Positions 1-64,000 of a DNA stretch of 64,000 bases are shown piece by piece; positions within the stretch are counted from its first letter, which is position 1, and every line of letters starts with the position of its first letter. This stretch comes from Closterium sp. NIES-65 (taxonomy: Eukaryota; Streptophyta; Zygnematophyceae; Desmidiales; Closteriaceae). Where the stretch lies: assembly GCA_948144175.1 (NCBI GenBank), contig CANXME010002327.1, forward strand, positions 2,312,001-2,376,000, in the 5' to 3' direction. The notes beneath the pieces were generated by a model. That model made no database searches and had not been told where the DNA came from. It saw only the letters and a list, made by a program, of their open reading frames with translations. A program made the position numbers and the translations under genes.

Positions 1-904
1 GCTACCTTGGCTTGCAGATCACCCAGGACAAAGCACAGCGCACCATTACCCTGACTCAGTCACACATGGTGCAGCAGGTCCTTCAGCGCTTCGGCTTCAC
101 GTACTCCTCGCCTCAGGCCACTCCTCTGTCTACTCGCCACTCGCTCTCAGCTCTGCCTTCGGATGAGTGCGTAGAGTCGAGTGGCCCGTACCCAGAGCTT
201 GTTGGCTGCCTCATGTACCTGATGACCTGCACACGACCTGACCTTGCATACCTTCTTAGCATCTTGGCACGCTATGTTGCTCCTAAGAGACATAGACCAG
301 AGCACATGGCTGCAGCGAAGAGGGTGTTGCGCTACGTGTGCAGTACGTCGGGCATGGGGCTAGTGCTTGGAGGGTGACGTCGAGTAGTCCTCAGAGGTCA
401 CGCTGACGCTTCTTGGGCTGACGACCAGGCTCTGCAGCGGTCGTCAGAGGGTTACACCTTCACCCTTGGCTCCGGCTCTGTTTCGTGGCGGTCTACCCGC
501 TCGTCTTCTGTTCTCAGCTCCAGCTGTGAGGCTGATATCTACGCAGGGGCCATGGCTGCACAGGAGCTACGCTGGCTCACCTACCTGTTGACTGACCTAG
601 GAGAGTCGCCTCGTTCTCCTCCAGTTCTGTACGCAGACAAGAAGGCCATGCTGGCCTTGTGTCGGGAGCACAGACAGGAGCACAGAAGGAAGCACATTGC
701 TCTCCGCTACTTCCTAGTTTTGCTCGACTGGTCTTGTGACCGCTTGTTCTCCCCCACTTTGCCTATGGGGGTGTGTCAGAACATTATAGCTTATACATTT
801 TTGTAGGTTGTAGTGGGGTAGCCCATAAGGGGTACAACCCAATTAGGGTTAGTACTTGTACCCAACTGTTTCATAGTTCATTCATCCATTCTCACTTCTC
901 GTCA
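1..904 (+). mobile_element. 3' end of Ty1/copia element A
   Basis: The window opens inside the pol region of a copia retrotransposon. The end of the reverse transcriptase is recognisable from the family motif 'CTRPDLAY' and the 'AAKRVLRY' stretch, followed by RNase H with 'AAQELRWLTYLL' and 'KHIALRY'. After a purine-rich tract ending in TATGGGGGTG comes a short LTR. The element is a fossil with a few breaks, and its 5' part lies outside the window. It is closely related to elements B, C and D further along. Confidence 0.85.
774..904 (+). repeat. 3' LTR of copia element A
   Basis: This 131-bp LTR begins TGTCAGAACATTATAG directly after the polypurine tract and ends in CA. It matches the LTRs of element D in length and in most bases, including the TAGTGGGGTAGCC-like and TAGGGTT-like cores, so A and D belong to one family. 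Confidence 0.75.
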
Positions 905-922
905 CCCAAGTCTCCGAGACCC

Positions 923-981
923 CATTTGTAATGAGAACGATGTCAATTGATAAGAATAAGAAAGCAAGCTTTCTCAATATT
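923..981 (+). repeat. Dispersed ~60-bp repeat, left copy
   Basis: A stretch containing TTTGTAATGAGAACGATG, then a TTGATAAGAATAAGAAA-like run and a TTTCTCAAT-like end, recurs with a few differences at 14127-14190. It resembles the last bases of an LTR from a different family. Element B starts immediately after this copy. Confidence 0.6.
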
Positions 982-1103
982 TGTCAAAATATAATGTTGT
1001 GTAGGCTGTAGTGGGGTAGCCTATATGGGATACACATTTCTAGGGTTGCATATTTGTACCACTTTCATTCCTTAGTGCAGTCATTCTCGTTTCAGTCTTC
1101 TCA
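982..1103 (+). repeat. 5' LTR of element B
   Basis: About 122 bp, starting TGTCAAAATATAATG and ending TTCTCA, directly followed by the primer-binding site TGGTATCGAGCAGG. The last 74 bp match the partial 3' LTR at 13745-13818 almost exactly. Confidence 0.75.
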
Positions 1104-1118
1104 TGGTATCGAGCAGGT
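1104..1118 (+). other. Primer-binding site of element B
   Basis: TGGTATCGAGCAGG lies right at the LTR edge. Plant copia elements usually carry TGGTATCAGAGC here, which pairs with the 3' end of initiator tRNA-Met. The same site is seen next to the LTRs of C, D and, in altered form, E, F and H. Confidence 0.7.
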
Positions 1119-1967
1119 TCCCTCGTGGGAACTGTGCCTAGGGCCCACCGAGTCGAAAGTTTTTTTTTCCTGCCCGTAGCGCGCTGAGCCGCAGTCGCGC
1201 TCCCCTCTCTAACTTCGTCGAGTCGCCCTAGCGGCAACGTCGCGCCGCCTTAGCGGCCCCTGATTCGTCGCCCTAGCGACCCCGTCGCCCTACCTACGGC
1301 CCCGGCCTCGACGCCCTACCTGCGCCCCGGCCCCGTCGCCCTACCTGCGCCGCGGCCTCGTCGCCCTACCTGCGCCCCGGCCCCGTCGCCCTATCTGCGC
1401 CCCGGCCCCGTCGCCCTACTGCGACCACGGCCCCATCGCCCCAACTGCGACCCTGGCCCCGCCGCCATACCTGCGGCCCCGGCCCTAGCCCCGTCGCCCT
1501 ACTTGCGCCTCGACCCCGGTCCCGTCGCCCTACCTCCGTACCGGCCCCGTCGCCCTACCTACGGCCCCGCCCCACCGCCCTACCAGCGGCCCCGCCGCCC
1601 TACCTGCGGCCCCGCCAACCTACCAGCGGCCTCGCCGCCCTACCAGCGGCCCTGCCGCCCTACGCAGCTGAGCCGCCCGCGCCGCTAAGCGGCCCAAGCC
1701 GCTCGTTCCGCTCGAGCCGCCCGAGCCGCCCGAGCCGCCCGAGCTGCCCGAGCCGCCCGAGCCGCCCGAGTCGCCTGAGCAGCTAAGGAGCCGAGCCGCG
1801 GGTGCCGCCGAGCCGCAGTTGCTGCCGAGCCGCCCGAGTCGCCCGAGCCGCCGTGTTGCCGAGCTCCTGTGCTGCCGAGCTGCCCGAACCGCCCAGTCTG
1901 GTGAGAGCAGCGCCTCTGTCACTGTACTGCCCCTGCCCTACAGTTAGCGCTGCTAGTCTACTGCAGT
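1119..1967 (+). repeat. GC-rich repetitive leader of element B
   Basis: There is no credible coding capacity. After GGGCCCACC and a T-run (about 1160) the leader becomes degenerate short repeats: first units like 'GTCGCCCTACCTGCGCCCCGG' variants (about 1270-1680), then GAGCCGCCC triplet-like runs (1690-1880). It ends just before the gag start near 1968. Confidence 0.7.
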
Positions 1968-4900
1968 CATGGCTACCCCCAATGTTTTCACTTTTGACGC
2001 TGAGGTCGGGCCATTGACTTTGACGTCTGGGTAGATGACGTGCAGCTTTTCCTACAGTGCGATAGGGCAGACGGTCTCTCCCTCTTTGACCTCACCTCTG
2101 GTGCCTCCCCTGCCCCTGCTGCCGATGCCGACGCCACTGTTCGCTCACAGTGGGCCACTCGCCATGCTGCTGCACGTCTTGCTGTGCGTCGCCACCTGCC
2201 TACCACTGAGCGCGCACACTTTAGTGAGTACAAGAGTGCTCAGACCTTGTACGACGCTATAGTTGCGCGCTACTCTTCCCCTGCCACTACTGCACTGAGC
2301 CGCCTCATGCTACCGTACCTCTTCCCTGACCTTGCTGCCTTTCCCACAGTCGCTGACCTTATTATGCACCTCCGCACTAGTGACACTCGCTATGGCGCTG
2401 CGCTTCCTGCTGAGTTCTGCACCAAGAACCCCCCCCCCCCCCCGATGTACATCACTCTCTACTACGTAGTCACCCGCCTCCCTGTCTCCCTTTGTGTAGT
2501 CAGAGACCACTTCCTCTCAGTCTCTCCCACCACTCTCACTGTTGACCTCCTAGAGAAGGCCCTCCTAGCAGCGGAGAAGAGCATAGTCGCTGTAGGAGCC
2601 TCTCGTGGTGACCCTCGCACCCCCATCTTTGAGGGGTGTTCCCCCTCCCCCCTTTTGCCCTCTGTCGCCTCTGCTGCTGTGGCCGACCTCGTTGGTCTTG
2701 AGTCGGTCGGTGCGACGTCTGCCCCCAGCGAGAGACACCGCTCTGGCAAGGGCAAGGGGGGCAGGGGCGCGGGAGGAGCTAGCGGGGGTGGTGGAGGCGG
2801 CGGTGGAGGCGGCGGAGGGAGTGGGGGTGGCGGTGGGAGTGGTGGCGGGGGTGGAGGTGTCGGTGGCGGTAGTGGAGGCGGAGGCGGCGGAGGCGGTAGC
2901 GGTGGGAGCGGAGGCAGCGGTGGTGGTGGAGGTGGAGGAGGCGGTTGTGGAGGAGGTGGAGCTGGTCAAGGTGGCGCTACGCAGAGGAGTGGGTCCGGTG
3001 GTGGTCAGCGCCAGCAGCAGCAGCAGCAGCGTTCTCGGGACATCCCCCCCCCTTAGCAACTCCGTGAGTGGTACGCTACACGTCAGCGTGGTGGGGGTAC
3101 TGGTCCGTGCACCTACGTCCTACGCACCGGAGACCACGCTGGTGAGCAGTGTGGGGGTGCACACCCCACCCAGCGCTGCTTTGTGTTATAGTCACAGTAG
3201 GCTCGAATGTGCCTAAAACGAAAGATAGAGTGCAAAGTCGGATTTCTGCACAGCGGCTTCAAACGTTCATATCGTTCTGGTCATAGCTTTAAATGACTTG
3301 ATTCAACTTGGATCTGGAGCGTCTTATTGTCCCCTTTAATAAGCAATTTAGATCGCAAGATTTGACCAAGTATTGACGACACAGCGTTGGTTTGAACGAA
3401 CGGCACTATGGCAGCCACTATAGTCTTAGAACACAAGATAGGAAGAAGTTAGGAAGAGTTACGAGTTGGGAATGACTCCCAGCTCCTACAAACCCCAAGA
3501 GCCGAGGTACAGTGATGTGGAACAGTGCCACACTGTCCCCAGCCACGAAGGGTCTCGAAACTACCCTTCACTAGGGCCTACACCAAGTGAAATGTTACAC
3601 TACACAAAGTAATGTAACTTTCTTCAATATCTTGAGGTGCACCCTTTTGGCGAGCTTCGAAATCACTCGAGGCCTGACACAAAGGCTCGGGCTCTTCATC
3701 ACAAACTCATCCTTGGGTTCTTGATGGGTCTTCTGCACACACCTGCGACACGCCGAACGTTCGACACAGGACAAAATAGAAACCGCGCGCGAGACACAAA
3801 CGACCGCGTAACACGCGTTTAGCGATATCTCGCTATTGACTCGACACACACACTCGACATCATGACTCAACATTCACACACAATTATAAGCATGAAATAT
3901 ATCTTATCCCATGCCCTCATACAATTCCTTACACACACACATGCACGCACACGGACAACAAGCCGAGTGCAAACCGTAGGGTTGCACCAACACTTTGGCC
4001 GCCTGATGGACGCTTGGCGTCACCAGTTCTCGGAGGCCACTGAGATCCCCCGCTGGGGTGAGCTGTCTAGGGCGGGTGTAGCTATCTTTGATCTTGACTT
4101 TGATGCTATTCTTGCTCTCATGTATGCTGTGACTATTTGTGAGGAGGGTGACTGTTACCGGTGTTTCCCGCCCAACCCGGGCATTGAGACTTCTGCTCTA
4201 GGTATTGGTGAGGCTGCTGCTCAGGGTGCCAGTGAGGCTGCTGCTCTAGGTGCCAGTGCGTCTGCGTCCTCAGGTGCTGGTGAGTCTGCGCTCTCAGGTA
4301 CCTCATCGGCTTCGGCCTCCCTCACCTTCACACTTGACTTAGGGGCTTCTCGCTCCTTTCAAGACCGCACCACACTCACGCCGCTTGGTCGGCCAGTTGC
4401 AGTCTCCCTAGCAGACCCCTCTAGGGGTCCTGTCCTTTCTCACTTCTCCACTGTCCTCCCGTGTCCGACCGCCCCCCTCTGGCACCTTGTCTGGTCTTTA
4501 CCTCCCCTCGTTCTCTACAAACTTGGTGAGTGGTGCTGACCTGCAGGATGCGGGGGTTCACTAGTTTACTCCTGCAAGTCAGCGGGTGACCCACTCCTCG
4601 GACGCTCGCACAAGCCGGCACCTGGCCACGTTTACGCGTCGGCTGGGGTCGAGCCTCTACACCCTGACCACTCCGTCTCCTCCTGTTCTCGCGTCTGGCC
4701 AGGTAGCTGCGTCGGGTCAGGTGTTTGCTGCAGCGTCCAGGTCTGGTCCTGAGTTTGCCCCTTGCTGGTGTCGCCTCCTGTCATTGAGGTGTTGATCGAC
4801 TGGATCCGCGCAGCTCGTCTCCAGCTCATGCAGAGCTTTGGCTCGGACTTTCCTGTTCTGCGTCTGCACTATGACCGAGGCGGAGAGTTCTCCTCTGGCC

Positions 4901-5959
4901 TCCTGCGAGGCTACTGCTGTGCGCGAGGCATCCGCCAGACCTTAACGCTTCCGGACTCTCCACAGCAAAATGGGATTGCTGAGCGCCACATTGGCATGGT
5001 CATGGACGTCGCTCGTACGTCCATGATGCATGCGGCTGCCCCCCATTTTCTGTCCGTTTGCGGTTCGGTACGCGGCGCATCATATCAACCTTCACCCCAG
5101 GGTCTCCATGCCGGGGATTTCCCCAGCTTTGCTGTGGACGGGGAAGGTAGGCGATGCGTCTCCGTTCCGTGTCTGGGGATCTCGGGCGTTTGTCCGCGAC
5201 TTGTCTGCGGACAAGCTGTCCCCTTGTGCTGCTCCTTGTGTCTTCCTTGGCTTCCCTCCTGACGCGCCGGGGTGGCAGTTCTACCACCCCTCCTCTCGTC
5301 GTGTTCTGTCCTCCTAGGACGTCACGTTTGACGAGTCGGTGCCCTACTACCGTCTCTTCCCCTACTGCACTCCTTCCCTCCCCCCGCCTCCGCTCTTCCT
5401 TGTGCCTGGTCCCCACCCGGTAGAACCCCTCCCCCCTAAGGGTCCTGCCCCTTCAGGTGTGTCCTAGGTAGACGCAGTCGAGCCTGTCGAGGTTAGTGGT
5501 GACTATGGTACTGCTGCGGGTGCTGAGCCTGGGGGTGCTGACTCTGGGGGTGCTGAGCCTAGGGGTGCTACGCCTGGGGGTGCTGAGCCTGGGGGTGCTA
5601 CGTCTGGAGGTGCTGACCCTGGGGGTGCCTCGTCGGGAGCTGTTGAGCCTGGGGGTGCGGAGCCGGCGGCAGCTGGGCCTGCTCGTGTGGCGTCTGGCGG
5701 TGCTGAGCCTAGAGGTCCTCCGGGTGCTTCCTCTCTGAGGACTACGCTTGCGGCTCTTGGGTTTGATCCCTCTACTACCGACCCGTCGCTGTTTCTACGC
5801 ACCGACACCTCTTTGCTGCCATTCTACATCCTTGTGTACGTCGACGACTTGGTCTTTGCCACTGCTGACACTGCTGGACTCGCCCACGTGAAGTTCAAGC
5901 TCCAGAAGAGACACACATGCACAGACGTGGGTGAACAGCGCAGCTACCTTGGCTTGCAG
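1968..5959 (+). pseudogene. gag-pol region of element B (first part)
   Basis: A gag region starts near 1968, with a copia-type capsid section followed by a Gly-rich tract (about 2770-2990) and a Cys/His cluster. Protease ('LDLGASRSF'-like, near 4340), integrase core ('QQNGIAERHIGM', near 4970) and a Pro/Gly-rich linker follow, and then the start of reverse transcriptase with the 'YVDDLVFAT' catalytic motif near 5840. The gag region is split by the insert at 3184-3992. The region is clearly decayed, with many breaks, and nothing suggests that it still makes protein. Confidence 0.8.
3184..3992. mobile_element. 809-bp LTR-like insertion (probable solo LTR) in element B gag
   Basis: The insert is flanked on both sides by the same five bases, CTTTG (3179-3183 and 3993-3997). 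It begins TGTTATAG and ends CCAACA, the TG...CA ends of an LTR. It is AT-richer than its surroundings and holds no credible open frame. Length, ends and target duplication fit a solo LTR from a family with longer LTRs than the local copia elements. A non-autonomous element without pol is the alternative. The orientation is unknown. Confidence 0.75.
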
Positions 5960-6087
5960 TGAGAAGAACTGAACGAGAATGGAAATGACTAAGTGAAAGT
6001 TGGGTAAAAATACAAACCCTAGAGAGCTGTACCCCAAATGTGCTACCCCACTATAGCCTACAACAGCTATGTCATATATATCTGACA
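5960..6087 (-). repeat. 3' LTR of element C
   Basis: On the minus strand it starts TGTCAGATATATATG and ends TTCTTCTCA. The preceding minus-strand tract TGCCTATGGGGGTG (6088-6101) is the polypurine primer site for plus-strand synthesis. Confidence 0.9.
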
Positions 6088-6299
6088 CACCCCCATAGGC
6101 AAAGTGGGGGAGAACAAGGGGTCACAAGACCTGTCAAGCAAAGCAAAGCAAAGCAAGCTCAGGGTGGATCACAAAGTCACCACACAGTCCGAGCAAAACA
6201 ACAAGGCCACAAGGCCAGTTCACATGCAGGAGTACACATATATATATAGAGCTAGACAAGCAAGAGCAGGTATATATATGTGACAGTACAAGTAAGGTC

Positions 6300-9200
6300 A
6301 AGAGGAGAGCAAGTGAGGCAAGACAGGTACAAGACCCAGCTGAGTGCAGAAGCGCTGATGGTCACAAGGCGCGAGTGCCTTGGTGAACACATCAGCACTG
6401 TTGGCCTTAGAGGCCACGTACGCAAGCCGCAACTGTCCACGCTGCTGTAGCTCGCGAGCAAGGAAGTACCGGAGAGCAATGTGCTTCGTTCTGTGCTCCA
6501 CGCACTCCTCTCGACACAAGGCCAACATGGCCTTGTTGTCTACGAACAGCACAGGACAAGAACGAGGCGGCTCTCCAAGGTCAGTCAGCAGGTAGGTGAG
6601 CCAGCGAAGCTCCTGTGCAGCCATGGCCCCGGCGTAGATCTCAGCCTTACAACTGGAGCTGAAGACAGAAGACGAGCGAGTAGCCCGCCACGAGACAGAG
6701 CCGGAACCAAGGCTGAAGGTGTAACCCTATGACGACCGCTGCGTAGCCTGGTCGTCAGCCCAAGAAGCGTCCGCGTGTCCCGTAAGGACCACTGGACTCC
6801 GCCCTCCAAGCACTAGCCCCATGCCCGACGTACTGCACAGGTAGCGCAACACCCTCTTCGCCGCAGCCATGTGCTCTGGTTGGTGTCTCCCAGGAGCAAC
6901 ATAGCGTGCAAGAATGCTAAGAGGGTATGCAAGGTCAGGCCGTGTGCAGGTCATCAGATACATGAGACAGCCAACAAGCTCTGGGTAGGGCCACTCGACT
7001 CTACGGACTCATCCGAAGGCAGAGCTGAGAGCGAGTGGCAAGTAGACAGAGGAGTGGCCTGAGGCGAGGAGTACGTGAAGCTGAAGCGCTGAAGGACCTG
7101 CTGCACCATGTGTGACTGAGTCAAGGTAATGGTGCGGCGTGCTCTGTCCCGAGTGATCTGCAAGCCAAGATAGCTGCGCAGTTCACCAAGGTCTGTGCAC
7201 GTGTGTCTCTTCAGCAGCTCAGACTTCACGTAGGCGAGTCCAGCAGTGTCAGCTGTGGCAAAGACCAAGTCGTCGACGTACACGAGGATGTAGAACGGCG
7301 GCAGAGAAGTGTCGGTGCGCAGAAACAGCGACGGGTCAGCAGTAGAGGGAGCAAACCCAAGAGCCACAAGCGTAGTCCTCAGTGTGTCCTACCACTCACG
7401 TGGTGCCTGGCGGAGACCGTAGACTGGCCGTCGGAGGCTCCACTGGGTGCCAGGAGGGAAAATCCCAATGAAGCCAGGTGGACGGCGCAGCCAGATCTCC
7501 TCGTGCAAGCTACCCTGCAGCACCCGAAGAGTGGTCACCCGAAGAGTGGTCATCTTCGGGGTGGGAGAGAAGGTCTGAAAGTAGTCAACTCCCTGCCGCT
7601 GACTGAAGCCTCGAGCCACGTACCGCGCCTTGAAGACAGGTGGAGAGCCCGGCGGCCGCTTCACCCTGAAGATCCACATGCCACTGACGATGTTCGCCCC
7701 CGGAGGGGGAACCGCATCAACGTAGGTGCCTGTGGACTTCCAGGAAGCCATCTGTGCATCCATAGCTGCGTGCCACTGAGAGGAGTAGGGACCCTCTACG
7801 GCCTCCGCGTAAGAGCACGGAGTCGGGATGTCTAGTGCATCCGGGTCTCCCTCAGGGGCAAGTAGTACAGACGCGAGATGAGGTGAAGCAGCAGCCAGAC
7901 ACTGGAACTCCTCCTGCCTGTCCTCAAGGACGTCCGTGCCAAGAGCACACTCACCCCCGATAGACGGAGGACAGACAGACGCAGACTCAGTAACCAGACT
8001 GGCAGCGTAGTCTAGACGACAACGAGCAGCAAAGTCGACGAGCTCAGCAACAAGCGCAGACGCAGCAGTGGACTCAAACGAGAGGTCAGTGACGACAGTA
8101 GCAAGGAGACGCGTGACAGTAGGACTAGCAGCACGAAGAGAGTCCGACTCCGGGTCAGCAAGGGCAGGAAGAGAGGACTCAGGAGGAGAAGGCAAAGGGG
8201 CACGCAGAGTAGCAGTGGTCGGACGCAGAGACATCCGGTGCGTGCAAGGGACAGGAGGAGGACACTGACGCGAACCGAGACCACTAGCGCGAGAAGTACG
8301 AACAGGCGACGCGGGACGAGACGCAGGCTCACGACGCTCAGCAAGACCTCCAGTAGGACCAGTGTAAGGAGAGGGAGCAGGAAGTGGGGAGGTGGGCTCT
8401 AACTGTGACTGGGACTGGACAGGCGGTGGACTCTCTACAGGAGGAGAAAGACCAAGAACCTGCTGTAGGAGCGGAACGAAGTACGGCTGAGGCCGGGCGG
8501 GGACTCTAGGCACAGCAAGGACAGCACCAGCACCCTCAGCGGCAGCACTAGCGCCAACAGCACCTCCAGCTGCAGGACCGCCAGCAGCACCAGCAGCAGG
8601 ACCATCGCCAGGACAGACAGCAGCAGTCTCAGCACCAACATCCTTAGCAGCTCCAGCTCCAGTAGGACCCGCATGCCCAGCAGCTCCGGGACCGGCAGCA
8701 CCAGCACCCTCAGCAGTCCAAGAAGCTCCAGCACCAGCAGTGCGCCTCCAGCGACGAGCGAACCACTCGCGCAGCTCCTGTGGAGAGAGGGGCTCCCGCG
8801 GCGACGGAGCAGCCGAAGAACCTCCAGGCCCAGCACCGCCAGACGCCACTAGGGGAGGTCCAGCGGCCGGAGGCTCCGCACAGCCAGGCTCAGCAGCCTC
8901 AGACGCAGCACCCCCAGGCTCAGCAGCTCCCGACGTAGCACCCCCAGACTCAGCACCCCCAGGCTCAGCAGCTCCAAACGCAGCACCCCCAGGCTCAGCA
9001 CCCCCAGGCTCAGCAACCACGCGCATAGCACCCCCAGGCTCAGCACCCCCAGGCTCGTCACCCCTAGGCTCAGCACCCACGCGCACAGCACCCCCAGAGT
9101 CAGCACCCCCAGTCTCATCACCCTCCGCAGGACCAGAGTCACCATCAACCTCGACCGGCTCGACGGCGTCTACCTGGGACACACCTGAAGGGGCAGGAAC

Positions 9201-10950
9201 CTGAGGGGGGAGGGGGTCTACCGGGGGGGGACCTGGCACAAGGAAGTCCGGTGGCGGGGGGAGGGAAGGAGTGCGGTAGGGGAAGAGGCGGTAGAAGGGG
9301 ACTGACTCGTCGAACGTGACATCCTGGGAGGACAGAACACGACGAGAGGAGGGGTGGTAGAACTGCCACCCTGGAGCGTCAGGGGGGAAGCCAAGGAAGA
9401 CACAGGGAGAAGCACGGGGGGACAGCTTGTCCGCAGACAAGTCGCGGACAAACGCCCGAGATCCCCAGACACGGAACGCAGACGCATCGCCGACCTTCCC
9501 CGTCCACAGCAAGACTGGGGACATCGCGGGCCGAGAGACCCTGGGGTGAAGGTTGAGCTGATGCGCCGCGTACCGAACCGCAAACGGCCACAGAAAATGG
9601 GGGGCAGCCGCATGCATCATGGACGTACGAGCGACATCCATGACCATGCCAATGCGGCGCTCAGCAATCCCATTTTGCTGTGGAGAGTCCAAAAGCGTAA
9701 AGGTCTGGCGGATCCCCCGTGCACGAGAGTAGTCTCGTAGAAGGCGAGAGGAGAACTCCCCACCTCGATCAGAGTGCAGACGCTGAACAGGAAAGTCCGA
9801 GCCAAAGCTTCGCCTGAGCTGGAGACGAGCCTCGCGGATCCAGTCGATCGGCACCTCAGTGACATCACCCTTGCTGCGCAAGGGGAAGACTATGGTGTAA
9901 TGCGAGTAGTCGTCAACCACCAACAAGAAGTAGTGCTCATGACCCTGCCCACGAACGCGGGCCGGGCCCCACACGTCCATGTGAAGTGTCTGCAGAGGAG
10001 CCTCTGTCGGGGGAAACTGGGAGGAGTGAGGAGCAGCCCTGAGGCGCCCCTCGACACAGGGGACAGAGGAAGGTCCTGGTCCCGAAGGAAGGGGAGGGAG
10101 AGAGCGGGGAAGACCTCAGACAAGGACACGGGAAGCCATGCCCCGAAGACGGGGCAAGTAGGGGTGGCCAAGACGGTGGTGCCACAGGAGAGTCTCGTGA
10201 GACAGGAGGCGACACGAACAGGGGGGCAGACTCAGGGCCAGACCGGGACGCAGCAGCAAACACCTGACCTGACGCAGCTACCTGACCAGACGCAGGGACA
10301 GGAGGAGACTCAGTGGTCAGAGTGTAGAGGCTCGACCCCGGCCGACGCAAGAACGTGGCCAGGTGCCGGCCTGTGCGTGCGTCCGTGCAGTGGGTCACCC
10401 GCTGACTCGCAGGAGTGAACTGGTGAACCCCCGCATCCTGCAGGTCCACACCACTCACCAAGTTCGTCGAGAATGAGGGAAGGTACAGACCAGACAGGGT
10501 GCCCGAGGGGGCAGCCGGACATGGGAGGACAGTGGAAAAGTGAGAGAGGACAGGACCCCCAGAGGGGTCAGCCAGGGAGACTGCAACCGGCCGACCAAGC
10601 GGCGTGAGTGTGGTGCGGTCTCAAAAGAAGGAGCGGGAAGCTCCTGAGTCAAGCGTGAAAGAGAGGGAGGACGAAGCCGACGCAGTACCTGAAAGCGCAG
10701 CCTCACCAGTATCTGAGAGTGCAGACGCACTAGCACCTAGAGCAGCAGTCTCACAAGCACCTAGCGCAGCAGTACCAATGCCCGGGTCAGGCGGAAAACA
10801 CCGGTAACAGTCACCCTCCTCACTAATAGTCACAGCATACATAGCACCAAGAATAGCATCAAAGTCAAGATCAAAGATAGCTACACCAGCCCTAGACAGC
10901 TCTCCCCAGCGGGGAATCTCACTAGCCTCGGGGAACTGCTGACGCCAAGC
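6300..10950 (-). pseudogene. pol region of element C
   Basis: Reading on the minus strand from 10950: protease with 'TLDSGASRSFF' near 10640; a zinc-binding and integrase core section with 'DVWGPARVRGQGHE' and 'PQQNGIAERRIGM' (about 9980-9400); a long Pro/Ala/Gly-rich linker (about 9250-7850); reverse transcriptase with 'YVDDLVFAT' (about 7750-6970); and RNase H with 'AAQELRWLTYLL' (about 6960-6300). The order integrase before reverse transcriptase defines Ty1/copia. Several breaks are present. Confidence 0.88.
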
Positions 10951-12190
10951 GTCCGTCAAGCGGCCAAAGCAGCGCTGGGTGGGGTGGGCACCCTCACACT
11001 ACTCACCCGCGCGGTCGCCGGAACGAAGGACGTAGGCGCACGGACCAGTACCCCCACCCCTCTGACGCTGCGTGTACCACTCACGGAGCTGCTGAGGCGG
11101 AGGGATGTCCCGCGAACGCTGCTGCTGCTGCTGCTGCTGCTGGCGCTGACCACTACCAGAGCCGCTCCACTGCGGGGCACCACCCCGACCAGCTCCACCC
11201 CCACCGCCACCACCGCCTCCTCCTCCGCCTCCACCGCCGCCTCCACCCCCACTGCTGCCGCCACCACCGCCGCCGCCTCCGCCGCTGCCACCACCACCAC
11301 CGCCTCCGCCACTACTCCCACCGCCACCCCCACTCCCTCCGCCGCCTCCACCGCCACCTCCACCGCCCCCTCCAGCTCCACCCGCGCCCTTGCCCCCCTT
11401 GCCCTTACCAGAGCGGCGTCTCCCGCTAGGGGCAGACGTCGCGCCGACCGACTCAAGACCAAGCAGGTCGGCAACAGCAGCAGAGGCAACAGAGAGCAGC
11501 AGGGGGGAAGGAGAGCACCCCTCAAAGATGGGGGTGCAAGGGTCACCACGAGAGGCTCCTACAGCGACGATGCTCTTTTCCGCCGCTAGGAGGGCCTTCT
11601 CGAGGAGGTCGACAGTGAGGGTGGTGGGAGAGACTGAGAGAAAGTGGTCCCTGACTACGCGAAGGGAGTCAGGGAGGCGTGCGACTACGTAGTAGAGAGT
11701 GATGTACATGGGGGGGGGGTTCTTGGCGTAGAACTCAGCAGGAAGGGCGGCGCGGTAGCGAGTGTCACTAGTGCAGAGGTGCGTAACGAGGTCAGCGACA
11801 GTGAGAAAGGCAGTGAGGTCAGGAAAGAGGTACGGTAGCATGAGATGGCTCAGTGCAACAGTGGTAGGGGAAGAGTAGCGCGCAACTACAGCGTCGTACA
11901 AGGTCTGAGCACTCTTGTACTGACTAAAGTGCGCGCGCTCAGTGGTAGGGAGGTGGCGACGCACAGCAAGACGTGCAGCAGCATCGCGGGTGGCCCACTG
12001 AGAGCGAACAGTGGGGTCAGCATCAGCAGCAGGGGAAGGAGAGGCGCCAGAAGTGAGATCAAAGAGAGAGAGACCGTCCGCCCTATCGCACTGTAAGAAC
12101 AGCTGCAGGTCGTCGACCCAGACCTCAAAGTCAATGGCTCGACCCTCAGCGTCAAAAGCTAGGACACTAAGGGTAGCCAAGACGACGACA
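10950..12190 (-). pseudogene. gag region of element C
   Basis: The capsid-like section contains 'SVLAFDAEGRAIDFEVW' near its start and 'KSAQTLYDAVVARYSSP' further on. A Gly tract of roughly 60 or more residues (about 11380-11190) and a Gln run follow. Next is a cysteine/histidine cluster of spacing C-x13-C-x3-H-x4-C near 11000, where copia gag normally has a C-x2-C-x4-H-x4-C knuckle. The same unusual spacing is found in D and F, so it is a family trait and not decay. Confidence 0.8.
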
Positions 12191-12239
12191 GTGAAGCAGT
12201 GCAAGCAGTAGGGGAAGGGCACGCAGTGACAGCGGTACG

Positions 12240-13285
12240 GTGCTCACCGGGAAGGGCAGGTCAGGCGGCTCGGTAGAAGGGCGGCTCGGCGACTCAGCGA
12301 CTCGGCTGCTGGGCGGCTCGGCTCCTGGGCTGCTCGGCGGCAGGGCGGCTCGGGTGCAGTGCGGCTCGGCTGTCGGGCGGCTCGGGTGCAGGGCGGCTCG
12401 GGCGGGGCGGCTCGGCTGCCGGGCTGCTCGGGTGCAGGGCGGCTCGGGGGCACTGCTGCTCGGCGGTCCGGCGGCTCGGCGACTGCTGCTGGGCGGCTCG
12501 GCTGCTCCGGTACCGGGCGGCGTGACGGTCAGCTGCGCGGGCGGCGGGGCCGTGAGAGTAGGGGCGGCGGGACCGCGAGATCAGGAGCGGCGGGGCCGCG
12601 AGAGAAGGGGCGGCGGGGCCGGAAGATCAGGAGCGGCGGGGCCGCGAGAGCAGGGGCGGCGAGAGCCGCGAAAGCAGGAGCGACGGGGCCGCGTGTAGGG
12701 GCGGCGGTGTCGCGTAAGAAGGGGCGGCGGGGCCGCGACAGCAGGGGCGGCGGGGCCGCGAGCAGCGGGCGGCGGGGCCACGGGAGTAGAGGCGGTGAGG
12801 GCCGCGAGCGGCGGGGCCGCGACAGCAGAGACGGCGGGACCGCGAGCAGTGGGCGGCGGGGTCGCGAGAGAAGAGGCGGCGAGGGCCGCGAGTGGCGGGG
12901 CCGCGACAGCAGGGGCGGTGGGGCCGCGAGCAGTGGGCGGCGGGGCCGCGAGAGCAGAGGCAGCGAGGGCCGCGAGCGGCGGGGCCGCGACAGTCGGGGC
13001 GGCGGGGCCGCGAGAGCAGGGGCGGCGAGGGCCACGAGTGTAGAGGCGGGGAGGGCCGCGAGCAGTGGGCGGCGGAGCCGCTAGAGCAGGGGCGGCGAGG
13101 GCCGCGAGTGGCGGGGCCGCGACAGCAAGGGCGGCGGGGCCGCGAGCAATGGGCGGCGGGGACGCGAGTTCAGGAGCGGCGGGGCCGCGAGGGCAGGGGC
13201 GGCAGGGCCGCGATCGAGAGGCCGGCCGCTAGGGCGGCTCGGTGAGAGGTTGGCCCGAGGCGCGACTCGGGATGAGTGCGCTTCG
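12240..13285 (-). repeat. GC-rich minisatellite leader of element C
   Basis: Between the 5' LTR and gag lies about 1 kb of GC-rich repeats built from GGCGGGGCCGCGAG-type words on the plus strand (densest 12540-13200), then a run of about 15 A (plus strand) beside the GGTGGGCCC block. Open frames here arise only because stop codons are rare in such sequence. Confidence 0.75.
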
Positions 13286-13361
13286 GGCAGGAAAAAAAAA
13301 AAAAAGGAGTCGAGTGGTGGGCCCTAGGCGCAATTCCCACAGGGGAACCTGCTCGATACCA

Positions 13362-13489
13362 TGAGAAGAACTGAACGAGAATGGAAATGACTAAGTGAAA
13401 GTTGGGTACAAATACAAACCCTAGAAAGTTGTTCCCCATATGTGCTACCCCACTATAGCCTACAACAGCTTTGTCATACATATCTGACA
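13362..13489 (-). repeat. 5' LTR of element C
   Basis: 128 bp, paired with 5960-6087. The minus-strand primer-binding site TGGTATCGAGCAGG lies at 13361-13348, directly downstream of it in element orientation. Confidence 0.9.
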
Positions 13490-13744
13490 TGCAGATCACC
13501 CGGGACAGAGCACGCCGCACCATTACCCTGACTCAGTCACACATGGTGCAGCAGGTCCTTCAGCGCTTCGGCTTCACGTACTCCTCGCCTCAGGCCACTC
13601 CTCTGCCTACTCGCCACTCGCTCTCAGCTCTGCCTTCGGATGAGTCCGTAGAGTCGAGTGGCCCGTACCCAGAGCTTCTTGGCTGCCTCATGTACCTAAT
13701 GACCTGCACACGACCTGACCTTGCATACCCTCTTAGCATCTTGG
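13490..13744 (+). pseudogene. pol region of element B, resumed after element C
   Basis: After the duplicated TGCAG the reverse transcriptase of B continues ('TLTQSHMVQQVLQRFGF', then 'CTRPDLAYPLSIL') and then passes abruptly into LTR sequence. The RNase H section found in A, C and D is not seen here. Confidence 0.8.
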
Positions 13745-13818
13745 GTACACATTTCTAGGGTTGCATATTTGTACCACTTTTATTCCTTAGTGCAGTCATT
13801 CTCGTTTCAGTCTTCTCA
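13745..13818 (+). repeat. Partial 3' LTR of element B
   Basis: It matches the last 74 bp of the 5' LTR at 1030-1103 with about two differences and ends TTCTCA. The LTR's first part is missing. Confidence 0.75.
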
Positions 13819-14126
13819 ATATCATAATTTTTTAACACAAATTGTGCTTTTTTAAATTGTGTATTGTCAAAGCGAAGCTGCTTGTACTGTACAATTGGCA
13901 TCGTCGAAGCGCGCTTAACGCCCTTCTCCAACTACAAAAACCGTGGGTTGGAGTTCATTTCCCTCCACCCACGTTTCTCGATTTTCGAACGGCTCACTCA
14001 ACATTCCCACCACCCACCCCGGAGTAAACCGCCTTGCTAATGCCACTTGGATAGGGTACATCTTAGCTAGTGTTATTCGATTGCACTAGCTTGTGTTCTA
14101 CGTTGATGCAAATGTTGTTATAAGCC

Positions 14127-14190
14127 ATTTGTAATGAGAACGATGCCAATTGATAAGAATAAGAAATCAAGTTTTCTCAATTTGTTGTAC
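14127..14190 (+). repeat. Dispersed ~60-bp repeat, right copy
   Basis: Second copy of the sequence at 923-981, with only a few differences. The two copies bracket element B but sit at unequal distances from it (immediately before, and about 310 bp after). Confidence 0.6.
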
Positions 14191-14407
14191 CAATAGCACC
14201 AGGTCCTCAGATATCAGCGTAAAACACGCTGATTGCGCTAATTTTGTAGCTCAGATTTTCGTTTTCCCTGAAAATTCAGCATATGCTTCAATTTTGCACT
14301 GAAATTTCAGTATAACCTATTTTGTCACACTGACCATTTTGTGTGTTATTGTACAAGTAACACTGACAAATCAGTATAGTGTACCGAGTCACACTGATTC
14401 GGACATG

Positions 14408-14545
14408 ATAGGGTATGGGTGTACAGGGGGTGTTCAAACCAGGATTCCCGCAAAAAGAACACGTGGCCCACTCAGGTAGCTCCCGCCTACGGGAATCGAG
14501 CCCGAGACCTTCGCGATTAAATGACATAACCCAAACATTACGGCA
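14408..14545 (-). repeat. tRNA-like (SINE-type) fragment
   Basis: On the minus strand GGGCTCGATTCCCG is a good Pol III B box, set in a tRNA-T-arm-like context, but I see no convincing A box or full cloverleaf. It is probably the remnant of a tRNA-derived SINE and not a tRNA gene. Confidence 0.4.
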
Positions 14546-15199
14546 GAAACACCGTTCGAAGTGTACCGTAAAAACTTTAACACTGATGGTTCAGTTTGCC
14601 TTGGAAATTCACACTGAATAAATCAGCATAAGTTAAACCCCCAAGGCTGATTTGGACACCACATTGGACACTGCACACTGATCAATCAGCATGCTCTGAA
14701 ACCGAGGGCCTGAATAGCACCTTGAAATATACATACGGTACTATAGGAATACAGTCTCTTGTTTTTCTTTCATTGCAATTGTTTAGGCTACCGCGATTGA
14801 ATACACAGACAAGGAACAATCCCATACCGTATGGCCCCGGATAGAAGCGCAGGCCTATGTTAAGCGCATGCGCTTGTATCTGGAGCAATGCGCTTATGGC
14901 CGATCCTCCATTATAAGCGCACCGCTTATAGAACCCTGATTTATTATAAGCGCATGTATAAACATATTTAAAAAATGGATTAATACAGTAACGACTTCCC
15001 GTTTTGAAGCGAGCCCACATCCACTTCTACTCTGTTTGACTCCCTCGAGGGCGGGCTCGCTCAGGAAAAGCGCAACAGCGCGAAGTTGACCTGACAAGGA
15101 GGCTCGGGAACACCTGTTGTCTGTGCGCTGCGAGCGAGCGACTGCAGGAGGTTATTGGTCGTACACTGGGGCAAGCCTGTGCGATGCGAACGAGCGACT

Positions 15200-15575
15200 T
15201 GTCAGAATCCCAACCACTAGACCATTGGGATAAAAGGGCTTGTTTCAGTAGCGGGTCAGTGCGTCCATAACCCCCCAGGCGAACGCGTCTGTATCCCTCT
15301 CCAGGATCAATCGGGCATACACAGTGCAGAGCTACTGACACCCCCCCACACTGGGAGGCCCAGGACTAAGCACAACGGCAACGGCCTACATGTGCATACA
15401 CCGGGAATCGAACCCGAAACCGCTCTGATACCATGTCAAAATCCCAACCACTAGACCATTGGGATAAAAGGGCTTGTCTCAATAGCAGGTCAGTGCGCCC
15501 ATAACCCCCCAGGCGAACGCGCCTGTAACCCTCTCCAGGATCAATCGGGCATCCATAGTGCAGATCTGCTGACAC
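15200..15575 (-). repeat. Two tandem tRNA-like units, 230-bp period
   Basis: The minus strand reads TCCCAATGGTCTAGTGGTTG (from 15464) and then GGGTTCGATTCCCGG (about 15410-15396): A-box and B-box of a tRNA-Glu-like head. The block CCACTAGACCATTGGGATAA recurs 230 bp to the left (near 15217), followed in both units by the same ~100-bp tail. The second unit lacks an obvious B box. These look like a tRNA-derived SINE duplicated in tandem within the left arm of the TIR element. Confidence 0.55.
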
Positions 15576-15740
15576 GACTGCAAGCTATTGGTTCGTACAC
15601 TCTGCTGGGGCGAGCATGACACATTCCTATGCGAAAGTGATGTGTCCTTGCCCTTGTGCGCCGGCAGAGAATCGCCCTCGCGCGATTCTGATTCAAAACG
15701 CTCCACACATTTCAATTTGAATGAAATTGCAAGACTCTAA

Positions 15741-15791
15741 GGGCGTATTCCTACGACCTCCTCTCAGGAATCCTCCTATCAAGAATGTAGT
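15741..15791 (+). repeat. Left terminal inverted repeat of Harbinger
   Basis: Begins GGGCGTATTCCTACGACC. Near its inner half it contains the word TCCTATCAAGAAT. In the right-hand copy a closely similar word occurs twice in direct order. Confidence 0.85.
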
Positions 15792-16194
15792 ATGACATCG
15801 TGTACGTTATAAAACGCCAGTTATCAAGTTTTGGAATGATTGAGCGAACCAATAGAAATGGTCGCAGGGTGTCGCGTGAACGTGATGACTTCCCGGAACA
15901 CGGTTCCCTCTAACGAACAGACGTCAGGCCAGGGTATGCGGCAGTCAACAATTCGTGCCATGCTAGACGATGTGGCGGTCGTGCAGTGCGCGCGAACGTG
16001 CACGGAATGCAAACTTTGAAAGGAATTTTCACACCTGGCGCCACGCGACACGTATACCACCCCCAGCACGTCAAGCACTTCACGGGGCCTCTCATCCAAA
16101 CACACATGACACAGAGCACCCAACTCGCCATCATGCTCTCTATACATTGGTAGCTCCCATTCCTTGGCACGCAAAGCACCGTACATCCAACAAC

Positions 16195-17501
16195 ATGGCC
16201 CGAAAGCGTAAAGTATTCGGCCAGGCAGACGAACAATTATGGCGGCCAGAGGATCTTGCATATGTGGCGTGGATGAACGCCGAACTCGCGAATGGTAGAC
16301 CCACAGCAAAGCCATTGCGCAATGTAGGCCAGCCCCCCGCAAAGACACCCATCACACCTCGCGCCACGCCCGGGACCAGTAATATCGGTCTGCAAGTCGA
16401 CTATGACACTGACGAGGACGACACGGACAAGGACACTGCGGATGGCGACGACGACGAGGATTTTGAGTTCGAAGAACCGGACGAGGCGTGGTGTGGCGAC
16501 GCGGAATATAGTGGCCCGCCTGATGATCGCCCCGTGGCGCCGGCCGCGGCAGCAGAGAAACGAGGCTCCAGCAGGCGCGTCGAGGCTCGCGGGAAGGGAA
16601 AGGGCAGTCACCCTGCTGGCGCGAATAATGCCGACTGTTTGGGCACAGGCCCGAAATCGGAATGGACGGCCAAAGAGTCCACCATATTGTGCGCCGCGCG
16701 ATGGTTCACCAAGGAGGAGCTCAACCAAATGACGGGAAAACAGGGGTCGCAGTATTGGTTGCGCCTCATCGAACACATTAAGAAGCAGCATCCCGATTGG
16801 TGCAGGAATGCCACCGCCTGCGTCAATCAGTGGAAGCGACTTAAAGCGCTATGGAAGCATATCGAGATCGGGGATTCGGCATCTGGAGGCGGAACGGTGA
16901 TAAAGCCGTCGTTGTGGCAGTGGGTGGTGCTGTTTTACGAAGACACTGCTGCTGCCGAGCCTCACGCTCTGGATGGTGGCGGTGCAGTTAACGTGACAGT
17001 GGACCCTGAGATCAAGGTTCCAAAGCCGCCGACTACTGCTGCCACAACAACACCTGGTATGTGTGTTGAATGCTAGGCCAATTTATAGCAAGTTGAAAAT
17101 CCGAGCGTGAAAAAGTTGACGGAATGTTATGTAATGTCGCTTACACCACAAAAGAATGACTGCTTGTGCTGCTATTAATTTCTACCCCGTAACCCTCCCC
17201 GCTCTTATCCCTAGTTCGTAACACCCCGCCCCATGCACGACGCCGTATTAATGAGACGGCGACCATGGCAGCTGCTCAACTGTTGGCCGACACATTCACA
17301 AAGTGCTCCCAGGAAGGCGTAACACAAATCACCGGAGTCATACGCGAGTGGATGGCCTCCCAACAATCAACAACAAGCCGTCCCCTCAACTTTGGAAGCA
17401 ACCCAGCGGATGAATCAGGGCCGACTGGCTACAATACCGACGCCGCTGATGAAGTCACCGACAACGTGGAGGTGTGGCATCGCCGGTCCGACGTCGCTTA
17501 A
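16195..17501 (+). CDS. Harbinger Myb/SANT-like DNA-binding protein
   Basis: Harbinger elements need a second protein with a Myb/SANT trihelix domain that helps the transposase reach the nucleus and bind the ends. Here two exons fit: 16195-17056 and 17215-17501, with a GTATGT donor and a CCCTAG acceptor. The phases agree and give 382 residues. Residues about 65-105 are an acidic stretch. The SANT-like helices lie at about 155-240 ('WTAKESTILCAARWFTKEEL' onward, then 'QYWLRLIEHIKKQHPDW' and 'ACVNQWKRLKALWKHI'). The conserved Trp spacing is the main support. I start at the ATG in 'MARKRKVFGQ' because an earlier in-frame ATG (15970) would add a stretch unlike the family. The 3' end overlaps the transposase gene by 47 bp on the other strand. 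Confidence 0.75.
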
Positions 17502-18744
17502 GGTATTCCACATGCAGCGCCTCCTCGAGCCTCTTCCTCCTCTCCTTGAGATCGTGTCTAGTGACGGCAAGATCGGCGCACCAATTATACCGTGCAAGTT
17601 CTCCTCTCGTCCACCATGGGTCTTGGTTGATCAGCCGCGCAGCCCACGTGTGATTGATTGTTCTCATCCTGGAAGTTGCCATCTTGATGCCCATGTTGTG
17701 TAGTATGACAACACAGCTGGCGCCGGCAAGGACCCGCCATAACGCGCACTCGTGACGGCCGGCAAATAGGCGGTACCGTCCTTTCAACGCACCAATGGTT
17801 CGCTCCACGGGCATGCGAGTCGCGGACTGGCAGTAATTGAAGGTCTGCTCCCACTCGAGCATGAGGCGGCCAGTTGGAGCATGCAATGGCGTCAAGCAGT
17901 AGCTGCAGAGCGGGTAGGCGGCGTCTCCTACCAGCTGGTTCGGTGCGAGGTCACCTCTTCGTAGTCGCTCATAGAGGCTAGACAGGACGAACACCCGCTG
18001 GTCATGGGCGGTGCCTGGATAGCCTATCAGGTAATCCCAGATGGTTCCTTTAGCGTCGCATGTCACTTGTAGTTGCACGGCATATTGTGATTTTCGCGTG
18101 TAATATTCCGCCCGATGCCCCTCCATCCCCCGAATCTGGACATGTGTGCCGTCAATAGCACCTACAACCATTGGCACCCCTTTAATATTCCGGAACTCTT
18201 CAGCCATGTCACGCATTTCATCCTGTGTCGGGAAACGTACCCAGGCCGCTTTGAAAACGGTGGGAAAGTTTAAGAGGAAGAGGTCTACGAGGTGATGGCA
18301 CAGGGTTTTTGGCACACCGAACCAGAAAGCCAGGTCCACATACGCCATCGCGCTTGCGAAATACTTGATTGGTATGAGCACGGCCACTGTAATTGGAATG
18401 CGATGGCGCTGGATGACGGGGTTGAGCACGTGAGCCATTCCTTGACATACGTATTCCAGAATAGCGCGATTAATGCGGAACAAGTCGATGAACACCTCCT
18501 CGGGCATCGTCGCCATTTCGTCCTCCCACACGCCTAAGCGGCGCCGCCGTAAGCTTCGGTTTCGAGCACGTAATTCACTCCTCGTCTCTACGACGGTATC
18601 TTCTTCCGCATTGCTTATCTGCTCGAGGAAATCAATGCAAGACTGGATGGCACTATTTTGGAATGTGTCGTAATAAAAGGTGTGCCATACTATTAACAAC
18701 CTAGGCAGGAAAGGAACGTCCGTCATAGTCGTTGTGGTAGGCAC
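17455..18744 (-). CDS. PIF/Harbinger DDE transposase (HARBI1-like)
   Basis: A single uninterrupted frame of 429 residues, the usual length for this family (DDE_Tnp_4). It catalyses cut-and-paste transposition by cutting at the inverted repeats. The first catalytic Asp is in 'VVGAIDGTHVQIRG' (about residue 210), the second in 'LVGDAAYPL' (about 280), and the Glu in 'MPVERTIGALKGRYRLF' (about 325). 'YPGTAHDQRVF' between them is also typical. The N-terminal part has the helix-turn-helix-like segment expected in Harbingers. It is transcribed toward the Myb-like gene. I see no break and no missing catalytic residue. Confidence 0.93.
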   Translation of the reverse strand: MPTTTTMTDVPFLPRLLIVWHTFYYDTFQNSAIQSCIDFLEQISNAEEDTVVETRSELRARNRSLRRRRLGVWEDEMATMPEEVFIDLFRINRAILEYVCQGMAHVLNPVIQRHRIPITVAVLIPIKYFASAMAYVDLAFWFGVPKTLCHHLVDLFLLNFPTVFKAAWVRFPTQDEMRDMAEEFRNIKGVPMVVGAIDGTHVQIRGMEGHRAEYYTRKSQYAVQLQVTCDAKGTIWDYLIGYPGTAHDQRVFVLSSLYERLRRGDLAPNQLVGDAAYPLCSYCLTPLHAPTGRLMLEWEQTFNYCQSATRMPVERTIGALKGRYRLFAGRHECALWRVLAGASCVVILHNMGIKMATSRMRTINHTWAARLINQDPWWTRGELARYNWCADLAVTRHDLKERRKRLEEALHVEYLKRRRTGDATPPRCR

Positions 18745-19021
18745 TATTAGCAGGATTGCCGTAAGCTGCGAGCGTTTGTACTATTTCTACGAATAGATGG
18801 GAGGTTGTGGCGTACATGGGCATGTGTTCGCGAGATGTTTGTTGACTTGTCCCCTTGGCACACTACGTGCTTACGTGGTGCTTTTTTTATTTGAACCGGA
18901 GCGCCTGATCAACCTGGGTCGCAGCGTGCCACATCAGCATTTGTTTTGGGTCGCACATGTGGGGAAACCGTCAAGTTTTGTTGATAGGAGGTTGCGCGAT
19001 CTTGCAAATTTACAGGCGAGA

Positions 19022-19072
19022 ACTACATTCTTGATAGGAGGATTCTTGATAGGAGGTCGTAGGAATACGCCC
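19022..19072 (-). repeat. Right terminal inverted repeat of Harbinger
   Basis: On the minus strand it reads GGGCGTATTCCTACGACC, matching the left end. Inside it two direct copies of CCTCCTATCAAGAAT-like sequence (15 bp apart) follow each other, a possible double transposase-binding site. Confidence 0.85.
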
Positions 19073-19226
19073 TAATGCACAGTTTGGTGTGTTTATAAAA
19101 TATTTCTGTGCTTGTTGTTGTATAAGCGCATGCGCTAATAATTTTGACTCATTTATAAGCACACCCCCCTAAAAAACACTGTTTTAATATAAGTGCAGAT
19201 GCGCTTCTATCCGGGGTACTACGGTA

Positions 19227-20242
19227 GTTCTGCAATTTTCCTTCCAAGCCCACAGCTAGGCACAAAAGCAAAGGTATACTAGCTAATCAAATCCTCGCTC
19301 CCAGGACAAGATATAATTGCTGTACGGCACACAACTGCAGAAAACAACTCCTTAATGAATTGTGGAGCAGCTACTGTGGATTGGCTTTATTGACAGAGAT
19401 CAACTAGCAGCGAAGTAAAGAGCCTCCCTCCTCCCTACAAACTAGACCATAACATGGCATGTCACCCCCGGCCTTTTTTCATGCCATCATCTCATGCCAC
19501 AAAATGACATCATGACTTTTCTGATTTTGCTATCTCCTAAACTAATCTGTGCTCCCATGCCAGTGACATCATACCGGCACTACCTTGCGCTTACATCATT
19601 AGGATATCATCCCCTGCCATGTCATCTGCTGCCACATCACCTCCAGCCACATCACCACCTGCCACGGCACATCACCTCATCGCAGCAGCTCTATTTCTGG
19701 CAGGAGCCGCACTGCCGTGCCGACTGCGTTGCGACAGCTGCACGGGATGAGGGCAAAGAGGAAACAGGGGGGAATGAGGAAGCAGAAGAAAATCAGAGGT
19801 GCCACTACTACCCTCCTGCTGCCTCCGCTCTCCTCCCTCTAACTTCAAGCGTACGAGGCGCTTCGACATCCAGCCTTCGATATGCATGCTTTGACGTTGC
19901 AAAACACGAAGGGCCACTTGCCGTACCGTAGCTTCGGTCCAGTTTGAGATATTTTTCAGGTCGACTAAAGCATTACCTTCGGTCCAGTTTGAGATATTTT
20001 TCAGCTCGACTAAAGCATTACCTTCAGTCCAGTTTGAGACGTCTCAGTTTCGAGCTTTGAGGGCCTTAGGACTTAACAGTTTAGCATGCACAAGCAGTCA
20101 CTCCGCTTGGAAGTTCCTAGCTTTCACGTTTACTGTCATTCTCTCAAAAACCTCTCCAATTCCCTCCATACGATCATATTTTCACCTGCGCAACTCATAA
20201 GAACCTTGGATTATGATAACCTTAGCATTACGTGTGATTCTG
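19227..20242. other. Intergenic stretch, no gene seen
   Basis: AT-rich to mixed sequence without a recognisable product. At 19490-19690 words like GCCACATCACC and TGACATCAT recur irregularly. The 45-bp tandem repeat at 19931-20046 is listed separately. Confidence 0.5.
19931..20046 (+). repeat. 45-bp tandem repeat, about 2.5 copies
   Basis: The units start CTTCGGTCCAGTTTGAGA (19932), again at 19977, and CTTCAGTCCAGTTTGAGA at 20022. They are nearly identical, so the duplication is recent. Confidence 0.8.
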
Positions 20243-22990
20243 TCACATACATACCTCGTTCTCAGCAATATTCCCAGCGGCTGCAGCCGATGCTGCCCCT
20301 CCTCCACCCCATCCTCCCCCTCCGCTCTTCCAGAACCGTCTAGGGGGCGTCACCCACCTAGGCACTGCAGCGGCCACAAATCCTATCCCCACCATCCTCC
20401 CCCCTCCCCCTCCGCCGCCCCCTCCCCCTCCGCTTCCGCCTCCGCCTCCGCCTCCCCATCCTTTCCCCCCTTCCTCTCCGCCCTCCCCCCCTCCTCTTCC
20501 CCGCCAGGGACTGCCAGCCCTGCGCCAGCTCCCCCCAAATCCGCCTCCCCCAGGTGATGCCTGCCTGGGGAAAACCCTGGAAGTACTGTGCACCTTTCTG
20601 GTGGCATGACTAGAGCCCATCTCCCCTGCTGTCCCTGCTGCCCTTGCTACCCCTGCTGCCCCTGCTGCCCCTGCTGCTCCTGTTGCTGCTCCGCCTCCTC
20701 TCTTTCCTTGCACGCCATGCCTTTGGTGATTATACACCTCGTCTCTCCCCCACCATTCTCCCCTCCCTCCACCTCCTTCCGCCATGGGCGGAGATTCCCC
20801 CCCTCCGCGCCCCCCGCCTCCCCCTCCCGTTCCGTCAGGGGCGGTAGGCACAGCAGCGAAGAGGGAAAGGGGGACCTCCGTTCCCGCGGCTGTGGCAGTG
20901 GCGCTAGGGGAAGGGGGATTGGATAGGCGGAGTGGATCGTCTTCCCCCACCCCCCTTCCGCCCATCTCCGCGCCCCTCCCCCTTCCCCCATGGTCAGAAG
21001 CTATGCTCCCAGGGACGTGTAAGATTTCTTCTAAGGAAGGGACAGGGATCTGTAGTACTTGCTGCTTGCACTGTGCGTGAGAGGGAGTGTGGGAGGGAGC
21101 ATGGAAGAGAGTGTGTGACGGAGTGTGGGAGGGAGCGTGGGTGCGGGTATGGGTGTTGTTATGCAGAGGCCCGAGGGTGTGTGTGTGAGTGTGCGTATGA
21201 AAGTGGGTGAGTGTGGGAGTGTGACTGTAACTGCGTGTGTGACCCTGCCCCTCGTTACAAGCAGCAGCAGCAGCAGCATCCCCTGCAGCAGCAACAGTCA
21301 TAGTAATATGTTCGTGCACTCCACTTGAGTGTGAGTCCGCGTTTCCTGGCGATACTGCTGCTGCTTCTACTTCTGCCGCTGCTGCCGCTGCCATAGCAGC
21401 TGCCGCTGCCGCTGCAGCAGCAGACGTATCAGAGGAGGTAACAGGGGAAGTATAAGAGCGCTGCGGATGGGATAGGGGACCGTGGGAATGTGACTGTTGC
21501 GAGTGTGACAACTGCGAGTGTGACTGCTGAGAGGTTGGTTTAGAGTTTCTTCTAAACAGCCCATGAAACAAACCGTGATGGTGATGATGCGTATGGGGGG
21601 CCGTGGTATGACTAAACGAGGTGTGACTATCCTGATTCAAACTGCTGCTCTGCCGGTCCAGGCTCTGGTCTGCGTTACTATAGTGGTGGTAATTCTGCGG
21701 CTGCTGTTTCTGCTGCTGCTCCTCCTTCCCCTGCCGAGGTGACTGCAACGAGAGACGCAGACGTAGCGGACTCAACCCCCGCTTCTTCCCGCTGTTCTGC
21801 CTTTCTACGCCCTTCTCCTGCCTCCCTGACTCTCCCCTTAGCTCCTGCTCCCCTGGTTTCGCCGCAGCCCGTGACACCCTACTCCCAGCAGGGACCAGAT
21901 CATCATCGAACGCGCCCTCGACGGCTTTATATGAACCTATACCGGGCCGCCCCAATTTTCCGCGTTCGGCGTTCGTGGCAGCGGTGGTGGCGGCGGAGGC
22001 GGCTGTCGTTGCTGCCGCGTCCAGTCCCGTTACAGTCACCCCTGCTGCTGGCACCGCGCTGTTATAATCACAATCGGCGGCTCCTGCAGCAGCGATAATC
22101 TCTCCTAGAACATCCTCCTCCCGCCTTCTCTCCCGCGCCGACGCGTTCTCGTCACACCGTGAATGCAATTTTCCGCCGACTCCCCCACCCGCGCGCGCTC
22201 CCTGCGCCATCCCCCCCATCCGCGCAAAACCCTCCCCGGACCCGTGCGAACGCGGGCTTTGCCTCTCCGCCTCTCCCCCTCCCCTTCCTCCGCCGCTCCC
22301 CATCCCCGCGCTTGCCGATCCGCGAGAGCTTTCCGCCTCCGCCTCCCCTTCCCACACCACCGGAACGTCCTCGTGCGCCCCCCACACGCCCCCCATTGCG
22401 CACGCGCGGCGCCCTTTCAGCGCGAGCAGATTGGCGTCTCGTAAGAACCGCACCATGTGCTGCTGACGGAAATCCACTACAGATGCCGTGCTTCGGACCG
22501 CGCGGTCGCGTAAAGCGGCCAGATCGATTGACACGTCAGCAGCGTGATGACGCGGCGGTGGCGCCTCGTGCTGCGCTTGCTGTTTCAAACTTTGCGGCGG
22601 CGGCTGGTGAGGTGATGGGGCGCCACCGCCGCCGCTGCCGTGCTGCGACGTGGCTTGCTGGCGCGCTGCCGTGGACGGGCCCAAGTCGTGAGTAACCGCT
22701 GAGCCGCCGTTACGCCCCGTCAAGTCGCCATACTGCCCCACTGAAGGAGCTGCGTTTCCTACGTGTCCCACGCTTCCTGATTGACCAGCAGAGCCGCCCG
22801 TAGCCGAGACTCCCGTGGACGGCTGCGCGCCACGTGTCTTCTTGATGAGGTTGAAGATCGACCGCGAGGTGCTGACCTGGTCCGCGGGTTTTGGAGACGT
22901 GGGGGATGTGCTGCCGAGAGCGGCAGATGCGGCGCCGAGCCCGGCAAGATGACGCTGCCAGGCACGTGGTTGAGGATGGTCGACTTGCAT
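20243..22990 (-). CDS. Uncharacterised 915-codon low-complexity protein
   Basis: One uninterrupted frame of 915 codons on the minus strand; I do not recognise the product. It starts 'MQVDHPQPRAWQRHLAGL'. Residues about 155-200 ('AALRDRAVRSTASVVDF' and 'MVRFLRDANLLALKGRRA') look like a folded helical segment and are the best candidate for a conserved domain. The rest is compositionally biased: Ser/Gln/His tracts, an Ala run (about 535-555), a His-Thr/Ser repeat (about 600-660) produced by GTGTGGGAGT-like DNA, and long Gly runs near the end. There is no signal peptide or membrane segment. Part of the length could be an artefact of repeat-rich, stop-poor DNA, and introns cannot be excluded. A disordered regulatory or scaffold protein is possible. 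Confidence 0.5.
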   Translation of the reverse strand: MQVDHPQPRAWQRHLAGLGAASAALGSTSPTSPKPADQVSTSRSIFNLIKKTRGAQPSTGVSATGGSAGQSGSVGHVGNAAPSVGQYGDLTGRNGGSAVTHDLGPSTAARQQATSQHGSGGGGAPSPHQPPPQSLKQQAQHEAPPPRHHAADVSIDLAALRDRAVRSTASVVDFRQQHMVRFLRDANLLALKGRRACAMGGVWGAHEDVPVVWEGEAEAESSRGSASAGMGSGGGRGGGEAERQSPRSHGSGEGFARMGGMAQGARAGGGVGGKLHSRCDENASARERRREEDVLGEIIAAAGAADCDYNSAVPAAGVTVTGLDAAATTAASAATTAATNAERGKLGRPGIGSYKAVEGAFDDDLVPAGSRVSRAAAKPGEQELRGESGRQEKGVERQNSGKKRGLSPLRLRLSLQSPRQGKEEQQQKQQPQNYHHYSNADQSLDRQSSSLNQDSHTSFSHTTAPHTHHHHHGLFHGLFRRNSKPTSQQSHSQLSHSQQSHSHGPLSHPQRSYTSPVTSSDTSAAAAAAAAAMAAAAAAEVEAAAVSPGNADSHSSGVHEHITMTVAAAGDAAAAAACNEGQGHTRSYSHTPTLTHFHTHTHTHTLGPLHNNTHTRTHAPSHTPSHTLFHAPSHTPSHAQCKQQVLQIPVPSLEEILHVPGSIASDHGGRGRGAEMGGRGVGEDDPLRLSNPPSPSATATAAGTEVPLSLFAAVPTAPDGTGGGGGGRGGGESPPMAEGGGGRGEWWGRDEVYNHQRHGVQGKRGGGAATGAAGAAGAAGVARAAGTAGEMGSSHATRKVHSTSRVFPRQASPGGGGFGGSWRRAGSPWRGRGGGEGGEEGGKGWGGGGGGGSGGGGGGGGGGGRMVGIGFVAAAVPRWVTPPRRFWKSGGGGWGGGGAASAAAAGNIAENEVCM

Positions 22991-25730
22991 GACTGAATCC
23001 GTCGGCAGGCGGAGGGTTTTGACGGAACACAGACGAAGGCGTCCGCGAGCGAGCGAGAGTCGGGTTTAGTTGAGTTCTGACAAGACTCAAAAGGCGTTTG
23101 CGAGAGTGAGAAAGTCGGGTCCGGTCCCTTGTGCGTCGCGCGCTCACAACACAGGTGAGCGTGTGTTCTCGAGGCGGTGCAAGGATGGCGGGTGGCGACT
23201 TGCAGGCTCAGACGGAACGCAAGTGAAGGTATCAGCAAGCGTGAGAGAACAAGGGTGATGGGCCCAAGAGAATCGGGTGAGTAAAATGGGAGAAGCAAGG
23301 GAGCGTGTGGGAGAGAGAGGGGGAAAGAAATAGCGCTGGCGAAAGCGCGAGATGGAGACGGAAGAGGGGAGAGACGGTGAGCCTTCGTTTGAAAACGGTG
23401 AGCGAAGACACGCCGGAACAAGCCCAGCTGTCGCCGACTTGAAGCGAATCGCGTATCGAAGACGCGGCTCCGATGTGTCAGCACCTGAAGCGCCTTCGAA
23501 TTCACTCGTCCGCTCTGGAGAACGGAAGGAAATAGGAGTTTCTACGGCGAACAATGAGCTGATTTGCCCGATCTCGCAAAATGGGAAAGATGGGTTCAAC
23601 TTAGCGGCGTTCAAGAAAGCAGGGCAGCAGGTTAGAAGCAAACTGCTACCTGGTCATAAACTGAAGAAACGTGTCTACCAAGCTCACATAGATCAATAAA
23701 CGGATCGTTGATCGTCGCAGCTATGGAATCTGTCGCTGTTGTGTACCGTGGCTCTAGTGGGCAACAAGGGTAACGCGGGTCCGTCTTGGAGGAAGACAGA
23801 AGCTGGAGTCGAAAGCCAGAAGTTGGGATTCAGTCAAGCCTTGAGAATGTCGTCCGTCACGGCTCACAAACCCATGACTGATGAGCACTTGGAAAACCAG
23901 CAACAGAATCACCGGCAGGGAAGAGGGCCTGACAGTCGCAGACCAGTAAGAGCATGATAAGCAGCGAGCGACCAATTCCCAAGAGTCTGCGAACATTTGC
24001 GACCAGCCGAGCGGGGAGCATTTGCGCGTGTCGCGCTGACTGGTCCGCTGATGGTTCACTTCCATTTAGGACGCGGTAGAATTGAAAATATCGCAGGATC
24101 GTCTGCATATATTGATCCCCGCAATCGATTGGGCAGATCGATTGGCGAAATGTGGAGATCGCGACGCTGTAACGATCGCCACTGAAATTTGATAGATCTC
24201 CCGCGATTTGTGATCGGTCGCCTTCACACACTCCAAAAAATTGGGCCAAAAAGCGAACTGTAACATAATTACAATGTAGTAGACAGGGTAACCAGTTAGC
24301 ATATCAATCGCGATTGACGATATTTTGTCTATTTAAACCGCGTCATCATATCTTCATGGTTTGTGCTGCATATTGGCTTTGAAACGCATTGCGCCAAACC
24401 AGACCGTGGGCTGCGTATTGTTGAATATGTGTTGCCCTCCTGTACCATCAAAATCGAGGCAACACCAATCGGGCCAACGCAGATTTCGAAGCGAAGCAGT
24501 TGCCCCTGCCCAAGCCCCCCCAAAAGTCCCTCCGCGCTCCCCCCGAGTCCCCCGAGTCGTCTCCAGCCAAACCCCACTTTGACCAACCGCAGTACGCGCG
24601 GTGCGGGGTGTGCGAGTAGAGGTGACCTAGCGGACTCCTACCCGAACAACGCAGCGGAGCGAAGGGCGCAGGCGCGCGAAATTGGGCAGGCGGAAGGGGA
24701 GGTGGAGGAATTGGTCAGCAAAGACAAGCTGAGCCGAGCGACTTCTGGTGTCGCCTATGCGACGCCTTGAACGACTTAGCGACTGGCACCTCAGTCAAGT
24801 TCAGCTTCAGCCGAGGGGGGAGATCGAGGTGGTTACCTCCTGCTGATCGCACATGCAATGGGCTCGCCAGAGTGATCGGTATTGTCGAGGCCTCTGATTT
24901 GATGGCGATCGTCGGCTGGTGTATGCGTGCGTTCAACCACGGGCCTTCTGTTTCTGCGTGTCAGCATCGCGGCTCGAGATGCCTGCGCTTTGCAGGGTCT
25001 GCAAAAACCGTTGATGGATTTAATTTTGAAATTACCTTAGTACAAACCTCGTTCGTCTGGTTTACATCCTGTGCTATCTTGAGAACTAATCATGTGAAAT
25101 GCTGAAATTATATCTAAATTTCGTCTCTGACAGCTTGACGGGGACACAAAATGCTTCCACTCCCCTTTGACCGAAAATTGTTTTCCAACCTTGTCCACGG
25201 AACTCTGGTTACGACCACCACCAGGGATTGCGTTCCCCAAAGATTTCGAGTCGCGACAGGCTTTTGACGAAATTACTTGGTTGCCTCCAACTTCGCCGTG
25301 TCCGCAACGAGTACCAAGCGCGTGGTTTGGCTGATCAGGTCCGGCAAAATTCGTTTCCTCGTCAGTTACAGCTTTCGCTATGTGCCAGGACAGGACTTCT
25401 CCGTAATGAAATATAGGTGGAGTGAATTCACGCTTCCCAACATGAAGCTAGATGAAGAGAACGATGAGTGCAGGCATTTCTATCCAGTAATTACACAAGC
25501 AATGGAACTATTTTACTGTCCAACAGTCCACAAGATTCTTCTCACTTTAAAACTTCTCAAGCAAACTGGCACCGTAGTAAACTCTTCCTGTGCCAACCAA
25601 CTACGGTGTGTTTGCACGTCGTTTCCCCCTTGTTCCCCACCAACCAGGGATTCCAAGGATGTAACCTGGCAATCCTTTCCTTGATACTCTCCTTTACGGA
25701 GCTTCCACCGCAGTTTTTCCTTGACCGATC
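22991..25730. other. Intergenic stretch, no recognised gene
   Basis: The first few hundred bases may hold the promoter and 5' leader of the minus-strand frame ending at 20243. Several open frames of 60-165 codons exist on both strands, but none shows a family motif, a consistent splice structure or biased codon use. I see no repeat structure of note before the echo copies begin near 25735. Confidence 0.45.
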
Positions 25731-25734
25731 TCCT

Positions 25735-26113
25735 CCAATCAGAGCTTCCAAGAGTGCGACCGAGTGGTAACCGGCTGCTGCAGCATCTTCTCCTCTTCCA
25801 ACGCCACCATCCCCATATGGCTCGGATCCTCCAGCATCATTTTCGCCACCCCAGATCCTCCGCCATTCATCCCTGTTCACCTCCAACTTGCCCAAACACA
25901 TAAGCCTCACCACATCTCAGACCAGCACCCTTTCCCCTATCCCAAACCCAAAACCCCCTCTCCCTTCGTCCTCCTCCCCGTTAAATCAGAGCTTCCAAGA
26001 GTGCGACCGAGTGATCACCGGCTGCTGCAGCATCTTCTCCTCTTCCAACGCCACCATCCCCAGATGGCTCAGATCTTCCAGCATCATTTTCGCCACCCCA
26101 CATCCTCCGCCAT
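25735..26113 (-). repeat. Two downstream copies of the last invertase exon edge
   Basis: The coding end of exon 11 (the part for '[14 protein letters not shown]' through the stop) plus flanking sequence is repeated twice downstream with a period of about 248 bp (copies end near 25986 and 25738). They still read much like the exon, but they lie past the functional stop codon. Confidence 0.85.
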
Positions 26114-26232
26114 TCACCCCCGTTCCCCTCCAGCTTGCCCATACACATAAGCCTCACCACATCTCGGACCAGCACCCTTTCCCCTACCCCAAACCCACAA
26201 CCCCCTCTCCCTTCGTCCTCCTCCCCGTCAAA

Positions 26233-27499
26233 TCAGAGCTTCCAAGAGTGTGACCGAGTGATCACCGGCTGCTGCAGCATCTTCTCCTCCTCCAACGCCA
26301 CCATCCCCAAATGACTCGGATCCTCCAGCATCATTTTCGCCACTAGGTACCCCGCCACGCTCCACGTCTGCTGCTTGCGCGCCTGCTTCCCCACATACCG
26401 CCCGAGCTTCCCATCGTAGTACTCAGGCCAGTTGTCCCGTGAGAGTCTCTTTTCCGCCACGTCTATTGCCCGGCGCGCAACGTGTGGGCGGCCCACTTTG
26501 ATGCTCGCAGCCGTGAGCATCCACAGCAGCACTGGCGGGGGGGAGTGGGGTGAGTGGGGGGATGGCACAGGGGACAAGGCATGGCAGGGAGGGGGGAGCA
26601 CGGGAGCGGAGATAACACGGAAATCATTGATGCCAGGGGATGGACTGGAGGGGTGTGACAATGGCATGCTTCCCGTCATAGTACTCCGGCCAGTTGACCC
26701 GTGAAAGTCTCTTCTCCGCCACGTCAATTGCCCGGCGCGCCATGTTGGGACGACCCACTGCTGGCAGCCATGAGCATCCACAGCAGCACTGGCGAGGGGG
26801 GTGGGAGGGGTTGTGGGGGGGAGAGGGGGGGGGAGGATACGAGGGTTTGTGGGGAGTGGGATTAGGAACCCGTGTTCTTCGGATCGCACCCCGTCGTGAT
26901 CCTCCACTCATGCCCCTCCAAGAAAGAGTAAGTCACCTCCAGCAACATCTCCCCTATAAGCCACTTCAATACACTCAAAGCTCACCTTGTTACTCAAATT
27001 TCACCTCGTTACACATAAATTCAACCTCATTACATTGTCACACGACTCACCCGGCCACGACCCTCCGTTGTGGTAGCTCCACCGGGTGTTCTTCGGATCA
27101 CACCCCGTCGTGATCCTCCACTCATGCCCCTCCAACGCAGGGTAGGTCACTTTGAGCGGCATCTCCCCTATAAGCTCGTCCCAGCGCTCCTCTATAAGGT
27201 CCATGATTGCTGCCGCCTGCTCGCCCGTTGCCATGCAGGAGAGGATGGCAATGCAGTTGCCCAGGGTGAACCAGCTGGTGGAGTAGGTTGATTTGGTAAA
27301 GGTAGGGATATGGGGCGAAGCAGCAGAAAGCAGTGAGAAGAGGAAACAGACATTGGAGCCACCTCGCTTCTTGCTTGCCATGCAGGAGAGGATGGCAACG
27401 CAGTTGCCCAGGGTGAACCAGCTGAGAGCAGGGTTGGGGTTGGGGCTTGTTTGACAGGGGGGGGGGGGGAGTTGGGAGGGGTGGATCGAATCAACAGGA

Positions 27500-27535
<36 letters not shown>

Positions 27536-30500
27536 ATTTCTTGCAGCCTGTGTTGCCCGTTTCCATGTAGGAGGGGACGGCAGCGCAGTTGCCCAAGGTG
27601 AACCACCTAAGATGGGGGAAGGAGAGGGTGGGGGAGGTTGGTGGGGGGGCTTGGGGCTCGTTTGGCAGGGGAACGGCATTGCGTCGACTTAACGGAAAAG
27701 AGCCACACACTTACCGGCTGTGTTGCCTGTTGCCGCGCAGGAGAGGACGGCAATGACCCACCAAGCACAGCACTCACTGGAAGTCCATGCGGGCGGGCAA
27801 GACGTTTCCAATGAAGCATCCTCCCTTGAGCGGCATGAAGTCAAAGAGCCAGTCGGTTACGTTTGAGTGTTACGTCTCTACCAGGAGCCACCTGAGTGTT
27901 ACCTAGGTGAGCGCCACAGGCAAGCGAACTAGGACGCCTCCAAGCCAGCTCACCGGAAGTCCATGCGAGCGGGAAAAAACGTTTCCAATGAAGTACCGTT
28001 TTCTCCCTTGAGCGGCATGTAGTCAAAGAGCCAGTATGTTACACCTCTACCAGGAGCCACCTGAAATGTTACCTAGGTGCGTGCGTGCCCCTGGCAAGCA
28101 AACCAGGATGCCTCCGAGTGAACTCACCGGAAGTCCATGCGAGCGGGGGAAACGTTCCCAATGAAGTAGCCGCCCTTGAGCGGCATGAAGTCAAAGAGCC
28201 AGTCGGGGATGGATTCGGGGATGACGTTGAACTTGTTCACCGCCGTGTGTGAATACTCCTCCGTCTTGTACCGGTATATGCTGTTCAGCTGCTCGTGATC
28301 CAGCCTGGGGAGGAGAGGGATGAGAAGAGAAGGAAGGCGGCAACGAAAGAGGGAGAGAGAGGGTCGGGAGGTTGGGTGAATACTCCTCTGTCTTGTACCG
28401 GTATATGCTGTTCAGCTGCTCGTGATCCAGCCTGGGTGGTGGTGGGACGAGGAGGAAAGAGGGAAGGAGAGGTGGGATGGGGAGAGTGGAGGGAAGTGGA
28501 TGGTGTGATGGGATGAGCCTCTTGTTGATACGGTCCAGCAGACAGCATAGCATACCCCCTCAGCAGCCAAACAGTAAGTACTTCACCCCCACCCTCCCCA
28601 ACACACACACGCACCAGAAGTAGGTGCGCATGTGGAAGGTGAGGGCAGTGAGGCGCTTGTCAATGCGGCAGGTCTGCCCTCAGCAGCGACCGCGCCCCCC
28701 TCCCCCTCCCCCTCCCCACACCAGAAACACAGCGCCCCCGTAGACCACCAAACGGGACCCCCACGCACCAGCAAAACAGCGTCCCCCTTACAGCAGCCAA
28801 ACAGTAAGCCCCCAAACCAGCAAGAAAGCCCCTCACAAGCCCTCCCGCCCCCCTCATTTACCCACCAAAAGTAGGTGCGCATGTGGAAGGTGAGCGCTAT
28901 GAGGCGCTTGTCAATGCGGTCCAGCAGGTCCTTGTTTATCGGCAGGTCCGCCCGAAGCAGTGAGCGCGCCACTCTCAGTGCCATGTAGAACAGTGATTGG
29001 ATCTCTATCGGGTACCCGTAAATGCCCTATAACGAGGATAAGGACACGGAGGGGGGGGGAGAGGGGAAGGATGAAAAAAAAAAGATGGTAATTTTTTTCA
29101 TCAGATCATTCTGGATCGTCCCTCCCCCCCCCCCTCTCCCCCCCTCTCCTCCCATCTACACATGTCCCCTTCCTCCCATCCCCATTCCTCCCTCCCCCAT
29201 AGACCCCCACTCGTCTCTCACCATGCGTCGATCGATCATGCAGCAGCCATCAGCACATAGCAGCGTGGGGAAGGTGTCAAACCCATCCGCCAGACACAGG
29301 TCGAGAATCAGCCTCATGCCCCTCTGGCAGTCCGGTGAGTCGGCCAACGCTTGATCGCCTGCAAGCAAGGGAGGGAGTGAACGGAACCGAGAATGTGTGA
29401 ACTGGGGTGTCAAACCCATCCGCCAGACACAGATCCAGGATCAGCCTCATGCCCCTCTGGCAGTCCGGTGAGTCAGCCAACGCTTCTTGCTTCGCGCTGC
29501 GCCCGACACCAGAAGCTGCTGTCCACAGGGAGGGGCCACACGCCCGATAGCGCTCTCCCCAAAGTTGGCCATCATAATGTCTGTGCCTCAAAACGCACCC
29601 ACATCAGCATGTGCTCACACCGGAAAAACAGCAGCACCCACCCACCTATGGCTTTCACATACGCACGCAGCAGGAAGATCCACCAGAAGCTGCTGTGGAC
29701 CGGGGCCACACGCCCGATAGCACTCTCCCCAAAATCAGCTATCATGGTACCTCCCACATGCACGAGCATCAGCATGTGCTTACACGGGGCAAACAGCAGC
29801 ACTGCACACTCACCTGTGGCCTTGACGTAAGCGCGAAGAAGGAAGATCCACCAGAAGCCACTGTCAACGGGGGCCACACGCCCGATAGCGCTCTCCCCAA
29901 AGTCAGCTATCATGGTGTCGGTGCCGCGCTTCGGGTCGTGCAGAACTTTGAAGGACGCGGGCATGACTCCTTCCCCTAGAGTGAACACGTCCACCCGCTT
30001 CTCCCACGCCTGGTGCTCGGGGGTTGGGGGGTTGGCGAAGGGGAGGACAGGGGATTACAGAGGAAAAGGGAAGGAAGGTTGCCTTGGAATCAGCTGAAGT
30101 CCTTTTCCTGGAAAGGAGAGGGAGCACAAGAGTGCTCTCCTCAAAGTCGGCTATCATGGTGTCGGTGCCGCGCTTCGGGTCGTGCAGAACTTTGAATGAC
30201 GCGGGCATGACTCCTTCCCCTAGAGTGAACACGTCCACCCGCTTCTCCCACGCCTGGTATGTGTCGGGGGGTGGGTGTGTTGATGCGTGTCAGGGGGCGT
30301 GTGAGGAGGGGTTAAGGGGTTGAGGCGCCTCAAGGGTCGTGCAGAACTTTGAAGGACGCGGGCAAGACTCCTTCCCCTAGAGTGAACACGTCCACCCGCT
30401 TCTCCCACGCCTGGTATGTGTCGGGGGGTGGGTGTGTTGATGCGTGTCAGGGGGCGTGTGAGGAGGGGTTAAGGGGTTGAGGCGCCTCAAGGGTCGTGCA

Positions 30501-33500
30501 GAACTTTGAAGGACGCGGGCAAGACTCCTTCCCCCAGAGTGAACACGTCCACCCGCTTCTCCCACGCCTGATGTGTGTGGGGGGTGGGTGTGGGTTGGGG
30601 GGGAAGGGGGGTGTTTGAGGGAACAAACAGGAACATTTGCCCTCTCAGGAGTGTGAAGGGTCGTGCAGCACAGTGAAGGGCGCGAGCACGACTCCTTCCC
30701 CTAGAGTGGAGTGAACACGTCTACTCACTGCCTGGTGTGTTTTGAGGCGCCTCAAACCACACCTAGAGTGAACGCGTCTACCCACTGCCCGGTGCGTGTG
30801 TGGTGTGGGGAGCAGGGGTGAGAGATTCACAGATGGGAAGGGAAGGAAGCGGGGATAGGAGAGGCAGTGGCGGGTACCCGTCTGAAGGTCTCCTCTCCTC
30901 TAGCTACTAGAGGCGGGTACCTGTCTGCAGCTCTAGGAGCTAGAGGAGAGGAGACCCTCAAGACCTTCCGCCTGCTCTATATCTTATCACTGATCTACCC
31001 GCCTGCAGGCAGAGGGTCTCGAGGCGGGCATTGTCGACGATGCAGTGATCCCCGTTGATAAGAACGACCGCCCCCACGCGATGGCCTCTCTTGGTACCAA
31101 GAGAGGCTCGTTCACTCGCTTACCCCCACGCACGCCCATCACTCCAGCGGTTTCCCACATGCAGCTTGCACCTGCACTTTTTCCTTCCCACATGCGCGCC
31201 CATCTCTCTGCCGGTTTACCAGCTGCAGAGCTCTAACAGTTACCTGCAGGGCTTTTTCTCTATCAGTCTTCTCTAATGCTTACCTGCAGCCGGAGCGTCT
31301 TGAGGAGGAAGTTCTCGACGATGCTGTGCTCCCCGTTGATCAGAAACGCCAGCGCGCTCGGCACAAAGTCACGCACAAACACCTGCAGAGGGGGGGAGGG
31401 AGAAAGAGAGAGGAAGCGTGGAAGAGGGCGACGGAGGGAGGGGGGGTTGGGGGGGTGGAAGAGTGGGGGTGTGTGAGCAGGGAGCAGGGAAACGGAGGGG
31501 AAAGAGGCTGGCAGAGTGACAACAGCTTGTAACTGTACCTTCTTCTTCCCTTCCTCCTCCAAACCAGCTCATACCTGGTCGTAGTTCAGAGCCGACTCTG
31601 TGTTGTCCAGCAGCGATTGTCCCCGGGCTTCCCCCAGAAGAGAAAGCTGTGCCCTACCTCCCTTTTTCTCTCTTTTCCCCCTCCCATACATGCCTGGTCG
31701 TAATTCAGAGCCGACTCTGTGTTGTCCATGGCAGCAATGGTCCCCATGGGCTTCCCCCGGAAGGAAAAACTGTGCCCTACCTCCCCCTTTTCTCCTCTCC
31801 CCTCTCTACCCCTTCCAATCAACTCATACATACCTGGTCGTAGTTGAGAGCCGACTCTGTGTTGTCCATGGCAGCGATGGTCCCCACGGGCTTCCCCCGG
31901 AAGGAAAAACTGTGCCCTACCTCCCCCTTTTCTCCTCTCCCCTCTCTACCCCTTCCAATCAACTCATACATACCTGGTCGTAGTTGAGAGCCGACTCTGT
32001 GTTGTCCATGGCTGCGATGGTCCCCACGGGCTTCCCCCGAAAGAGCACCAGGGAGCGCCTCAGCACGTCCCACGCGTCCCCCACCATCTGATCCACCATA
32101 AAAGCTGCCGAGCCTCTCGCCGATCCCATGGGCGTGGTCAGGCCGGACCGGATGGTCAGGCTGGGCGGGTGGGGGGAAGGAGAGGGGTAGATGGAGGGGA
32201 GGAGGAGGAAGAGGGGGTCGCAAAACATGGGCTCGGGGAGGGATTGAATGCAGACTTCAGGGTTTTACGGAAAAAAAAAAGGACAGAAACAACAAAGATC
32301 GTGACTGTGTGTGTGAAGAAGAGATGGAGAGAGTGAGAGTTGGAAAGGAGCGAGCAAGAGGGCGAAGGCAAGTGTGTAGCAGGAGCAGGAGAGGGTACCT
32401 GGGGGAGTAGTGCCGGGGAGAGTGCGCTGCAGACCGAACACTGCCAGTCAGAGACACACACAGATAGAAGAGAGGTAGAGGTTTCACGGATGGAGATGGT
32501 GGGGTAGAGTTGGGTGCGGTGGGGAGCGTTTTCTGAGTCGACTCAAACGTCACGTCAAGAAGAGTGCGCTGCAGATCAAACGCTATCAGCCACAAACACG
32601 GGCAAAAGGATAGAGGTTTCATGGACGGAGTTGGTGGGTTGGTGGGTGACTTGATGGGCAATCGAGAGAGGAAGGCGGGGAAAGGGCGTTATGGAGTAGG
32701 GGAGGAGGAAAACTGGCAGAGATGGGGGAGAGAGCGCTGCTGAGAAGTAGTTACACTTTGAACTTTGAAGAGAGGGAGTAGCTTATCAAGCTGTATTACA
32801 GCACAGGGACTGACATCGTGTGTGTTCGGGGAGAGAGGGGGGAAGAGAGCTACTGACTGAGGGGTGGTGAGACGAGTGAGACTTGGTTTTCAGAACAGGA
32901 CAGACAGACAGACTGGCTGATGGAGGCGAGTTGAGTAAGAGGGCTGGTGAGGGAAGCTTTGAAAAAAAAAAAATGTATATATATATATATATATGTATAT
33001 ATATTCTTTGGGTCCATGTCAGCACAGGGACAGAAGTGTTGGGACAGAGAGACTGGCTTACTTGGGTGTGTGGTGGTGGCGTGGGGAGTTTGTTGCTGAT
33101 CGAGCACTGAGAGAGGGAAGAGAGGAGGGAGAAGGGAGGGGGGAGAAGGGAGGGGGGGAAGGAGGGGTAGGAGAGAGAGGAGAGTGAGAGGAAGTTGTCT
33201 TGCATGTCAGTTTGTTAGATTGCATTGTGAGCTAGTCGTGACTTGCCTGGCCTGGCTAGATCCTTCGAGGAGAGTGAAATCAATATACGGACCATTTGAG
33301 GAGAGTGAGGGGGGGCAAATAGAGGCGGGAGGGGGGTTCAGGGGAGTGTGATATGGCGGAGAGCAGGGGTTGAGAAACAGCGGGTAGAGCTCAGTAGAGA
33401 GCATGTGTAACACGAGATGAGTTACACCAAATGAGTAACCTGAGGGGCATACGTGGGAGTGAGCACAACGGGTTCCATGTCATCTGTGCTGCTCAAGGGA

Positions 33501-34524
33501 CAGCATAGAGCACAGGGTAGAGAAAAGGATAGCGCACAGCAGCGTCCAGGTATTGGTACCACAACAGGTTCCATGCATCACGATTCACTAATTAACATAC
33601 GTGGGAGTGAGCACAACGGGTTCCATGTCATCTGTGCTGCTCTGCGCGGGCGCGTGCCGCCCATCCGCCCCCGCCTCCTCCCCCTTCTCCTCCCCCTCGC
33701 CCTTACCCCTGCCCTTCCCCCGCCCGCCTGCCCCCGCCTTCCCGCTGGGAGCCGTTTCCCCCTCGCGGTCAAGGTCCCATGCGCTCATGCGCGGCTGTGG
33801 CGGCAGTGGGGAAGCGGGGACGAAGGGGGGAGGGGGAAGTTAGATGGAGGAAGAGCGATTGGGGGAAGGGGGAAGAGGGAAGGGGAAGGGGGAAGCGGGT
33901 AGGAGGAAGGGGGAAGCAAGAAGGGGGAAGAGGGGGCCAGAAGGGAGAAGGGGAAAGTCAGGGGGGGACTGTGGGTAAAGAGAAAGGATAGAAATGGCGC
34001 AGGCGGGAGAGGAAGGTAGAAGGGAGAACCAAGAGGGAGAAAGGGAAACAGGGCTGGCAACAAGGCGGGAGAGCAGGATGGGATTTGCACATTGTTTCTG
34101 TACTTTTATATATGTACATCTTATAAATATTAGAGATTTCATGCTTTTTGTTTCAGTTTCCTCGCACCTGATTCAAGCTGACCGACAGCTTCTTCATTCG
34201 AAGCTTCAACAATCCGCCATACATCTTATCTTCCTCCTCGTCCTCCTCGTCCGTCGCTCCGCTTTCATCCCTCCCGGCCACCTCTGCAGACTGCTGCCGA
34301 CCAAGCTCCCGCTGCTGTTGCGGGGACGTCTTCTCCCCGCCGTTTTCCGCCTTCTCCCCGCCGTTCTCCGCCGCATCCCCACCTTCCGCTGCTCCTTTCC
34401 GCTCACCTTCTCCGCCTGGCAGCCGAATTTCCCACGGCCTTCCCCCGGTCTTCTCCGCGCGCGCAGCAGCTTCCGCGGTTTCTGCGCCCAGCCCCATGCC
34501 GTTTCCGCGGGCTTCCATGCTCAT
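26233..34524 (-). CDS. Alkaline/neutral invertase (GH100), 11 exons
   Basis: Hydrolyses sucrose to glucose and fructose; the acidic N-terminus has no transit or signal peptide, so it is probably cytosolic. Exons (minus): 34524-34168, 33794-33601, 32440-32399, 32160-31974, 31382-31284, 30009-29814, 29358-29222, 29026-28866, 28304-28128, 27274-27051, 26531-26233. Every junction is GT-AG, all phases agree, and the sum is 2073 nt (690 residues plus stop). Residues 1-185 are low complexity. From about 200 the match to plant GH100 is continuous: '[20 protein letters not shown]', '[18 protein letters not shown]', '[15 protein letters not shown]', '[16 protein letters not shown]', '[17 protein letters not shown]', '[10 protein letters not shown]', '[17 protein letters not shown]', '[20 protein letters not shown]'. 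The Asp of 'PVDSGFWW' and Glu of 'GHEWRI' are, from family knowledge, the likely catalytic pair. No exon is broken. Exons 1-3 are the least certain; the introns carry many decayed exon copies. Confidence 0.92.
26665..26963 (-). repeat. Echo copies of exon 10 end and exon 11 start in intron 10
   Basis: 26963-26865 repeats the '[17 protein letters not shown]' part of exon 10. 26795-26665 repeats the start of exon 11 including its CCAG acceptor and 'NWPEYYDGK', with a small deletion and several differences. Both are on the gene's strand. They are not needed for the frame of the full exon set. Confidence 0.85.
27360..27770 (-). repeat. Echo copies of exon 10 start in intron 9
   Basis: The first ~50-60 bp of exon 10 ('WFTLGNC...ILSCMA') with its acceptor recurs at about 27423-27360 and 27605-27545, and in a more decayed form at about 27770-27710. 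An AAAG microsatellite (about 27500-27537) sits between copies. Confidence 0.8.
27778..28035 (-). repeat. Two echo copies of exon 9 end in intron 9
   Basis: The 3' part of exon 9 ('[17 protein letters not shown]' to 'ARMDFR') with its donor recurs at 28035-27949 and 27863-27778. The nearer copy is the closer match. Confidence 0.85.
28380..28701 (-). repeat. Echo copies of exon 8 end and exon 9 start in intron 8
   Basis: 28701-28613 repeats '[16 protein letters not shown]' of exon 8, and about 28550-28505 a shorter piece ('LDRINKRLI'). 28434-28380 repeats the acceptor and first ~50 bp of exon 9 ('[18 protein letters not shown]') exactly or nearly so. Confidence 0.85.
29407..29757 (-). repeat. 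Echo copies of exon 6 end and exon 7 start in intron 6
   Basis: 29757-29645 repeats the 3' half of exon 6 ('[11 protein letters not shown]...[10 protein letters not shown]') with a donor-like end. 29580-29520 repeats a shorter part. 29493-29407 repeats '[20 protein letters not shown]' of exon 7. Confidence 0.85.
30125..30795 (-). repeat. Array of exon 6 start copies in intron 5, 157-bp period
   Basis: The acceptor and first ~75 bp of exon 6 ('[15 protein letters not shown]...KVLHDP') recur at about 30252, 30409 and 30566 (starts), exactly 157 bp apart. Two more decayed copies lie at about 30725 and 30785. The copy nearest the true exon is longest (to about 30130). The 30252-30566 units are almost identical, so they arose recently. 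Confidence 0.9.
31010..31107 (-). repeat. Decayed copy of exon 5 in intron 5
   Basis: CTGCAGGCAGAGGGTCTCGA and its continuation match exon 5 (31284-31382) along most of their length with many substitutions; the minus strand still resembles '[11 protein letters not shown]'. It is the oldest-looking echo. Confidence 0.7.
31570..31960 (-). repeat. Three copies of exon 4 end in intron 4, 140-bp period
   Basis: The last part of exon 4 ('[21 protein letters not shown]') with donor GTATG and about 70 bp of intron recurs with starts 140 bp apart (units ending near 31961, 31821, 31681; a shorter fourth piece 120 bp further). The units next to the true exon are nearly identical. Confidence 0.9.
32545..32593 (-). 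repeat. Echo copy of exon 3 in intron 2
   Basis: CTGCAGCGCACTCT and the sequence upstream resemble the start of exon 3 (32440-32399). This supports exon 3 as a real unit that shared the duplication history, although both pieces are short. Confidence 0.55.
33447..33499 (-). repeat. Echo copy of exon 2 end in intron 2
   Basis: The last ~45 bp of exon 2 ('[11 protein letters not shown]') and its donor recur about 154 bp into the intron, with a GTATGC donor-like end. Confidence 0.8.
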
Positions 34525-37174
34525 GCCGGGCGCGACGGCAGGGGGGAGGCGAAGGGACGCGGAGAGACGCGGGGAACCGAGGAGACGTTTTCCGCGCGCG
34601 CTTTTGCTCGGGACAACTCTGACGCCGGCCTGAAATAATCGTCAGCGTCTTTTCCACCCTTGGAACGAAAGAAAGCTTTGTTCCGCCTCAATTTGACTCC
34701 GACGTCGGTGTACGATACGATTCAGATTATATTCCGTTGGTTCGGCCACGAAAAAAAAGAGATCAAGGCGCAATCCAGAGGATCGGTCCTGATAGGAGCT
34801 GATCAGTACTGATCGGTCCTGGAAGGACCGCCTGCTTCAAAGAGGAAGCGTGGAAGCCGTAGCCACACTGAAGGTGATCGCTTCAGATCGTTTTACTAGT
34901 GTATGCTGTATGCGACAGGAATGCGCGGCGCGGCACGAATGCGATGCGACAAGAATGAGGTTCACGGATGCGATAAGAATGGGATATGCGAGACGGATGC
35001 GATGCCACAAGGATGCGATGCGACAACGATGGAATGCGAAACAATGCAATACGACAAGGATGCGCGACTCTAGCCCAATTCTTCTGCACGTCAGGCAGAT
35101 GCTCAAGAAGCGACGGGAACTGGCAATCGTGAATAAATACGACTAGGAAATCTATAATGGGATGGATAGTCTAGCCACAGATCAGAGGGGAAGCATCAAA
35201 GGGGAGAACAAAACGGAATAGGTGCGGAAACTCGTTCTGCGACGCGCCTGCTGCTGTTCCCGAAGGTTTGAGCTCCTTTCAACCCGAGTTCTTGTATCAG
35301 CACCGGCTCAAGGTGACTTAGAGAGAAGATTAGCTCAGCAAACAGGAGCGAGCGAGGTGTTTTGCTCGGCGTTCTACTAATCTCTCGGAATTCCCTGATT
35401 TCCTCGATCCTGCATATTTTGAGCAAAACAGATGTGCCTAGACATCGCCATCATCTCGGAGCTTTGCTTGTTTGTGCGTGGAGGAGGGCGTCTTCGTGAA
35501 TTCAGCCTCTCACAGCGTGGTAACCACTCGTAACAAGCAAAATACACCGAAGCTGTACCACATCAGCAGTCATTGCGCAGGATTTTGTGAATGTGGATGC
35601 GTCCTAGCGAGGGGTCGCCTTCAAATTGCCCATTTTGAGAAGACATCCACGAATCACGCTTCCTGAAATTTCGCGAAACATCACACTGCTCACAAACAGG
35701 CTCGGCTCCTCCAGAACACCACACGTGGTTCCGCGTGTAACAGAGAGATTTATTCGCCAGCCGTCATTCTCCAAATCCATTCAGTCGCCGACTACAACGC
35801 AACAGGTCAGACCCGTACCGTCGTCCCTGCTGGTTCGAAACCTTTCATCGGTTGAGCCCTCGATGAAGTGGCGGTTAATGACTGGTCAGACGACGCTCCG
35901 TCCCAACCGAAGCCGTCAGCCAGTGGAGGCGAGGCGACCGACAAATCGGCGACAATCTCTTGCTTTTCCAATTGTCGTTCACGCAACGCAAACAAGGCCT
36001 GGTAACCTAATCGCATGGACGAAATTGACGGACGTGTTGTACACTGCTGACGAGAGCAAGTTACCATCTAACTGGGTTCCCAGTTTGTCTCTCCCAGCTT
36101 ATGGTATGCTCCGATGTCATATACGATCACAGCCTGAGACCTCTCCTGATAAACATGCCCACTAATCTTCCCCTAATCAACTTATCAGCCTCACCAGCCC
36201 CAACCTCACCTCACTCCCTGAAGTGAATCTCCTCGGGTTGAGTATGAACTCGATAAGAGCTCGCCCAGGAAGAAAGGGCTGGTTATTATGATTCTGCAAC
36301 CATTTGCAGTGCCTATATCGTGAAAGAGGTTGGCACCCACACGTCCCCACGACTGCACCTCTGTACACCACAGCTGCCTGTCGGCTCAATGGAGCTCCGT
36401 GATATGCAATCCCAGGTTCCTAGTGCCGCCACCATCCAACGATCTGGATGGATGTCTCGAGGGACGCGAGCCGATTACCACGATAAGATAGTAATTAGGC
36501 ACTGCGCTTGCACAGGGGATTAATGCACGGGGATCGCTCCGGGGAGGTTTCATGGGCTTGTTAATCACCAGTGTTAAATCAGCATTCTGCCTAGAAACAC
36601 GAAAGATAGCCCACTCCCTGGTTCAGATACGCAAAGCAAAGCCTTTTTAGCATTCTCATTCGTCCTGTTCATGATCAGATGATATGCTAGGTACAGCACG
36701 AGCGTATACGGAACCACCCGAGACAGCCCGGATTGAAATAGACGGGTGTGGTTGCGGGGTTATAAAGGGTCATTCCCGGTATTGCGAACGAAGGTTACCA
36801 CTGGTTTGTACGATAGATATCGAGTATGAAATAGGCTTATGAGTCGACTGAGTAGGCGCATACAATGTCGCGCGGCACGTAAGAGAGGCAGGGAGATGGA
36901 TATGAAATCACAAGTGCGCGTGAAAGGTAGCGAGCAGCAGCAGCGGGGCATTTGCGAGATTCAAACTGTTTTTTTTTTTTTTTTTTTTTAGTAGTAGTTT
37001 AGCATAGGAAACAAACCCCGCCGAGGCTTGGGAATAAGGCGGAGGTCTGGGAGGCGGAGGTCTGGGAATAAGGGGGGAGGGGGCGGGCTGGAAATCAAAG
37101 GGCGGCGGCGCATGAAAGGCGCAGAGAGCGCATCGCAGCTGAATCACCAGAGGCGCGCGGTGCGGGGCAGTACG
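34525..37174. other. Intergenic stretch between two divergent host genes
   Basis: The invertase starts on minus at 34524 and the glycosyltransferase on plus at 37175, so promoters of both are expected here. I see no convincing gene. 34905-35075 is a degenerate array of ATGCGACAAGGATGCGATG-like 9-10-bp words. A T-run lies at 36967-36989. Confidence 0.5.
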
Positions 37175-40100
37175 ATGGGAGTTGGTGCTGCGCGGCTCTC
37201 CGCTGCCCTCCTCCCCCTCCTGCTTCTCCTCCTCGTGTGCCCCTCCCCATGCGCCCCTGGAGCCATCGACAAGGTAAGCCAAAGGGACAGAAGGGAGGGG
37301 AGGGGGAGGTGGGGAAAGAGGTGAGGAGGGGGGGGACGCTAGGTAAAAGAAAACTGGCGCGCTGCCAGTTGCGTGCTCCTAATGCTGTAGCAGGCCAGGC
37401 GCTGTAGCCGTTGTGTCATCAATTTCTAAGTCACGTCTTCTGGTTGTTCGTGTGCATGTGTGCGTGCATGCGTGCATGCGTGAACATGCATGTGTGTGCG
37501 TGTATGTGAACACGCGTGTGCATGTGCGTGTATGTGTGCATGTGTGCATGTATTTACACGTGGCAACCATGCAATGCCATCATGACCCCCTCGCTCAGTT
37601 CAGCCACACAGTCAAGTGAGTGCACCTGCTTCCTCTCCCTTCTCTCTCTTTTGAAATTTCTCGACTTGATTGTAAACAAACACCTTCTCTCCCTTGCTTG
37701 TGTCACTGACTAGTGCATGTGTGTCTGTGAGTGTGAGGCTGCTTGTGTGTGTGTGTGTGTGCTCGCGCGCGCGCGTGTTATTTGTGTGTGTCTATGTCTG
37801 TTAGTGTGACGTGTGTGTGTTTTTCTGTGTGTGGGGGGGTGTCCCACGTCCTTTCTTGAACAATGCTCCCTCCCACCCAGCCCCCCACCCTCCCACCCTC
37901 CCATCATCCGACCCGCCTTTCCTCCTGTCTCACCACAGCAATCTAGCATTTAATACACCATTCCTACACATCTTTGTCTCTCTTCTGTTGCCCCATTCTT
38001 CCTTTCTTTCCCCTCTACCAGATAATTTTGCCCAAAACCCCAAACTATTTAACTTCGACCCTCAAACCCAGAACCCCGTTCCGATATCTTGAACCCTACT
38101 TCCCCTCATGTGTTCCTGGAGTTATGTTCCTACTTTCCCTCTCTCACCACCAGGCATCCGGACCACCATGCGCCAGCTAAGCGCGTCCCTGCACGCTCTC
38201 CTGCTGAGTCAGCATCTGCTGCCGCTGACTCACCGCAGCCATCGTCTGAGTCAGAAGCGAATGCAGCTGAGTCAGCAACCACTGGTACTGCCAAGGATCT
38301 GTCTGAATCAGCGCTGATACCAGATCCTACCCATTCCTCTAGAAGCAAAGATGCTGAAATTGGTACCGCTGCTGCACCTACTGATGCTGCCACAACCACT
38401 GATGCTGCTACAGCTTCTGATGCTGCTGCTGCAACCGCTGGTGCTGCAACAACCGCTGATGCTGCAACAACCGCTGGTGCTGCAACAACCGCTGATGCTG
38501 CAACAACCGCTGATGCTGCAACAACCGCTGATGCTGCTACAACCGCTGATGCTGCTACAACCGCTGATGCTGCAATAACCGCTGATGCTGCAACAACCGC
38601 TGATGCTGCAACAACCGCTGATGCTGCAACAACCGCTGATGCTGCAACAACCGCTGATGCTGCTACAACCGCTGATGCTGCTACAACCGCTGATGCTGCA
38701 ACAACCGCTGATGCTGCAACAACCGCTGATGCTGCTACAGCTAATAATGTTGCGTCTGCCACCGATGCTGTCACTGTAACTGATGCTGTCACTGCAACTG
38801 ATGCTGCTACAACTGCTGATTCTGCCACAACCGTTGATGCTGCTACAACGGCTGCTGAAGTTCCTGCAATCACTGATGGTGCTACAACCGGATCCTCCTC
38901 TTCCCCCTCACCCTCCTCTCCCCCCTCTCCCTCCGCCCTTCTCTCTCACCTCCTCCATATCCGCCAATCCCGTGACCTCCTCTATTCTGATTGGCTGAGA
39001 AATTCTGTGTTGGCGGCAGGGGGAAGGGTGGGGAGGAGGGAAGGGGATGAGGGTAGGGAGAGGGGGAGGGGGGGCGAGGTTGTGGAGGGAGGTTCGGGCG
39101 TTATAAGGAAGAATAAAGCTGACGAGGACCATCCAATAGCAGTCATCCTTAATGTGGCTAAGGAGGTATGTTATATTCTTCATGCGCATGTTATAATGGA
39201 ATGGAACTCCTTATATGGGGTATACAGTATACTGCTGCTGCCTGTAAAGTAGATTACTTCTGTTCTTGTTCTATATTATTTTCAATCCATGACATGATTT
39301 GCAATTAGCGCCTGTGTTGCACTCTCCCACTCTCCTTACGTCTCATCTCATCCAATCAAATCGAAGACAAATTACCCTCTTTTTCTCCGTTTAATATCTG
39401 CCAATTCCCCCTCGTGCCTTCCAGGAAATTTCTCTCCACACCCCCACAGTACTTGTAAACGGTTCTCTCCCAAGCCAGTCCCCCAACTCCGCCTGGACAG
39501 AAGTGGGAGGAAGGATGCACGCATGGGGAGAGGCAGGGGGAGGGGGGGGAAAGCAGCACGGGGTGATGGGTGGGCTCGGTGTAGGGGGAGGGGAAGGAGG
39601 AGGAGGAGAAGGGGAAGGAGGAAGGGGGAGAAGAGGGGATGCAGAAGGGAGGCCGGGGAGGAGGAGCGGATGGGGAAGGAACGAGGAGGGGGGTGTAGGG
39701 CGAAGAAGAATGCCCAAGGGAACCAAGGAGGCAGCAGGGAGATGTATGGCATTGCTCATGGAACACGATAGGATCGCTCTCATGTATGCTGAAGCGCTGC
39801 AGTTGCATCGACAGCGGTCTATTTGGCAACAAAAAGGGCCCGACTCGGCTTTGTCCTCCTCCTCCTCCTCCTCCTCCTCCTCCTCCTCCTCCTCCTCCTC
39901 CTCCTCCTCCTCCTCCTCCTCCTCCTCCTCCTCCTCCTCCTCCTCCTCCTCCTCCTCCTCCTCCTCCTCTCACCCCCCTCGTCACATAAGGCTGCACCAT
40001 CGGGTTCGGTACCTACGCTCCCTCCTCTCCTCCCCTCCCTGCAGCTTTCCCCTGCCCCGCCTGCTGCTTTCCCAAAAGGAGAGAGCCGAAGAGGCGTTGC

Positions 40101-40252
40101 AGAGGTGGGAGGAGAAGGGGAGAGGGGGAGAGAGGGGAGAGGCTAATCGCCACAGTGGGAGTAGGAGTGGGAGTGGGAAGGGCAGTAGCAGAAGGGTAAA
40201 CCCTGGCACTCGTGTTTCAGACGCAGCCAAAGTCACCCAGACAAATAGTCGT

Positions 40253-40330
<78 letters not shown>

Positions 40331-40799
40331 TCGTGGTGGTGCAGTGGGGAGGAGACAGGGAGGGCTGCCCGAACCTGCATGGGCTTCCGAGCTTCTTCCC
40401 CCCTCGCCAGGCTCTCCCCCCACCTCTTCCCCTCCTCCCCTCCTGCCGTCTCTTTCCTCTTGCAGTACTTTCGGCAGCCGGGTATGATCCCAAGTCTAGT
40501 TGGACCGCCTATGGAGTGTGCTAAGGCGGATGTGGGGCAAGGAGTGGGGGGCGGGGTGGGGGAAGAGGTGGGGGAAACGAAGGCGGAGGGGGCAGGGGTG
40601 CGGGGGAGGGTGGGGGATGAGGTGGGGGAAAGCAGAGGAGAAAGGGAGGGAGGAAGGGGGCCAGGGGAGGGGGGATATTACCCTGTGGTTGAGCTGATAG
40701 CGAATGTGGACGAGCCGAGTGCATGGAGGGAATGGAAGGAACAATGGTGTGCTACAGCTCCCTGCTCAGGAGCACTAACAGACGGCACGGATTCTGGTG

Positions 40800-40844
<45 letters not shown>

Positions 40845-42621
40845 GTGGCGGTGGCGGTGGTAGTGGTGGTGGTGGTGACGGGGACAAGTTCAAAAACGGC
40901 CGTTTCCTCAGGGTGGTATTCAACCACAACGCCCACGAAATAAGAGGGTACAACACGGCCGCCCGCACTGCCCGGGGAACCACAATCGCGCTCCTGCAAG
41001 ACGACGATATCCTGCCGCCCAACTGCCGTTGGATCTGGCGGATCCTACGGCTGATGAAGCAGCGGCCGGCTGTAGCAGCAGTGGGCTACCGCACGGGAAG
41101 AGTGGACATGAATGGGCCGCTATGGGGAGAAATCAATTCCTGGTATCGGCAACCTTATGAAATATTTTCACATCCAAGCCAGGACAGGAGGACTGGTATC
41201 AGGAGTTACTTTGCCGGGGTGTTGGATTTTGCACCGTTTGTGATGCGGAGGGATAAGTATTTGCTGCTGGGGGGGTTGGATGAGGGGGAGGCTCCAAGGG
41301 GGCAGAGTGCTATCATGGCGGACTGGCAGATGACGTTTCGGGCGTGGTTTGCCGGCATGCAGGTGGGTTTGAGGGCTTGCTGGTTGGTTTGCCGGCTTAC
41401 TGGTAGGTTTGCAGGCAGAGTGCTATTATGGGTCCCGGGAGTCACCCTTCTGCTATTTCTGTTCTCCTGCATGTTATAACTCAGCTAGAGTAGCGGCTTT
41501 GTTTTCGTGAATGGGGAGATGATGACGTGGATGGGGAGATGATGACGTGAATGGGGAGATGATGACGTGAATGGGGAGATGATGATGTGAATGTGGAGAT
41601 GATGACATGGATGTGGAGATGATGACGTGAATGGGGAGATGATGATGTGGATGTGGAGATGATGACGTGGATGTGGAGATGATCACGTGTATGGGAGATG
41701 ATGACGTTTACGGGGAGATGATGATGTGGATGGGGAGATGATGATGTGGATGGGGAGATGATGATGTGGATGTGGAGATGATGACATGGATGTGGAGATG
41801 ATGACGTGAATGGGGAGATGATGACGTGAATGGGGAGATGATGATGTGGATGTGGAGATGATGACGTGGATGTGGAGATGATGACGTGTATGGGAAGATG
41901 ATGACGTTTATGGGGAGATGATGATGTGGATGGGGAGATGATGTGGATGGGGAGATGATGATGTGGATGGGGAGATGATGATGTGGATGGGGAGATGATG
42001 ATGTGGATGTGGAGATGATGATGTGGATGGGGAGATGATGACGTGGATGTGGAGATGATGTGCCACATATAGGTGCGTGTGTACCTCTGCTTGTGCATGA
42101 AAGTGCATGTGTGGAGATCTGTGAATGCATGGATGTGTGTGTGCATGCATTTGTATATGTGTGCACATGTGTAGCTAGAGCATACCGTAGTTGTCTTGTG
42201 CTCTCCCGTCTCTTCCTTGCATGCATGCACCCAACCCACCCCCACCCACTCATACACAACAAGTGCATGTGTTGCCATCCAGTCCCACCGAGAAAAAAAC
42301 ACCTTCACCACAATTTCGCTCTAGCAAGTGTATCTTTGCCCTTTGTGTGCACTTCCTGCATCCTCCCCTTTTTCCATGCATTCATACACCCATCCCACAC
42401 CCCACCAGCTCATGCATATGAATTGGCTGCCAGATCTGGGAGTTGCACATGGAGCAGAGGGTGGAACACACACCGGTATTAGCTTCAGTTACCGCATCAT
42501 GTACCAGGATATGAATTTCCGCAAGCTTATTGAGAATTATGTGAATCGTCTGGATTCGCAGCAGCAGGCTGAGGTTAGGCGCATGAACCGAGCGCTTCAA
42601 ACACTTGACCCTTGGGAGTGA
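37175..42621 (+). CDS. GT2-like glycosyltransferase with signal peptide, 5 exons
   Basis: Exons 37175-37273, 37599-37615 (17 nt), 38154-39165, 39425-41362 and 42409-42621 have GT-AG borders, agreeing phases and sum to 3279 nt (1092 residues plus stop). Residues 1-27 ('ALLPLLLLLLVCPSPC') are a signal peptide or N-terminal anchor, which points to the secretory pathway. About 38-870 is low complexity: Ala/Thr/Asp repeats, two long Ser runs and Gly-rich parts. From about 870 a GT-A catalytic domain follows: 'FNHNAHEIRGYNTAARTA', the metal-binding 'ALLQDDDILP' (about 900) and 'ADWQMTFRAWFAG' (about 1010), which fits the acceptor/catalytic acid region of GT2-like enzymes. The substrate is unknown; cell-wall or glycoprotein glycan synthesis is inference. 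The start is the first ATG that gives a leader peptide. Confidence 0.82.
38376..38745 (+). repeat. 18-bp coding minisatellite (Ala-Asp-Ala-Ala-Thr-Thr)
   Basis: About 20 copies of GCTGATGCTGCAACAACC in glycosyltransferase exon 3. The unit is a multiple of three, so length change keeps the frame. Copies differ mainly at CAACA/TACAA positions, which form blocks. Confidence 0.9.
39854..39969 (+). repeat. (TCC)n coding microsatellite, poly-Ser
   Basis: About 38 near-perfect TCC units encode an unbroken Ser run in exon 4 of the glycosyltransferase. The complementary strand is pure purine. Confidence 0.95.
40249..40330 (+). repeat. (AGC)n coding microsatellite, poly-Ser
   Basis: About 26 AGC units, again reading as Ser; a further 13-unit AGC run lies at 40802-40840. 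Ser is encoded by two unrelated triplets in the same exon. Confidence 0.95.
41508..42062 (+). repeat. 20-bp minisatellite in the last intron of the glycosyltransferase
   Basis: About 28 copies of GATGATGACGTGGATGGGGA variants with an exact 20-bp step over most of the array and occasional shorter units. It fills the middle of the intron 41363-42408. Confidence 0.92.
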
Positions 42622-42720
42622 ACCTAGGATTTAACTTGGGAGTCAGTATGCTTTATTGAAAAGGATGCATGTTGTAGGATATGCCGTGGTTTGCCTGAGG
42701 TTGATGAAAGCTAGTGGGTT

Positions 42721-42755
<35 letters not shown>

Positions 42756-43224
42756 GCAAGCGTTACTGTACATGATGTTCCGCATGATGGCACATTCAAT
42801 GCCCCTTTTGAAGGTCCCGCCGGTGCTCACGAATGCTGGTGTGCATTCACGAAGGTGTGCGCGTCGAACAGAAAGATGTCGCAACGCAACTTTCGGATCG
42901 AACAGCTTGGTGTTTCCGACACCCACCCTCTACCCCTGTTACACGGCCTTAGTCAGCTAATTCTGGCGGCAGAAGAAAACAGTTCCCAAGAAACCCGCTA
43001 GGAGGGTCGGCCATGGTCAAATATCAATGCGCGTATGTCTGGTCAGTCAATTTCGAGAAGGTAGTAACAAATTCTGGTAGAATATAACAGGGTTTATTAT
43101 AAAGCTTCTGCGAGAAACAGAAACAAATGTACAAAAGCACAAGTACATGGTCGCTATCCTTCATAAAGGATAGGGGTACAAGAGGTGCTACAAGTCGTTA
43201 GCCGATAGATGGATAGATCACATC
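42622..43224. other. Stretch without a recognised gene
   Basis: Contains a T-run (about 42724-42752) just after the glycosyltransferase gene and otherwise mixed sequence. On the minus strand AATAAA (about 43095) could be the poly(A) signal of the frame at 43225-43629. Confidence 0.4.
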
Positions 43225-43629
43225 CTAGCTAGCCCTAACGCTCACCGCCATCTCCGCCGTCAGATTATTCAGGCAACGGTTGTTGACACATAAGTGTGGA
43301 TTGGAGAGGTCTTTAGGGATAGATTGTTGGCAAGTCTTGATTGGAGAACACGGAACTTGCACCTTGGCGAGGCGAAACCATGATATGCACAGAGTCATGT
43401 CCGCCATTCGCGCAGCTAGCCGTATGTCCTCGCGCGTACCGTCGTCCTGATGCCTCGCGTCCACAAGTCTCGTTATTAACACCCCCGTCACTGCGTCGTG
43501 AACCTTCTTGCACAAACGTAGGCATAGCCGCGCAAGTCCACCATCCTCACTCCTTACAGTATGTACAAATTCCTTGACCGACGCGTTGAAGTCGTCGCAC
43601 GAATTAAAACAATTATCCCATCCAGGCAC
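43225..43629 (-). CDS. Uncharacterised 134-codon open frame, possible last exon
   Basis: I do not recognise this product. The frame starts 'MPGWDNCFNSCDDFN' and is rich in Cys and Leu ('LARLCLRLCKKVHDAV'), with balanced composition unlike the repeat-derived frames nearby. An AATAAA on the same strand about 130 bp past the stop fits a gene end. Upstream exons are not evident. It could be the final exon of a minus-strand host gene or chance. Confidence 0.3.
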   Translation of the reverse strand: MPGWDNCFNSCDDFNASVKEFVHTVRSEDGGLARLCLRLCKKVHDAVTGVLITRLVDARHQDDGTREDIRLAARMADMTLCISWFRLAKVQVPCSPIKTCQQSIPKDLSNPHLCVNNRCLNNLTAEMAVSVRAS

Positions 43630-44132
43630 ATGTACGAAGTCGCTGTCCGGCGGGTGCTGCCGCTGCTACTTCTGGTGCATTTCCGGGAAGGGGGGGGTCG
43701 GTGATCGGACCACCTTATCGTCCCTACGAAAATATACAAGCCGGCCAGTCAACGGGCGCTGTACAGATTCCGCTCGCATTATATGCAGGCTGGCTCGCAT
43801 GTGGCCCGAGGAGGAAGAGATAAAAATGGCGATTGGGAAGTAGAGGAAGCCGAGAAGGTGGCACTGCTTCAAGGGAGACGCGAGCTCGAAGCGAAAAAGA
43901 AGCCACGGCTGGAACGACACGGCGGGCTGCCGCTATCCATCGATCGTCGGAAAGAGGCGGGGAGGCGGGGAATCCGAAACCGAAGCTTGAAAACGAACCC
44001 AGTAGTGAAGGAGCAGAGATAGTAGAAGCGCCTTAGTACCACTATTAAGAGTGGCACTTTATTCTCCGTCCGTCGCTGCATACCCTCCAAGCGAGCGGGT
44101 CGGCCGACGCTGCTCTCCCGATCCGCCCGCGA

Positions 44133-44783
44133 TCACGTGCGATTCGTGAGCCCGGCGCGCGCATGGTGACTGCGAGAATTGAAGTCTTGAAATTTCTTCG
44201 CCAGGCTCTCGCGGCGCGATGGACGGAAACCGTGGCTCACGGCTGGCCCGAGCGTCCGCGGGGAGAGGGCGGCGGTTGGGAAACGCGGGCTGCCGTCCTC
44301 GTGCGGGCTGGTGATGGCGCCGGTAAGTTCCAGCGCAGCTCCCCCGAACCCCGCCAGCGTGGGCGGCGGAAGTGGAGGGCGGGCGGAGGACGGGAGGACG
44401 ACGCGCGGAGGGCGCATGGCGCACTGCTTGAACGAGCCCGCGAGGGTGGGGAGAGTGCGGGGCGATTCCGCGCCAGGGAGGAGAGCAATTCCTGCAGTAG
44501 CGAGCACCGCGCGACCGAGCTCCACGGCGGACGAGTTCGAGCGAGCTGGGAGCGGGGAGAATCTTAGGGGCGCTGGGTGGAATATACTGTTGGGCGCATC
44601 GGCAGCCGCGGGAGACGACGGCGGAGTCTTCTTCTCGATGGTCGTCAGAGCGACGGCGTTCATTGCGGGCGCAGCGTATTTCTGAATGGCGCAGAAGAGC
44701 GCCCAGGAGAGCTGCGCCGCTGGCGGCAAGCACGCGCTAGCAGCGGCTGCGTTAGACGCGACGAGAGTGATGGCAGACGCCAT
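44133..44783 (-). CDS. Uncharacterised 216-codon open frame
   Basis: It begins 'MASAITLVASNAAAASACL' followed by 'LSWALFCAIQKYAAPAMNAV', which could be an organelle-targeting or membrane-associated N-terminus. The remainder is Pro/Ala/Arg-rich and may be stop-poor GC-rich DNA or a first exon read past its donor. No family is recognised. Only the first 60 residues look protein-like to me. Confidence 0.3.
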   Translation of the reverse strand: MASAITLVASNAAAASACLPPAAQLSWALFCAIQKYAAPAMNAVALTTIEKKTPPSSPAAADAPNSIFHPAPLRFSPLPARSNSSAVELGRAVLATAGIALLPGAESPRTLPTLAGSFKQCAMRPPRVVLPSSARPPLPPPTLAGFGGAALELTGAITSPHEDGSPRFPTAALSPRTLGPAVSHGFRPSRRESLAKKFQDFNSRSHHARAGLTNRT

Positions 44784-46700
44784 TTTAGGAAAATATAGTC
44801 TCTAGATATCTAGAGTAGACGTTAAATCGCAGTTCCCGATTTCGAAACTCAAATCGGCAACGTTGGTGTCTAGATGCGGGCGCACCTAAGCGAGCTGGGT
44901 GGACTCTATGAATGCGTAATACTGTGGGAAATCGCTGTGCGGCGTATGTGCAATGTTCGAAGAACGAGTCCAAGTGCAGAAAATGCAGAACAAGGGCGAT
45001 TGTGCAGAGCCTAAATACAATTGTACACCGAGGGGACGATTGTGGCAAGCAGGAGTGTGCAATGTTTTCGTCAGTGTGCGTTGGTGCATGTCTCAGCAGG
45101 GAGACGAGGGCCTTTTTCGATTGTTTGCCTTCAACAGATGCGGAAGTCGCCCCTTTGTAAGAAACGAAATGCGCCGCTCGTCCCCGCGCCCCCGCTGGGC
45201 CTCCTGTGCTGTGCTGTGCTCTCCGCTGAAGCCACTCTTCTGCTCCCCCGCCAGCCGACCGTCACGTCACATCAAAGGGGGATTTCGAAGCGCGAAACGG
45301 ATGGGCGGGGTAAATTCATGGGCAAAAGGCGGCCGTGAGCGGAGCAGAGCGGGGAATATGGGAGCCTGGATTTGGCAGAGCCCGCGCTGCCGTGATGCCC
45401 AAAAGCTTCGGGGGGATGTTGGGGGAGGCCAGGACGGATCAGCATGGATGTGTTGAGGAGAAGGCGTGCAGTGCGGTTTGCTGGCGGCAGGAAGTGGCAC
45501 ATGCGGGCAACGTCGGCGGGCCCCGCAGGGCTGCGTGGCGGATGTACAAGCTCTGTCGGAGCTGACGAGGGAGGGGACCACCTGGCAACGCGGTCGGCAA
45601 AATCGGGGCGTTCATCTTGATGCGATGCAAGCTTCGGGCAGTCCAACGCTGCAGCGGCAAGTTCCGGTTCGGAAGTTTCGACCAATACGGTGGACTTCTG
45701 CCCGAAGGACCACCTCCTGTGGATTCGTCACCCTTGCGTGGCATGTCAAGTGATTGGCGTGGCTATGACGGGGAGAACCTCTGTTTGGCCGTAAATCTTG
45801 TGGACGCCTATCCTTCCTGCGTGGGACCCTCTCTGACCTGGACGTGCTTATCCGATGTGAATGTACCTGACGGCAACTGTTCATACGTTGGAAACTGCCC
45901 TACAATCTGTCATACTCGACAGGATTTCTTCGCTGAGTCAAGTCATATGCCGTGTCAAGCACGTGACTGGAGGCCGAATCGACAATGGGGGCTTAAATCG
46001 TTGTCAGCACTCCACCCTATTCGTGGACATGGAATAGTCTTGCACGGAGTGTGACATGAAATTTGAAACTGATCCCCTTCTCAGTTGTAAAAACAGCACC
46101 TTCCCCCATAAAACTGGCTCTTTGGCGTCCTTTCTCTTTCCAAGTGTTCCAGTCGAGAAAATGCAGCCCACTTGTCAAGTTGAAACCCCGAGACAACCAA
46201 TGAGCTGCATTGTGTGACGTCCGCAAGGTGCAACCTGCATCAGCATTGCCTAGACCGATTGTCGTTTACGTCAAGGGTATTTGCACAGTTGTGCTAGAAA
46301 TTCATTTGGATGGCACTGCCTTTGACCAATAAAGAGGCTCGCTCTTGCAAGAATCACGTGATGGCTTCGCAAAAGAATCTGTGAATACCAAGCATCACGC
46401 GGGCTGAAGCGTGTGAGAAGCACCAGTGCACGGTTCACCAGTGCTCGCACATGTGGTGGTAGTTTTCCCCTTGGAAACATACCCGCAAAAACCGACCAGA
46501 ACACTTCCAGTACATTTGTGGGAACAAACAATCATTTCATCACATTTGTAATATCTTTACTTGGAGGTGTTCAGGGCATGGGTGTTACCACTCCCCGCTT
46601 TCTCAAAGCTTGCTGCCACCATCTTTTTTTTTTCCCCGTATTTGCACCTCGTTGACGTTCGCCGAGTTGTCGCTACCGACTTCTCACCGCCGCCTCCACA
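44784..46700. other. Stretch without a recognised gene
   Basis: Several open frames on both strands, the most protein-like being plus 45617-46054 (Cys-rich 'CLSDVNVPDGNCSYVGNC'), but I see no family motif, splice model or repeat structure. Confidence 0.35.
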
Positions 46701-47449
46701 CGAATTCTCACGTCTCCGCTGCTGATGTCTCTGCTTCGTCGGGGCAACGTAATTGGCCTATGAAATGAGTTGCTCCTTGGGCCGCCCAAACTCCTCCACA
46801 AATTCATCTTCGAATATAAAGCTCGTCAATGAGTCCTCGTTGAGCTGTTCACGCACGTCGGGTTTCATTATCCAACCCATCTTGTTGTAACTTAAGGGAA
46901 TGAAATAATTTGACGACGGGCGTCGATGAGAAGCAAGCGCAGGTCTTACGGCCGGCGATTGCAGGCAGCTCGCATGGTGACGTAGACGCTAGACACTGCT
47001 ATTCCCAAGCAAAGTGGAGACGAGCTGACTTAGGCGTCGAATTCGTCGGCTGTCGAGCTGTCGGCATCGCCCCGACTTATAGCTACTGAAGCTACTACCC
47101 GACAAGATTCATGTGCTCAAGCTTTTCGAAGGCCGGCATGATCGGATGATGTGGACAGAGACGATTTGGTAGTAGATGGAGATTCGGGACTACATAAGTT
47201 CACCAATGATCCTTTGGAGGCGCCGGATGATGACAACATCGAGTTCCATGCGAATTTCGTGCATTAACTTACCTGCTGACTTTCATGGCCATCTTGAGGT
47301 GCTGCTTGCCGATAGTGCGAGTGGTGTTAAAGCCACGCCGACTTCCAAGCCTGACATTTCATCATCGGGATGTACAAGGCAACCAGCGACCTTTACATCA
47401 GACAACTGAAGCAGCGGCTGACCAACATTAGCATGGACGGGCATGGGTC
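46701..47449. other. Left flank of element D, possibly an old retroelement
   Basis: The sequence just before element D (about 47370-47449) and just after it (55470-55560) vaguely resembles a copia-type gag, so D may have landed in an older, heavily decayed element. Support is weak. Confidence 0.3.
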
Positions 47450-47580
47450 TGAGGAAACTAGAACGAGAATGAATGAACTATGAATGAAGTGAGTACAAAT
47501 ATGAAACCCTAATAGGTTGTACCCCCTATGGGATACCCCACTATAGCCTACACAACAGCATAAGCTATAATGTTCTGACA
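47450..47580 (-). repeat. 3' LTR of element D
   Basis: Minus strand begins TGTCAGAACATTATAGC and ends TTTCCTCA. The polypurine tract TGCCTATGGGGGTG precedes it in element orientation (47581-47594). Confidence 0.93.
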
Positions 47581-47789
47581 CACCCCCATAGGCAAAGTGG
47601 GGGAGAACAAAGAGTTACAAGACCAGTCAAGCAAAGCAAAGCAAAGCTCAGGGTGGATCACAAACTAACCACACATTCCGAGCACAAGTTCAAAGGTCAA
47701 AAGGCCAGTTCACATGCAAGAGCACATATATATATATAAGAGGCTAAGCAAGCAAGAGCAGGAGTATATATATGTGACAGTACAAGCAA

Positions 47790-50700
47790 GGTCAAGAAGT
47801 GAGTAAGTGAGGCAAGACAGGCACAAGACCCAGCTGAGTGCAGAAGCGCTGATGATCACAAGGCGCAAGTGCCTTGGTGAAGACATCAGCAGTGTTGGCC
47901 TCAAAGGCCACGTACGCAAGCCGCAACTGTCCACGCTGCTGTAGCTCACGAGCAAGGAAGTAGCGGAGAGCAATGTGCTTTTTCCTGTGCTCCACTCGCT
48001 GCTCTCGACACAAGGCCAGCATGGCCTTGTTGTCTACGTATAGGACTGGAGGAGAACGAGGCGGCTCTCCAAGGTCGGTCAGCAGGTAGGTGAGCCAGCG
48101 AAGCTCCTGGGCAGCCATAGCCCCGGCGTAGATCTCAGCCTCACAACTGGAGCCGAGAACAGAAGACGAGCGGGTAGCCCGCCACGAAATAGAGCCGGAA
48201 CCAAGACTGAAAGTGTAACCCTGTGACGACCGCTGCGTAGCCTGGTCGTCAGCCCAAGAAGCGTCCGCATGCCCAGTGAGGACCACTGGACTCCGCCCTC
48301 CAAGCACTAGCCCCATGCCCGACGTATTGCACAAGTAGCGCAACACCCTCTTCGCTGCAGCCATGTGCTCTGGTCGGTGTCTCCCAGGAGCAACATAGCG
48401 TGCAAGAATGCTAAGAGGGTATGCAAGGTCAGGTCGTGTGCAGGTCATCAGGTACATGAGGCAGCCAACAAGCTCTGGATACGGGCCACTCGACTCTATG
48501 GACTCATCCGAAGGCAGAGCTGAGAGCGAGTGGCGAGTAGGCAGAGGAGTGGCCTGAGGCGAGGAGTACGTGAAGCCGAAGCGCTGAAGGACCTGCTGCA
48601 CCATGTGTGACTGAGTCAGGGTAATGGTGCGGCGTGCTCTGTCCCGGGTGATCTGCAAGCCAAGGTAGCTGCGCAGTTCACCCAGGTCAGTGCACGTGTT
48701 TCTCTTCTGCAGCTCGGACTTTACGTAGGCGAGTCCAGTAGTGTCAGCTGTGGCAAAGACCAAGTCGTCGACATACACGAGGATGTAGAACGGCGGCAGA
48801 GAAGTGTCGGTGCGCAGAAACAGCGACGGGTCGGCAGTAGAAGGAGCAAACCCAAGAGCCGCAAGTGTAGTCCTCAGTGTGTCGTGCCACTCACGTGGCG
48901 CCTGGCGGAGACCGTAGACTGGACGCCAGAGACTCCACTGGGTACCAGGAGGGAAAGACCCAGTGAAGCCAGGTGGACGGCGCAGCCAAATCTCCTCGTG
49001 CAGGCTGCCCTGCAAGAAAGCAGTGCTGAAGTCGAGAGAGTGCAGCTCGTAGTCACGGTGAGCAGCAACGTGCAGCAGTACCCGAAGAGTGGTCATCTTC
49101 GGGGTGGGAGAGAAGGTGTGAAAGTAGTCAACTCCCTGCCGCTGACTGAAGCCACGAGCCACGTAACGTGCCTTAAAGACAAGCGGAGAACCCGGCGGCC
49201 GCTTCACCCTGAAGATCCACATGCCACTGACGATGTTCGCCCCAGGAGGGGGGACAGCGTCAACGTAGGTGCCTGTGGACTTCCAGGAAGCCATCTCTGC
49301 ATCCATAGCTGCCTGCCACTGAGAGGACTAGGGACCCTCTACGGCCTCCGCGTAAGAGCGCGGAGTCGGGATGTCTAGTGCATCCGGGTCTCCCTCAGGA
49401 GCAAGCAGTACAGACGCAAGATGAGGTGAAGCAGCAGCCAGACACTGTAACTCCTCCTGCCTGTCCTCTAGGACGTCCGTGCCAAGAGCACACTCACCCC
49501 CGACGGACGGAGGACAGACAGACGCAGACTCAGCAACAAGACTAGCAGCGTAGTCTAGACGACAGCGAGCAGCAAAGTCGACGAGCTCAGCTACAAGAGC
49601 AGACGCAGCAGTGGACTCAAAAGAGGGGTCAGTGACGACAGTAGCAAGCAGACGCGTGACAGTAGGACTGGCAGCACGAAGAGAGTCCGACTTCGGGTCG
49701 GCAAGGGCAGGAAGAGAGGACTCAGGAGGAGAAGGCAAAGGGGCATGCAGAGGAGCAGTGGACGGACGCAGAGACATCCGGTGCGTGCCAGGGACAGGAG
49801 GAGGACGCTGACGCGAACCGCGACCACTAGTGCGAGCAGCACGAACTAGCGACGCAGGATGAGACGCAGGCTCACGACGCTCAGCAAGACCCTCTATCGC
49901 CTCTGCGTAAGAGCGCGTAGTCGGGATGTCCAGTGCATCCGGGTCTCCCTCAGGGGTAAGCAGTACGGACACGAGATGAGGAGAAGCAGCTGCCAGACAC
50001 TGGAACTCCTTCTACCTGTCCTCAAGGACGTCCGTGCCAAGGGCACACTCACCCCGGACGGACGGAGGACAGACAGACTCAGACTCAGCGACAAGACTAG
50101 CAGCGTAGTCTAGGCAACAGCGAGCAGCAAATTCAAGGAGCTCAGTAACGAGGGCAGACGCAGCAGTAGACTCGAAAGAAGGGTCAGTGACGACAGTAGC
50201 AAGGAGACGCGTCACAGTAGGAGTGGCAGCACGAAGAGAGTCCGACTCCGGGTCGGCAAGAGCAGGAAGAGAGGACGCAGGAGGAGAAGGCAAAGGGGCA
50301 CGCAGAGGAGCAGTAGACGGACGCAGAGACATCCGGTGCGTGCCAGGGACAGGAGGAGGACGCTGACGCGAACCGCGACCACTAGCGCGCGCAGCACGAA
50401 CAGGCGACGCAGGATGAGACGCAGGCTCACGACGCTGAGTAAGACCTCCAGTAGGACCAGCGTAGGGAGAAGGAGCAGGCAAAGGGGAGGCAGGCTGTAG
50501 CTGTGACTGTGACGGGGCAGGCTGTGGACCCTCTAAGGGAGGAGGAGGACCAGTAGAAGGTGGAAGACCAAGAACCTGCTGCAGGAGTGGAACGAAGTAC
50601 GGTCGAGGCCGCGCGGCGACGCAAGGAACAGCAGGGATAGCACCAGTACCCCCAGGAGGAGTACCCGCTCCAGCAGCACCTCCTGCAGCTCCAGAACCTC

Positions 50701-52900
50701 CAGCAGCACCAGGAGCACCCCCAGCAGGACTGCCAGTGGTAGTCTTAGCGCCAACACCCTCAGCAGCACCAGCTCCAGAAGTACCCGCAGGCCCAGCAGC
50801 TCCAGTACTCCCAGTAGGAGCACCTCCGGGACCCGCGACAGCAGCACCCTCAGTAGCCGAAGAACCTCCAGCACCAGCAGCACGGCTCAAGCGTCGGGCA
50901 AACCACTCGGGCAGCTCCTGCGGGGAGAGTGGCTCCCGGCGAGACGAAGCACCCGGAGAACCTCCAGGCGGAGTACCTCCAGGCTCAGCACCCCCAGGCA
51001 AAGCACCCCCAGGCGTAGCACCTCCAGGCAAAGCACCCCCAGGCTCAGAACCCCCAGGCTCAGCACCCCCAGGCTCAGCACCCCCAGGCTCAGCACCCCC
51101 AGGCGTAGCACCCCCAGGCTCAGCACCCCCAGGCCCAGCACCCCTAGGCTCAGCACCCTCAGAAGCACCAGAGTCACCAGTGACCTCAACAGACTCGACC
51201 GCGTCTACCTGGGACACACTTGAAGGGGCAGGACCCTGAGGGGGGAGGGGGTCTACCGGGGGGGGACTTGGTACCAAGAAGAGCGGGGGCGGGGGGAGGG
51301 ACGGAGTGCGGTAGGGGAAGAGGCGGTAGTAGGGGACCGACTCGTCGAACGTGACGTCCTGGGAGGACAGAACACGGCGAGAGGTGGGGTGGTAGAACTG
51401 CCACCCAGGCGCGTCGGGGGGGAACCCCAGGAAGACGCAAGGAGCAGCGCGAGGGGACAGCTTGTCCGAAGACAAGTCGAGGACAAACGCCCGAGATCCC
51501 CAGACCCGGAACGCCGACGCATCGCCAACCTTCCCCGTCCACAGCAGGGCTTGGGAGGTCTCCGGCCGGGAGACCCTGGGGTGAAGGTTGATCTGATGCG
51601 CCGCGTACCTGACCGCAAACGGCCACAGAAAATGGGGGGCAACCGCATGCATCATAGACGTACGAGCGACGTCCATGACCATGCCAATGCGGCGCTCAGC
51701 AATCCCATTTTGCTGTGGTGAGTCCGGAAGCGTGAAGGTCTGACGGATGCCTCGTGCACGATAGTAGGCTCGCAGAAGGCCAGAGGAGAACTCTTCGCCT
51801 CTGTCCGAGTGCAGACGCAGAACAGGAAAGTCCGAGCCAAAGCTCTGCCTGAGCTGGAGACGAGCTGCGCGGATCCAGTCGATCAGCACCTCAGTGACAT
51901 CACCCTTGCTGCGCAAGGGGAAGACTGCGATGTAACGCGAGTAGTCGTCAACTACTAGCAGGAAGTAGCGCTCGTGACCCTGTCCACGGACGCGGGCTGG
52001 GCCCCACACGTCCATGTGAAGCGTCTGCAGCGGGGCCTCTGTCGGAGGAAACTGGGAGGAGTGAGGGGCAGCCCGCTGGAGCCCCTCGACACAGGGGACA
52101 CAGGTAGGGCCAGGCCCTTGAGGAAGGGGAGGGAGGGACCGGGGAAGACCAGAAACAAGAAAACGGGAGGCCATGCCTCTGAGACGAAGCAGAGAGGGGT
52201 GACCAAGGCGGTGGTGCCAGAGGAGAGTCTCGTGAGACAGGAGACGACACGAACAGGGGGCAGACTCAGGACCAGACCTGGACGCTGCAGCAAACACCTG
52301 AGTTGGTGCAGTGACCCTACCAGACTCAGTAACGGGAGGAGACGCAGTGGTGAGTGTGTACAGGCTCGACCCTGGCTGACGGGTAAACGTAGCCAGGTGT
52401 CGGCCTTTGCTAGCCTCTGTGCAGTGCATCACCCGCTGACGAGCAGGAGTGAACTGGTGGACACCCGCATCCTGTAGGTCAGCACCACTCACCAAGTTCG
52501 TAGAGAACGAGGGGAGGTAGAGACCAGACAAGGTGCCAGAGGGAGCCGCCGGACACGGGAGGACTGTAGAGAAGCGAGACAGGACAGGACCCCCAGAGGG
52601 GTCAGCCATGGACACCGCAACCAGCCGACTAAGCGGCGTGAGTGTGGTGCGGTCTCGAAAGAAGGAGCGAGACGCCCCAGAGTCAAGGGTGAAGGTGAGG
52701 GAGGCCGAAGCCTACGTAGTACCTGAGAGCGCAGACTCACCAGTACCTGAGAGCAAAGATGCACTGGCACCTAGAGCAGTAGCCTCACTAGCACCTAGGG
52801 CAGCAGTACCAATGCCCGGGTCGGGCGGGAAACACCGGTAACAGTCACCCTCATCACTAAAAGTCACAGCATACATGGCAGCAAGGATAGCATCAAAGTC
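47790..52900 (-). pseudogene. pol region of element D
   Basis: In order on minus: protease region; 'ETLLWHHRLGHPSLLRLRG' of the integrase zinc-binding part; the catalytic core with 'DVWGPARVRGQGHE', 'DDYSRYIAVFPL' and 'QQNGIAERRIGM'; a long Pro/Gly-rich linker; reverse transcriptase with 'YVDDLVFAT'; and RNase H with 'ADVFTKALAPCDHQRF' at the end. Best-preserved copia pol in the window, with a few breaks. Confidence 0.9.
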
Positions 52901-54201
52901 AAGATCAAAGATAGCTACGCCTGCCCTAGACAGCTCTCCCCAGCGGGGGATCTCAGTGGCCTCCGGGAACCGCTAACGCCAAGCGTCCGTAAGGCAGCCA
53001 AAGCAGCGCTGGGTGGGGTGGGCACCCCCACACTGCTCACCCGCGCGGTCGCCGGTGCGAAGGACGTAGGCGCAGGGACCAAAACCCCCACCACGCTGAC
53101 GCTGCGTGTACCACTCACGGAGCTGCTGAGGGGTGGGGACGTCGCGAGAACGCTGCTGCTGCTGCTGCTGCTGCTGGCGCTGACCACCCCCAGTGCTGCT
53201 CCGCTGCGAAGCGCCACTCCGACCACCTCCACCACCTCCACCTCCGCCTCCACCGCCGCCCCCGCCAGTACCGCCGCCGCCGACGCCGCCTCCGCCTCCA
53301 CTGCCGCCACCAGCACCTCCACCCCCGCCACCACTCCCACCGCCACCCCCACTCCCTCCGCCGCCTCCACCTCCACCTCCACCGCCCCTGCTAGCTCCAC
53401 CCGCGCCCTTGCCCCCCTTGCCCTTGCCAGGGCGGCGTCTCCCGCTAGGGGCAGACGCCGCACCGACCGACTCAAGACCAACGAGGTCGGCCGCAGCGGC
53501 AGAGGCGACAGAGGGCAAGAGAGGGGAAGGAGAACACCCCTCAAAGATGGGGGTGCGAGGGTCACCACGAGAGGCTCCTACAGCGACGATGCTCTTCTCC
53601 GCTGCTAGGAGGGCCTTCTCTAGGAGGTCGACTGTGAGAGTGGTGGGACAGACCGAGAGGAAGTTGTCCCTGACTACAAGAAGGGAGTCAGGGAGGCGGG
53701 TGACTAGAAAGTAGAGAGTGATGTACATAGGGGGGGGGGGTTCTTGGCGCAGAACTCAGCAGGAAGCGCGGCGCGGTAGCGGGTGTCACTAGTGCGGAGG
53801 TGCGTAATGAGGTCAGCGACTGTGGGAAAGGCAGCAAGGTCAGGGAAGAGGAAGGGTAGCATGAGGCGGCTCAGTGCAGCAGTGGCAGGGGAAGAGTAGC
53901 GCGCAACTACAGCGTCGTACAAGGTCTGAGCACTCTTGTACTGACTAAAGTGCGCGCGCTCAGCGGTAGGCAGGTGGCGACGCACAGCAAGACGTGCAGC
54001 AGCATCGCGTGTGGCCCACTGGGAGTGAACAGTGGGGTCAGCATCAGCAGCAGGGGCAGGGACGGCGCCAGAGGTGAGGTCAAAGAGAGAAAGACCGTCT
54101 GCCCTATCGCACTGTAAGAACAGCTGCAGGTCGTCGACCCAGACCTCAAAGTCAATGGCGCGACCCTCAGCGTCAAAAGCTAGGACACTGGGGGTAGCCA
54201 T
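52900..54201 (-). pseudogene. gag region of element D
   Basis: Starts 'MATPSVLAFDAEGRAIDFEV'. A capsid-like section is followed by a Gly tract, a Gln run and the cluster C-x13-C-x3-H-x4-C ('CAYVLRTGDRAGEQCGGAH' onward). Confidence 0.85.
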
Positions 54202-54239
54202 GACACCAGTAGACTAGCAGTAGTGACTGTAGGACAGGG

Positions 54240-55300
54240 GCAGTGCAGGGACAGAGGTGCCGTTCTCACCAGACAGGGCGGGTAGGGCAGCTCAGCAGCA
54301 CAGCAACACGGCAACACTGCTGCTCGGCTGGCCCAGTAGCAACAGCAGCTCCGCGGGACCAGCGGCTCGGCTCCTCAGGCGGCTCGGGCGGCGCAGGCGG
54401 CTCGGGCGGCTCGGGCGGCTCGGGTGCTCAGCGGCACAGGCGGCTCGGGCGGCTCGGCTCCTCAGCGGCTCAGGCGGCTCAGCGGCTCGGGTACTCAGCG
54501 GCACAGGCGGCTCGGGCAGCGTAGGCGGCTCGGGCGTCTCGGGTGGCGCAGGTGGCACGGGCGGCTCGGGCGGCTGAGATGTCACGGCGGCGTCCGGGCG
54601 GCGTGGGGCCGGGACGGCGGCGCGCGGCCGGGACGGGCGGCGCACGGGCGGCGTGAGGGCCGGGACGGCGGCGCAGGGCCGGGACGGGCGGCGCACGGGC
54701 GGCGTACGGGCGGCGTGGGGCCGGGACGGCGGTGCACGGCCGGGACGGGCGGCGCACCGGCGTCGACGGGCCGGGGCAGCGGCGCGCGGCCGAGATGGGC
54801 GGCGCACAGGCGGCGTGGGGCCAGGACGGGCGGCGCACGGGCGTCGACGGGCCGGAGTAGCGGCGCGCGGTCAGGAAGGGCGGCGCACGGGCGCCGTGGG
54901 GCTGGGACGGGCGGCGCACCGCCGTCGACGGGCCGGGGCAGCGGCGCGCGGCCGAGATGGGCGGCGCACTGGCGGCGTGGGGCCGGGACAGTCGGCGCGC
55001 GGGCGTCTAGGGGCCGGGACAGGCGGCGCGCGGGCGTCTAAGGGCCGGGACGGGCGACGCGTGGGCGTCTAAGGGCCGGGACGGGCGGCGCGCGGGCGTC
55101 TAGGGGCCGGGACGGGCGGCGCGCGGGCGTCTGGGGGCCGGGACAGGCGGCGCGCGGGCGTCTAAGGGCGGCGCGCGGGCGTCTAAGGGCCGTGACGGGC
55201 GGCTAAAGGGGCCACTAGGGGCCGAGAGAGAGGGGAGCGCGACTCGGGCAGGGGCAGAGTGCGCTCCGGGCAGGAAAAAAAAAAGACGGTGGGCCCTAGG
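54240..55300 (-). repeat. GC-rich repetitive leader of element D
   Basis: Degenerate words GGCGGCTCGGGC (54370-54580), then units around GGGCCGGGACGGGCGGCGC (54600-55200), then an A-run of 10 (plus strand) beside GGTGGGCCC. No credible coding. Confidence 0.8.
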
Positions 55301-55333
55301 AACCGTTCCCACGAGGGAACCTGCTCGATACCA

Positions 55334-55464
55334 TGAGGAAACTAGAACGAGAATGAATGAACTATGAATGAAGTGAGTACAAATATGAAACCCTAATAGG
55401 TTGTACCCCCTATGGGATACCCCACTATAGCCTACACAACAGCATAAGCTATAATGTTCTGACA
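55334..55464 (-). repeat. 5' LTR of element D
   Basis: Identical to 47450-47580. The primer-binding site TGGTATCGAGCAGG (minus strand) adjoins it at 55333-55320. Confidence 0.93.
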
Positions 55465-55739
55465 GGGTCGGCGGAGTACTATGGCCGAGCTCAAAACAGA
55501 TCTCAGCAGGGTTCTCGAATCACTCCTCACGTCACCCTCGTGCCTCCGTCGTCGACGAGGTTGCCTCCGCTTTCATCGTTTCCAGCTCAAGGAGAGGTGG
55601 ACTTGATGTCTGCTTCAGCATGGGGATGCCCACGCACCCACTGCATATAAGTTCCTAGGAGCAACAGCTCCTAGTCCGCCTCGACGAGCTCGCCACGTCC
55701 GCGTTCTCGCACATCAGCCTCTCGCGCAGGCAGTATATG

Positions 55740-56115
55740 CAGGGATAGCATTCCAGCCCGCTAACCGACTGGGATAAAAGGGCATGCTTGTATAGCGGGT
55801 GAGCGCGCCCAAGCCTCTTAAGCGCTCAACTTGTAGCCCTTCCAGCCAGACCAGAGTCCAAACCCATCGTCCTTTCCACTCTCCCCTCACGGGGAGTGGC
55901 CTCACCCAAAGGAAGGAAACTTCGTCCTCACTCCAACGAACGCGATGACAGCGGGATTCGAACCTTGGCCCCCGGGACAACGGACCCAGTTCACTAACCA
56001 ACTGGGTCAAAGGGCATGTTTGTATAGCGGTTGAGTGTGCCCAAGCCTCTCAAGCACTCAGCTTGTAGCCCTTCTGGCCAGACCAGAGGCCAATCCCAGT
56101 GTCCTTTCCACAGTA
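55740..56115 (-). repeat. tRNA-derived SINE-like repeat, two units
   Basis: The minus strand from about 56012 reads CCCAGTTGGTTAGTGAACTG (A-box region) and then AAGGTTCGAATCCCGC (B box, about 55960-55945), spaced as in a tRNA. The plus-strand tail GTATAGCGGGTGAGCGCGCC...CTTGTAGCCCTTC is repeated about 240 bp apart (55792 and 56022), so a unit of tRNA-like head and ~100-bp body is present nearly twice. No anticodon-arm consistent with a working tRNA is evident. Confidence 0.6.
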
Positions 56116-56124
56116 TATTTTATA

Positions 56125-56430
56125 CCCATGTAGCGATTACTGGGTTGACTAAAATGGTTTAGACGGTTGCTGGCCTACCACCGATTTAGCTAACACACAA
56201 TCGTCGGTCAAATCTAAGGTCTATTGCGGAGTCGTCCACGCTGAACTCACCACGCGGAGAGTCACTCTACAACGGGAGGTGAACTACGTTGGTGGTCGCG
56301 GGTTGTAGGAGGTGACCAGGGCGTTACTTACGTTCCCACTACTTGTTGCGTTCGTAGGTAAATTAGACAAGAGTTTTGCCAAAAAAATATTACAGTAATA
56401 GTAAAGTTGCATGAGACAACAGATATACAT
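56125..56430. other. Stretch without a recognised feature
   Basis: Mixed sequence between the SINE-like pair and the degenerate array. I see no gene. Confidence 0.4.
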
Positions 56431-56431
56431 A

Positions 56432-56610
56432 GGAAGGCATTGCAATCCAATAGGCAAACTAGCAAGGCGACTTACAGCGTATCACAAAGGTGGCTTGCCA
56501 ACGCCGCAGAAAGGCGGTGTGCCAACGAAGTTGGAAGGCAGGGTAGAAACGCTATAGCAAGGCAGCTTGCCAACGTTGCATCAAGTCGGCCTGCCAATAT
56601 TGCATTCGCA
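56432..56610 (+). repeat. Degenerate tandem array of GGCGGCTTGCCAACG-type units
   Basis: Words such as GGCTTGCCAACG (56490s, 56560s), GGTGTGCCAACG and CGGCCTGCCAATAT recur about every 30-40 bp. The units are strongly diverged. Confidence 0.55.
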
Positions 56611-56639
56611 TGTGAAAAAGTGCGCACATATGCGCACTT

Positions 56640-56768
56640 TATCAGAATGTTATCTTATGCTCTAGTCTGTAGTGGGGTGCTCTATAGCGAGTACAACCCT
56701 TCTAGGGTTTGCTATTTGTATCCTCATTCTTGCTAGTGCAACCCTCTTCTTTCTTCTAAACTTTCACA
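56640..56768 (+). repeat. 5' LTR of element E
   Basis: Begins TATCAGAATGTTATC (TG start altered) and ends CTTTCACA, followed by TGCTATCAGAGTAGG, a changed primer-binding site. Confidence 0.85.
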
Positions 56769-58043
56769 TGCTATCAGAGTAGGTCGATCCCCTTGGATCG
56801 ATCTTGTGGGTGGGCTTACCATCTCCTTGCTTCCTCTGCAACTGCTACCACTACTCTCTGAGCCGCACGCCCCATGGCGTGCGGCAGTTTTTCTTCCCGC
56901 CGTGCGCCCCGAGGCGCGCGACGGTTTTCTGCCCGCCGTGCGCCCCGAGGCGCGCGGCGGTTCTCTGCCCGCTGTGCGCCCCGAGGCGCGCGGCGGGCTT
57001 CTGCCCCGTCATTCGGCGCGTCGCCCTCTGGAGGCGCCGCGACGGGCGACGGGGACCCGCGCGTCGCCCCCTGTCGCCCGTCGTGGCCTGCGCGCGGCCC
57101 GTACAGGCAGCGCGCGGCCCGTACGGGCTGCGCCAGGCCCGCGCGCGGCCCGTACGGGCTGCGCCAGGCCCGCGCGCGGCCCGTACGGGCTGCGCCAGGC
57201 CCGCGCGCGGCCCGTACGGGCTGCGCTAGGCCCGCGCGCGACCCGTACGGGCGGCGCCAGGCCCGCGCGCGGCTTGGGCCGCCTGCGCGCGGCTCGGGCG
57301 TCTGTACCAGGCCCGTGGTGGGCCCGTTCCTTGCCGCCCCTGCCCTCCTCACTATCCCCCCGTGCTTCTACTAGCGCCCCACCCCTCCTACTCCCCATTC
57401 TCCTGAATTAGGGTTTGGGGGTGAGGGGTATGGGGGTGACCTCACTGTGTGCCGTTCCCTGCTCCTCCTCCTCCTCCGTCTCCCTGTGCTGCAGCTGTCG
57501 CTGAGGGGGGGTGGACGTGTTGGAGCCGGTGGAGTGGTACTAAGGGGGGGTGAAGGGGGAGTGGAGCTAGCGGTGTAGCAGCGGGTGTGTGCCAGGGGGA
57601 GTGGGACAGTTTGGGGAAGCTGAATGGAGGTTGCCGTCGTGTCGCCAGCAGCACCTGTAGTCCGGGGAGTTGCTCCGGTAGCCCAGTCGTAGCCAGCTGT
57701 GCCAGTCGCCCGTGGGTCCGTTGCTCGTCTGCCGCTACTTTAGCCGCGGGGCCAGTTACTCCAGTAGTCCGGAGCATTGTTCCGGTAGCCGCTGTGCCAG
57801 TGTGCCTCCTGTTGCCCGTGTGTTTGCAGCTTCAGCCGTCGCCTCCTATCTCCTCTCCTCTCACTCTCTCTCCTCCTCCTCACTTGCCCGTTGTGACTAC
57901 CACTAGCTTTGCTCATAATTGTGAACTTTAAACTATTGTGTCTTGAACTTGTGCTCAGAATGTGTGGTGACATTGTGATCCACCCTGAGCTTGTACTGCT
58001 TTGCTTGCTCTGCTGATTACACCCCACTTTGGCTATGGGGGTG

Positions 58044-58171
58044 TGTCAGAATGTTATCTTATGCTCTAGCCTGTAGTGGGATGCTCTATAACTAGTACAA
58101 CCCTTCTAGGGTTTGCTATTTGTACCTCATTCTTGCTAGTGCAACCCTCTTCTTTCTTCTAAACTTTCGCA
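58044..58171 (+). repeat. 3' LTR of element E
   Basis: Begins TGTCAGAATGTTATC directly after the polypurine tract and ends CTTTCGCA. Confidence 0.85.
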
Positions 58172-58244
58172 CACTTACCAAGTAGGTGCAGGTCTGCGCA
58201 GCAAACGGTTGCGCACAAGCCATACACATCATGCTAGTCCTACA

Positions 58245-58378
58245 TGGCAAACTATATATGATTTATAATTAGGTTTAGGCTTTAGTGGGGTAGCCAATGT
58301 AGGGTACAACCCCTTAGGGTTCTCATCCTTCTACTCAATTCCCTCGATAGTCAAACATTCCTACCTAGAACTCTAACA
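58245..58378 (+). repeat. 5' LTR of element F
   Basis: Begins TGGCAAACTATATATG, shares the AGTGGGGTAGCC and CTTAGGGTT cores with the other local copia LTRs, and ends CTCTAACA. The start is set by similarity to element H, not by a second LTR. Confidence 0.6.
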
Positions 58379-58416
58379 TGGTATTAAGAGCAATAGGTCC
58401 TTAGGACGTAAGGGAC

Positions 58417-58417
<1 letters not shown>

Positions 58418-58476
<59 letters not shown>
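58418..58476 (+). repeat. Run of 59 T in element F leader
   Basis: Lies about 40 bp after the primer-binding site. Elements B, C and D have shorter T-runs (about 10-15) in the same leader position next to GGGCCCACC. Confidence 0.95.
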
Positions 58477-58979
58477 CGGGCCCACCACCTACAACTTACG
58501 GTTCTCGAGCTACTCCGCGCCCCGTACTGCCCTAGCACCGCGGACGTCTCGCTAGCAGCCCGTGCGGCCTGCGTGTCGCCCGCTAGTAGCCCGCGCGACC
58601 CGCTAGTCGCCTCTGCTGGCCCGCGCGTCGCCCGTTAGGAGCCCGTGCGACCCGCCCGCCGTCCGCGCCGACCGCGCGCAGCTCCTGCCGACTCGCGCGC
58701 CGCCCGCCAACAGCCCCGTAGGCCCTGTAGCCCTGTGCGCCGCCTGCTCCTGCCACGGCTGCCTGCTACGCCCCGCGCGTCGCTTGTCACGCTGCCCCGC
58801 AGCCCCGTGCGCCGCCCGCCCTCCTGCTCTGCTGGCCGCTCGTCGCCCCATGCGCCGCCTGCCCTACTGCCGTGGCTGCCTGCTGCACCTAGGCGCCGCC
58901 CGCCCTGCTCCTGCATCCGCCCATTAGGCTCTGCGTACGGCCCGCCCTGCTGCCCTACCGGCCGCCTGTAGCCCCATAT

Positions 58980-59665
58980 GCTGTCTGAACTCCTAGCGCG
59001 CTGCTGCACCAGTGTTGCTGCAGCTGCTACTACTTGCTGCAGCTCCAACTATTTACTGCAGCTGCTACTGCTTGTTACAGCTGCCACTACTTGCTGCAGC
59101 TGCTCCTACTTGCTGCAGCTGCTGCTACTTGCTGCTGCTGCTACCATTGCTGCAGCTGCCACTACTTGCTGCAGCTACTCCTCCTTGCTGCTGCTACTCC
59201 TCATTGCTGCAGCTGCTCCTTTTTGCTGCTGCTGCTGCTACTTGCTGCAGCTGCTCCTCCTTGCTGCTTCTGCTCCTCATTGCTGCAGCTGCTCCTTCTT
59301 GCTGCTGCTGCTCCTACTTGCTACATGTGCTCCTTCTTGCTACTATTGCTCCTACTTGCTGCAGCTGCTCCTTCTTGTTGCTGCTGCTCCTACTTGCTGC
59401 AGCTGCTCCTCCTTGCTGCAGCTGCTACTACTTGCTGCAACTGCTCCTCCTTGCTGCTACTATTGCTACTTGCTGCAGCTGCTCCTCCTTGCTGCTGCTG
59501 CTCCTCCTTACTGCGGTTGCTCCTTCTTGCTGCTGCTGCTCCTACTTATTGCAGCTGCTCCTCCTTGCTGCAGCTGCTCCTACTTGCTGCAGCTGCTCCT
59601 ACTTGCTGCAGCTACTCCTCCTTGTTGCTGCTACTGCTGCTTGCCTGCAATTGCTCTGCCCTGCC
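58980..59665 (+). repeat. CTG-rich minisatellite in element F leader
   Basis: Tandem variants of TACTTGCTGCAGCTGCTCC (about 18-30 bp units, all multiples of three) run up to the gag start. All three forward frames stay open through it, so open frames here do not mean coding. Confidence 0.85.
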
Positions 59666-59672
59666 AGCAGCT

Positions 59673-62248
59673 ATGGCCACCCTCCGCGTTCTGTCGTTCG
59701 ATGCCGAGGGCCGCCCGATTTAGTTAGACGCCTGGCTCAATGACCTGCAGCTGTTCCTAATGAGCGATAGCAAGGACAATGTCTCGCTCTATGACCACAC
59801 GTCTGGTGCCTCAGTCGCTCCTGCGGCCACCGCTGAGCTTAGTGCCCGTTCCCAATGGCAGACTCGTGACGCTGCTGCTCGCCTAGCCGCTCGCAACCAC
59901 CTGCCGTTAGCCGAGCTCACGCACTTTGGCGAGCACAAGACCGCTAAGGCCCTTTACGACGCTGTAGTGGCTCGATACACCTCACCTGCCACACCTGAGC
60001 TTAGCCGCCTCATGCTGCCCTACCTGTTTCCCGAGTTGTCCACCTTTGCCACGGTTGCCGATCTCATCACCCACCTTCGCACTAGCGACACTCGCCTTCG
60101 CGCCGCCCTACCCACAGGGTTCTGTGTTAAGAACCCGCCTCTGATGTACTGGACCCTCCACTTCATAGTTACCCGCCTCCCCGACTCTCTAAGCTCGGTC
60201 AGGGACTATTTTCTCGCTCGCGATCCCACCGACCTCACTGTAGACCTCCTAGAGGAACGCCTCCTTGCAGCAGAGAAGAGCATTGTTGCTGTAGGTGTTG
60301 CTCGCGGCGCTCCTCGCACCCCTATCTTCGAGGGGTGCTCTCCCTCTCCCCTCGCCCCCTCCTTCACTACTGCTGCTGCTGTTGACTTCCTTGGTGCTGA
60401 GTCTGCTGGTGCTGCCTCTGCTCCTAGTGGGAGGCGCCGCAACGGCAAGGGCAAGGGAGCCAAGGGCAGCGGAGGTGGCTCCAGGGGGGGTGGAGGTGGA
60501 GGAGGTGGAGGAGAAGGAGGTAGCGGAGGGGCTGGTGGCGGGAGTGCTAGCGGGAGTGGTAGCGTCGGTAGCGTCGGTAGCGGTGGTGGAGGCGGTGGCG
60601 GCGGAGGGGGTGGCGGCGGGGGTGGCAGCGGCGGTGGCGGTGGCGGTGGCCGGGGCGGTGGTGGCGGTGGCGGCCGGGGCGGTGGTGGCGGTGGCGGTCG
60701 GGGTGGAGGCACTGGCGCTGGCCAGAGACAGCAGCAGCAGCAGCGTCCCCAGACGTCCCAGCAGCTTCGTGAGTGGCTTGCTCAGCGTGGGCAGACTGGG
60801 GGTGGTGGTCGGTGCCCATATGTCATTCGCACACGTGACCGCAAGGGTCAGACGTGCAACAGGTTCCACACCCAGCACCACTGCTTTTCCCACCTTGACG
60901 ATGCCTGGCGTGAGGAGATGGGCGATGAGTATGAGCGCCCTCGCTGGCATGAGCTGTGGAAGGCTGGTGTAGATGTTTTTGCTCTTGACTTTGATACTAT
61001 TATCTCTGTTATGTATACATAGGAAGTTAGTGCTGATGGTGACTGTTACCTGTGTATGCCGCCTGATCCGGGTATAGAACCTGCTGCCTTAGGTGCTAGT
61101 GAGTCTGCTCTTTCAGGTACTGAGCCTGCTGAAGCCTTGCACACCTTCACGCTTGACTCAGGTGCTTCTCGCTGTTTCTTCCGTGACAGTACCGCTCTCA
61201 CACCGCTCCCTGCGCCTGTCGCCATCTCTCTGGCCGACCCCTCAGGGGGCCCAGTTCTTGCACGGTCCACCACTGTGCTTCCGTGTCCAGCGGTCCCGTC
61301 TGGCTCACTGTCAGGTCTCCACCTCCCCTCGTTCTCGACGAACTTGGTGAGCAACGCTGCCCTTCAGGATGTGGGGGTTAATACCTTCACCCCTGCATGG
61401 CAGCGTGTGGCAATCTGCACGTCTGCACAGACTGGCCGTCACCTGGCCACGTTTACCCGTCGGCCAGGGTCGAGTGTTTACACATTAACGACTGTGTCTC
61501 CTCAGGTTGCTACTGTCGGCCAGGTGTCTGCGTCAGGTCTGGTAGCCTCTCCTTGTGAGTGTCGCTCCCTATCGCACCAGACTCTTCTCTGAAACCACCG
61601 TCTGGGTCACCCCTCCTTGCTACGTCTTCGTGGCATGCACCGTCGCCTCCTTGTGTCTGGTCTTCCCAGGTCTCTCCCTCCCCTACCTGCCTCGCCTGCG
61701 CCGCCTTGTCTTCCTTGCGTCGAGGGGCGGCAGCGCGCAGCTCCTCACTCCTCCTCGTTTCCCCCGACAGAGGCTCCTCTGCAGACCCTTCACCTGGACG
61801 TGTGGGGCCCAGCCCGCGTTCGTGGACAGGGCGGTGAGCGATACTTTCTGCTGGTTGTCGACGACTACTCGCGTTACACCACGGTCTTCCCCTTGCGCAC
61901 CAAGGGTGAGGTCCCTGCTGTCCTGATCCCTTGGATCCGAGAAGTTCGTCTCCTGCTCCGCCGCAGGTTCCGCTACGACCTGCATGTCCTTCATCTGCAC
62001 TCTGACAGAGGTGGTGAGTTCATCGCCGACCTCTTGCGGGCCTTCTGTCACGGGGAGGGCATCCTCCAGTCGTTCACGCTTCCGGGCTCACCGCAACAAA
62101 ATGGGGTTGCTGAGCGCCGCATTGGCTTAGTCATGGAGGTTGCTCGTGCCTCCTTGATCCATGAGGCGGCTCCCCATTTTCTGTGGCCGTTTGCAGTCCG
62201 GTACGCCGCGCAGCAGCTCAACCTCTGGCCTCATGTCTCCTTGCCGGA
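59673..62248 (+). pseudogene. gag, protease and integrase regions of element F
   Basis: Gag starts 'MATLRVLSFDAEGRP', with 'KALYDAVVARYTSP', a Gly tract (about 60480-60715), a Gln run and C-x13-C-x3-H-x4-C. The protease motif 'TLDSGASRCFF' is near 61155. The integrase core has 'LDVWGPARVRGQGGE' (about 61795) and 'QQNGVAERRIGLVMEVA' (about 62095). Some breaks. Confidence 0.85.
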
Positions 62249-62627
62249 TGTGAGGATCTAGGATCGAGCTCAGAAAAGAGAGTTTGAATTGATTCGAATT
62301 GAATAAATCACCTGGGTACAACATGAGGCTATATATAGGCTCGACACAAGGCCCCGTAACCAGGTGCTGCGCGAAGGTTCCGCGGGTCGCGAAGCGTCTC
62401 GAACAGATCCTTCCCAAATTCGGTAGAAGGCAATTCGGTGGCAACCGAAAAGCCACAATTCGGTGCACGCAACCTAGCTCGGTGCTATAACTATAATAAA
62501 ATATAGGAAAGCACCTAGCCTAGGAAATGAAGCAATTCATGCATGCATATAATTATCCTATGCTAGAAATAGCATAATAAAGTAAAGGCAAGCAAGCATA
62601 GCTGGCATAAGCCATCGTACTCTCACA
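62249..62627 (-). repeat. 3' LTR of element G
   Basis: 379 bp, about three times longer than the copia LTRs. On minus it begins TGTGAGAGTACGATGGC and ends GATCCTCACA. Confidence 0.8.
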
Positions 62628-62637
62628 CGTCCCCCCC

Positions 62638-63480
62638 TCAAAGCTGGGTGGCGTGAGATACACCCTGCTTGACAAGATGGTCCTTGAGAGCACGGCGTGC
62701 ATTGCCCATATCAGCTTCTGCAACCCAACTATCCTCAGTGGGGTCGTATCCCTTCCAGCGTATCAGGAATTCGAGGGCCTTGCCGCTACGGCGCCGATGA
62801 GTGAGAACACGCTCGATCTCGTACTCGGGTTCATCCTGTATGAGAACAGGTGGTGGTGGCGGTAGATGCCGTCCCTGGAACTGTTTGTTGGGGTCCTTGT
62901 AGAGTTTCAGTAGCTGGACATGGAAAGCGTTGTGAAGCTTCCATGTATCAGGTAAGCGCAAGCGGAATGTTACTGGTGTCACCTGTGCCTCAATGAGAAA
63001 AGGACCACAGAAGCGAGGCCAGAGTTTGGATGGTAGGTGAGACAGGTTCAAGTTGCGCTTGTTAAGAAGCACCTGATCTCCGACTGCTATTGAGTGATCA
63101 CGTCGCTGACGATCGGCATACTGCTTCTGGGAGGTCTGCATCGTGGTGAGTCGTCGCTGACTCTTCTCCCATAGCTGCTGCATGGTGGTGACGACGTCAT
63201 GTGCGGCTTGGACGTGTGCCAGTGTGGTAGGCTGCTGTGGTGTGAGTGGTTCCCGTCCGTAACACAGGAAGAAAGGAGTTTTCCCTGTGGCCGCATGTGA
63301 GGCGTTGTTGTATGCAAACTCCAGGGTCGATAACTGTGTGTCCCAGTGGCTGACGTCGTCCTTGCAAGCTGTGCGCAGTAACTGTTCAACCACTTGATTG
63401 AGTCGCTCCGTCTGTCCGTCAGTCTGGGGGTGGTATGCTGAAGACATTGCAACCTTTGTCCCCAACAGTCCTTTCAGAAC
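62638..63480 (-). pseudogene. Integrase C-terminal region and chromodomain of element G
   Basis: 'AYHPQTDGQTERLNQ' is the integrase core end of Ty3/gypsy. 'FAYNNASHAATGKTPFF' and 'VGDQVLLNKRNLNL' follow, and then a chromodomain ('EYEIERVLTHRR', 'LIRWKGYDPTEDSWV') that in chromoviruses steers insertion toward marked chromatin. It is a fragment of a longer polyprotein. Confidence 0.88.
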
Positions 63481-63632
63481 TTACTCGTGAATTTGGGGTC
63501 TCTGTCTGAGATGAGTGTAGCGGGGATGCCGTGGATGGTGATGATGCGGTCGAAAAAGAGGCGAGCAGCTGCTTCAGCTGTAGCCGTGGCGCTGTAGCCA
63601 GTGCTGTTTGTTTGTTCAGTGCGCGGTAGTCG

Positions 63633-64000
63633 TGTCAAACATTATATATGTTGTGCTTGTTTAGGCTACAGTGGGTTAGCCTATAAGGGGTACACAATTC
63701 TAGGGTGAGGTACTTGTACTGATTTCACTGTTAATTCAATCATTCCAGTTTGTTCATTTCAACATGGTATAAGAGCAGGTCCTTCACCAGGACCCTTTTT
63801 AGGGCCCACCACTACCTACCTACCTAACTGCGCCCTAGGGCGCCTCGTTTTTCACGGCCCCCTAAGGCCCAGTGATTCGCGCGCTCGCCCCTAGAGGCCC
63901 CGAACGGCCCCGCACTCGCCCTTAGCGGCCCCCTTCCGGCCCCGCGCTCGCCCCTAGAGGCCCCAATCGGCCCCGTGCTCGCCCTTAGCGGCCCCTTACG
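63633..64000 (+). mobile_element. 5' LTR and leader of copia element H
   Basis: LTR 63633-63764 (TGTCAAACATTATATATG...TTTCAACA), primer-binding site TGGTATAAGAGCAGG at 63765, GGGCCCACC at about 63803, then GC-rich repeats (CGCTCGCCCCTAGAGGCCCC) to the window end. Probably inserted into element G. Confidence 0.8.

Follow-up and report, generated by a model that had tools for sequence, protein, structure and literature searches.

Recurrent partial copies of exon edges in the introns of a Closterium invertase gene and of other genes of the same genome resemble a dense form of exon stuttering

Extra exon-like copies in introns are a familiar product of whole-exon tandem duplication and of mutually exclusive exons. 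Small tandem duplications at staggered breaks were reportedly described by Vaughn and Bennetzen in 2014 and by Schiml et al. in 2016. They are also the subject of Schimmel et al. 2021, whose available text gives overhangs of about 50 bp (PMC8355091). The closest described system has been named exon stuttering for avian dot chromosomes and was defined in chicken (Hron et al. 2026, PMC12954441). In the part of that report available to us, 190 of 5,572 annotated dot-chromosome introns are affected, the median exon part in chicken is 36 bp, and the source lies at the exon border, in over 90% within 1 base in chicken. The same text includes purely intronic repeat expansion and extensive intraspecies variation of intron length in avian stuttering, ties the phenomenon to GC-rich, highly recombining small chromosomes, leaves the mechanism open, and states that sequence stuttering was not found in other vertebrates except in GC-rich gerbil genes. 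A full-text search for the term returned PMC12954441 only, and we found no case in the literature outside birds and gerbils. The available text of the Closterium genome paper (PMC10407611) does not mention copies of this kind. Here, we describe such copies in a gene of Closterium, a zygnematophycean alga. The first-pass annotation of this locus knew of no named process for them; as far as the available text of Hron et al. goes, exon stuttering, named in 2026, now supplies one (PMC12954441).

The window, which is the whole stretch of DNA that was analyzed, comprises 64,000 nucleotides of contig CANXME010002327.1 of Closterium sp. NIES-65 (assembly GCA_948144175.1; 874 Mb in 2,400 contigs). It contains a GH100 alkaline/neutral invertase gene of 12 coding exons on the minus strand, at 34524-26233, identified by splicing and by its best protein match, the 705-aa P0001 of Closterium sp. 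NIES-64, from which one substitution was noticed (E for D, exon f). The exons, named 1 to 4 and then a to h, are exon 1 (34168-34524), exon 2 (33601-33794), exon 3 (33062-33106), exon 4 (32399-32440), exon a (31974-32160), exon b (31284-31382), exon c (29814-30009), exon d (29222-29358), exon e (28866-29026), exon f (28128-28304), exon g (27051-27274), and exon h with the stop codon (26233-26531). When spliced, they give a frame of 2118 nt free of internal stops, and all 11 introns are GT-AG, so that a complete GH100 exon set has been kept, as first annotated. Large repeats at 1-14000 and 47450-63000 resemble transposable elements flanking the gene-bearing middle of the window; among them are a direct pair with 87% identity (8927-12271 and 50962-54293) and several inverted copies.

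In at least 7 of the 11 invertase introns (2-3, a-b, b-c, c-d, e-f, f-g, and g-h), and in the 3' flank as well, the edge of the neighboring exon is partly copied on the same strand; we call these copies echoes. This agrees with the seven introns and 3' flank originally named, under an intron numbering of that reader's own, and the count becomes 8 of 11 with a weaker exon 4 echo in intron 3-4. All echoes lie on the minus strand. The 3' end of exon 2 (42 bp) recurs together with the donor GTATG as 47 identical bp at 33448-33494. The weak echo at 32561-32648 joins intron 3-4 to 22 bp of the exon 4 5' edge (73% identity, spacing 132 bp). Exon a has three echoes of its 3' edge with the donor position, at 31903-31834, 31763-31694, and 31642-31575 (spacing 121-140 bp), and exon b has one of its 3' edge at 31003-31078 (77% identity). 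The 5' part of exon c is echoed four times within 30124-30729, at 30253-30124, 30410-30325, and 30567-30482 with the acceptor, and at 30729-30658; a fifth echo, of 25 bp, is at 30786-30762. Intron c-d carries two echoes of the exon c 3' part, at 29748-29646, which reaches the donor, and at 29587-29507, as well as one of the exon d 5' part (exon bases 7-86; 95% identity) at 29406-29485. An echo of the exon e 3' edge (28615-28668, 93% identity) is accompanied by weaker copies at 28702-28666 and 28541-28496, and in the same intron an echo of the exon f 5' edge with its acceptor (28373-28431, 97% identity) has a counterpart in the paralogue. Intron f-g contains two echoes of the exon f 3' edge (28035-27954 and 27856-27779) and three of the exon g 5' part (27421-27352, 27605-27536, and 27755-27714). 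Intron g-h contains an echo of the inner and 3' part of exon g (26872-26961, 88% identity), ending 35 bp before the donor, and one of the exon h 5' edge with the acceptor (26668-26788). Downstream, two tandem copies of the exon h 3' end plus 3' flank, with a unit of about 250 bp, occupy 25734-26146. Between the exon b and exon c echoes, in the longest invertase intron, there is an imperfect 78-bp palindrome (30883-30960). Identity between echo and exon is 76 to 97%, and 100% over the 47 bp at exon 2; because it spans such a range, the process is recurrent, as was originally suggested.

We examined how specific these copies are for neighbor and strand. A self-comparison, of the type for which the first-pass annotation had called, gave direct matches down to an E value of 1e-130, and the inverted matches listed were palindromes or C/T-rich. 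In a Smith-Waterman comparison of invertase exons with introns (score of at least 21), 24 sense matches fell in the 3' flank or in an intron next to the source exon and a single one in a non-adjacent intron, and there were 8 antisense matches, all stemming from exons 1 and 2; the densities per million cell pairs were 9.8, 0.07, and 0.50, respectively. We then compared the 36 introns, without flanks, of four genes (the invertase, its paralogue, CCT5, and CCT7) at a threshold of 22, which yielded 64 sense matches in adjacent introns and 1 in a non-adjacent one, along with antisense matches in adjacent (4) and non-adjacent (2) introns (in that order, 10.4, 0.04, 0.65, and 0.08 per million cell pairs). 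These four genes were not randomly picked, the invertase having been chosen by the earlier reader for its echoes; CCT7 is partial, being annotated over 6 exons only, and for the paralogue, CCT5, and CCT7 the exon ends are approximate, having been placed by tblastn. When the four genes were screened by blastn under the avian study's settings and its threshold of 42.1 bits, without that study's repeat filter and manual review, there were 56 matches in adjacent introns, all of them sense, and none elsewhere, with 20 of the 36 introns affected. Ten sequence shuffles under these settings reached a maximum of 26.3 bits. These comparisons confirm that the echoes exceed chance similarity and that the observation is real.

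The geometry of the copies was uniform in the four genes. Copies of 3' edges lay downstream of their exon and copies of 5' edges upstream in 64 of 64 cases; a tandem duplication across the border must give that layout, and the insertion of stray patches need not. A complete exon with both splice sites was never duplicated (0 of 64). The copy reached the exon end within 1 bp in 48 of 64 cases and within 15 bp in 57, and the exon part had a median of 57 bp with the avian-screen settings and of 70 bp by Smith-Waterman. Tandem units that are still intact and combine exon with intron or flank are found at exon a (140 bp), at exon h (about 250 bp, two extra copies), and at CCT5 exon 8, and GT or AG is retained at 14 of 16 echo splice sites inspected. 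In a wider chaperonin set, 59 of 61 sense matches fit the polarity by a hand count over family-matched exon parts only. The two misfits are in C1626 core 3 (66% identity, 1.9 kb away) and in C1657 core 5 (near mid-exon), and two further matches, both in C1727, are antisense.

Next, we polarized the differences between exon and echo with the same-architecture paralogue on contig C947 (L009) as the outgroup. Over 25 alignments, in which some edges are represented by several copies, changes at codon positions 1/2/3 numbered 47/39/41 on the echo branch (chi-square P of 0.66) and 1/0/33 on the exon branch, with 3/1/38 not assignable. When each of the 12 edges was represented by a single echo, the totals, added by hand, were 19/19/21 and 0/0/19, respectively. 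Since echo changes are indifferent to codon position and exon changes are not, the echoes, judged by their substitutions, decay neutrally like non-coding DNA, with the exons under constraint. A first impression that the differences were mainly synonymous, and the echoes therefore coding, was rejected in that the third-position excess belongs to the exon branch. A paralogue origin of the echoes was rejected too: in 25 of 25 alignments, the echo resembled its own exon more closely than that of the paralogue. Taken together, the polarity, the lack of codon bias in the echoes, and the wide range of divergence support the original reading, in which exon/intron borders were repeatedly duplicated in local tandem and selection kept one copy.

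Some young echoes behave differently. Those of exon 2, the exon f 5' edge, the exon d 5' part, and the exon e 3' edge match well over the exon part only, and the intron part of the presumed unit is no longer similar, a loss that does not easily fit clock-like decay. The exon f 5' echo and that of the paralogue (L009 5298-5356) apparently share a breakpoint, yet the latter carries the codons of its own exon, hinting at possible gene conversion between exon and echo or at re-duplication.

Intron length follows the number of echoes. Across the 36 introns, length is 253 + 144 bp per echo (r of 0.92, slope of 144 ± 10, Spearman coefficient of 0.84); without the intron that holds a long array, the slope is 150 and r is 0.88, and the slopes of the individual genes are 122 to 176. 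Echo number accounts for about 85% of the variance in intron length, or about 77% without the one long array, and the median length is 564 bp with echoes and 218 bp without. In 56 local duplication clusters from eight gene loci, the median duplicated unit, taken as the copy spacing, is 144.5 bp. This value matches the slope, so one echo adds about one unit. Because the two values agree, and because the same introns have almost no non-adjacent or antisense matches, we argue that the copies make the intron length, rather than that long introns merely give copies room. In the genes examined closely, echoes thus account for the greater part of the variation in intron length. Some introns are long without scored echoes; invertase intron 3-4 measures 621 bp with just the weak echo and no scored one. 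An echo dated against its constrained exon is a built-in clock, by which the rate, the unit size, and the cause of intron lengthening become measurable.

The pattern is not peculiar to the invertase. In the paralogue, each of four in-gene clusters is at an exon edge, and local duplications, as well as overlapping family rows, are present in a second GH100 gene (C60, with a near-identical copy in C1901). This gene also contains a 15-bp minisatellite (L010, reverse complement, 4992-5709), which is 30 bp longer than in C1901. The analysis of other genes in this genome that had been suggested revealed echoes in five of five chaperonin loci (L032-L036); those on C43, C1626, and C1052 already showed echoes in family rows when picked, and those on C1727 and C1657 did not and were positive as well. 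By eye, family rows with extra overlapping pieces occur in at least 3 of about 11 chaperonin genes and at least 2 of 4 phosphorylase genes, and a phosphorylase gene free of such rows (C1642) is compact. In one CCT5 intron (L032, reverse complement, 5211-6640), the first 57 bp of exon 8 recur in 11 extra copies, 96 to 100% identical, in steps of 122 to 124 bp; judging by match offsets, the C1794 copy of CCT5 departs from it in this region by about 22 bp. Close direct duplications, one or more per stretch, occurred in all of twenty background stretches of 10 kb (L012-L031), evenly spaced on two contigs rather than random, and close inverted ones in 1 of 20. The density of clusters per 10 kb was 8.95 in the eight gene loci, several of them picked because they had echoes, versus 2.15 in the background.

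We also compared recent gene copies. In the compared stretches of three copy pairs of this one genome, there was no gain or loss of a unit, and changes were confined to minisatellites. A unit change suspected from offsets of 134 and 148 bp was not confirmed, the difference between C2050 and C244 being mainly a 22-bp minisatellite; nor was one between C2400 and C1640, where half of the interval was compared and contained no such change.

Given these results, the echoes are with high probability survivors of recurrent local tandem duplications that join an exon and the adjoining intron. A duplication of mostly 120 to 170 bp (range seen, 84 to 295 bp) would have one end in an exon and the other in the intron next to it, in either order. 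The gene body would retain one complete exon, and the intron would acquire a partial edge, in many cases including a splice site. With the original splice site presumably still usable, the event would be tolerated, the intron would be one unit longer, and the extra edge would afterwards decay neutrally. Duplications inside an exon or over a whole exon would alter the mRNA and presumably be purged. Long repetition could then build introns up from a base of about 250 bp, with 144 bp more for each echo. The cause at the DNA level is probably fill-in at staggered breaks followed by end joining. Duplications of that origin are direct and tandem like the echoes and are a plausible molecular source of them; however, the Closterium units of about 145 bp exceed the overhangs of about 50 bp, and the available text reports no relation to exon borders (PMC8355091).

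Whether exon edges are targeted or merely survive and remain visible is a separate question. It is possible, if somewhat doubtful, that duplications start preferentially at exon-intron borders, through chromatin, polymerase pausing, or nucleosome-sized units, and are not just filtered afterward. An exon edge is included in 35 of 36 in-gene clusters by hand assignment, and the single unique-intron cluster compares with 9.3 expected from random allowed duplications on present-day gene structures (P of 2e-4) and with 7.2 to 9.2 once the faster decay of intron copies is modeled (P of 0.0002 to 0.003). Units are also narrow in the gene loci, 38 of 56 lying within 120 to 170 bp versus 11 of 43 in the background stretches. 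However, introns that were shorter at the time of older events would have forced units to include exon, the cluster count is biased by low-complexity filtering, hand assignment, and gene choice, and a threshold of splicing compatibility could remove short units. Two CCT duplications first listed as exon-free proved to be exon echoes after more exon mapping, which weakened the case for exon-independent duplication. On balance, the data lean weakly toward targeting, and random placement plus a filter may be incomplete as the sole account, given 1 of 36 unique-intron clusters against about 7 to 9 expected. A further and rather unlikely extension would be that intron growth throughout the genome of this lineage is driven mainly by duplication, targeted to exon edges, of one nucleosome-sized unit (about 145 bp), through a mechanism that does not depend on transposons and operates across birds, gerbils, and streptophyte algae.

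Other origins fit less well. Dispersed templated insertion, in which patches of exon are copied into nearby breaks, would account for young echoes that match over 47 to 80 bp only, with unrelated DNA between copy and source; the polarity of 64 of 64 and the evident tandem units of exon a, exon h, and CCT5 exon 8 make it improbable. Still less probable are remnants of whole-exon tandem duplication or of alternative, mutually exclusive exons. The GT or AG kept at most echo splice sites would suit them, but full-exon copies are absent among the 64, and the changes in echoes are neutral with respect to codon position. Noisy long-read assemblies can stutter, and the length differences between recent copies are minisatellites, as an assembly artefact might produce; assembly error is nevertheless unlikely, and in our estimate barely credible, because the copies differ in sequence, by up to 24% and with a neutral pattern, and because separately assembled gene copies share the local direct duplications. 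A NIES-64 protein, P0005, likewise contains the paralogue's exon a echo.

Recurrent tandem duplication across exon borders is thus the reading that we compare with exon stuttering, as described in the available text of Hron et al. (PMC12954441). Both involve partial lateral copies of exons with a splice site, in direct tandem and in the adjacent intron only, with the coding exons intact and from one to many copies, and the echoes score under the settings of that screen. In Closterium, 20 of 36 introns in four non-random genes are affected versus 190 of 5,572 annotated dot-chromosome introns, the exon parts are longer (median of 57 bp with the avian-screen settings versus 36 bp in chicken), and there is one dominant unit of about 144 bp with a linear relation to intron length. 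The exon-border source shows the same tendency at a lower rate, 48 of 64 within 1 bp compared with over 90% in chicken. Where the avian case includes intronic stuttering, the possible counterparts in Closterium are the one unique-intron cluster of 36 and a 22-bp minisatellite between exons in a chaperonin stretch. Where it includes length variation, the partial stretches compared between three recent copy pairs within a single genome show minisatellite changes and no unit change. The avian setting is one of GC-rich small chromosomes, and the Closterium contigs are unplaced, with a GC content of 0.60 to 0.62 in exons and 0.57 in the background stretches. The Closterium pattern therefore looks like a much denser version of exon stuttering in a streptophyte alga. 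A phenomenon named in 2026 for bird microchromosomes would then extend to the algae that are sister to land plants, in a form tied to intron size.

Echoes also matter for annotation. The public NIES-64 model P0005 reads the paralogue's exon a echo, so that MRSGFTTPSGA appears twice, and part of an intron as coding (L009, about 2600-2850), which is either an annotation error or a real exonization.
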